Positions 1-32,288 of a stretch of DNA of 32,288 nt are shown here, piece after piece (the stretch's first letter is position 1; each line of letters starts with the position of its first letter). The stretch is taken from the IMG/VR virus record IMGVR_UViG_3300047471_000424, positions 1 through 32,288 of that record; one strand, 5' to 3'. Made by a program: the position numbers and the translations under genes. This DNA comes from a virus. A model generated the notes under the pieces. The model saw nothing but the letters and a program-made list of their open reading frames with translations. It was not told where the DNA came from and made no database searches.

Positions 1-27
1 GTCAAGGGCACCTTATTTTGCTGCGCC

Positions 28-44
28 ACCCCCCCGGTGGGGGT
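28..44. repeat. short GC hairpin at left end
   Basis: ACCCCC (28-33) pairs with GGGGGT (39-44) around a 5-nt loop. It lies downstream of the last leftward gene. On the minus strand it is followed by an A-rich stretch rather than a U-tract, so it is a weak terminator candidate only. I see no gene in positions 1-183. Confidence 0.3.
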
Positions 45-64
45 TGTGTTGGTTTGCAACGAGG

Positions 65-86
65 AGAGCCGACTCGCGTCGGCTCT
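65..86 (-). terminator. perfect 9-bp hairpin after the leftward early operon
   Basis: AGAGCCGAC (65-73) and GTCGGCTCT (78-86) form a perfect 9-bp stem with a TCGC tetraloop. It sits about 100 nt beyond the stop of the last leftward gene (184). There is no clear run of T after it on the minus strand, so it is a terminator-like structure without a canonical U-tail. Assignment to the minus strand is inferred from position. Confidence 0.4.
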
Positions 87-183
87 GGTGATGGCTATCG
101 CATGACAGTCAGTCAGCATTGCGCGTTGCTCTAGCGTCGCGCGGCTGGCTCGGTACGTAGGTTAGGGGCGGGGTCGGATGGTG

Positions 184-393
184 TCAACGGCCTGGTGCTG
201 TGCCTGTGATGCAGCCTTGGACTCCGCGGCCGATGGCTGGGATTCCGCGGAGTTGTTGTTCGTCGCCGATGAGGCTGAGCACCTTGGTCTCGGTGATGGG
301 TGTGGTGCCTGTGTCGCGTGCTACCTCGAGGATGAGCTGGGCGTTGTGGTGGTCGAGGTCGGCGTGCTTCTGCTGGAGCGAGAAGGTGGGCAT
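184..393 (-). CDS. hypothetical 69-aa protein
   Basis: This is the last gene of the leftward early operon. The ATG at 393 directly abuts the TAG stop (394-396) of the upstream HTH gene, which supports this start. The protein is mixed in character, has no membrane segment and has a single cysteine near the C-terminus. I recognise no family. Possibilities include a small regulator or a DNA-packaging accessory factor, but nothing in the sequence decides it. Belief that it is a gene rests on the operon spacing. Confidence 0.55.
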   Translation of the reverse strand: MPTFSLQQKHADLDHHNAQLILEVARDTGTTPITETKVLSLIGDEQQLRGIPAIGRGVQGCITGTAPGR

Positions 394-597
394 CTAGGCG
401 ACGTCCCTTTCCTTGGCCTGGTTGATCTTCGCGTGTCCGCGTTTGACGCGGTCGTGGATGGTTTGCATGGTGACGCCGAGCCCGCCTGCGATTTGGCGGT
501 AGCTGAGTCCTTTGATGTCGTGGAGGTGGATGGCTTCGGCTTCCTTGGCGGTGATGGTGCCGGCGGCGGTGAGCGCCTGGAGGTTGGGTGTGTTCAT
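394..597 (-). CDS. small HTH protein, sigma-70 region 4-like
   Basis: The 67-aa protein is predicted to be mostly helical. Residues about 15-56 look like a sigma region 4/LuxR-type helix-turn-helix: an acidic helix ending in LHDIKG, then LSYRQIAGGLGVT and a recognition helix around TMQTIHDRVKRG. The start at 597 is fixed by an ATGA overlap with the 25-codon gene upstream; an ATG at 624 in the same frame is less likely. Sigma-like phage proteins of this size can act as late-transcription regulators or as small terminase HTH modules, and the sequence does not separate these. DNA binding is inferred from the motif. Confidence 0.65.
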   Translation of the reverse strand: MNTPNLQALTAAGTITAKEAEAIHLHDIKGLSYRQIAGGLGVTMQTIHDRVKRGHAKINQAKERDVA

Positions 598-671
598 CGG
601 CGGTAGCTGAGGATGGCGAGCCATGCGATGGCGGCGATGAGGGTGAGGATCGCGAGGTGGGTGGCGGTCAT
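594..671 (-). CDS. 25-aa single-pass membrane micropeptide
   Basis: The peptide is about 25 residues: MTATHL, then a hydrophobic run of roughly 16 residues (AILTLIAAIAWLAIL), then SYRR. One transmembrane helix with a positive C-terminal tail would place the tail in the cytoplasm. It is linked on both sides by ATGA overlaps, with the replication-like gene ending at 668 and the HTH gene starting at 597. Such double coupling is unlikely by chance. The function is unknown; regulators of a larger membrane complex and exclusion peptides can look like this. Confidence 0.6.
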   Translation of the reverse strand: MTATHLAILTLIAAIAWLAILSYRR

Positions 672-1315
672 GTGAGTAGCGCTCGGAGCTCGTCGACGGT
701 CTGGTCGGTGAGGTGGTGGTCGCCTGAGCGGAGTTCGACTTCGAGGTCGGTGACGTCGAGGATCGCGCCGTTCGCGATTAGCCGGCGGATGTGGCCGAGA
801 GAGTCGGTCGGTGGGTCGTACGGTTTGTGTTCGCGGACTGGCTTCGAGTCGGCGACGACGTTCGCGGCGAAGTCGTGGCCGTTGCTCGTTGGTCCTTCAA
901 GAGCAAGATCTTTGTTTTTAATATCTTCTTCTACATCTACATCTTGGACGTCCGAGTCCGGTGACTTTTGGGTACCGAATCCGGTACCGCGTCGTCTCGT
1001 CTTAGTTTGGCTCAACCATCCTCCTTTGATGAGAAGCTGAAGGTTTTCAGCTATGACTTCTGGTGGTATTCGGGTTTCGGCCCAGAGTGCGTTCAGATCC
1101 CACTCAGATCCGTTCAGGTCGGCTTCAATCACGTTCGCGTATCTCGTCGCGACGCCGAGAAGTTCGATGAAGAGGAGCCTTGCGGCGAGCGGAAGCTTGT
1201 CGAGTTCGGGGTCTCGGTGGACGTAATGCTTGAACCACGGCGGGTGCGTCTTCGCCTTCTTCCACGCGTTGCGGTCCTGGTACTTCCAGAAGTTCTGGAC
1301 ACTCAGGTAGGTCAC
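668..1315 (-). CDS. replication organiser-like winged-helix protein
   Basis: The 215-aa protein uses a GTG start at 1315, fixed by a GTGA overlap with the upstream gene. The N-terminal half (about 1-105) begins with the pattern SVQNFWKYQDR, followed by KLPLAARLLFIELL and NALWAETRIPPEVI, and ends with GGWLSQ. This resembles the N-terminal winged helix of phage replisome organisers and DnaD-like proteins. An acidic linker (about 110-135) and a less conserved C-terminal part follow. A likely role is origin recognition or helicase recruitment during phage replication. Family placement is by motif impression only. The DNA around 900-960 is locally AT-rich compared with its surroundings. Confidence 0.55.
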   Translation of the reverse strand: MTYLSVQNFWKYQDRNAWKKAKTHPPWFKHYVHRDPELDKLPLAARLLFIELLGVATRYANVIEADLNGSEWDLNALWAETRIPPEVIAENLQLLIKGGWLSQTKTRRRGTGFGTQKSPDSDVQDVDVEEDIKNKDLALEGPTSNGHDFAANVVADSKPVREHKPYDPPTDSLGHIRRLIANGAILDVTDLEVELRSGDHHLTDQTVDELRALLT

Positions 1316-1560
1316 GCGGCCACCTTCGCGCACAGGTCCGGACCTCCCAAGTGCCGCACCCACCGCCGCGCCACCGTCCCGTCCGCCGCAATCTCGGTGT
1401 GAAGCTGCGCCGGCGAACTGTCAGACTTCACCAGGCCGCCGCACAGTTCGCACCGCATCCCGCGATACGGGTTCGGTGCGGTGCCGCGCTTGCTCCCGAC
1501 AGCCTTCGGCTTCACCGCGGCGAGCTTCCGGTACTCCGCGGCGGTCATGCGGTCACTCAC
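1312..1560 (-). CDS. small Cys-containing protein of unknown function
   Basis: The 82-aa protein starts at GTG 1560, overlapping the TGA of the Rpf-like gene (GTGA), and ends in a GTGA overlap with the replication-like gene. The N-terminus is basic (TAAEYRKLAAVKPKAVGSKR). A single CELCGG knuckle lies near residues 44-49, with further His and Cys residues toward the C-terminus (HTE, RHL, DLC) that could complete one zinc site. The opening TAAEYRKL is reminiscent of phage VRR-type nuclease N-termini, but no nuclease core is present. Function unknown. Confidence 0.55.
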   Translation of the reverse strand: MSDRMTAAEYRKLAAVKPKAVGSKRGTAPNPYRGMRCELCGGLVKSDSSPAQLHTEIAADGTVARRWVRHLGGPDLCAKVAA

Positions 1561-1895
1561 CGGAGCCCGCACATCCCCGCGGTTCCCCATTCGCGCCAGG
1601 AGCCGCCGTCGGCTTGCCACACCAGCCACGCACGGTAGGTCTGCTCCGCTGGTGAGGCGCTGGACGGCAACCCGCGGCCACCATGCGCGTACCACGTGCC
1701 CAAAAGGAACTGGTAGGCACCGTAATACCCGTTCCCGGTGTTCGCCGTCCACCAGCCCTCATGCGAGCGGATGCACGCGGCCTGCCGCTGCCACCATGCC
1801 GGGGGTACGGGCCAGCGGTGCGCGCTCTTCGCTGCGACAGCGACGGTGAGCGCGAGCAGGTAAGCGATGAAGATGAGGTGGGCGACACGGGTCAG
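1557..1895 (-). CDS. secreted Rpf-like transglycosylase with apparent CTG start
   Basis: The frame encodes a signal-like N-terminus (MTRVAHLIFIAYLLALTVAV if translation starts at the CTG) followed by a compact transglycosylase-like/Rpf domain. Visible hallmarks are Cys41, the CIRSHEG segment with the likely catalytic Glu46, NTGNGYYGAYQF, GTWYAHGG and a C-terminal Cys109 that would pair with Cys41. No ATG, GTG or TTG lies between the in-frame TAG upstream and the signal sequence. A CTG at 1893-1895 is preceded by AGGAAAGG at SD spacing. The stop overlaps the next start (GTGA). It probably cleaves peptidoglycan outside the membrane. It lies in the early operon, not with the lysis genes. The domain call is strong; the start codon is inference. 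Confidence 0.75.
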   Translation of the reverse strand: MTRVAHLIFIAYLLALTVAVAAKSAHRWPVPPAWWQRQAACIRSHEGWWTANTGNGYYGAYQFLLGTWYAHGGRGLPSSASPAEQTYRAWLVWQADGGSWREWGTAGMCGLR

Positions 1896-1928
1896 GTCAC
1901 CTTTCCTTTCGTGAGGTGGCTATGGCCT

Positions 1929-1944
1929 CGAGCCCTCTGGCTCG
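1929..1944 (-). promoter_or_regulatory. hairpin in the leader of the Rpf-like gene
   Basis: CGAGCC (1929-1934) and GGCTCG (1939-1944) form a perfect 6-bp stem with a 4-nt loop. It sits in the 92-nt gap (1896-1987) between the 69-aa gene and the Rpf-like gene. It could be a terminator, an attenuator or a leader structure; there is no U-tract. Nothing else is seen in the gap. Confidence 0.3.
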
Positions 1945-1987
1945 GCGTTCAAAAGCCGGTAACACCAGTTAGAGGCTGCTAGGCGAG

Positions 1988-2197
1988 TCACAGCAGCCCT
2001 CGGTCGGCGAGCGCGTTCGCGTACCCGTCGGCCACCCGCTGTGAGGACTCAAGCGCGGCTTCGATCCGATCGCACGCCATCAGTCCTTCGCCGGCGAGCT
2101 GACGGATGAACTCCGCGTCTCGTTCGCCGCGACGGTCGCGCGAGGCGCGGAGCCCACGCCGGATCTGCTCGAGCAGCCCGTCGGTGTCGCCGCTCAC
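1988..2197 (-). CDS. hypothetical helical 69-aa protein
   Basis: The GTG start at 2197 overlaps the TGA of the zinc-knuckle gene upstream (GTGA). The protein is charged and probably all helical: an Arg-rich N-terminal half (EQIRRGLRASRDRRGERD) is followed by an amphipathic C-terminal half. No catalytic motif or membrane segment is visible. Its translation-start region carries one copy of a 23-nt sequence that also precedes the upstream gene. Function unknown. Confidence 0.55.
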   Translation of the reverse strand: MSGDTDGLLEQIRRGLRASRDRRGERDAEFIRQLAGEGLMACDRIEAALESSQRVADGYANALADRGLL

Positions 2198-2445
2198 GCT
2201 TCCCGCCTTGAACGCTGGTCATCCTCGTCGCCGTAAACCGTCTCGTAGAGGTAGTCGCCACCCGGCTCGGTGCAGTCCTCGCAATAGAAGATGTCGAGGC
2301 CGTCACCACCCAGGAGCGTCGAGAGAATGTCGTCTATCCCTTCGCTGCTGGCGGTCTTGCCGAGTGACCTCATGAACCCTGACGGCGCGTCCTTGATGTA
2401 ACGGTCACCGACCTCTAGCTCGCGTGAACATCCGGCGCACTTCAT
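2194..2445 (-). CDS. zinc-ribbon hypothetical protein, 83 aa
   Basis: The protein opens with MKCAGCSRELEVGDRY and has a second pair, CEDC, near residues 55-58. This gives a CxxC...CxxC layout typical of a zinc ribbon. The C-terminus is acidic and ends in QRSRREA, which is encoded by the 23-nt repeat described separately. The ATG at 2445 is preceded by AAGGCGGGAAGCGCC, a plausible ribosome site. It is the first gene after a 250-nt noncoding stretch, so it may begin a transcription unit. Possible roles are protein binding or regulation; no enzyme motif is seen. Confidence 0.6.
   Translation of the reverse strand: MKCAGCSRELEVGDRYIKDAPSGFMRSLGKTASSEGIDDILSTLLGGDGLDIFYCEDCTEPGGDYLYETVYGDEDDQRSRREA
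2197..2219. repeat. 23-nt start-associated direct repeat, copy 1
   Basis: The 23-nt sequence running from CGCTTCCC to ACGCTGGT is identical to positions 2448-2470. On the minus strand it ends at the first base of the GTG start of the 69-aa gene. It contains AAGGCGGGAAG, which could act as a ribosome-binding sequence. Here it also encodes the C-terminus of the upstream zinc-ribbon protein. Confidence 0.8.
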
Positions 2446-2447
2446 GG

Positions 2448-2470
2448 CGCTTCCCGCCTTGAACGCTGGT
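2448..2470. repeat. 23-nt start-associated direct repeat, copy 2
   Basis: This is an exact copy of 2197-2219, placed 2 nt upstream of the ATG of the zinc-ribbon gene on the minus strand. Here it is noncoding. A shorter 11-nt match (AACGCTGGTTA) recurs at 2567-2577. Confidence 0.8.
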
Positions 2471-2540
2471 TAACATCCGATAGCGCCGGGTCCAACAGCG
2501 TGCGGGCTGCAGCCGAGAAAACGCTAGGTGGACAGCACGA

Positions 2541-2554
2541 GGGGGAGGACCCCC
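2541..2554 (-). terminator. GC hairpin, terminator-like
   Basis: GGGGG (2541-2545) and CCCCC (2550-2554) flank an AGGA loop. It lies between the transporter gene and the zinc-ribbon gene. There is no U-tract, so a role in termination is only possible. Confidence 0.3.
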
Positions 2555-2594
2555 GGCCCGGCGCACAACGCTGGTTATAGGTCGATAGGAGGTT

Positions 2595-2646
2595 GGGCAG
2601 GGCGCACCGGTGTTGATCCCGGCTTACTGGCGCTGTCGCCCTGCCC
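2595..2646 (-). promoter_or_regulatory. 10-bp stem with nested hairpin downstream of the transporter gene
   Basis: GGGCAGGGCG (2595-2604) and CGCCCTGCCC (2637-2646) are perfect complements enclosing 32 nt. Within these, CCGG (2607-2610) can pair with CCGG (2619-2622). It sits in the 250-nt gap 2446-2695, the longest gene-free stretch in the window. I see no ORF with coding character and no tRNA in this gap. It could be a terminator, a processed or regulatory RNA element or an origin structure. Confidence 0.45.
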
Positions 2647-2695
2647 GTGGGTACCCGCGCCAACCTTGGAACCCACCGCGAATACGCTAAACCGG

Positions 2696-3229
2696 TCACG
2701 CCGTCCTTAGCCTCGGTGCCTGCCGGTACGCCGCGATCAGAATCACCGCGGGGAGCACGCACAGCGTCTTCCCGACGAACTGCCCCCAGAACAGCGTCAG
2801 CGATCCGAACGCGAGCCACAGGAACAAAGCGGAGTCGACGGTGGCGCCGACGACCTGGGCCAATGTGATCCCGCCGAGCAGTGTGCGGCGCCGCAGCGGC
2901 GTGTACGTCGACCAGTCCGCGAGCTCCGAGAACAGGAACGCGCACGCCGACGCGACGGCGATCTGGACGTGACCGCCGGGGATCGTCGCGGAGGCGCCAA
3001 GGTAGAGCGAGAGCGCAGCTCCGACCAGGATCGCGCTGATCACCCACAGCCGCGAGGCGAGCTCCTGCAACGCGCAGCGCAGTAGGAACCCGATCCCTGC
3101 GAAGAACACGCCGGCGGGCGCGTACAAGCCTCCGAACAGGTGGATGACGCCGTAGGTGGTGAGCGCCCAGTTGGCGGCGTAGACGGTGCCGACGAACGCG
3201 GCAGCGGTCAGATACTTAGTAAGGGCCAT
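2696..3229 (-). CDS. VUT-family queuosine-precursor transporter (YhhQ-like)
   Basis: The 177-aa protein has about five or six hydrophobic helices. It carries the VUT signature pattern: RCALQELASR, then ASACAFLFSELADWSTYTPL, then VGATVDSALFLWLAFG and FVGKTL. The family imports 7-deazaguanine precursors (preQ0 or preQ1) across the inner membrane. The ATG at 3229 lies 14 nt inside the end of the DpdA-like gene and has GAGAGG upstream, so the two are co-translated. The pairing suggests the transporter feeds a deazaguanine base to the neighbouring transglycosylase. The family call is firm; the exact substrate is inferred. Confidence 0.85.
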   Translation of the reverse strand: MALTKYLTAAAFVGTVYAANWALTTYGVIHLFGGLYAPAGVFFAGIGFLLRCALQELASRLWVISAILVGAALSLYLGASATIPGGHVQIAVASACAFLFSELADWSTYTPLRRRTLLGGITLAQVVGATVDSALFLWLAFGSLTLFWGQFVGKTLCVLPAVILIAAYRQAPRLRTA

Positions 3230-3980
3230 CGGAGTACCTCTCTGGGTAGTCGACGCGGGGGTTGTAATCTGGGGCGGGTCGCCCTGCCTTAGCCATGTCG
3301 GGCAGTTCGCGCTGCTCGCCGACGCGGTACCAGCGCGCCGGGTTCTGACGCGAGTCGATCTCGTACGCCATCCGGGCGACCGTCTGCGATTGCCGCGCAT
3401 GGTTCTGGGCGACGTTCGAGGAGTCAGCCGACGCGAACGGGTAATGCGACCCGGCGAGGTCGAGCCCGCGGAGCATGTGGACCCATGGCACACGGCCGTC
3501 CTCGTCGGCGATCGTGTCGAACGCGCCAGCGATCCGGCGGTGCCACGCCGGGGTTCCGACCGTGGCGAACACGCCCGAACTGCCGAAACAGACGCGGTCG
3601 TACCCGTGCGCCAACCGGCGGAGGCGCTCGAGCGGCTCGTGCATGTGCCACACCGGGGCGCCCTTCGGGAGCCGCGTCTGGAACCACTCAATGAGGAGCG
3701 CGTCGTTGTCGGCTTCGCTCCCGTCGATCACGTCCGGGATCACCGCCCACGTCGTCGGGAAGTCCAGCCACGGTGCGGCCCAGTCGTAGTAGCCGTCCCA
3801 GTCGGTCCCGCGCCCGGAGCGCCAGAACGAGAACGCCCCGTTGTCGAGCATCACCGACTGGCCGATCTCGTGGCAGACGTTCACGTCGCGCGGGTCGGCG
3901 TAGCTGACGCAGAAGTGCCGACCAGCGATCTCGTAGAGACGGTCGCGCGGCGTGATCGGAGTGCCGTGATAGTGGATCAC
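3216..3980 (-). CDS. dpdA: DpdA-like DNA 7-deazaguanine transglycosylase
   Basis: The 254-aa protein resembles the short phage members of the TGT-related DpdA group. These exchange guanine in DNA for a 7-deazaguanine base. Visible blocks are SVMLDNGAFSFW (Asp46), VIPDVIDG (Asp83), WHMHEP, a glycine-rich CFGSSGVF strand (about 131-138) and PFASADSSN (Asp186). Asp46 and Asp186 are candidates for the general base and nucleophile of the TIM-barrel active site. There is no C-terminal CxCxxC zinc motif as in tRNA TGTs. The GTG at 3980 overlaps the upstream stop (GTGA). The overlap with a VUT transporter strongly supports the role. No queC, queD, queE or folE was seen in the window. Confidence 0.75.
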   Translation of the reverse strand: MIHYHGTPITPRDRLYEIAGRHFCVSYADPRDVNVCHEIGQSVMLDNGAFSFWRSGRGTDWDGYYDWAAPWLDFPTTWAVIPDVIDGSEADNDALLIEWFQTRLPKGAPVWHMHEPLERLRRLAHGYDRVCFGSSGVFATVGTPAWHRRIAGAFDTIADEDGRVPWVHMLRGLDLAGSHYPFASADSSNVAQNHARQSQTVARMAYEIDSRQNPARWYRVGEQRELPDMAKAGRPAPDYNPRVDYPERYSDGPY

Positions 3981-4147
3981 GCCGAAACCCCGTGGTTTGC
4001 AGGGTTTTGTGGTTTTCGGGCCTTATGCCTGTAACAGCGGTAAAGTTCCGTTAGCCGACCGGTGGTTCTTGAGAGCGCAACCACGGCGGAATACGCCTTT
4101 GATCCAAAGAGTTCGCGGGGAAGGGCATGGAAGCGCGGTGGAGTCAC
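3977..4147 (-). CDS. small basic hypothetical protein, 56 aa
   Basis: The GTG at 4147 overlaps the TGA of the upstream gene (GTGA), and the stop overlaps the DpdA start (GTGA). The protein is basic, with two short amphipathic stretches and a C-terminus of the form RHKARKPQNPANHG. The 3' third is less GC-rich than its neighbours and contains short repeats. It may therefore double as a DNA site, or the reading frame may be fortuitous. No family recognised. Confidence 0.45.
   Translation of the reverse strand: MTPPRFHALPRELFGSKAYSAVVALSRTTGRLTELYRCYRHKARKPQNPANHGVSA
3985..4016. repeat. short inverted and direct repeats, possible attachment-site core
   Basis: AAACCC (3985-3990) is complementary to GGGTTT (4002-4007), and GTGGTTT occurs at 3992-3998 and 4009-4015. 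The patch has lower GC than its surroundings and lies about 625 nt from the integrase stop. This is only weak evidence for an attP arm or core; no tRNA-like 3' end is present. Confidence 0.2.
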
Positions 4148-4398
4148 AGACACTCCTCGCGCCACGCGGACTCGATCTCGGTGATGTCATCGCCTACTTC
4201 CTCAGCGACGACGCCTGCATGCTTCTGACAAAGGAGCAGCATCCCGGCAGACCAGCGCGCGTCCTCGTCGCATGGGCCGAACTCCTCCTTGAAGCTTCTC
4301 ACCTCGACGGTGGTGCCGTCGTCCTGCATCATCCGGCCGCATTCCGTTCCCGGCATCCCGACGATCGGCAGCTTGAGCCAGGACAGGGTCGCCGCCAT
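4144..4398 (-). CDS. hypothetical protein with possible zinc site, 84 aa
   Basis: The ATG at 4398 lies 3 nt after the TAG of the upstream gene; an internal ATG 14 codons later is an alternative. Cysteines appear near residues 20, 43 and 57, with His60 close to the last (TECG, GPCDED, LLCQKH). These could bind one metal. The C-terminal third is acidic (EEVGDDITEIESAWREE). No family recognised. Gene status rests on operon spacing and on coupling to the next gene by GTGA. Confidence 0.5.
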   Translation of the reverse strand: MAATLSWLKLPIVGMPGTECGRMMQDDGTTVEVRSFKEEFGPCDEDARWSAGMLLLCQKHAGVVAEEVGDDITEIESAWREECL

Positions 4399-4401
4399 CG
4401 T

Positions 4402-4644
4402 CTACCCGTCCACCCGGCCGGGAGAAGCCGCGAGCGCCGCACGGGCGATCTCCGCGCATTCAGAAAGCCCGTGGTAGTAGCCAGGCGATTGATGCGGCTG
4501 CGCGTCAGTCTCGATCTCCGCGATCTCGCGTAGCGCCGCCACCAGCGAATCAAACGCAGCGACGAAGACCGCGATCTCTTCGTCACTATGCTCACGGAGA
4601 ACATCTCGCGATAACACGCCGCGGATGATGTCCTCAGCGCTCAT
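4402..4644 (-). CDS. hypothetical acidic helical protein, 80 aa
   Basis: The ATG at 4644 overlaps the integrase stop (ATGA), so it is translationally coupled to the integrase. The sequence is acidic and Ala-rich, probably three or four helices (SAEDIIRGVLSRDVLREHSDEEI, then AAFDSLVAALREIAEIE). It has no DNA-binding motif. A directionality factor would be the most interesting guess for a small gene directly behind an integrase, but it lacks the basic winged-helix look of known excisionases. Function unknown. Confidence 0.55.
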   Translation of the reverse strand: MSAEDIIRGVLSRDVLREHSDEEIAVFVAAFDSLVAALREIAEIETDAQPHQSPGYYHGLSECAEIARAALAASPGRVDG

Positions 4645-5555
4645 CCGTCCACCAGCGCGCGCATCCGGCCACCACGAGCATCAATGGAACCGTGCAAGTA
4701 GGTGTCGGCCGTCGTCCTGATCGACTCATGGCCGAGATCCTGCGCGAGGTCCTCGATCGGGTAGCCGAGCTCCTTCATCCGTGTCGCGAACGAATGCCGA
4801 ACGAGGTGCGGTCGGCGATACCGAACGCCGGCCGTCAGGAGCGCTTTGCGCCACCAGTCGTAGAATCGCTGATCCGACACCGCACGCGAATGACGTAGCC
4901 GCTTGCCGCCGCCGTCCTTCGTGTACCACAGGAAGTCGTCGGGGCCGATGCCTTCGAGGTCGATCAGCTCGGCGCACGCAACCGATACGCGCTGCACCAT
5001 CGGGACCGTCCGCTGCTTCCCACCCTTCGCACCGTCCACAACGATCACCTGGAGCCGGTCGAGGTCGAGCCGCTTCCCGGTCAGGTGACGTGCTTCGGCG
5101 AGACGGATCCCTGTCCAGAACATGATCGTCGCGAGCTGGCCGTCCGGTGACGGGAGAGCGCACACCGCGTCAGCCTCGGCGTCCGAGAACAGGTCGTAGG
5201 AGCGGTTCGGCCGGTAGCGCATCTGCGGCAATCGGCGCACGGGGTTCCGGAGGATCTTGTCGCGCTCCTCACCCCAAATGAACCACGAGTTCAGATGCGA
5301 CTTGTGCTGGTGGCGGCTCTTCGCGGGGATCTTCGACAGGGTATGCGCGAGCTCGCCATCGGTGAACTCCGAGAACTCGAGGTGCGGCCAGTCCAGTAGG
5401 AGGGCAGCGGCGGTTCTCTCGTAGGCGTCGAGTGTGCGCGGGCTCTTATTGCTGAGTTCCAGATATTTGAGCCAGTCCGCGAGCTCCCGCGCTGCGGTGG
5501 CCTCCCTGTGCCGGAGGTCCTTCAGTGGGTCGAGAGCATAAAGCGTCACGGTCAC
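4641..5555 (-). CDS. int: tyrosine recombinase (phage integrase)
   Basis: The 304-aa protein has an N-terminal SAM-like core-binding domain (about 18-105) and a C-terminal catalytic domain. The catalytic set is visible: Arg151 (TGIRLAEARHL), Lys180 (GAKGGKQRTVP), His250 and Arg253 (HLVRHSFATRM), His276 (LGHESIRTTADTY) and nucleophile Tyr286. It would integrate and, with a helper, excise the phage chromosome. The GTG start at 5555 overlaps the preceding TGA (GTGA). It lies inside the leftward early operon rather than alone beside a clear attP, so its expression is probably tied to early transcription. The enzyme appears intact. Confidence 0.93.
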   Translation of the reverse strand: MTVTLYALDPLKDLRHREATAARELADWLKYLELSNKSPRTLDAYERTAAALLLDWPHLEFSEFTDGELAHTLSKIPAKSRHQHKSHLNSWFIWGEERDKILRNPVRRLPQMRYRPNRSYDLFSDAEADAVCALPSPDGQLATIMFWTGIRLAEARHLTGKRLDLDRLQVIVVDGAKGGKQRTVPMVQRVSVACAELIDLEGIGPDDFLWYTKDGGGKRLRHSRAVSDQRFYDWWRKALLTAGVRYRRPHLVRHSFATRMKELGYPIEDLAQDLGHESIRTTADTYLHGSIDARGGRMRALVDG

Positions 5556-5695
5556 TGCGGCGAGTCCTCGGTCCGCTGCCGTGACTCGGCGTCCAAGTCC
5601 TCGCGGCGCTCCTCGGTCTCATCCGGGAGCCGCCAGTCGCCGCACCAGTCGCGCTCGGGCTCGTCATGCATCCAGGACGGCACCGGCTCATTCAT
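5552..5695 (-). CDS. acidic 47-aa hypothetical protein
   Basis: The ATG at 5695 overlaps the end of the upstream zinc-knuckle gene by 8 nt, and the stop overlaps the integrase start (GTGA). The peptide is very acidic (LPDETEERREDLDAES) with two Trp and one Cys near the middle (RDWCGDWR). A longer in-frame version from 5767 would run deep into the upstream gene and is less likely. No family recognised. Confidence 0.5.
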   Translation of the reverse strand: MNEPVPSWMHDEPERDWCGDWRLPDETEERREDLDAESRQRTEDSPQ

Positions 5696-5843
5696 CGGGG
5701 TCACCCAGGTCAGGCCAGCACAGCTCGCAATCGCCTGGGTCGTGATCCTCGTGGTCGGCGCGGTCACAATGGACGCACTTGCCCGGCCCGTCGCATTCGT
5801 ATGGATGGAAGTTCTCGGCCGTGTCGACGAAGCCGACGGCCAT
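5688..5843 (-). CDS. 51-aa Cys/His-rich zinc-binding protein
   Basis: The ATG at 5843 overlaps the ERF gene stop (TAATG). The small protein packs four or five Cys and several His into its second half: YECDGPGKCVHCDRADHED, then GDCELC. This is consistent with one or two zinc sites. It is too small for an enzyme. A protein-binding or regulatory role is plausible. It is one of several zinc-ribbon microproteins in the early region. Confidence 0.6.
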   Translation of the reverse strand: MAVGFVDTAENFHPYECDGPGKCVHCDRADHEDHDPGDCELCWPDLGDPDE

Positions 5844-6472
5844 TAGAACGGAACCGCCTGCGCCTGCAACGCCCCGATGACCGCGTCGTACTTGCTGCGC
5901 GGAATCTCGCGGGTCGACTCGACCTCGGCGTGCTCGGAAATGATGGTCTTGACCAGCTCGTCGCTCACGGCGTTCTCTTTCGCGATCGCCCACAACCTTG
6001 TGACCTGGTCCTTGGTGATCACAGCCGGTCGGGGTGCAGACGCGGGCTTCGGTTCTGATGCTGGAAGCGAGATGCTGTCGGCGTCGTCATCGTGCTCGGT
6101 CGAGATCCCCAAAACGGCCGACCACCCGTACCGGCGCGCGTACGTGACGGCCTTCCCGAGCTCCTGCATCGTCTTCTTCTCACCAAGGAACAAGGGTTGG
6201 TCGGCCTCGATGCGCTCCCCGGACTCGTGCATCAGGATCGTCCGCAATGCGGGCTGTCCGGTCTCCGTCACCGTCGGGAACTGCGTGACGGCGAGGCCGT
6301 GAGCGGCAAGGTGCTTCCTTGTCTCGTTGATCAGGTGGTCGAGGGTGACGTGCTTCCCGAAGTTCGACTGCCCTGTTTTGTCGACGGTCGGCATCGCGGC
6401 CTGCGCGGCGACCAATGCCTGCGCGAGCGTGCCGGCCTTCGCGGCGGTCACGCGTTCATTCGCGACCGTCAC
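5843..6472 (-). CDS. erf: ERF-family single-strand annealing protein
   Basis: The 209-aa protein has an ERF-superfamily core. Signs are an N-terminal helical region, TLDHLINETRKHLAAHGL, a beta strand segment around LRTILMHESGE, and the signature GKAVTYARRYGWSAVLGI (about 106-123) followed by an acidic DDDAD stretch. A Pro/Ala linker leads to a small C-terminal helical domain. ERF proteins anneal complementary single strands and drive phage recombination and genome circularisation. The GTG at 6472 overlaps the mIHF stop (GTGA). It sits with the mIHF homologue and the integrase in a recombination cluster. Family call confident. Confidence 0.88.
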   Translation of the reverse strand: MTVANERVTAAKAGTLAQALVAAQAAMPTVDKTGQSNFGKHVTLDHLINETRKHLAAHGLAVTQFPTVTETGQPALRTILMHESGERIEADQPLFLGEKKTMQELGKAVTYARRYGWSAVLGISTEHDDDADSISLPASEPKPASAPRPAVITKDQVTRLWAIAKENAVSDELVKTIISEHAEVESTREIPRSKYDAVIGALQAQAVPF

Positions 6473-6777
6473 GCGCCCAGCTCCTGCGCCAGCACCCGCC
6501 GCTGACGGTCGCTCAACCCTCCGAGCGTCTTGCGGTGGCTGATCCCGAGGTCGACCATGATCCGGTTCGCTTTCACCGGACCGAGCTTCGGCACCGACAC
6601 CAGCAATGCGTGAACGGTCATCGTCTCCGCGTACTTCGGCGGCCGCTTCACCGTCATCACCGCCCGGTCGCGCGTCATCACCCTTTTCAGGTGCGACCGG
6701 AGCGTCCTGACCTCGTTCGCGCGCTTGAGCGCCTCCAGGCGCTTCTCACGTGTCAAGGGTGGCGGCGCGACGGTCAC
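6469..6777 (-). CDS. actinobacterial integration host factor (mIHF)-like protein
   Basis: The 102-aa protein has a basic N-terminal helix (LTREKRLEALKRANEVRTLRS) and a C-terminal helix-two-turn-helix: SVPKLGPVKANRIMVDLGI followed by LGGLSDRQRRVLAQEL. This matches the layout of the mIHF protein of actinobacteria, which bends and compacts DNA and supports integrase complexes. The GTG at 6777 overlaps the upstream TGA (GTGA). Lying next to ERF and near the integrase, it may assemble the phage intasome or shape replication DNA. It is good evidence for an actinobacterial host. Confidence 0.8.
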   Translation of the reverse strand: MTVAPPPLTREKRLEALKRANEVRTLRSHLKRVMTRDRAVMTVKRPPKYAETMTVHALLVSVPKLGPVKANRIMVDLGISHRKTLGGLSDRQRRVLAQELGA

Positions 6778-6953
6778 GGCAGCCACTTCCCGCCCAACGG
6801 CAAACGCTCCGTGTTCGTGTAGGCGTCCATCCGGCGGCGGAACGCCCGGGAACGCCGGCGAGCCGCGACCTCCTGCATCGCGATCCATCCGATCACGAGC
6901 ACGAACGGGCCGGCGCCGACGACGAGGAGCGCGACGAACACCGCGGCGGTCAC
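6774..6953 (-). CDS. 59-aa single-pass membrane protein
   Basis: A GTG start at 6953 overlaps the previous stop (GTGA), and its own stop overlaps the mIHF start (GTGA). The N-terminal TAAVFVALLVVGAGPFVLV-type hydrophobic run (about residues 3-25) is followed by a strongly basic segment (ARRRSRAFRRR). This predicts one membrane helix with a cytoplasmic C-terminus. The tail ends LPLGGKWLP. No family recognised; early membrane proteins of phages often serve exclusion or replication anchoring, but that is inference. Confidence 0.65.
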   Translation of the reverse strand: MTAAVFVALLVVGAGPFVLVIGWIAMQEVAARRRSRAFRRRMDAYTNTERLPLGGKWLP

Positions 6954-7213
6954 TCGGCCTCCTTTGCGGCGCGCTCCAACTGGTTCTGGAGCCTCGCCGA
7001 CGCCTGAAACAGCAGGCTCGCTACCTGCTCCGCGTCGGCTCCGGACATGAACACCGCCACGTCACCGAAGCGGAACGCAATGCGGTCGGTGCCGTCTTCG
7101 AGCGGGTAGACGGTGACCGGAGCGGGGCCGGTAGCGATGACGACGCTTGCGGCGGGTTCTAGGAGCTCGCGGAGACGTGTCTCCTCGACCGGGGTTAGTG
7201 CGTGAAGGGTCAT
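6950..7213 (-). CDS. hypothetical 87-aa protein
   Basis: The ATG at 7213 follows the TAG of the upstream gene by 2 nt. The protein has an N-terminal helix (TPVEETRLRELLEPA), a central beta-rich part (VTVYPLEDGTDRIAFRFGDVAVFM) and a C-terminal helix (DAEQVASLLFQASARLQNQLERA). It looks like a compact alpha/beta domain with no Cys or catalytic motif. Function unknown. Confidence 0.6.
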   Translation of the reverse strand: MTLHALTPVEETRLRELLEPAASVVIATGPAPVTVYPLEDGTDRIAFRFGDVAVFMSGADAEQVASLLFQASARLQNQLERAAKEAE

Positions 7214-7215
7214 GG

Positions 7216-7485
7216 CTACACTTGCCTTCCTGGCGCGCGCGCCTCTCCGAGACGAGCTGGGCGCGCGCGCCGGTCGATTACCTGTAGACGGCCACACGTC
7301 TGGCAGAAGCCGTCCTCGTCATACGCGGTCAGGCAGACCGGGCAGTCGAGCGCGTCTGCGGGTTGGCCGGCTGCGGCACCGGCGGGGGTTACAGACGCGC
7401 TCGAAGGAGCCGCCGCGGCCAGTAGGGTCTGACGCCTGGCGTCCCGCGGAGGGTTCGCGGCGGCTCCTTCCAACGCGCTGCTCAT
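7216..7485 (-). CDS. zinc-ribbon hypothetical protein, 89 aa
   Basis: An Ala/Pro-rich, probably disordered N-terminal half (about 1-46) is followed by one zinc-ribbon: LDCPVCLTAYDEDGFCQTCGRLQ, with Cys pairs four residues apart at each end. A basic tail (RRARPARLGEARAPGRQV) follows. The ATG at 7485 overlaps the winged-helix gene stop (ATGA). It may be a nucleic-acid or protein adaptor; no enzyme domain is visible. Confidence 0.6.
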   Translation of the reverse strand: MSSALEGAAANPPRDARRQTLLAAAAPSSASVTPAGAAAGQPADALDCPVCLTAYDEDGFCQTCGRLQVIDRRARPARLGEARAPGRQV

Positions 7486-7712
7486 GCGAGCGTCAGCTGC
7501 TCGTCCGGAACCGGTGCCTCGGCGTCGAACTCAAGCGTGTACACGTAGCCGCGTGCGCCCTCGACACCGTGGACGCGCTCGCACCGAATCACATGGCCGC
7601 GCCTACGGAGCGACGCGACCCGGGAGTGCGCGATCAGGCCGAGCGAGTAGAGAGAGCTCGCGGTCTTCGGGCCCGTGCGGAGCGCTTCGAGGACGAGCGC
7701 GTCGTGCGTCAC
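7482..7712 (-). CDS. small winged-helix DNA-binding protein
   Basis: The 76-aa protein fits a winged helix: TSHDALVLEALRTGP-like helix 1, KTASSLYSLG and HSRVASLRRRGH as the HTH, then a beta wing (VIRCERV, ARGYVYTLEFD). The GTG at 7712 overlaps the Cro-like stop (GTGA), placing it second in the leftward early operon. It may be an accessory early regulator. Identification is by secondary-structure pattern only. Confidence 0.65.
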   Translation of the reverse strand: MTHDALVLEALRTGPKTASSLYSLGLIAHSRVASLRRRGHVIRCERVHGVEGARGYVYTLEFDAEAPVPDEQLTLA

Positions 7713-7936
7713 GCAACGGCCTCCGTGAAGAACCGCTCGAGCACTCTACGGTGCCGCGGCCACGGAAATGTCGTGCCGTACTCCCAGTTCTGCAACGTCC
7801 GTTCGGACACCCCGAGCTGTTCGGCCGCTTCGCGTTGGCTCAGGTTCAGCTCGTTGCGCCTGTCGCGTAGACGGGCCGCGAGGTTACCGGTGAGGGATAC
7901 ACTTGACACGCAGAGAATCTGCGGCGAAGATAACAC
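7709..7936 (-). CDS. Cro-like XRE-family HTH regulator
   Basis: The protein has up to 75 aa. After a short N-terminal stretch, LAARLRDRRNELNLSQREAAE and QLGVSERTLQNWEYGTTFPWPRH form a complete XRE helix-turn-helix; the Gln/Trp region is the likely recognition helix. The GTG at 7936 gives the longest form. An internal GTG at 7909 would put the perfect dyad operator directly at the start. Neither has a good SD. It is the first gene of the leftward early operon and diverges from the repressor. This is the layout of a Cro/repressor switch, with the gene products competing for the shared operators. Confidence 0.75.
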   Translation of the reverse strand: MLSSPQILCVSSVSLTGNLAARLRDRRNELNLSQREAAEQLGVSERTLQNWEYGTTFPWPRHRRVLERFFTEAVA

Positions 7937-8008
7937 ACAGAGATGACGAGGTCAACACACAGTTCTGCCGCGACGAAGATATCTGCGGCGACAAACTCAC
8001 GCAGTTTC
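7903..8008. promoter_or_regulatory. divergent switch region with operator-like repeats
   Basis: A perfect 6-3-6 dyad, CGCAGAGAATCTGCG, occupies 7909-7923. TCTGCGGCGA occurs at 7918-7927 and again at 7982-7991. A related TTCTGCCGCGACGAAGAT is at 7963-7980, and AACACACAG repeats at 7932-7940 and 7954-7962. TTGACA at 7903-7908 is a possible -35 for rightward transcription, with only a weak -10 near 7926-7931. The region lies at the start of the Cro-like gene and in the leader of the repressor. Operator function is inferred from position and symmetry. Confidence 0.6.
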
Positions 8009-8023
8009 CGTACTTTCATCCTC

Positions 8024-8404
8024 ATGCAACAGTTCGCCGCAGCCGAGATCGGCGCGCGGATCGCCCAGGCGAGAAGAGAAGCCGGCGGCGTCACACAGGA
8101 GCAGCTCGCCGAACTACTGAACGTTTCGACACGTTCAATCCAGGACTATGAGGCGGGCACCACGATTCCGTGGAGGCATTTCCAGCAACTCTCGGCGGTG
8201 TTCAATCGGAAGGTGGAGTGGTTCCTTCGCGGTGATGAACAAGAACCAGAGGTGCGCGAGTCGGCGACGCCTGATCTCGAGCGTCGCCTGGAAGAAGTCG
8301 CAGCGCTGGTCGGTGAAGGGCTCGCTCGGCTGGAAGCGGGTATCGCTGACGTAGCCCGTCGACTACCCGACGAAGATAATCCAGCCCAGGGGAACGCTCG
8401 GTGA
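8024..8404 (+). CDS. XRE-family repressor-like protein
   Basis: The chosen 126-aa form starts at ATG 8024. An upstream in-frame ATG at 7943 would add a Ser/Thr-rich stretch encoded by the operator repeats and is unlikely. Residues about 8-60 are an XRE HTH: EIGARIAQARREAG, TQEQLAELLNVSTRSIQDYE and AGTTIPWRHFQQL, then FNRKVEWFLRG. The C-terminal part (about 75-118) is a charged, probable coiled-coil dimerisation helix (LERRLEEVAALVGEGLARLEAG). No LexA-type protease domain is present, so it would not respond to RecA by self-cleavage. No SD is visible. It is coupled by GTGA to the next plus-strand gene. Likely the lysogeny repressor. Confidence 0.8.
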   Translation: MQQFAAAEIGARIAQARREAGGVTQEQLAELLNVSTRSIQDYEAGTTIPWRHFQQLSAVFNRKVEWFLRGDEQEPEVRESATPDLERRLEEVAALVGEGLARLEAGIADVARRLPDEDNPAQGNAR

Positions 8405-8763
8405 TCGGTTCGGTATTCATTGCCCGCCGGCCCCCGGGGCGAAAGCCGGAGCGGAAATCTAACCGGCTGATCGGACGGCCCCTGATCATGTTGGTATCCG
8501 CGCTCGCGATCGCCGCCAGCAGCGCCGCCGCGACGACACCTGCGTCTGCGTTCACGACGATCCGTGCGTGTCTCACGAAGGCTGGCGCGACCCACGTCAA
8601 GCACGGCCCAACGAATCGCGCGACGTTCCCCGGCCCCTATCGGCGAGTCACGTGGAGTTACGTCACATCCTCGGCCGGCGTTGTCGGGGTCATCTGGACA
8701 GCCTCGGGTGTCACGCACCGCGAGCTCGCCGCGACCCGCGCGTGCTTCGCCCCGTTCAGTTAG
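8401..8763 (+). CDS. small secreted protein coupled to the repressor
   Basis: The GTG at 8401 overlaps the repressor TGA (GTGA). The 120-aa protein has a basic N-region (ARRPPGRKPERKSNR), a hydrophobic stretch (LIMLVSALAIAASSAAA) and a likely signal-peptidase site after PASA near residue 50. The mature part is about 70 residues with two Cys, one near each end (IRACLTKAGA and TRACFAPFS), suggesting a disulfide-closed domain. Co-expression with the repressor implies it is made in the lysogen, as with exclusion or lysogenic-conversion factors. No family recognised. Its last codons overlap the end of the converging late operon. Confidence 0.65.
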   Translation: MIGSVFIARRPPGRKPERKSNRLIGRPLIMLVSALAIAASSAAATTPASAFTTIRACLTKAGATHVKHGPTNRATFPGPYRRVTWSYVTSSAGVVGVIWTASGVTHRELAATRACFAPFS

Positions 8764-8840
8764 AACGTGATGACGTGCAGCGCGGCCAGGATGAGAATCA
8801 CGAACGACCCGATGGTGCAGATGGTGAGTAGCTCGCTCAT
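8760..8840 (-). CDS. 26-aa membrane micropeptide ending the lysis operon
   Basis: The peptide is MSELLTICTIGSFVILIL followed by AALHVITF, a single hydrophobic helix with almost no soluble part. The ATG at 8840 overlaps the holin-like gene stop (ATGA), and the stop overlaps the last codons of the converging secreted gene by 4 nt. It may be a holin partner or antiholin-like peptide. Evidence for expression is the coupling and the clean hydrophobic profile. Confidence 0.55.
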   Translation of the reverse strand: MSELLTICTIGSFVILILAALHVITF

Positions 8841-9025
8841 GCTGCCCGGTTCGTGATCCCGTAGACGCCGCCGCCGGAGACCAGCGACAACCCGGCAACG
8901 TACAGCCACGTTTTCGCGTCTACCTGTCCGAGCGACTCCCCGGTCGTTAGCGCCGCACCGAGCCCGGTGACGAACGTAAGGACCGTCGCGAACACCGCTT
9001 TCGCGGCTGTTTGGACGAGCTTCAT
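8837..9025 (-). CDS. holin-like two-helix membrane protein
   Basis: The 62-aa protein starts at ATG 9025, overlapping the zinc-ribbon gene stop (ATGA). Two hydrophobic segments, AVFATVLTFVTGLGAAL (about 10-26) and TWLYVAGLSLVSGGGVYGI (about 39-57), flank a short polar turn (TTGESLGQVDAK). The ending GVYGITNRAA is typical of small actinophage holin-like proteins. It would form membrane lesions at lysis and release or activate the amidase. Its place a few genes after the endolysin supports this. Confidence 0.75.
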   Translation of the reverse strand: MKLVQTAAKAVFATVLTFVTGLGAALTTGESLGQVDAKTWLYVAGLSLVSGGGVYGITNRAA

Positions 9026-9234
9026 GGTTTCTCCTCTCGGTGGTGGGCGATGAGCCAGTCGTTGAAGTCGGCGTGCCGCTCGAGCCACGCGCCGAGCTCG
9101 ACGAGGCCGGCGGCGACGTAGGCGTCGATGATCACCTGGTTCTGCTCGGGGTACTGGACGACACCGATGTGGCAGGTCGAGCACAGTCCTTGCGTCCGGC
9201 CGATCTTGGTGCCGCAGTAGGGGCACACCTTCAT
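9022..9234 (-). CDS. zinc-ribbon protein in the lysis cluster
   Basis: Starting at ATG 9234 (ATGA with the collagen-like gene), the 70-aa protein begins MKVCPYCGTKIGRTQGLCSTC, a compact four-Cys zinc knuckle. Helices follow (NQVIIDAYVAAGLVELGAWLERH) with a WLIAHHREEKP tail. An ATG seven codons upstream exists but would extend into the previous gene. It has no membrane helix, so it is cytoplasmic. Its role among lysis genes is unknown; it may regulate or be a passenger. Confidence 0.65.
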   Translation of the reverse strand: MKVCPYCGTKIGRTQGLCSTCHIGVVQYPEQNQVIIDAYVAAGLVELGAWLERHADFNDWLIAHHREEKP

Positions 9235-9944
9235 TTGCACGGGGGTTTTGGGCACGGCTTGCCCCGGCCTTTGCCGTTGCCGGGCGTGGTGGTCGTGGTG
9301 GCGGGCGGCGGTGCCGGCGTCGTGGTCGTCGCCGCCGTCGTCGTGGTCGTCGTGGTCGATTGGCCTGGTGGGAAAACGCCCGGCGGCGGGCCGGGCGGGA
9401 ACACGACGGTGACGGTCTCGGTGGTGGCGGTCGTGGTTGTCTGGGTGACGGTCGGCCCGGGTGGCCCCTGTGACCCCGGTGCTCCGGGTGGGCCGCGCAG
9501 GCCGGTCTTCCCTGGTTGCCCCTGCTTCCCGGTCTTCCCGGTCTTCCCGGTCGCGCCGCGTTTCCCCGGCACACCCTGAACGCCTTGGACGCCTTGGACG
9601 CCCTGGACTCCCTGCGGCCCCGTGTCGCCCTGCGGGCCGGGCGGCCCTGGTGCTCCGGATCTGCCGCGTCTCCCGCCGGGGCCTTTCTCACCGACACCGG
9701 GGTGTTTGATCACTTTCGCTGCGACGCGGCGCTCGAGCGCGGCGATGCAGTCGGCGCGGTCCTGGCCGGCGCAGACGCCGCTCTGGATGATCCGCTCGAT
9801 CGTCGATATCTGCTTCGCCTGATGCTGCCCCTCAAGGTAGTCGGAGACGATGAACCCGTATCCGACCGCGATCAGGCACAACAGCCCGATCGTGATGTAG
9901 CGGAGGACGTGGTGGTGCTCGAAGAACACCCGGAGCGCCCTCAC
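9231..9944 (-). CDS. membrane-anchored collagen-like protein in the lysis cluster
   Basis: The 237-aa protein (GTG start 9944, GTGA overlap) has one N-terminal membrane helix (about 17-34, YITIGLLCLIAVGYGFIV). A short helical segment with two Cys follows (SGVCAG, ADCIAAL). Then 27 uninterrupted Gly-X-Y triplets span about 85-165, four of them GVQ encoded by 9-bp tandem DNA repeats near 9575-9611. A Thr/Pro-rich stretch (about 166-221) and a tail ending KPCPKPPCK complete it. It would form a trimeric rod projecting from the membrane into the wall. Its place between two holin-like genes suggests a lysis or envelope role, which is inference. Collagen repeats are common in phage fibres, but fibres lack an N-terminal membrane anchor. 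Confidence 0.8.
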   Translation of the reverse strand: MRALRVFFEHHHVLRYITIGLLCLIAVGYGFIVSDYLEGQHQAKQISTIERIIQSGVCAGQDRADCIAALERRVAAKVIKHPGVGEKGPGGRRGRSGAPGPPGPQGDTGPQGVQGVQGVQGVQGVPGKRGATGKTGKTGKQGQPGKTGLRGPPGAPGSQGPPGPTVTQTTTTATTETVTVVFPPGPPPGVFPPGQSTTTTTTTAATTTTPAPPPATTTTTPGNGKGRGKPCPKPPCK

Positions 9945-10114
9945 TTATGGCCGTTCCCGTTCCCGTTGCGGCCGCGGCCGAAGAAGAACCCCGCGACGAC
10001 AAGCATGACGGGGGTGACGATCGCGACGACGGTGGTGTCCTTCGTGAAGAGGCTCACCAGCGTGGCGATCCCCCAGACGAACGTGATCCCGAACGCGAGC
10101 CGGTCACGGCCCAT
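9941..10114 (-). CDS. second holin-like protein, 57 aa
   Basis: From ATG 10114 the peptide reads MGRDRLAFGITFVWGIATLV, a short polar turn (SLFTKDTT), a second hydrophobic run (VVAIVTPVMLVVAGFFFG), and a basic, Asn/Gly-rich tail (RGRNGNGNGHK). Two membrane helices with both ends probably cytoplasmic fit a small holin. It begins 22 nt after the amidase stop and ends in a GTGA overlap with the collagen-like gene. It is as good a holin candidate as the 62-aa protein. Confidence 0.65.
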   Translation of the reverse strand: MGRDRLAFGITFVWGIATLVSLFTKDTTVVAIVTPVMLVVAGFFFGRGRNGNGNGHK

Positions 10115-10136
10115 GCGCCATTACGCCGGGACCAAC

Positions 10137-10724
10137 TTAGAGGCCCGCGATCACCTTCGCGCGCGCTATCACCTCGAGCGCCGGGTAGTAGCCGCCAAGG
10201 TGGACCGGGAAGCAGTCGGTGTGTCCTTCGCTTTCGGGGTGGTGTTGGGAGACCGACCAGTGCGTCGTGACGCCGGGTTGGTCGCCGTCGCTGTAGCGCA
10301 ACGGGATCCCCCATGCGGCGTTGATCTCGGCGACGAGCCGGGCGGTCGCGGCGATCTCCTTGTCCATCCTGGCCCACGCCGCCTTCCGCGCCGTGTTCGT
10401 GGTGTTCTTGACCATCACGTCGGAGACCTGCTCGATCCCGATCGAGCGTCCGTTGACCCCGCCGGCCTGCCAGAACACCGCGTCACCCAACCCCAACGCC
10501 CACGCGATGTTGCCGTCGTTGTCGGTCATCCCGTGGATCCCGTAATCCTTCTGCGCCAAATACGTTTCGACGGCGACGATGTCGGAGAGCCCCTTCACGT
10601 TCGCGGACACCGTCTCGTGGAGCACGACGAGGTCTTTGGGGTGGCGGCCGTGGACGTGTGGTCTCATCAGCGGGGCGGTGTTGAGCACGCCGAGCGGCCC
10701 GAACCGGGCATAGGTGAGAGCCAT
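10137..10724 (-). CDS. endolysin: N-acetylmuramoyl-L-alanine amidase (PGRP/Amidase_2 type)
   Basis: The 195-aa protein has an Amidase_2/PGRP-like domain. LVVLHETVS gives zinc ligand His36, and GIHGMTDNDGNIAWAL and WQAGGVNGRSIGIEQ form the core strands. THWSVSQHHPESEGHTDC (about 154-171) supplies the remaining metal ligands (His155 and Cys171 are the best candidates). It cleaves the bond between muramic acid and L-alanine. There is no signal peptide and no obvious wall-binding domain, so release depends on a holin. A strong AGGAGG lies 7 nt upstream of ATG 10724. Confidence 0.88.
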   Translation of the reverse strand: MALTYARFGPLGVLNTAPLMRPHVHGRHPKDLVVLHETVSANVKGLSDIVAVETYLAQKDYGIHGMTDNDGNIAWALGLGDAVFWQAGGVNGRSIGIEQVSDVMVKNTTNTARKAAWARMDKEIAATARLVAEINAAWGIPLRYSDGDQPGVTTHWSVSQHHPESEGHTDCFPVHLGGYYPALEVIARAKVIAGL

Positions 10725-10735
10725 GAGCGCGCCTC

Positions 10736-11344
10736 CTACTTTTTGACGGGGGTAAGTGCCATCCACCGTTTCCCGAAGTTGGCGGTGCTGGCGGTGTCGA
10801 CCTTGTACTTCGCGGTCAACGTGACGGCGGTCAGCGTTTTGCGTCTGATCCGGCCGACGCTCCAGTACCAGGCCGTCCCGCCGGGGTTCGTCGCGATGAT
10901 CTGGTCGGCGTCGACCGCGCCTGTGCCGCCGATGTCGTAGCTCATATACGCGATGTTCCCGCTCGCGGGGTCGATCGCCGCACCGATCTCGACGTCGTAG
11001 TCGCCGGCGAACGGGACCGCGATCGACGGTCCCGCGGTCGCCAATGCGGCGTAGGTGGTGCTGCTCGTCGACTCCCCGGAGGTCTCGACGGTGTTGAAGA
11101 GCGGCGGGCCGCCGACGAACGCCCAGTAGCTCGACGCGTTCCGCCATTTGAAGTTCCAGTACACCCCGTTCGTGCTGTCGGCGACGTACGTGTAGGGCTG
11201 CCCGTCAACAGGTGAGCCGGGGAACGATGTGCCGACGCCGTCTGCGCCGCCGAGCATCAGCATGTTGTCGCGGACGTTCGTGTTCAGCTCGGCGGCGGTC
11301 ACGATCTCACCGACGACCCAGGTGCGGGGAGCGGACCAGGCCAC
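10736..11344 (-). CDS. tail fibre-like protein with C1q/TNF-like C-terminus
   Basis: The 202-aa protein starts at GTG 11344, sharing one base with the upstream stop (TAGTG). It opens with AWSAPRTWVVGEIVTAAELN and TNVRDNML, a motif widespread at the N-terminus of actinophage tail fibre and tip proteins. The remainder is beta-rich (FAGDYDVEIGAAID, NIAYMSYDIGG, KTLTAVTLTAKYKV), consistent with a trimeric beta-sandwich receptor-binding head. It is the last virion gene before the endolysin. The fold of the C-terminal half is inferred. Confidence 0.65.
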   Translation of the reverse strand: MAWSAPRTWVVGEIVTAAELNTNVRDNMLMLGGADGVGTSFPGSPVDGQPYTYVADSTNGVYWNFKWRNASSYWAFVGGPPLFNTVETSGESTSSTTYAALATAGPSIAVPFAGDYDVEIGAAIDPASGNIAYMSYDIGGTGAVDADQIIATNPGGTAWYWSVGRIRRKTLTAVTLTAKYKVDTASTANFGKRWMALTPVKK

Positions 11345-11787
11345 TAGGGCTCCACGACTCCCTGCGAGATGTTCTCGGCTACGAGCTCGTCGGCGGTCTC
11401 GTCGACGGTCCAGTTCCTGGTTGCGATCTCCGGGCGGTCGAGGAGCGCAGCCTCGATCGCCTGCACGGCTTTCGTCGGCGGGTAGCTGACGTTCAGGTAT
11501 GCGCCCTGGACGGCGAGGTTGGCGCAGTTCGCGCACAGGAACCTCGGGTCGTCGGGGCTCCCGACCTGCGCCGAGTTACAGAACGGGCACGACGCGATCC
11601 AGCGGCTCTCGTTGATGTACGCGATCACCGTGGCGGCCTGGCTGACGTCACCGCGCGCGGTCAGCTGCCCGACGATCGCTCCGAACCCGAAGGGCGGGTG
11701 CCGGGTGATCGGGAGGTCCGCCTCCGCGACCGCGGCCTGCCCGCCCGGATCGTAGAACGTCCGGGTGGTGTGGACGAAGCCGCCCAC
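11344..11787 (-). CDS. tail-module protein with a zinc knuckle, 147 aa
   Basis: The middle of the protein holds a four-Cys zinc site, CPFC (67-70) and CANC (85-88), flanked by segments such as DLPITRHPPFGFGAIVG and YLNVSYPPTKAVQAIEAAL. It lies between a tail-tip protein and the fibre-like gene, so it is probably a small tail-tip or fibre-assembly protein. The ATG at 11787 abuts the previous TAG. No named family recognised. Confidence 0.55.
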   Translation of the reverse strand: MGGFVHTTRTFYDPGGQAAVAEADLPITRHPPFGFGAIVGQLTARGDVSQAATVIAYINESRWIASCPFCNSAQVGSPDDPRFLCANCANLAVQGAYLNVSYPPTKAVQAIEAALLDRPEIATRNWTVDETADELVAENISQGVVEP

Positions 11788-12987
11788 CTAGAACCCGAGG
11801 ACCGTGGTGCTGTCGAGGAGCGAGGTGTCGAGGATCCAGTACAGGACCGGGTCGATTGGTGACACCTGGTAGGTGGTCGACCAGACGAGGTTCGGGGTGA
11901 TCGTGTGCGAGACCTTCTCGATGAACACGTCCTTCGTGATCGTCTCGGTCGCCGTCACGGGATGCGTGGACGGGGTCCGGACGACGGTGACGCGGTCGCT
12001 CAGCTCCCGGCCCAGTACTTGCGGCCAGAGGTTGTCGTCGCTGTACCCGTCGAGGATCACCTGGTCGAACCGCAGCCGCGGATCCTTGTATCGCGCCAAC
12101 AGGTAGTTGGCTTCGTCCAATGCCTCGTTGTCTGTTTGGAGGAGCGGGGTGAGGCCGAGGCTGCGGCGGAAATACGTGGTTTGGCTCGTCGAGTCCGTCG
12201 CGGTCTGCGTGATGCCGCCGACAGCGGTGACCTTGATGTCGTTGTAGAGGTGGTCGGCGTCGAAGGAAGGGATCAGGTTCCGGTACTGCATCACGGTCGA
12301 GCCGAGCCCGGTGTCGGCGTCGGTGAACGTGCAGTTGCTCGTCAAGTACGGGGGCTTCAATCGGCGGTGGCGGTCGTGGAAGACGGCGCGTCCCTGCCCG
12401 TCGCAGAAGAAGATGCCGCGCTCCGCGTCGACGACATCGAGGATGTGCTGCAGCGCGGTCTGTTCGTCGGTCGCGACGATCGCGCACGCACCGATCGCGG
12501 ACTGCCCGGCGTCCAAGGACCGGTCGGCGGCCGGCCAGCCGATCGCGTCGAGGACCGCCCCGATCCTCGCGCCCGACTGTTCGGCGCTCCGTGTGAGCAC
12601 GAGGAGCGCCTGCTGCAACGGCAGGAACCCGTCCGTCGCCGTCACCGACGTTAGGGCGGTGTCCATCGCCCACGCGACAGGCCACCGCTCCACATACCCT
12701 GACCACACCCTGTAAGTGACCGCGCTGAACACCGCACTCACACGGACGCGGCGCATCGGCAGCACGTTCGGGTAGTACGCGCCGGCGGTGTAGGAAGGGT
12801 CGAACCGCCGGTCGGCGTTGTCGAGGGTCATCGTCATGGTGCCGGGCGAGATCTGGTCGAGCTCGAACTGTTTCCCGTGCTGGAAGCTGATGTCCCGGAC
12901 GTAGGAGGTGATGTCCGACCAGGTTGGGGTGACGGCGGCCGGGTTCGTCGCGAACGCGCACTCGACCGTGAACGTAGGCAGGGTCAT
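11788..12987 (-). CDS. minor tail (tail-tip) protein
   Basis: The 399-aa protein overlaps the tape measure stop (ATGA). The N-terminus TPTWSDITSYVRDISFQHGK, then MTMTLDNADRRFDP and YPNVLPMRRVRV, is the pattern of distal-tail/tip proteins found right after the tape measure in actinophages. The centre and C-terminus are beta-rich with hub-like features (VDAERGIFFCDGQGRAVFHD). It probably helps form the tip hub that joins the tube to the receptor-binding apparatus. The family call rests on motif and position. Confidence 0.72.
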   Translation of the reverse strand: MTLPTFTVECAFATNPAAVTPTWSDITSYVRDISFQHGKQFELDQISPGTMTMTLDNADRRFDPSYTAGAYYPNVLPMRRVRVSAVFSAVTYRVWSGYVERWPVAWAMDTALTSVTATDGFLPLQQALLVLTRSAEQSGARIGAVLDAIGWPAADRSLDAGQSAIGACAIVATDEQTALQHILDVVDAERGIFFCDGQGRAVFHDRHRRLKPPYLTSNCTFTDADTGLGSTVMQYRNLIPSFDADHLYNDIKVTAVGGITQTATDSTSQTTYFRRSLGLTPLLQTDNEALDEANYLLARYKDPRLRFDQVILDGYSDDNLWPQVLGRELSDRVTVVRTPSTHPVTATETITKDVFIEKVSHTITPNLVWSTTYQVSPIDPVLYWILDTSLLDSTTVLGF

Positions 12988-14639
12988 GCGCCCACCAGGC
13001 CGGGGCCGCCGGAACGGACGTCGAGGACCGAGAGCCGTTGGAGGAGCTGGTAGAGGTCGCGCTCGGCGATGACCGAGCCGGCGACGTTGACGATGATGTC
13101 GCCGCGTGCCCGCCCGCCCGGCAGAACGGTCTCGCCTTTATGCACGATCGCGAGGCCGGTCTCGAGGACGTCGCCGCCGGTGTCGAGCCTGGGGATGTTG
13201 AAGATGGAGCCGGAGCCGCCGTAGTCGAACCCGACCTTCCCGACACCCGGGAGGTGGGTGTCGATGTGGAGGCTGAATGACGGGATGCTGATCGAGTCGA
13301 TCAGCCCGATGATCCGGTTGATCGGCGCGATGATCATCTGCACGAGCGCGTCGCCGAGCCCGCTGATCGCCGAGGTGATCCCGTCGTAGATCGCCTTCCC
13401 GAACGACGACGCGGCGGCCAAGACGCTCCCGACCGCACCACGGATCGCGGAGGTGATCCCCGACCACACGCTCGAGAGCCACGCGCCGATCCCGGAGACG
13501 CCGTCCTCGATCCCGTTCTTGATCGCGTTCCCGATCCCCTTCGCGATGTTCCCGATCGCGGTCAGCTCAGCGGTGAGGATCGCTTTGATGCCGGTGATAG
13601 CGTCGTTGACGAGTTTCTTCGCGTCCTTCCACGCCTCGGACCAGTCACCGTTCAGGATCGCGGCGACGAGCTTGATCGCGTCACCCATGACTTTCAGGTC
13701 GGTGGTGATGATCGCTTTGATGACTGCGAAGATGTCCTTGATCGTGTTCCAGTGATCCCTGACGATCCCGACGAGGGCTCCGAGGACGTCCCCGATCGCG
13801 GTGATCGTCGGCTTCAAGTCCTGGAGGCCGGTTTTGACGGCCTTGATCGCGGCGGGGAGGTTGTCGGCCATGAACGTCGCGACCTTCGAGAGCATGGGTA
13901 GCAGGGCGGTGCCGAGCTGGTCTTTCGCGTTCGACCATTCCGCACTCAGGATCCGTGACTGGTCGGAGAGGTCGCCGCTGTTGGCTTTCGCCTCGATCAT
14001 TGTTTGGCCGAGGTCTTTCGTCGCGAGGTTGTACAGCACCGTCGACTGTTGCGCCGCCGTCAGCTTTGAGTAGCTGTCTCCGAACCCTTCGTTCGCGGCC
14101 TCCTGGTTCTTCATCGTCGTCGTGATATCGATCCCCAACTGCTTCAGACCCCTCGAGGATCCTTGCGCGGCGAGCGTCATCGCGTTCATCACCGCCGACG
14201 GGTCCACACCCTTGATCTGCGACAGGCTGCCGGCGAGCTCCTGCCACCCGATCGTCATCTTCGCCGCCTCCTGCTGCCCCACACCCATGCTCCGGAACAA
14301 CAACCCGAACTTCGCCGACACGGCCTCCGACTGCTGCGCGCTGATCCCGAACCCGGCGGCGGTCGACTCACCGAACTTCTTCACCGAGTCACCCGACTTG
14401 CCCATCGTCTGGGTGATCACCTCGCCGGACTTCTGCAAGCTCTCCGCGCCCTTCACAGCCTCACCGACGAACTCAGCGACCTTCTCGACCGCGAACGCCC
14501 CCACGATCGCCGTCCCGGCGAGGCCGGCGACCTTGCTCATCTTCGACCCGAAGCTCTCCGTCTCGGCCGTGGCTTTCTTCATGCCGGCGGACAGCTCGCC
14601 GGCTTCGGCGATGATGCGGACTACGAGGCTTTTAGCCAC
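12984..14639 (-). CDS. tape measure protein
   Basis: The 551-aa protein begins MAKSLVVRIIAEAGELSAGM, typical of tape measures. Long helical stretches follow, with hydrophobic segments (GLAGTAIVGAFAVEKVAEF; about 270-410 AIGDVLGALVGIV, GIGNAIKNGI, IGAWLSSVWSGITSAI). A short Gly-rich C-terminus contains a conserved-looking IINRIIGLID-type segment. It sets tail length; at about 1.5 angstrom per residue this suggests a tail near 80 nm. The GTG at 14639 overlaps the gpT stop. It directly follows the frameshifted chaperone gene, as expected. Confidence 0.88.
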   Translation of the reverse strand: MAKSLVVRIIAEAGELSAGMKKATAETESFGSKMSKVAGLAGTAIVGAFAVEKVAEFVGEAVKGAESLQKSGEVITQTMGKSGDSVKKFGESTAAGFGISAQQSEAVSAKFGLLFRSMGVGQQEAAKMTIGWQELAGSLSQIKGVDPSAVMNAMTLAAQGSSRGLKQLGIDITTTMKNQEAANEGFGDSYSKLTAAQQSTVLYNLATKDLGQTMIEAKANSGDLSDQSRILSAEWSNAKDQLGTALLPMLSKVATFMADNLPAAIKAVKTGLQDLKPTITAIGDVLGALVGIVRDHWNTIKDIFAVIKAIITTDLKVMGDAIKLVAAILNGDWSEAWKDAKKLVNDAITGIKAILTAELTAIGNIAKGIGNAIKNGIEDGVSGIGAWLSSVWSGITSAIRGAVGSVLAAASSFGKAIYDGITSAISGLGDALVQMIIAPINRIIGLIDSISIPSFSLHIDTHLPGVGKVGFDYGGSGSIFNIPRLDTGGDVLETGLAIVHKGETVLPGGRARGDIIVNVAGSVIAERDLYQLLQRLSVLDVRSGGPGLVGA

Positions 14640-14832
14640 GGGCGGCCTTGTTCATCGCTTCGAGGTAGTCGCCGATCTTCACGATCTCGTCTGGGTAGAG
14701 GTCGGCCATCTGCCAGGGCAGGATCCCGAACACGTCAGCTACCGCTGGACCCCAGAGGCTGCGGGCGTAGCCGGCGGGATCGCGCTGAGGGTCGACTTCC
14801 CGTTCCCGGGCAGGTCCTCGCCGGCGGCGGCC
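14632..14832 (-). CDS. gpT extension of the tail assembly chaperone (made by -1 frameshift)
   Basis: This open frame has no start of its own. It is -1 relative to gpG and would add 66 residues after a slip at CCCCCCG, giving a 156-aa gpGT fusion. The extension contains DPAGYARSLWGPAVADVF and ILPWQMADLYPDEIVKIGDY, close to the T domains of other siphophages. Its TAA stop overlaps the tape measure start. gpGT recruits tail tube subunits to the tape measure. The frame is well supported by its protein-like composition, its position and the slip site; slipping itself is inferred. Confidence 0.82.
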   Translation of the reverse strand, partial: GRRRRGPAREREVDPQRDPAGYARSLWGPAVADVFGILPWQMADLYPDEIVKIGDYLEAMNKAARG

Positions 14833-15101
14833 GGGGGGAGAGCATCACCCTCGGCGGGGTCGTCTTTCGCGACGATCGCGCCAGCGTCGAGCGCGTAAAG
14901 CTTCTCGATGTCAGGGGTGAGACCGGCCCGCTCGAGCACGATCACCGCGATCGCGATGATCACGTCAGCGTCACCCGCGTCGAGCGCTGCGGACACCTCG
15001 GCACCGCGAACCCCGGCGATCCGTTTGATCGTCGAGAGGTCCTTGTAGCTGTACTTCTGCGGGGTCTCGTAAGAAACCCCGTCGATCTCGATGATTGCCA
15101 C
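14739..15101 (-). CDS. tail assembly chaperone gpG
   Basis: The 120-aa protein starts at GTG 15101 with AAGGAGGACAG upstream. It begins AIIEIDGVSYETPQKYSYKDLS and continues with helical segments (STIKRIAGVRGAEVSAAL, DVIIAIAVIVLERAGL). The C-terminus after codon 90 is Pro/Ala-rich and low in complexity, as often seen where the zero frame merely runs on to a stop. It binds the tape measure during tail assembly. See the frameshift product described separately. Confidence 0.82.
   Translation of the reverse strand: MAIIEIDGVSYETPQKYSYKDLSTIKRIAGVRGAEVSAALDAGDADVIIAIAVIVLERAGLTPDIEKLYALDAGAIVAKDDPAEGDALPPAAAGEDLPGNGKSTLSAIPPATPAASGVQR
14832..14838 (-). promoter_or_regulatory. programmed -1 frameshift site C CCC CCG
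   Basis: On the minus strand the zero-frame codons 88-90 of gpG read CTC CCC CCG. This gives the heptamer CCCCCCG, which fits X XXY YYZ with X=Y=C. After a -1 slip the next codon begins at 14832 and the frame runs 66 codons to TAA at 14632. Its place near the gpG end, before the tape measure, matches known phage gpG/gpGT signals. Confidence 0.75.
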
Positions 15102-15110
15102 CTGTCCTCC

Positions 15111-15524
15111 TTATGCGAATCCGGTCTCGACAGCGACCCGGTCGAGGAGCGCGTCGAGCATCTGAAGGATCTTCGGTTCGTTCGTTTCGACCGCCGGCCC
15201 GAGGAACGGCCGCGGCCCGTGCTTCCGGAGTCCGTGCCCCGACATCTCGCCCTCATACACGGACGGGTAGTTGAACCCGGCCTTGCTCGCCGTGTCCCGC
15301 ACCAATGCCTCGAAGCCACGGACCCCTGGCTTGATCGAGTCGACGAGGTCACCGGACCGGTAGAGGCGCTGCCCGACCGCATACGACTTCCCGGTCTCAG
15401 CGACGAGCTCGCTGATCGGCTTCAGCTCACGCTGGATGCCCTTCTGGTAGTCGCGATCAGCAGCACGGAACGCCGCGGCGAGCTCCGTGACGCCCTCAAC
15501 ACGGATCGTGACCCCGGAAGCCAC
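15111..15524 (-). CDS. HK97 gp10-like head-tail connector protein
   Basis: The 137-aa protein starts at GTG 15524, sharing a base with the upstream stop (TAGTG). TIRVEGVTELAAAFRAADRD, a helical middle (LKPISELVAETGKSYAV) and the block YPSVYEGEMSGHG with RPFLGPAVETNEPKIL fit the HK97 gp10 / phage minor-head family, whose members act in tail completion at the neck. It lies next to the major tail protein. Confidence comes from the RPFLxPA block and position. Confidence 0.72.
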   Translation of the reverse strand: MASGVTIRVEGVTELAAAFRAADRDYQKGIQRELKPISELVAETGKSYAVGQRLYRSGDLVDSIKPGVRGFEALVRDTASKAGFNYPSVYEGEMSGHGLRKHGPRPFLGPAVETNEPKILQMLDALLDRVAVETGFA

Positions 15525-16507
15525 TACGGTGTCGCGTCCAGGGTGATGTAGTCGACCGTCAATGGCTCCTGCGAGCCGTCGTAGAGTGCTTTGAACGGGA
15601 GCTTCATCTCGAGCATCCCGCGGCTGGTGACGTTCGGGGTGTCGCCGTCGAACCTGCACACCGGCATCGTCGCGACGACCTGCGGGAACACCGTGCCCTC
15701 CAACGCCGTGAACCCCGTCCAAGTCGCGACGACCGCCGCCAACGTTCCGTTGACGAACCGGTTGTACTCGGTGAGGCCGGGGAACTCGCACGTCATCGTC
15801 CCGGACACACCGACGAAAGCGTTCGCGATCGGCTGCTGCCGCAACCCGGCACCGCCGAGGAAGTAACGGTTCTCGTCGAGGCCGATGTCGCCGGTGATCG
15901 TGATGTCCTTCACGTTCGCCACGCTCGAGCCGCCGATCGTGACGGCCCCACCGGAGAAGCTGAACACCTCGTCGGAGGCGGCGTAGCTTGCGCTGGCGAG
16001 CGCGGTGACGGAGTCCTCTGTGGTGCCGATGAACGTCGGCTTGAACATCAGGTAGCCGCTCGTGCTGTTGGACAGCTCGGCGGACGTGACCTTGCAGCCG
16101 AGATAGCTGAACGGCCGGACGGTACCCGCGTTGTCGGGCCGGCCGACCTGAAGGGTGAGGCCCAAGCCGAACGGGTCGCCGATGGTGCAGCGGTGCCTTT
16201 TCGACGTGGTGCCGCCCGGGGCGGTCGATGTGACGACGGTCCCGAGCCAGTGCTTGAACAGAAGGCCGAAGCCCTTCGAGGACACCTCGAACTCCATCGT
16301 GCCGCCGGCGCTGGTGAGGCTGGTGATGAACCGGTCGGACCGCTGAACCCTGGTGTTCGAGCGGATCCCGGCCGACTCGACACGGGTCTTCGAGAGGTTG
16401 AGCCCATCCGACGTGAACTCGACGAAATGGTTCGGTACCTGGTAGACGCCCCAGGTCGTTTCGGCGGCGTAGCCGAACTGTGCCGCGATACCGGATGCGG
16501 TCGACAT
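15524..16507 (-). CDS. major tail (tube) protein
   Basis: The 327-aa protein starts MSTASGIAAQFGYAAETTWG, followed by FVEFTSDGLNLSKTRVESAGI. This is a recognisable actinophage tail tube opening, with alternating beta strands throughout and a C-terminal FKALYDGSQEPLTVDYITLD. It polymerises into the tail tube around the tape measure. The size is usual for tubes carrying an extra Ig-like or insertion domain. It is flanked by neck proteins and the tail chaperone genes, the standard order. Confidence 0.85.
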   Translation of the reverse strand: MSTASGIAAQFGYAAETTWGVYQVPNHFVEFTSDGLNLSKTRVESAGIRSNTRVQRSDRFITSLTSAGGTMEFEVSSKGFGLLFKHWLGTVVTSTAPGGTTSKRHRCTIGDPFGLGLTLQVGRPDNAGTVRPFSYLGCKVTSAELSNSTSGYLMFKPTFIGTTEDSVTALASASYAASDEVFSFSGGAVTIGGSSVANVKDITITGDIGLDENRYFLGGAGLRQQPIANAFVGVSGTMTCEFPGLTEYNRFVNGTLAAVVATWTGFTALEGTVFPQVVATMPVCRFDGDTPNVTSRGMLEMKLPFKALYDGSQEPLTVDYITLDATP

Positions 16508-16510
16508 CGG

Positions 16511-16702
16511 TTAGTCACTCTCCTTCGCGGCCCGCTTCTGCGGTGCCAGCTTCCAGTTGTCGGGCTGCTGGAGCAAACCGGCGGCGTGCTCCTCGGTCGT
16601 CGTGAGGACATCGCCCCAGTTGACGACGGTCTCGCCGCCGAACGGCATCGGGACAAGCACCGATCCGTGACGGCCCACGTAGTTCAGATCGACACTTGCC
16701 AT
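16511..16702 (-). CDS. small structural-module protein, 63 aa
   Basis: The ATG at 16702 has a strong TAAGGAGG site at good spacing. The protein has a beta-type start (VDLNYVGRHGSVLVPMPFGGETVVNWGD) and a basic C-terminus (WKLAPQKRAAKE). It resembles small hypothetical proteins found beside major tail genes. The function is unknown; it could be a minor neck or tail factor. Confidence 0.6.
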   Translation of the reverse strand: MASVDLNYVGRHGSVLVPMPFGGETVVNWGDVLTTTEEHAAGLLQQPDNWKLAPQKRAAKESD

Positions 16703-16712
16703 TCGTTCCTCC

Positions 16713-17126
16713 TTAGATCCTGGCTTCGCATACGACTTGGATGGTGAGGAGCGCGCCGCGTTGCTGGTCGTTCGCGAGCTCCTCGAGTTTGAAATGTCCG
16801 GCGACGAACGCCCACCCCGAGCCGAGTGCGCCGGCGACGGTGATGTCGGACCGCAGCTGGGTGTCGATCTCGTCACGGAAGCTGTAGGCACGTTCGGTCG
16901 CTGATTGCTGGTCGACGCCTTCGCGGATCGCCTGGATGATCACGGTCAGGTTGTAGATCTCGCTGTGGCGGTTGCGGCCGAGTGCGGCGGGTTCTTCGTC
17001 GCCTTCGACGTCGGCGAGCCAGATGTACTCGCGGGACGGGTTCGGGATCGGTGCGCCGTAGGTGACCTGGACCTGCGACAGGTTCGGGCGTGCCTGGAGT
17101 GCTGAGAGCAGGTTCGCTTTCAGCAC
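16713..17126 (-). CDS. tail terminator / tail completion-like protein
   Basis: The 137-aa protein starts at GTG 17126. It begins LLSALQARPNLSQVQVTYGA and continues with EYIWLADVEGD, NLTVIIQAIREG and SATERAYSFRDEIDTQLRSD. This is the alpha/beta pattern of small tail-terminator proteins (lambda gpU or DUF3168-like). It would cap the tail tube and join it to the neck. Its place between the head-tail connector and the major tail protein agrees. Confidence 0.65.
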   Translation of the reverse strand: MLKANLLSALQARPNLSQVQVTYGAPIPNPSREYIWLADVEGDEEPAALGRNRHSEIYNLTVIIQAIREGVDQQSATERAYSFRDEIDTQLRSDITVAGALGSGWAFVAGHFKLEELANDQQRGALLTIQVVCEARI

Positions 17127-17148
17127 GGCAACGGTCGAGGTGGCCAGG

Positions 17149-18090
17149 TTAGAAGGCTCCGGTGTTGCGGCGGTAGGAGTTGATCTTCCGGATCGACGAC
17201 AACGGAAGGTCGAAGCTGGCGGTGAAGTCCGGCGAGAGGTTCGACCCGTCCTGGAGGTTCAGGCTCAAGGTTGGGACGTCGCGGCGCAACCATGCGCTGA
17301 CGGCGTCGCTGCACGCCTCGTTGACCGCGGTCGGGACCGACGGGAACCCCCAGGTGCCGGTGATGTCGAGGAGCGCGTACCCGAACTGGATCAGTGTCGA
17401 AGAGACGATGCTGAGGAAACTCGAGAGCCTGAGCGACGTGTAGACGCCCTCGTCGGTCTGGGCGGGGGAGAGCGCGTAGTGCGTGTTGGCGGTCAGTGTG
17501 GTCGGTGAGCTCGTCTCGGGGTTGAGGCTGACGAGGGTGGCGGTCTGGAGGTCGTAGGGTGCGAGTGGGACGACGGTGCCGCGGCGAGGGTCGATCTGGA
17601 TGCGGCGGGTCGCGCCGACCGTGACCGGCGCGAACTCTCTTTCGGCCCAGTTGCAGATCATCTGTGACGCGACAGGGATCAGCGACAGGATCAGCTCGTC
17701 GCGGCTCGTCTCGGCCGCCGGGAGCTCCAGGCTTTCACGGACGTCGGCGAGGGAGCACAGGTTGCCGGTCTGGAGGCCGTGCTCGCGGACGAGGATCTCG
17801 AACTCGTCGGAGTCCTGCGTCCTCGACGTCGGGAGGGTGACGTGCCACCAAGCGACGTACTCGCCGGCGGTGTCGACGTCGGCGGCGGCCCAGTCGTACC
17901 GGACGGTCCCAGCGACCGCGGACACGATCGTGGCGGTCGTGTCGACCTTCAACGGATCCGATGCTTTCGCGGTCGCGAGTCGCATCTGCAATTTCACCGA
18001 CGAGGAGGTGAGGTCGAACGCGACGCCGTTCACCTTGATCGTGTCGGTGAGGCTCGGTGATGTGTTCGTTTTCCAGAGTTGTACGGTCAT
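17149..18090 (-). CDS. fusion: BppU-like N-domain plus gp6-like head-tail connector
   Basis: Residues 1 to about 105 (SLTDTIKVNGVAFDLTSSSV, VRYDWAAADVDTAGEYVAWW, SDEFEILVREHG) look like the Ig-like N-terminal domain of BppU-type baseplate proteins. Residues about 112-313 contain SLADVRESLELPAAETSRDE, LILSLIPVASQMICNWAERE and AVNEACSDAVSAWLRRD, the pattern of phage gp6/YqbG-like head-tail connectors. The start at ATG 18090 overlaps the upstream stop (TAATG). The connector part should form the ring under the portal; the added domain could decorate the neck. Domain assignment is by motif. Confidence 0.65.
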   Translation of the reverse strand: MTVQLWKTNTSPSLTDTIKVNGVAFDLTSSSVKLQMRLATAKASDPLKVDTTATIVSAVAGTVRYDWAAADVDTAGEYVAWWHVTLPTSRTQDSDEFEILVREHGLQTGNLCSLADVRESLELPAAETSRDELILSLIPVASQMICNWAEREFAPVTVGATRRIQIDPRRGTVVPLAPYDLQTATLVSLNPETSSPTTLTANTHYALSPAQTDEGVYTSLRLSSFLSIVSSTLIQFGYALLDITGTWGFPSVPTAVNEACSDAVSAWLRRDVPTLSLNLQDGSNLSPDFTASFDLPLSSIRKINSYRRNTGAF

Positions 18091-19415
18091 TAGTTGAGGT
18101 GAGGGTTAGGGGTGTCGAACGCGCCGGTGTCGGGGCTGCTCGAGGAGCCACCGACCGGGACGGGGTTGTCGAACCCGCCGGCCGAGGGGTCTGTGCGGGA
18201 CTCGCCGGACGGGTCTGTGTTGAACCGGCTCGTGATGATCGCGCCCAACAGGCCGGGGGTGAGGCGTGCGCCGGACAGCAGGATCGGCTGCGGGTAGAGG
18301 CGACGTCGTCCGTCGTCGCCGATGATGACGACCGGCGGCGGCGGGACCGTGACCGGCGGGAAGAACCGTGCGAGCTGGCTGCCGCCGAGAACGACCGGGT
18401 CGAGAACCTGCGGCTTCCTGCGGGCGGGCTCCGCGACGACCGGGGCCGGCGGTGCGACAACCGGTAGCCCGAGCGCGGCGAGGATCCCGTTGAGAACGAC
18501 GGGGTCGGGAACCCGGGTGGGGCGGCGGGACGGCTCGACCGACTGGGACGCCGGCGGCGCGGTGAACAGGAGGAAGCTCGCGAGGACACCGCTGAGTGAG
18601 AGCGGGTCGGTGGTGGTGCGGCGGCGCTCGTTGAGCGGAACGAAGAACGGCGGCGGCGGCGGCCCCGGTGCTGGTGGCTGGACGGATGCGGCGAGGCCGT
18701 TGAGGACAGTCGACGGGAGCGGCAGCCACCGGGTGCGCTGGTCGTTCCGGTCGATGCTCGTCGGCAGCGGCGGGGTGTCACCGACAGCGGCGGGGCCTGG
18801 GTCGACGAATGCGTGTTCCGCGAACGCCTGGAGCGGCCCTGTGGCGCGCGGCCGCTCGTGGGCGGGCGAGACTGTCGGGGCCGGCGGGGCGGCGGCCGGG
18901 GCGGTTGTGAGCGCGAGGAGGCCGTTGAGCGCGACCGGGGTGAGCGGCAGCACCCGCGGCCGTGCAGGCTCGGCGACGACCGGCTCGGGCGGGTAGACCG
19001 CCGGGTCTTGCGAGAGGTCGAAGATTTCGTAGCCGGGTACACCCGGCCGGGATGAGGGCCGGAACCGTCCGCGCTCGTCGAGCGGCACAACAACCGGGAC
19101 GGGCGGGACGATGACGGTCGGGGCTTGAGGAGCGAGCGCACCCGACAGCAGGATCGCGTCTAGCGGCCTGTAGCGGACGCGCTGGTCGAGCCGGTCGAGG
19201 CTGAACGGCTCCGGTGGCGGGACGAACGGGACGTTCGCGACGAACCCGTGCTGGACGATCGGCTGGAGCGGCGGCGTCTTCCGCTGCCGGTCATCGGTGG
19301 CCGGGGCGTCAACGACGAGGATCTGGCCGGGGAGCACACCGTTCGCCGGGACGTTCCCGAGGAACCCGTGGCTCGAGAACGGCTGGATCGGTTGGTTGCG
19401 GCCTTCGCGACTCAT
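18090..19415 (-). CDS. proline-rich repeat protein in the head/neck module
   Basis: The 441-aa protein is built from about eleven imperfect repeats of 33-40 residues. Each begins with a basic triplet (RQR, RVR, RGR, RPR, RTR, RRR) and continues roughly P-L-x-P-x-x-L-N-G-x-L-A, then a PPAPxxVP stretch ending in an acidic or Ala residue. Clear units include PDPVVLNGILAALGLPVVAP and LPLTPVALNGLLALTTAPAA. The last part (about 395-441) is a Ser/Gly-rich tail with PSGESRTDPSAGGFDNP. It overlaps the neighbouring gene by ATGA. The regular spacing suggests an elongated scaffold or fibre. No family recognised. Confidence 0.75.
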   Translation of the reverse strand: MSREGRNQPIQPFSSHGFLGNVPANGVLPGQILVVDAPATDDRQRKTPPLQPIVQHGFVANVPFVPPPEPFSLDRLDQRVRYRPLDAILLSGALAPQAPTVIVPPVPVVVPLDERGRFRPSSRPGVPGYEIFDLSQDPAVYPPEPVVAEPARPRVLPLTPVALNGLLALTTAPAAAPPAPTVSPAHERPRATGPLQAFAEHAFVDPGPAAVGDTPPLPTSIDRNDQRTRWLPLPSTVLNGLAASVQPPAPGPPPPPFFVPLNERRRTTTDPLSLSGVLASFLLFTAPPASQSVEPSRRPTRVPDPVVLNGILAALGLPVVAPPAPVVAEPARRKPQVLDPVVLGGSQLARFFPPVTVPPPPVVIIGDDGRRRLYPQPILLSGARLTPGLLGAIITSRFNTDPSGESRTDPSAGGFDNPVPVGGSSSSPDTGAFDTPNPHLN

Positions 19416-20110
19416 CGGCTCGTCGACTGCATGACGGCGGTGTCAACGTAGAGCGGGAGCGGCGGGATAGTGACAGTCGCTACGGCCTTGTAGGTGACGA
19501 CACCGTTCAGGCTGTTCACCATCGAACTGTCCGTCCCATCGGCGTTCTGGGTTCCTGTGGCCGAGAGGATGCGGTACGAGAACAAACCGTCCTGGGTGGA
19601 CGGGGCCGTCTGCTCTCCGGTTGTGAAGTTCGTGTAGGAGGCGTTCTTCGTGATCGTCCCAGCCGGGGTGTTCGTGGAATACACAGCGAGAGCAAGTTCG
19701 TCAGCGGTTGCGGTAGCGGCGGTGGTGCCGGTCGGGAGCGAGGTGACGTTTGAGCCGGTGCTCGTCGCCTGCACATCGACCGCCGAGTAGTTCCCGTTGA
19801 ACTCCTCCAACCAGTAGGCGTAGCCGACAGTAGTGGGCATCGTCACCGTCACCACGCTCGACGTGGTCAGCCCCGTCGCCTGATAGGACGCCCACACGGA
19901 GATACAGCGTCCGCCTGAGGTGAGGAGCATGTCGCCCGTCCACACGTTCGTGCCGTCGCTGACAGCCGTCGCTCCCGCCGCGCCGACGACGAGGAAGCAG
20001 AGGTAGATGGTGTTCCCGGCAGTGCAGTTCGAAGCGGGGCTGAACGTGATCGTCGTTCCCGCCGAGGTGCCCGTCCCGGACTTGCGTTCGCCGTTGAGTG
20101 TTACGGGCAT
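19412..20110 (-). CDS. beta-rich virion protein, putative head fibre or decoration
   Basis: The 232-aa protein is almost all beta strand, with few charged residues and many Thr, Ser, Gly and Ala. It begins TLNGERKSGTGTSAGTTITF and includes GYAYWLEEFNGNYSAVDVQAT and ELALAVYSTNTPAGTI. Such sequences are common in phage surface proteins with jelly-roll or Ig-like folds. The ATG at 20110 abuts the upstream TAG. Its location between the capsid and connector genes favours a head-surface role, but a tail fibre is possible. Confidence 0.55.
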   Translation of the reverse strand: MPVTLNGERKSGTGTSAGTTITFSPASNCTAGNTIYLCFLVVGAAGATAVSDGTNVWTGDMLLTSGGRCISVWASYQATGLTTSSVVTVTMPTTVGYAYWLEEFNGNYSAVDVQATSTGSNVTSLPTGTTAATATADELALAVYSTNTPAGTITKNASYTNFTTGEQTAPSTQDGLFSYRILSATGTQNADGTDSSMVNSLNGVVTYKAVATVTIPPLPLYVDTAVMQSTSR

Positions 20111-20524
20111 CTAGAGCGTCCCTGTCTCGAGCGGTTCTGTCGCCTCGATGCTGCCCGACCCCGCGAGCTCGACGCGCTGCCCGTTGATCTCCCACATCGG
20201 CGTCTCGGTCGGATGGGTGTTCACCCACTCGACGCGGAGCATTTCCCCGGTGGCGTAGTCCTGGACGGTCGAGAGCTTGATCAGCCCGTCGTATTGCTCG
20301 GACAGCGGCGCGACGAACTCGGTCCTGGGTGGCGGCCCGATCCCGAGGCTGTCGAAGTAATGGAGCGCCTCGAGACCAACGATCCAGTCCTCGTCCGTGA
20401 AAGCAACGTACGCTCCCGCCCCGCCGTGACCGCAATCGGCACCTTCGACCCCGTCGAGCGTGCCGAGACACGGATCGGGTGTGTCCTCGACCAGCTCCTT
20501 CCCGCAGACCGCGCACGCGCTCAT
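20111..20524 (-). CDS. Cys-rich N-terminus hypothetical protein, 137 aa
   Basis: The protein opens MSACAVCGKELVEDTPDPCLG and has another Cys in GADCGHGG (about 31-35), enough for a zinc site. The rest is an alpha/beta segment (DWIVGLEALHYFDSLGI) followed by beta strands (MLRVEWVNTHPTETPMWEIN). It is coupled by ATGA to the beta-propeller-like gene. The function is unknown; it may assist folding or attachment of the neighbouring surface proteins. Confidence 0.55.
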   Translation of the reverse strand: MSACAVCGKELVEDTPDPCLGTLDGVEGADCGHGGAGAYVAFTDEDWIVGLEALHYFDSLGIGPPPRTEFVAPLSEQYDGLIKLSTVQDYATGEMLRVEWVNTHPTETPMWEINGQRVELAGSGSIEATEPLETGTL

Positions 20525-21879
20525 CGGGTGGCGAACGCGAGGTCGGCGACGACCGGACGGGGCGCAACATCGAGGGTGCTGAGCAGGATGGTTTCTCCGT
20601 CAGCGAACGGCTGCGGCGAGGAAGCGTCCGTGCCGACCACACCAATGGAGCCCCACCCGGTGTTGTCGACGAACGCGCTCGTGATCGTGAACTTCGCCCA
20701 GTGGGACGGGTCACCGGTCGCCGACAACCGCAGCTGGCTCCCGACGAGGGCGGTCAGCGCGGCGGTCTGGTTCGCGCCGAAGAAGTCGGTCTCCGACACC
20801 GCGAGGGTCGTCGCCTCAGGGAGGGTGTAGTAGGAGAGGTAGTGCGCGATCGGGGCGGACGGGGTGACGGTCGTCGTGTACCAGAGGGCGTTCGGGAGCT
20901 TGATCAGCTGCCCGCCGGCCGTGCCGATCGCGATGGTCGCGACGGTGGCGGGGGTGGCGGTCCGGATCGCGATGATCGTCCCGGACTTCGTCCCGAGCCA
21001 GAGGAAGACGCCGTCGTGGACAGCGGACCCTTCGTTCGCCAATGCCGCCCCGGTATCGACGGTGGTTTCGGTTGTGAGCTCGAGGTTGTAGCGGTGGACA
21101 CGGTGGGTGCCGTTCGCCTCGTTCGGCTGCCACAGGTACCCGGCCGCGAGGATCAGGTCGTTCCCCGGCAGCGTGTTCGTCGTGTCGAGCAGCGACACCG
21201 ACGAGAGGCTGTCGGGTGCTTTGACGATCCAGGAGCGTCCGGCGGCGTACACGTACCCGTTGTTGACGACGATCGCGATCCCGCGGAACGAGTTGGCCGC
21301 GCCGCCGGAGCGATTCGGCACCTGGATCGACGCGATCGTCGCCCCGTCCGAGAGCCGGAACTTGTACAGCCAGGCGTTCTCGGTGAACGAGTCCGAGACG
21401 AGGTACAGGTAGGTGCCGTCCGAGGCGAGGCCGCTGTTGACGTTGATGTCGTTGCCGGTGGTCCCGATCAGGACGTTGGTGAGGAACGCGGTCTCGGCCA
21501 TCGTTGTCGGGTTGACCTTGCTGATGTTGACGGCACGGGCCCCGTCGCCGATGTCGGAGTAGATCGGCCCGGTGTAGTACAACCCGGTCTGCGGGACGTA
21601 GAGGCCGTTCGCGCTGATGTTGGTGAGGCTCAGCGCGGTGGTCGTGAACGTGCCCGGTGCGGTCGGGTCGGCCCACTTGTAGAGGTTCCCCGACGAGTCG
21701 TTCGCCATCAGCAGCAGCGGCCCGGTGGGGCTAATGATCGCTTTGCCGTCGAGGACGGTGTTCGCCATCGTCCCTGTCGCTGTCGCCGCCAATGTCGGGC
21801 CGAGGTGGAGCTTCCCGGACGCCGGGGCGGACGCCGGGTTGCGGGTGGTCGCGTCGAACGTGTACTTGATCTGGATCAC
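20521..21879 (-). CDS. beta-propeller-like virion protein
   Basis: The 452-aa protein shows repeated short blades: strand-turn-strand units such as LLLMANDSSGNLYKWADP, GLASDGTYLYLVSD, LYKFRLSDGATIASIQVP, YVYAAGRSWIVKAP, LAAGYLWQPNEANGTHRVHR and FLWLGTKSGTIIAIR. About six or seven such units span residues about 50-350, followed by a separate beta domain (LYYTLPEATT onward). This pattern fits a beta-propeller plus a C-terminal domain, suggesting receptor or glycan binding. The GTG at 21879 abuts the upstream TAG. It lies among head genes; blade count and ligand are inference. Confidence 0.65.
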   Translation of the reverse strand: MIQIKYTFDATTRNPASAPASGKLHLGPTLAATATGTMANTVLDGKAIISPTGPLLLMANDSSGNLYKWADPTAPGTFTTTALSLTNISANGLYVPQTGLYYTGPIYSDIGDGARAVNISKVNPTTMAETAFLTNVLIGTTGNDINVNSGLASDGTYLYLVSDSFTENAWLYKFRLSDGATIASIQVPNRSGGAANSFRGIAIVVNNGYVYAAGRSWIVKAPDSLSSVSLLDTTNTLPGNDLILAAGYLWQPNEANGTHRVHRYNLELTTETTVDTGAALANEGSAVHDGVFLWLGTKSGTIIAIRTATPATVATIAIGTAGGQLIKLPNALWYTTTVTPSAPIAHYLSYYTLPEATTLAVSETDFFGANQTAALTALVGSQLRLSATGDPSHWAKFTITSAFVDNTGWGSIGVVGTDASSPQPFADGETILLSTLDVAPRPVVADLAFATR

Positions 21880-22167
21880 CTACGGGATCGGAACCTCGAC
21901 CGTGAACCCCGCGAGCGGCACGTCCTGGTCGACCGCGGCACTGTCCGCCAACCAGACGTTCAGTGTTCCCGGCAACGAGCCGAACTCGTCGAACTCGAGC
22001 GGGAACGTGAACATCCCGGACGCCTTCACCTTGAACGGCCCTTCGCCGCCGGCAACCCCCGGGGTGCCGGCGGTGGGTGCGAACGACCAGCGGAGGTTGA
22101 CCTGCTCCCCGGGGGTGAGGCCGGTCGCGGTGACACCGACCAGCTTGTCTGCGCTGAACATGATCAT
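21880..22167 (-). CDS. small Ig-like or beta-sandwich protein, 95 aa
   Basis: The ATG at 22167 shares one base with the upstream TGA (TGATG). After MIMFSADKLVGVTATGLTPG the chain follows the pattern of a bacterial Ig-like or calx-beta-like domain: LTPGEQVNLRWSF, GMFTFPLEFDEFGSLPG, TLNVWLADS, PLAGFTVEVPIP. A role as a virion accessory or cell-surface adhesion domain is plausible. A start two codons downstream is possible. Confidence 0.55.
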   Translation of the reverse strand: MIMFSADKLVGVTATGLTPGEQVNLRWSFAPTAGTPGVAGGEGPFKVKASGMFTFPLEFDEFGSLPGTLNVWLADSAAVDQDVPLAGFTVEVPIP

Positions 22168-22643
22168 CAGCCGACGAGCCAGATCCCGCACGACACGAGC
22201 ACATTCACGTTCGCGGTCACGTTGATGCGGACGGCGAGCGCCTTGATCGTGCCTCCGGAGAAGTCGGTCTCGTACTCGTCTCCGAGCGGCAGGTTGTACC
22301 GGAACAGCCCCATGAACTGCGGGACGTAGTACTTCTCGAGCGGGGTCAGGACCGTCGGCTCCGCGCTGAAGTTCGCGGTCACGGTCGCCTGCGCGGCGAG
22401 GGTGCGGCCGGACGCCTGCGTGATCGTGGGGGAGCCGGTACCGGTGCCAGCACCCGCCTGGGTGGACTGGCAGATGTCGATCGTGGCCGGGACAGCCGAC
22501 GACGTGACGCCGTCCATCGCGATCGTGACGGACTTCAGCAAGATCGCCTGGTTGGCTCCGGCGATGATGTTCAGTGCGGTCTTCGCGCCCGTGGTGGCCG
22601 CGAACGGCGTCACGTTCGACGCGACATACAGGGGCATTGCCAT
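22167..22643 (-). CDS. beta-rich virion protein after the capsid gene, 158 aa
   Basis: The ATG at 22643 has GAAGGAGTAACCG upstream. The chain is beta-rich with a repeated strand pattern (AILLKSVTIAMDGVTSS, PATIDICQSTQAG, TKALNIIAG) and a C-terminal half that ends VRINVTANVNVLVSCGIWLVG. It resembles small phage structural proteins encoded near the major capsid protein, such as decoration proteins. No specific family is certain. Confidence 0.55.
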   Translation of the reverse strand: MAMPLYVASNVTPFAATTGAKTALNIIAGANQAILLKSVTIAMDGVTSSAVPATIDICQSTQAGAGTGTGSPTITQASGRTLAAQATVTANFSAEPTVLTPLEKYYVPQFMGLFRYNLPLGDEYETDFSGGTIKALAVRINVTANVNVLVSCGIWLVG

Positions 22644-22646
22644 CGG

Positions 22647-22841
22647 TTACTCCTTCGTCTTGGTGTGGGTGGTTCGCGTCGATGCGCGCTTCGTCGGTGG
22701 CTTCGCGTCGTGCCCGAACCGCGCCAGCTCACGGTTGATCGCTTCGATCCGTTCGGGGTCGCCCGCTGCCGGGCCGGCGCGCTCTTCGAGGAGCGCTTTG
22801 ATCCGGTCGGCGAGCATCTCGTCGGTGAGGTCGTCAGGCAT
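22647..22841 (-). CDS. small helical protein after the capsid gene, 64 aa
   Basis: The ATG at 22841 is preceded by GAAGGAGGAGAACC. The peptide is helical and charged (DDLTDEMLADRIKALLEERA, RIEAINRELARFGHD) with a Lys/Thr-rich disordered tail. It is separated from the capsid gene by a strong hairpin. The function is unknown; capsid accessory proteins of this size and charge are common at this position. Confidence 0.6.
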   Translation of the reverse strand: MPDDLTDEMLADRIKALLEERAGPAAGDPERIEAINRELARFGHDAKPPTKRASTRTTHTKTKE

Positions 22842-22866
22842 CCTGGTTCTCCTCCTTCGGTGGTGC

Positions 22867-22903
22867 GCGGGGCGGCCCCGGAGGGGGTGTGGGGCCGCCC
22901 CGC
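22867..22903 (-). terminator. 13-bp perfect GC hairpin after the capsid gene
   Basis: GCGGGGCGGCCCC (22867-22879) and GGGGCCGCCCCGC (22891-22903) are perfect complements with an 11-nt loop. The hairpin begins 11 nt after the capsid stop and has no U-tract. Such structures after capsid genes can partly terminate transcription or protect the highly expressed upstream mRNA. The remaining bases of 22842-22914 hold only the next ribosome site. Confidence 0.65.
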
Positions 22904-22914
22904 TTGCTTGCGGG

Positions 22915-24291
22915 CTAGAACGTCGGGGCGGCGAGCCCGAGGCCCGAGATGATGCTGATCGACTTCGGCTGCCTACCGCTCGCGAAAGCGGAGTAGGCGT
23001 ACAGCTGGAGCCGAACGGTGAGGGTGTTCGACAGGACCTGCGGCATCACCCTGGCGACGATCTCGCTCTCCCACAGGTACATGTCGGACCCGCGGATCAC
23101 GTAGATCTCGTCCTGGTTCGTGGTGCCGCCGTCCGTGGTGCGGACGTTGGCGTCGAGGAGGACGTTGAGGCCCGCGAAGTTGTTCGTGAACCCCTGGTCC
23201 TGCGTACCACTGGCCTGGTACAGGTTGCCCTGCTGGAACAGCGGGAACGTCGACGACAGGTTCGACGCGAGGAACGCCGCCCGGCGCGGGTGCATGATGA
23301 TCGTGTCGGCCGGCGCGAACCGGTTCGACGCGATCAGCTGGATCGCGTTGTAGATCGGCGGGACCGTCTGAGCGGCGGTCGCGCCACCCGTCGAGAACGA
23401 CACGGTGTTCGGGCCGGACACGGCACGGATGCCGAGATGCTGGCCGTTCGCCCCGGTGCCGTTCAGCAACTGGCTGTCGAGCTGCCGGTCGTAGTCGGCC
23501 CTAAGGTCGGTGAAGATGACCTGGTCGATACCCGGTGACGAGTGGTCGATCAGCTGCTGCGACACGTCCTGCTGACCGGCGATCGTACGAACGTCGACGG
23601 TGAGGAGCGCCTCGACGATGTCCGTCGAGGACACGGTCGTCGAGTTTTCCGTGATGATCATCCCGGTCGTGGTACCGGTCGTGATCCTCGGGATCGTGAT
23701 GTGCATCCCCGGATCCGAGTCGAACTGCATCTTCGGGAGCGAGTCCGCGAACGGCCGCCCAGCGCGGGGCTGGAGCGCGTACAGCTCGCCGAGGTACTCA
23801 GGCGGCACGAAGTTACCGCCGGCCGTGACCGTCGTCGAGATCGCCCTCTTCTCCGCGGTCATCCTGGTGTGCCGGTTGAGCCGGTCACCGGCACCGCCGT
23901 CACCCCGTGTGGAGTTGATCAGGTCGAGGAAGAACGACGACCTGGTGGCGGGGCTGTAGATCGCCGGTTCGCGGCCGACACGGATCCGCATCGCCTTGCC
24001 GGCGTCGTCGCCGCTGTCGTCGCCGCTGTCGTCGCCGTCGCCGTCTTCGTCGCGGTTGCTTTGAGCGAACTGGCGGTTCGCGGCGGCGATCGCCTCGAGC
24101 CGGTCGACCTGCTCGGCCCACCGCTTCGACTCAGCTTCGGCCCCGAGGAACAGCGTCCGGTAGGAGTTCATTTCCTCCTCGGTCGCGTCCTCCGGAAGCG
24201 CCTGGATCTTCTCGTCCCATTCCTTCATCTTCAGCACGGCGTCGCCCTGCCGCTGGCGGGCCTCGTCGAGCTGGCTCATCGGCTTGCTCAT
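22915..24291 (-). CDS. major capsid protein, HK97 fold, with delta domain
   Basis: The 458-aa protein has an N-terminal coiled-coil scaffold region (about 1-75, LDEARQRQGDAVLKMKEWDE to WAEQVDRLEAIAAANRQ) and an acidic linker (RDEDGDGDDSGDDSGDD). The mature capsid domain follows, with AISTTVTAGGNFVPPEYLGE, PRAGRPFADSLPKM and PADTIIMHPRRAAFLASN. The N-terminal region is probably removed by the protease encoded just upstream. The ATG at 24291 overlaps the protease stop (ATGA). This is the main shell protein. The cleavage site is not certain but probably lies between about residues 100 and 150. Confidence 0.92.
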   Translation of the reverse strand: MSKPMSQLDEARQRQGDAVLKMKEWDEKIQALPEDATEEEMNSYRTLFLGAEAESKRWAEQVDRLEAIAAANRQFAQSNRDEDGDGDDSGDDSGDDAGKAMRIRVGREPAIYSPATRSSFFLDLINSTRGDGGAGDRLNRHTRMTAEKRAISTTVTAGGNFVPPEYLGELYALQPRAGRPFADSLPKMQFDSDPGMHITIPRITTGTTTGMIITENSTTVSSTDIVEALLTVDVRTIAGQQDVSQQLIDHSSPGIDQVIFTDLRADYDRQLDSQLLNGTGANGQHLGIRAVSGPNTVSFSTGGATAAQTVPPIYNAIQLIASNRFAPADTIIMHPRRAAFLASNLSSTFPLFQQGNLYQASGTQDQGFTNNFAGLNVLLDANVRTTDGGTTNQDEIYVIRGSDMYLWESEIVARVMPQVLSNTLTVRLQLYAYSAFASGRQPKSISIISGLGLAAPTF

Positions 24292-25079
24292 GGTGTGTCC
24301 TCCGGTGTGGTGAGTCGGAACTGACGGCGCTTGACCGCCCGCAGCCGCTCCTCCTCGACCTCGACCGAAGCCGACGTCAAAGCTCGGAGCTCGTTGAGCG
24401 CGACGGTGCGCGTTTCCGCATCACCAGCCGGGGATTCTTCTTCCGGCTCGATGGCGGGGTCGGCCTCTACCTCTGGTGCCGGTAGACGACCAAGATTTAT
24501 GGCGTCCTCGAGTTGGGAACGCATATCGACGTGAGTTGCTCTGTAGGCCGGATAGGTGACGACGCTGGTGTCGAAGAGCTCGTCGGCACCGTCGGCGCGC
24601 AACGTCCTGACGACCGCGCCGTTGTCCGCGACGGCCCAGTCGTCGCCGGCTTCGGTGAGCGTGAACGCGAAGCTCATCTGGTCGATGTCGCCCCTTTGCA
24701 TCGACGTCCTCAGGTCTTTGACCCACCCGATCGTCTTGTCGACGGTCGCGAACACATGGAGGCCGCGGGTGTCCTCGCGCAGCTCGAGCGACCCTGATGC
24801 GGTCCGTGCGAGCACGAAGTTGGGGTCGTGGTTGAAGAGAAGGCGCACGTCGGGCTTCTTCCGGAGCGCGGCCCGGAAGAACCCGGGCTCGATCAGTTCC
24901 CGGAAGCCGCCGAGGTCTTCGGAGAGGCTGTTGAAGATGGCGGCGTGGCCGCGCAACGTGGTCTCGGTCTTCTTCGCGGCGTCGCCGGAGTCGCGCCATT
25001 CGACTTCGACGAGCGGCACGACGATCTCGCGACGGGTTTCTGGCAGGCCGAGGCCCGCCTCGGTGGCGGTGGAAGTCAA
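24288..25079 (-). CDS. HK97-type prohead protease (S78/U35 family)
   Basis: The 263-aa protein carries the prohead protease signature. GHAAIFNSLSEDLGGFRELI is followed by VRLLFNHDPNFVLART with catalytic His84, then DIDQMSFAFT with the catalytic Ser136, and FDTSVVTYPAY. The C-terminal part (about 195-263) is acidic and Arg-rich, as in self-processed tails. It cleaves the capsid delta domain during maturation. The start is TTG at 25079, preceded by AAGGAGG at 8 nt; no better start lies nearby. Confidence 0.9.
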   Translation of the reverse strand: MTSTATEAGLGLPETRREIVVPLVEVEWRDSGDAAKKTETTLRGHAAIFNSLSEDLGGFRELIEPGFFRAALRKKPDVRLLFNHDPNFVLARTASGSLELREDTRGLHVFATVDKTIGWVKDLRTSMQRGDIDQMSFAFTLTEAGDDWAVADNGAVVRTLRADGADELFDTSVVTYPAYRATHVDMRSQLEDAINLGRLPAPEVEADPAIEPEEESPAGDAETRTVALNELRALTSASVEVEEERLRAVKRRQFRLTTPEDTP

Positions 25080-25092
25080 AGGTCAGTCCTCC

Positions 25093-26403
25093 TTAGCGGC
25101 TGCCGTTTGCGGTCGGAACTAGGCTTTTCGGGACAGGCACGGTGCCCGACACGGGGTTCGCGGGCGGGGCGGTGCCGTTCGTGGTGGCGGTCGGGTTGGG
25201 TGCGCCACCGACAGGGGTGATCTGCGGCACCTTCCCCGGCTCCTTCGTCCAATCGGACGGGACGGGCGGCAGCGGGCTGTCGCCGTGCTCGGCGCGGATC
25301 TCGTCGACGAGCTTGGTGCCGTCCTGGATCTGCATATGCTCGACGTTCGCGCTCGTGAGGGCGTCGGTGCGGAGCAGATCGTCGGTCACGAACTCCGGGT
25401 AGACGCTGTCGGTGCCGAACATGTCGGGATCACAGGCGAACGTCTGCTCGATCCTCCGCAACCTTGGAAGGATCGTGAAGTTCAGCAACCGGAGCCCGAG
25501 CTGTTCGGTCGCCTCGGGCTTCGTGAGCGGGTGCCCGAGCATTTCGGGGGCGATCCCCCAGATCCGTGCGACCTGCTCGACGCCGTAGCGTTGCGACTCG
25601 ATGAACTGGGCGTCCTGAAGATTGACACCGGTCGCGACCCACTCCGCGCCGTTCGCCAGCAAGGCTGGCCGGTGGGCGTTGCCGAGGCCGCGGTGGGTGG
25701 CTTCCCACACGTCGAGGATCTCCATCGCCCGCGACGTTTTCACGTTCCCCGGGATCTTCAAAGCGCCGCCGGGTGAGGCGTCGTTCGAGAAGAACCGGCC
25801 CTCGAACTCCTCCAGTGCGACGGCGTTCCCGAGCGCCTGCCGGTGCAGCGTCAACGGGGAATATCCGGAGACTTTCCCGGGGATCGTCCAGCCGCGGAAA
25901 TGAAGGATCTCGGACGGGCTATAGGTGCTCGTCTCACCCTCAACCGTGACCTGGAACACCTTCTCTTTCGTGCGCGGGTCGCGTTTGATGCTCGCGTAGT
26001 TCATGTCCAACGGCACCAACGCGACGACACGCCGGTTCAGGAGCCCTTTCACCTTCAGCACGAGTGAGTTCCCGAACGTCTCCGGACCCGTCGCGATGTC
26101 TGAGAGAAGATCGAATTGGGATTGGTCGGGTGACGGGTTGTCGAGGAGCTTGTCCTGCCATGAGCTCTCCGCGGCGCGCTTGTCGGCCCCGGTGCCGGTG
26201 AAAACGCACAGGTCCATGCTCGCGATCACCAAGGCGATCAGCCGCACGGCCGAGCCGACCGCCGAGAGGCCCAAGGCTTTCTCGGTGGTGTAGCCGGCAC
26301 CTGAGTAGACGTTCGCGCCCCACCCGGGCATCGGGATCGCGGACGAGCCCCACTCGACGGTCCGCATCTCGACGTTCCCGCGGTTCCTCACGCTCACGAT
26401 CAC
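25093..26403 (-). CDS. portal protein, HK97 family
   Basis: The 436-aa protein uses GTG 26403, which overlaps the upstream TGA (GTGA). Visible features are SAVGSAVRLIALVIASMDLC, PSPDQSQFDLLSDIATGPETF, GNSLVLKVKG, EILHFRGWTIPG, NAVALEEFEGRFFSND and SQRYGVEQVARIWGIAPEMLG, the standard order of the HK97/SPP1-like portal family. It forms the dodecameric DNA gate at one capsid vertex. The C-terminus is Pro/Thr-rich. A longer in-frame start upstream would overlap the previous gene extensively. Confidence 0.92.
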   Translation of the reverse strand: MIVSVRNRGNVEMRTVEWGSSAIPMPGWGANVYSGAGYTTEKALGLSAVGSAVRLIALVIASMDLCVFTGTGADKRAAESSWQDKLLDNPSPDQSQFDLLSDIATGPETFGNSLVLKVKGLLNRRVVALVPLDMNYASIKRDPRTKEKVFQVTVEGETSTYSPSEILHFRGWTIPGKVSGYSPLTLHRQALGNAVALEEFEGRFFSNDASPGGALKIPGNVKTSRAMEILDVWEATHRGLGNAHRPALLANGAEWVATGVNLQDAQFIESQRYGVEQVARIWGIAPEMLGHPLTKPEATEQLGLRLLNFTILPRLRRIEQTFACDPDMFGTDSVYPEFVTDDLLRTDALTSANVEHMQIQDGTKLVDEIRAEHGDSPLPPVPSDWTKEPGKVPQITPVGGAPNPTATTNGTAPPANPVSGTVPVPKSLVPTANGSR

Positions 26404-26618
26404 TGGAGCCGCTCCATGAACCACACCCGCGAGCACGGCACCTCAACAGCGTTGTCGAGCGAATATGACTGGCCGCCGTCCTGGAGCAGCTTCGGCGTGA
26501 GGAGCAGGTAGTGGTCGCCGACCTTCCCGTCGAGGACACCTTCGAAGTCGCTCAGCTCAACACCGGGCATCGGTAGGAAATGGACACGGACGCGCCGGCG
26601 GCGGTTGAACCATGTCAA
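26400..26618 (-). CDS. small beta-rich protein before the portal, 72 aa
   Basis: The TTG at 26618 forms a TTGA overlap with the glycosyltransferase stop, and its own TGA overlaps the portal start (GTGA). After a very basic start (FNRRRRVRVHFLPM) the chain looks like a small beta barrel (GVELSDFEGVLDGKVGDHYLLL, VEVPCSRVWFMERLQ). It may be a head-module accessory protein, or it may belong functionally to the glycan block upstream. No family recognised. Confidence 0.6.
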   Translation of the reverse strand: MTWFNRRRRVRVHFLPMPGVELSDFEGVLDGKVGDHYLLLTPKLLQDGGQSYSLDNAVEVPCSRVWFMERLQ

Positions 26619-27376
26619 GCGACCCTCACCTGGTGGCCGTCGACGTGCTCGACGTGGGTCGCCCACACCCGTTCGATCCCGAGTTGGTCGCGGCGCTGGT
26701 TGAACTCCTCGGCGCGCTCGTTCCGGGTGCGGATCCGGTGGTTGTGGCGATGCTCGATCCGCAGATCGTTGAAGTCGGCCATCTCGGCTTCCTGGTGCAT
26801 GTCCTTCCGGCCGTAGAGGATCTGCGTGTCGGTGACGTAGAAGTTGTGTGCGCCCTCGACGCGGAGGCCGGGGACGGCGCGGATCAGGAACCGCATGTCG
26901 GATTGGGAGCCTTCGCTGTCGAACTCGAGGATCGCCGCCAATGGTGCGCCGGTGCCCTGCAAGTGCGAGCGCCACCACAGGGTGACGCCGGCGACGTCCT
27001 CCTTGGTCTGCTCGAGCCGCGCCCGGAAGTCCTCCGGAACGTTCGTGACGACCTCGTCCGCGTCGATCCGGAGGAACCAGTCGTCCGGTGTCGCGATCGT
27101 CATCCCGAGCTGCACCAGATGGTTGCGTTTCTCGACCTCGTTCCCCATCCACACCGTGTCGGGTGCGTGGATCGTCACGCCGATCCCGGCCGCGTACGCG
27201 GCCTGGGTGATGACGTCATGCTGCTCGATCCCGGAGTGCGGTCGGGCCCCGGGGAACAGGAAGTAGCCGCCGTCGCTGGCGACGAGGTGGTCGCAGACCT
27301 TCGCGAGCGCGGTGACGTTCGCGGCGAGCATCGCGCTGGTTTCGTCGTAGAAGCACAGGAGGCCGATGACCTTCAC
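26615..27376 (-). CDS. GT-A-type glycosyltransferase (GT2-like)
   Basis: The 253-aa protein (GTG 27376, GTGA overlap) begins KVIGLLCFYDETSAMLAANV, a Rossmann-like nucleotide-sugar start. The metal-binding motif is FLRIDADEVV (Asp105, Asp107, Glu108). Later segments include DFRARLEQTKEDVAGVTLWW and DMHQEAEMADFNDLRIEHRH. This is the layout of family-2-like enzymes that move a sugar from a nucleotide donor. Acceptor and sugar are unknown. It is one of three predicted transferases in the block between terminase and portal. Confidence 0.72.
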   Translation of the reverse strand: MKVIGLLCFYDETSAMLAANVTALAKVCDHLVASDGGYFLFPGARPHSGIEQHDVITQAAYAAGIGVTIHAPDTVWMGNEVEKRNHLVQLGMTIATPDDWFLRIDADEVVTNVPEDFRARLEQTKEDVAGVTLWWRSHLQGTGAPLAAILEFDSEGSQSDMRFLIRAVPGLRVEGAHNFYVTDTQILYGRKDMHQEAEMADFNDLRIEHRHNHRIRTRNERAEEFNQRRDQLGIERVWATHVEHVDGHQVRVA

Positions 27377-28275
27377 GCCGCCACCTCGTCGAGCTCGCGC
27401 ACCCATGCGAGCGTTCGTTCCATCCCTTCGGCGAGCTCGACCTCCGGCCGCCAGCCGATCTCGCGCAGCTTCTCCGTCGCCAGCCGCTTCACGACGGTCT
27501 GACGTGGCGGCGCAGGGATCAGCTCGATGAGGCTCTCAGGGGCTCCTGTGAGCGCGCAGGCCATCTCGGCGACTCGTTGCATCGGGACGCCGGCGTCGTC
27601 GCGGCCGATGTTCCACACCCCGCCGGGCTGCTCCAAGGTGAGTCGCATGGCGCGGACGGCGTCACCGACCCAGCACCACGAGCGCTCCGACCCCTGGTGG
27701 ACGGGGATCGGTTGGCGGTTGTCTGCCTGCCACAGCATGTTCACGATCGCCGCGCGCCCTCTTCCATGAGGTAGCCCGGGTCCGTACGGCATCGAGGGTC
27801 GCCAGATCGTCAGATCATCCGGGGCGTAGAGGCGGCACGCTTCCTCACCCCAGCGTTTCGAGAGGCCGTAGGCGTTGTGCGGGAGATGGCTGACCGTCAG
27901 CGCCTGCTCCAATGTCCACTTGTAGAGGTCGTCTTCGGCGCAGACGGTGTCGCCGCGGTCGCCGTACACCTCGCTCGTCGACGCATACACCATCCGGACC
28001 CCGGCTTGCCCGCACGCCTGCGCGACGAGAGCGGTCATCCCGGCGTTGTCGCCGACGGTCTCCAACACGTCGTCTTCGCCGAACAACCGGCCGACCTTCG
28101 CCGCCAAATGAACGAGCACGTCGGGTTTGTGCGCCTGGAGGAGCCTCGAGGCGACGTCCTGGCCGCGCAAATCGCCGTGGTCGCGGTCGACACCGATCAC
28201 GTCGTGGTGCGGTTCGAGCTCGGTGACCAAGTGTCCGCCGATGAAGCCAGCGGCACCTGTCACCATGATTTTCAA
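27373..28275 (-). CDS. NAD-dependent sugar epimerase/dehydratase (extended SDR)
   Basis: The 300-aa enzyme starts at TTG 28275, overlapping the preceding TGA (TTGA). It has the NAD fingerprint TGAAGFIGG (6-14), VLVHLAAKVG, the active-site STSEVYG strand (about 99-105) and the catalytic YGLSK (Tyr136, Lys140). IWRPSMPYGPG and WNIGRDDAG follow in the substrate half. It converts a nucleotide sugar, for example by 4-epimerisation, dehydration or reduction; which sugar cannot be told. It supplies the donor for neighbouring transferases, by inference. All catalytic residues appear present. Confidence 0.85.
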   Translation of the reverse strand: MKIMVTGAAGFIGGHLVTELEPHHDVIGVDRDHGDLRGQDVASRLLQAHKPDVLVHLAAKVGRLFGEDDVLETVGDNAGMTALVAQACGQAGVRMVYASTSEVYGDRGDTVCAEDDLYKWTLEQALTVSHLPHNAYGLSKRWGEEACRLYAPDDLTIWRPSMPYGPGLPHGRGRAAIVNMLWQADNRQPIPVHQGSERSWCWVGDAVRAMRLTLEQPGGVWNIGRDDAGVPMQRVAEMACALTGAPESLIELIPAPPRQTVVKRLATEKLREIGWRPEVELAEGMERTLAWVRELDEVAA

Positions 28276-29210
28276 GCCGCGACTGGCTCCCCGTCGAACA
28301 GCTCGCACTTCGGGAAGTGCTGGAGGACCCGTTGGTTGTCGTACCAGCCGCCACAGGTGCAGCGGATCCCGATCGGTGGCCCCTCCGGTTTCGGGACCAT
28401 CATGTGCGCGTACTTTGCGGGGTCGGCCTGGACGCAGGGTGGCATCTGATCCAGGCCGACCCACTCCGACGGGCGGTAGTCGCGCCCATAAATGTCACGG
28501 CCGGTGTCGATCGACCCTTGGATCCAGGCGTCGGTGAGGAACATGTTCGGGTCGCCCTTCTTCTCGTCCGGGACGAGCTGCTCGTAGAACCGGTCCGCGA
28601 TGCTCGTCATCTTCAGCCGGAGGAACTCGACGTTTCCCTGGTAGGCGAGATGCCAGCCGCTGACCGCACCTGTGTCGCCGCCCGCCCAGCCGCCAACCAA
28701 TATGTCGTGGACGTTCCGTCCGGGCCAGAACGCCGCCGCCGGATGCACGCTCGCGGTCGAGCCGATCGCGCACGCCCTGTCCAGCCAGCGCCAGTTGAGG
28801 GTGTAGACGAACATATCCATCAGGATCCTCTTGGGTGGCTGGTCCCAGAGGTTCTCGAGCTCCCACGGGAACGGAACCTCGTCCAGATCGCTAACGAGAA
28901 CCGTGTCTCCGGGCTCGAGCAGCGGATACAGTGCGCGTTCGATCGCGTTCCGCTGGAACCGTTCCCGGATCCAGTCGGCCTCGACACCGTCACCACCGGG
29001 CATGTCCTCCACGATCACGTGCTCGATCTTCGGCAGCCACTTCGCATAACGGGCCTTGTTCTCCTCGAAGTAGAGGGGCTTCGCCTGCCCGCGCTGCGTC
29101 ACCGTGGCCTCCGCGAAGACGAACCGGTCGACAACTGGGGCGAGTTCGGTGAGCCGGATCTCGATCACGTCGAGCTCGTTGTTGATCGTCGAGACCGCCC
29201 ACCGGGTCAC
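28272..29210 (-). CDS. glycosyltransferase family 17-like protein
   Basis: The 312-aa protein (GTG 29210, GTGA overlap) has the GT17 pattern. VVDRFVFAEATVTQRGQAK is followed by PLYFEENKARYAKWLPKIEH, RERFQRNAIERAL and GDTVLVSDLDEVPFPWELEN with the metal-binding Asp108/Asp110/Glu111. The C-terminus adds IRCTCGGWYDNQRVLQHF and a further Cys, a possible small zinc site. Known GT17 enzymes add N-acetylglucosamine to mannose; here the acceptor is unknown. It sits in the glycan block. Confidence 0.8.
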   Translation of the reverse strand: MTRWAVSTINNELDVIEIRLTELAPVVDRFVFAEATVTQRGQAKPLYFEENKARYAKWLPKIEHVIVEDMPGGDGVEADWIRERFQRNAIERALYPLLEPGDTVLVSDLDEVPFPWELENLWDQPPKRILMDMFVYTLNWRWLDRACAIGSTASVHPAAAFWPGRNVHDILVGGWAGGDTGAVSGWHLAYQGNVEFLRLKMTSIADRFYEQLVPDEKKGDPNMFLTDAWIQGSIDTGRDIYGRDYRPSEWVGLDQMPPCVQADPAKYAHMMVPKPEGPPIGIRCTCGGWYDNQRVLQHFPKCELFDGEPVAA

Positions 29211-29854
29211 GCGGCCACCTCTTCCTGCCAGCCGTACTCCATCGCCATCCGCTTGTACGGGAACGGGACGCCGCCGCGAGCCATCATCCGGTCGGCGAGG
29301 AGCGGCAGATCCTTCCAGCGCGAGGTGTGCAGACGGCCTTCCGGGGCGGCCCCGTGGCCGAGGCGGTAGCTCTCGGTGAACGGGATCGGGATCTCGAGCA
29401 AATCTGCGAGGTAGGTGACCCAGTCGTCGGATCCGTAGTGGATCGGGAGCAGCCACTCATCCGTCGCGACGCGCTCCCGTGTCAGGAACGGCACCAGGAT
29501 GTTCCGGACGGTGCGGTCGTCATGCGTGAACGCGCCGGCGTACATCGTCGAGTCCTCAAGCCAGTCACCGCCGACCTCTTTCGCGGTGAGGACGTTCGCG
29601 CCGGGGATCCCGCCCTCGTCAGCCACCTCGATCGCGGCCTGCCACCAGCCCGGGAGCGGGAGGAGGTCGTCGGCGGTGAAGTGGAGGTAGTCGCCTGTGG
29701 CTTCCTGCGCGCCAAGGATCCAGGCTTCGCCACAGGAGTCCTGGTCGCGGATGATGATGATCTCGCAGCCGGGACAGGTGGCCTCGTAGGCGGCGACGCA
29801 CTCGTCGAGCCACCGTGCGCGCACGTCGATGGTGGGGATGATGACGCTGATCAC
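29207..29854 (-). CDS. short GT-A glycosyltransferase (GT2-like)
   Basis: The 215-aa protein (GTG 29854, GTGA overlap) begins MISVIIPTIDVRARWLDECV and has GDYLHFTADDLLPLPGWWQA, where Asp62-Asp63 is the likely metal site. The last third includes HYGSDDWVTYLADLLEIP and SYRLGHGAAPEGR. It is shorter than usual GT2 enzymes but contains the full nucleotide-sugar half. It probably transfers a sugar to a protein, lipid or nucleic-acid acceptor; the acceptor is not evident. Confidence 0.75.
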   Translation of the reverse strand: MISVIIPTIDVRARWLDECVAAYEATCPGCEIIIIRDQDSCGEAWILGAQEATGDYLHFTADDLLPLPGWWQAAIEVADEGGIPGANVLTAKEVGGDWLEDSTMYAGAFTHDDRTVRNILVPFLTRERVATDEWLLPIHYGSDDWVTYLADLLEIPIPFTESYRLGHGAAPEGRLHTSRWKDLPLLADRMMARGGVPFPYKRMAMEYGWQEEVAA

Positions 29855-30858
29855 GCCGCCACCAGCTCACGCACCCGGCTGCGGTCAAGGACGGGAGGCC
29901 GGTCCATTCCGCGGACCCAGCGCAAACCGTCCGGTAGCGGGTTCATGGTCATGGTGCCGCCGGCGGGGCCATGGACGTACAGGTCGGCGATATTGAACCC
30001 CGCCGCGGCGTAGAACTCCGGTGCGGTGGTGAAGAACCGGCCGATGTTGATCTCGGTCGGGTTCGGGACACCGTCCTGGTCGCGGCACATGTCGATCCCG
30101 TACAGCCCGTGCGGTTTTTCGTCGACGAGCTGGACGGCGCGGCACGCGACCTGGTCCGCCATCAGATCCGAGCTGGTGACGCCGACACCCGTCGACCCCG
30201 ACACGCCTGTTGCGCTCGAGCCGGCGTTCGCCCAGGCTTCCCTGGTGCGTTGCTGCGACACGACGAGGTCGCCCTGGTGGTAGAGCTGCTGCACCGTCAC
30301 CGTGTCGGCGGTCAATGCGCGCGCATAGGTGAACTTGGTGTCGCGATGCTGGTGCGCCCACGCCCGTAGGAGCCTCTGGTTCGCCGTTCGGAGCGACTTC
30401 TGCCCGCCGGCACCGACACGGGGCCGCATCCACACGTCGCCCTCCATCACGTCATGGTCGAGCGACGTGAACGGCACCCTGAGTCCGCCGTCGCGCCACA
30501 GCTTGTACGACACCCACTTGTCACGGCAGATCTCGATCGTGGTCTGCGACGGAAGCCATGTTTTCGCGTAGGAGAGGTGCATTACGCGGCGGATCCGCCC
30601 GAGCGCCTCCACTTCGGCGTCGTTCTGGGCGTGGACGAAGTCGATGCGGCTCGTTCTGACGAGCCGGTCGACGTCCTGCGACCACCGATTGAAATCGCTG
30701 GCTGGCGCAATCAGCTGGTTGTCGTCGCACTCCGAGAGCAGCAGATCGGTGTCGGAGCAGTTCGCCCCGATCAACTCGTAGCCGCCGTCGGCCATCCTGA
30801 GCGCCCTGGCGAACCCGTTCGCTGCCGCACCGCCCGCGCCGAGCACAAGGATTTTCAC
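29851..30858 (-). CDS. ATP-grasp ligase, carbamoyl-phosphate-synthase-like
   Basis: The 335-aa protein has an N-terminal Rossmann-like pre-ATP-grasp part (KILVLGAGGAAANGFARALR, then VHAQNDAEVEALGRIRRVM). The ATP-grasp core follows with EICRDKWVSYKLW (Lys104), VWMRPRVGAGGQKSL and the metal-binding GLYGIDMCRDQDGV...PTEINIGRFF (Asp256, Glu269, Asn271). ATP-grasp enzymes join a carboxylate to an amine or similar group through an acyl-phosphate. Members with this N-terminus occur in polysaccharide loci. GTG 30858 overlaps the upstream stop (GTGA); an ATG 4 codons earlier is an alternative. Substrate unknown. Confidence 0.82.
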   Translation of the reverse strand: MKILVLGAGGAAANGFARALRMADGGYELIGANCSDTDLLLSECDDNQLIAPASDFNRWSQDVDRLVRTSRIDFVHAQNDAEVEALGRIRRVMHLSYAKTWLPSQTTIEICRDKWVSYKLWRDGGLRVPFTSLDHDVMEGDVWMRPRVGAGGQKSLRTANQRLLRAWAHQHRDTKFTYARALTADTVTVQQLYHQGDLVVSQQRTREAWANAGSSATGVSGSTGVGVTSSDLMADQVACRAVQLVDEKPHGLYGIDMCRDQDGVPNPTEINIGRFFTTAPEFYAAAGFNIADLYVHGPAGGTMTMNPLPDGLRWVRGMDRPPVLDRSRVRELVAA

Positions 30859-31148
30859 CGGATCACCCATGAGTCTTCGAGGAGCTCTTTGCCGGGGCCG
30901 AGCATCGCGACGCACTCGTGGGCGGCCTTCACGACTGCGCGGCAGCGCCGCCACATCTCCAGGAGCTCGGCCTCCCCGGACTCGGGTGCGGTAATCCCGT
31001 GCTCCTCGAGCAGGGCGCGGTAGCGGAGGAGCCTGACCATCAGCTTCGCGATCTCGAGTTGGTGCTCGGCCTGCAACGCGATGAGCGCCTCGACCGGGAC
31101 CGTGGTCTCGACCGGGACCGCCGTGGTTTCGGTGATGGTTGTGGTCAC
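30855..31148 (-). CDS. helical hypothetical protein after the terminase, 97 aa
   Basis: GTG 31148 overlaps the terminase stop (GTGA). After a Thr/Val-rich start (TTTITETTAVPVETTVPVE) the protein is a long helix-rich segment (ALIALQAEHQLEIAKLMVRL, YRALLEEHGI, GEAELLEMWRRCRAVVKAAH). It may form a coiled coil. No catalytic motif is present. It precedes the ATP-grasp gene. Function unknown. Confidence 0.6.
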   Translation of the reverse strand: MTTTITETTAVPVETTVPVEALIALQAEHQLEIAKLMVRLLRYRALLEEHGITAPESGEAELLEMWRRCRAVVKAAHECVAMLGPGKELLEDSWVIR

Positions 31149-32288
31149 GCCGCGACCGCCGTGCGCGGGTCGAACACGTAGTCGGTGCCTTCGTCGCCGT
31201 GAACCGACGCTGAGAAGAGCGCGAGTGTGGCTGCGACGAGCGGTGAGATGTCGACCGACGAGTTCTTCCGCGACCACGCCCACGCATCACCCAACGGCCG
31301 GCGGGTCGCACCCTTGACGGCGGCGAGAAGCTCCTCGGTGCCGAGATGACGCAATCCTTGCTCTTCGACGAGGTCCATCAGGAACCCGCAAGCCTGTGCG
31401 TGCTCCCGCGTATTCACCGTCTCGACCGCCACCTCGAGTTCCTCGAGCTGGTGCAGAACGGAGCCGGCGGGGCCGGTCGCGTCGCACACCACAGCGGCGA
31501 CGTCGTGCCTGGCGACGAGCTCGGCGAGCCTGCCAGGCAGCCAGCGAGTACCACGGCGGCGGTCGACGATCTCGACGTGGAAGAGCCCGTCGGTGCGCCA
31601 CCCTGCCGCCGCGATCGACCCTGAGGACCGGTCGGGTGCGACGTCGAACGCCAAACTCACCGGGTCGAGCAGCCCCGACCCTGGGTCGGTGAGCGCGACC
31701 CACCGGTCGAGGTCGATCACGTGCGCCGGCGACCCGTCGGTGTTCGGGTAGTCGCCGCCGCCGAGCAGCTCAACGATGAAACCGCGGGGTGAGATCGCCC
31801 TTCGCTCCCATTCCATGTGCTCTTCGGTCACCCTGCCGCGGCCGATCGCGAAGTTCACTTGCCGCCACAATGCGTGATCGAGTGCCATCTCTTCGGTGAC
31901 GTCGTCGGGGTGATTCACGTCGATCGACCACTCGAAATAGGCGAGGGCGGGGTCGTTCCGGGCGATTCCGCGCTCCCGTACGCGCGCCCACACCACCCCG
32001 TGCTCGTGGATCTCCTGGTCAACCGCTGATCCGGCGTACCAGAGCTGCGGGCCACGCGGCGCTTTCGACGCGCGGATCGTCGGCATCGACGAGGAGTGCG
32101 CCGCCTCCGAAATGATCATCGCCTCGTCCAAAACCAACAGATCGACGCCGGCGAACCCTCTCATCCCGCTCTTCGTCCGGGTTTTGAACTCGATCCGGCG
32201 GCCATCCTGAAGCTCGATCGACTCCTCACCATGCGAGTACCGGTACCCGACGATCCGGCCCGTCTCGACGTTCCGCTTCACCTCCGCG
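31145..32288 (-). CDS. terL: terminase large subunit (partial, N-terminus outside the window)
   Basis: The reading frame is open to the right edge, so the N-terminal Walker A part is missing. Present are the Walker B strand (VDLLVLDEAMIISE), the coupling region (PQLWYAGSAVDQE) and the RNase H-like nuclease domain with its acidic residues (PVSLAFDVAPDRSSGS, VAAVVCDATGPAGSV, and SSVDISPLVAATLALF). It is the motor and nuclease that package and cut phage DNA. The C-terminus ends DPRTAVAA and is followed by the glycan block. Truncation is by the window, not a mutation. Confidence 0.9.
   Translation of the reverse strand, partial: AEVKRNVETGRIVGYRYSHGEESIELQDGRRIEFKTRTKSGMRGFAGVDLLVLDEAMIISEAAHSSSMPTIRASKAPRGPQLWYAGSAVDQEIHEHGVVWARVRERGIARNDPALAYFEWSIDVNHPDDVTEEMALDHALWRQVNFAIGRGRVTEEHMEWERRAISPRGFIVELLGGGDYPNTDGSPAHVIDLDRWVALTDPGSGLLDPVSLAFDVAPDRSSGSIAAAGWRTDGLFHVEIVDRRRGTRWLPGRLAELVARHDVAAVVCDATGPAGSVLHQLEELEVAVETVNTREHAQACGFLMDLVEEQGLRHLGTEELLAAVKGATRRPLGDAWAWSRKNSSVDISPLVAATLALFSASVHGDEGTDYVFDPRTAVAA

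Follow-up and report, generated by a model that had tools for sequence, protein, structure and literature searches.

A candidate mosaic virion-glycosylation cassette between the terminase and portal genes of a probable actinobacteriophage

Introduction

The demonstration of virion glycosylation is recent and, according to PMC12363180, was made in three mycobacteriophages; the same text names gp110 of phage Che8 and gp38 of phage Corndog as essential for capsid glycosylation. What is said here of virion glycosylation in Che8 and Corndog draws on PMC12363180, PMC12619734 and PMC11600133, papers citing Freeman et al. 2023. The locus described below, situated in a 32,288-nucleotide stretch of viral DNA (the window; IMG/VR record IMGVR_UViG_3300047471_000424), resembles Che8 gp108-gp110 and Corndog gp38 in that several phage genes, for glycosyltransferases and for a modifying enzyme, are grouped in one cassette. 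However, it lies inside the head operon, whereas the Che8 cassette stands at the genome end, and in place of gp108-gp110 homologues it has a candidate anchoring transferase of the family phrog_7009 (GTb) and, as decorators, an SDR enzyme, a GT2-family and a GT17-like glycosyltransferase and an ATP-grasp ligase. The link to Che8 is provided by an unrelated phage, L025, in which a gp110 homologue co-occurs with a GT2-GT17-SDR set of the window type beside the terminase gene terL, GTb being absent.

In Courthouse (Omegavirus, cluster J), the gp15-gp21 part of the head-gene region contains a GTb homologue (gp21) of 40% identity, and the portal, protease and capsid proteins are homologous to those of the window. 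Che8-type methyltransferase and galactosyltransferase genes lie near this GTb; Courthouse has homologues of gp109 and of the C-terminal half of gp108 together with GTb, and lacks gp110. The Courthouse cassette is placed between capsid and connector genes, whereas that of the window separates terL from the portal gene, and no ATP-grasp, GT17 or SDR gene was found in Courthouse, whereas the window has all three.

Results

Organisation of the locus

The window derives from a soil phage, probably of an actinobacterial host. A sequence-only reading had described five consecutive, overlapping enzyme genes between terL and portal, flanked by a helical and a beta-rich small protein. All of these were recovered where they had been placed, on the minus strand, so that the interval is filled by seven genes, and its borders were recognised by matches to phrog_9 and PF04860 (Table 1). 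Counted from terL, consecutive genes overlap by 4, 16, 4, 4, 4, 4 and 4 bp, and a gap of 8 bp precedes the portal gene. The start of the SDR gene was moved to the TTG at 28275 (MKIMVTGAAGFIG; 300 aa), which gives a 4 bp overlap and fits the relatives. The 5' end of terL is at or past the end of the contig.

Table 1. Genes of the terminase-portal interval and adjoining head genes in the window.
Feature	Coordinates	Strand	Evidence and remarks
Terminase large subunit, terL	31145..32281	-	Upstream border; phrog_9 1.3e-33; 49% identity to L003 terL
Small helical protein, 97 aa	30855..31148	-	4 bp overlap with terL
ATP-grasp ligase, 339 aa	29851..30870	-	NCBIfam PRK12767-like 6.3e-18; predicted fold
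GT2-family glycosyltransferase, 215 aa	29207..29854	-	PF00535 6e-7
GT17-like glycosyltransferase, 312 aa	28272..29210	-	PF04724 1.5e-19
Extended SDR nucleotide-sugar epimerase/dehydratase/reductase, 300 aa	27373..28275	-	PF01370 5.1e-36; phrog_540 8e-47
GTb, phrog_7009 glycosyltransferase, 253 aa	26615..27376	-	phrog_7009 1.1e-51; proposed protein-anchoring transferase
Small beta-rich protein, 72 aa	26400..26618	-	Conserved between GTb and portal
Portal	25093..26391	-	Downstream border; PF04860 1.4e-62
Head maturation protease, neighbour	24288..25079	-	36% to annotated Courthouse gp13
HK97-fold major capsid protein, candidate glycan acceptor	22915..24291	-	33% to Courthouse major head protein gp14

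The profile of the major capsid protein matched HK97 gp5 structures (3e-7). Several glycosyltransferases (GT2, GT17 and GTb) and a sugar-modifying enzyme (SDR) are present in one operon, in which no promoter-like site was detected for the block genes. No membrane segment was predicted in any of the seven block proteins. The small helical protein found no family in Pfam, PHROG or NCBIfam profile searches, and a tblastn relative of 31% identity adjoins a methyltransferase-GTb pair in L109; the small beta-rich protein is 75% identical in L054 and 32-37% identical in L003, L004, L098, L100 and L104.

The earlier reading had named as its counter-case a recently inserted cargo with unrelated neighbours and decayed active sites. 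We found that the enzyme motifs are intact and that the GC and GC3 of the block are those of the head genes, so that the block is neither a recent nor a decayed insert.

Gene order in relatives

The genes of related phages were predicted with a GC3-based caller. Because this caller misplaces some starts and reports spurious reverse ORFs, the argument relies solely on genes supported by homology. When related genomes were searched for the same gene order, as had been suggested, the arrangement terL-GT2-GT17-SDR-GTb-beta-portal was found in two divergent, independent contigs (L003 and L004), the ATP-grasp gene being absent from both. The recurrence of this order at 40-69% identity shows that the arrangement is not due to chance. 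In related phages other sugar genes occupy the slot between terL and GTb.

The variation of the GT2-GT17-SDR part is not coupled to that of the head genes. The SDR protein stays 60-69% identical among the phages, with the exception of one close pair, does not track the portal as GTb does, and is 61% identical even in L025. Its TGxxGFIG and YxxxK motifs are invariant in three phages, as is the TADD motif of GT2. The GT17-like protein scored 70.7 bits against PF04724 (cut-off 26), is 60-61% identical in L003 and L004 and has invariant DLDE and C-terminal CxC...HxxxC motifs; a PDB sequence search with its profile gave no match. Other viral contigs with homologues of it (most of L005-L053) showed no recognised head genes of the window type near them.

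GTb as a candidate anchoring transferase

At least 49 records of isolate phages, and dozens of metagenomic phages, have a member of the phrog_7009 family. This family is phage-restricted: a head gene lies within 8 kb in 70 of 77 loci, the remaining seven being on short contigs or beside head genes that the queries missed because of their divergence, and a pattern scan of 85k genomes returned four matches, three in phage head regions and one on a 3.4 kb contig. The DxD motif was invariant in all 13 homologues compared. Moreover, across 13 divergent phages the GTb distances were correlated with the portal distances (Mantel r 0.83, p 0.0001). The best Foldseek matches of the AF2 model (pLDDT 85) were the glycocin S-glycosyltransferases SunS and ThuS, a modest likeness (TM 0.54, about 12% identity, no detectable sequence relation) of a kind that any GT-A enzyme scores to some degree. 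SunS and ThuS glycosylate a peptide side chain directly. The GTb profile also gave a weak match to GmaR. We propose that GTb, whose gene is inherited together with those of the portal and head, is a GT-A enzyme of the cytoplasm and serves as the protein-anchoring transferase.

A homologue of Che8 gp110 (phrog_854) was absent from the window record, and among 25 records only Che8 and L025 were positive. GTb, GT2 (the first transferase of the block) and GT17 were considered as direct homologues of Che8 gp108-gp110 and rejected, and GTb has no significant sequence similarity to the Che8 transferases. The partner genes in Courthouse and L025 nevertheless suggest that GTb and the gp110 family may replace each other as the anchor. 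The literature searched contained no report of a glycan on any phrog_7009 phage, Courthouse included.

The ATP-grasp ligase

The Pfam match of the ATP-grasp protein was weak (0.03). Structure prediction, another check that had been suggested, gave a confident ATP-grasp fold (AF2 pLDDT 80.8, pTM 0.83), with 584 PDB matches at E ≤ 0.001 (top E 1.5e-16); Foldseek pointed to the L-amino acid ligases RizA and 3vot, PylC and CarB. D260, E273 and N275, which we take to be the acidic/Asn metal triad of such ligases, are invariant in seven phage homologues. The central ATP-binding loop of ATP-grasp enzymes normally has a Lys, whereas all seven phage homologues lack Lys there and have Arg149, so that the chemistry of this family may differ; by its fold and metal residues we still place it in the superfamily. 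The block enzyme shares fold and triad with PRK12767-type enzymes, RizA, 3vot and PylC, but is only 11-14% identical to the last three and, unlike all of these, its type is partnered by glycosyltransferases in phage head operons.

The phage ATP-grasp family was reached only by a profile built from L098, L101 and L110: neither a tblastn search of 50,697 phage records nor a scan of IMG/VR with a pattern from the one sequence gave a match, and a PDB sequence search with the single sequence gave nothing meaningful. In nine records (L098, L101, L110, L116, L118-L121 and L123) the ATP-grasp gene adjoins GTb or is separated from it by a methyltransferase alone. Apart from that of the window, all phage ATP-grasp genes found are with GTb in this way or on contigs that end first, and all close GT2-GT17-SDR sets outside the window are without ATP-grasp. 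The combination of ATP-grasp and GT17, which had been singled out as unusual, was indeed found in no other locus here, but given these separate associations it looks like the meeting of two separately moving modules. The close cellular ATP-grasp homologues stand beside GFO/IDH and hexapeptide-transferase-like genes, in one case near a flagellin-like gene. No aminotransferase accompanies the ATP-grasp gene in the window, and an amino-sugar acceptor would therefore need to be supplied by the host.

Discussion

The block is probably a mosaic virion-glycosylation cassette of the late operon, in which an interchangeable protein-anchoring transferase is combined with exchangeable decorators. In such a pathway the SDR enzyme would tailor a host nucleotide sugar and GTb would attach the initial sugar to a virion protein through one of its side chains, this protein being most likely either the major capsid protein or some other component of the head or tail. 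GT2 and GT17 would then lengthen this sugar, and the ATP-grasp ligase could join an acyl or aminoacyl group to it via an amide or ester bond, the purpose presumably being to mask or vary the virion surface. The initial suggestion of a block that builds a sugar and attaches it to a virion component is strengthened by the intact active sites and by the gene order in relatives, and its choice between virion protein and DNA as the target can be narrowed: protein is favoured, because GTb is co-inherited with the portal, resembles peptide and protein glycosyltransferases and appears to replace gp110 beside Che8-type decorators.

Glycosyltransferases that modify phage DNA are well established (cited in PMC12619734), and the window does contain a DpdA-like enzyme and a transporter (2696-3980), so the phage may modify its own DNA. 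That the block itself adds sugars to a hypermodified base is nevertheless highly unlikely, since about 22 kb separate the block from the DpdA-like gene and GTb co-diverges with the portal, its relatives being partnered by Che8-type capsid decorators. Nor does the DpdA-like gene go together with the cassette: 19 other records that carry the cassette lack it, and these include two complete phage genomes. Among about 25 window genes scanned, on a contig that may be incomplete, none was recognised as making a glycosylatable base. Any DNA modification in this phage looks like the work of the separate DpdA-like/transporter pair.

Lysogenic conversion, in which the genes would alter the surface glycan of the host and thereby block superinfection or change adsorption, appears unlikely. 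The phage, which encodes an integrase, is probably temperate, serotype-converting phage transferases exist, and the cellular ATP-grasp relatives lie in apparent surface or flagellar glycan loci; however, the 4 bp overlaps lock the genes into the terL-portal-capsid operon with no detected promoter-like site, the seven proteins have no predicted membrane segment, and large Omega-like phages retain GTb in the same virion region. We find it extremely improbable that the genes are cargo ('moron') that plays no part in the virion and is kept because insertion in the head operon is tolerated. The decorators are swapped between phages as cargo would be, but the invariant active-site residues, the tight overlaps, a GC3 equal to that of the neighbours and the co-inheritance of GTb with the portal all speak against it.

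A virion-glycosylation cassette could, as a tentative extension that we regard as possible rather than probable, act as a combinatorial 'virion serotype' locus. A fixed anchor, either GTb or, interchangeably, the gp110 family, would be inherited with the capsid genes, while bacterial surface-glycan loci would supply the genes of the swappable tailoring slot. The ATP-grasp enzyme of the window would then add an amino acid or a similar acid as a cap to the sugar of the virion. We know of no amino-acid-type capping of sugars on phage particles.

These results point to phrog_7009 as an unrecognised second family of anchoring enzymes for virion glycosylation, and to the interval between terL and GTb as a modular slot for the exchange of sugar chemistry. 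If this is true, sequence alone would predict which phages bear sugar coats and which of their sugars differ, with a bearing on recognition by the immune system and on the surface variation of phages.

Position and coding content of the cassette

The 32,288-base window, which is a whole IMG/VR contig, carries on its minus strand terL, the seven cassette genes, portal, protease and capsid, in this order. Successive genes from terL onward overlap by 4, 16, 4, 4, 4, 4 and 4 bp. The GC (0.63-0.68) and GC3 (0.82-0.92) of the block agree with the head-gene values, and no promoter-like site was detected anywhere along the terL-portal stretch. The sequence-only reading had placed a glycan-synthesis block between terL and portal, and this was upheld: the block is real and intact, and its position is kept in the homologous loci L003 and L004. 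The order there is terL, GT2, a small protein, GT17, SDR, GTb, a small beta-rich protein, portal, protease and capsid, and the cassettes are without ATP-grasp. L054 is the closest to the window in its head genes (80% identity in capsid, 73% in portal); its contig begins within SDR, followed by GTb, the beta-rich protein and portal. Judged from its sequence, terL has been exchanged at the cassette border in L004, since the terL adjoining this cassette does not match that of the window, although cassette and portal are still related.

GT2 (PF00535), GT17 (PF04724) and SDR (PF01370; start codon TTG at 28275) each exceeded the Pfam cut-off. Of the two transferases previously described as GT2-like, one is indeed GT2, but the second, GTb, matched no Pfam family and belongs to phrog_7009 (1e-51). 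The ATP-grasp protein is PRK12767-like (6e-18). The TADD motif of GT2, DLDE of GT17, and TGxxGFIG and YxxxK of SDR are unbroken across relatives; DxD of GTb is present in 13/13 and D260/E273/N275 of ATP-grasp in 7/7. The sole motif oddity is Arg149 in ATP-grasp, common to all phage homologues, at a place where ATP-grasp enzymes usually have lysine. The GT17 C-terminus contains a conserved, zinc-knuckle-like CxC...HxxxC, and the small separate protein between GT2 and GT17 in L003 and L004 has a CPxCG motif.

Features of the window and of homologous loci
Record	Positions	Strand	Feature
window	31145-32281	-	terL, upstream of block
window	28272-28480		GT17 C-terminus
window	26615-27376	-	GTb
window	25093-26391	-	portal, directly after the seven block genes; protease and capsid next
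window	18090-21879	-	genes for large proteins of 452, 232 and 441 aa
window	10137-11147		Amidase_2 endolysin
window	9231-9944	-	collagen-repeat tail fibre-like protein
window	2696-3980	-	DpdA-like queuine tRNA-ribosyltransferase and Vut_1/YhhQ-like transporter
L004	2-1426		terL at cassette border
L025	1545-14956		terL-portal slot and Che8 gp110 homologue past portal
L104	2255-3659		hexapeptide acyltransferase and ThiG-like protein
L089 (record G012)	101739-102404		GTb match

Because the window also encodes an integrase, tape measure, head-tail adaptor, Amidase_2 and ERF, the phage is probably a temperate siphovirus. The hosts of such phages are likely actinobacterial, given that the GTb family occurred in the phage head region of two named genomes and one MAG, all Actinomycetota, and that all 49 phage records matching GTb had mycobacterial hosts. 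The three large genes between capsid and head-tail adaptor, for which no Pfam or PHROG match was found, possibly encode surface or decoration proteins and are candidate glycan acceptors. The tail fibre-like gene adjoins that of the endolysin.

GTb and the decorators have different histories

GTb identity tracked portal identity (Mantel r 0.83, p 0.0001; 13 phages), with r 0.99 in the five phages also having SDR. The correlation dropped to 0.34 for pairs with <60% portal identity, and close pairs therefore contribute part of this signal. At the same time, SDR identity was 60-69% at both 80% and 40% head-gene identity, except for one close pair (87%), and 57-61% in comparison to L025, which has terL and portal genes from other families. 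The GTb-portal correlation and the independence of SDR identity from the head genes argue that GTb is inherited together with the head genes and that the decorators, the other sugar genes, move separately. By its gene content, L025 represents the same slot in another phage lineage, with GT, GT2, GT2a, GT17 and SDR between terL and portal and a homologue of gp110 of mycobacteriophage Che8 past portal.

The terL-GTb interval held ATP-grasp and a methyltransferase in L098 and L101, a GFO/IDH/MocA oxidoreductase and hexapeptide acyltransferase in L100, hexapeptide and two unknowns in L112, and hexapeptide and a ThiG-like protein (PF05690, 4e-31) in L104. ThiG-like enzymes can make thiosugars (BexX), and a sulfur-containing virion sugar is therefore possible in L104. 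In L110, ATP-grasp and methyltransferase precede GTb where the contig starts. Hexapeptide or methyltransferase genes were found in L115 and L109, with GTb past portal (in L109, ahead of protease), and in Omega-like phages GTb lies downstream of the capsid gene. A head gene was located within 8 kb in 70 of the 77 GTb loci, which include duplicates and near-identical phages and are not 77 independent cases. The GTb match of L089 contains two in-frame TGA codons and may be decayed or recoded.

Relation to demonstrated virion glycosylation

According to PMC12363180 (citing Freeman 2023), virion proteins of Che8, Corndog and Myrna carry glycans, and this glycosylation requires gp110 in Che8 and gp38 in Corndog. 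In the GTb-bearing, Omega-like Courthouse, gp15 resembled Che8 gp108 over the C-terminal half of the latter (E 3e-56) and gp17 resembled Che8 gp109 (E 1e-99). Among 25 records searched, gp110 was present in Che8 and L025 and absent from the other 23; in a 19-record search, GTb was absent from Che8, L025 and three control phages with only distant GT17. As the anchors are swapped while the decorators are shared, GTb is likely the functional counterpart of gp110. Independent hints come from its fold, whose five best matches were SunS/ThuS peptide transferases, and from a weak profile match to GmaR (E 0.006).

Origin of the ATP-grasp gene

The profile scan detected 11 viral ATP-grasp loci. The gene directly adjoins GTb in L116, L118-L121 and L123, of which the last five look like close relatives of each other; a methyltransferase intervenes in L098, L101 and L110, and the contigs of L117 and L124 end before the neighbour is visible. 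A sample of 296 genomes belonging to the phylum of Fodinicola contained four with strong homologues (E <1e-60). Two of the homologues adjoin GFO/IDH-like genes. Beside one of these two there is also a hexapeptide-transferase-like gene, and a flagellin-like sequence lies nearby; the flagellin, aminotransferase-like and HAD-like labels in these neighbourhoods were read directly from the sequence. These neighbours suggest that the phage gene was recruited from bacterial loci for amino-sugars or flagellar glycans. The closest folds were L-amino acid ligases, CarB and PylC. A limited literature search found no prior account of ATP-grasp combined with phage glycosyltransferase and capsid genes; its only match was a jumbo-phage survey, in which the ATP-grasp enzymes act elsewhere, as peptide and RNA ligases.

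Proposed function

Our proposal builds on gene content and order, motifs, co-inheritance, exchange and anchor interchange, from which we infer the enzyme steps. GTb would attach the first sugar to a protein of the head or tail, and the chain would then be lengthened by GT2 and GT17; SDR would provide the sugar, and ATP-grasp would add an acyl or aminoacyl group. That the cassette instead modifies DNA, or serves lysogenic conversion, is less likely than this virion glycosylation. Elsewhere in the window, a DpdA-like gene (phrog_887, 2e-50) adjoins a Vut_1/YhhQ-like transporter gene. The two are probably a 7-deazaguanine DNA-modification pair, presumably of the kind already described, and the DpdA-like gene was absent from 19 other cassette-bearing records. 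On sequence grounds, the cassette is real, intact and conserved and probably represents phage virion glycosylation, a known kind, from which it differs in its anchor family, exchangeable contents, ATP-grasp and site inside the head operon.
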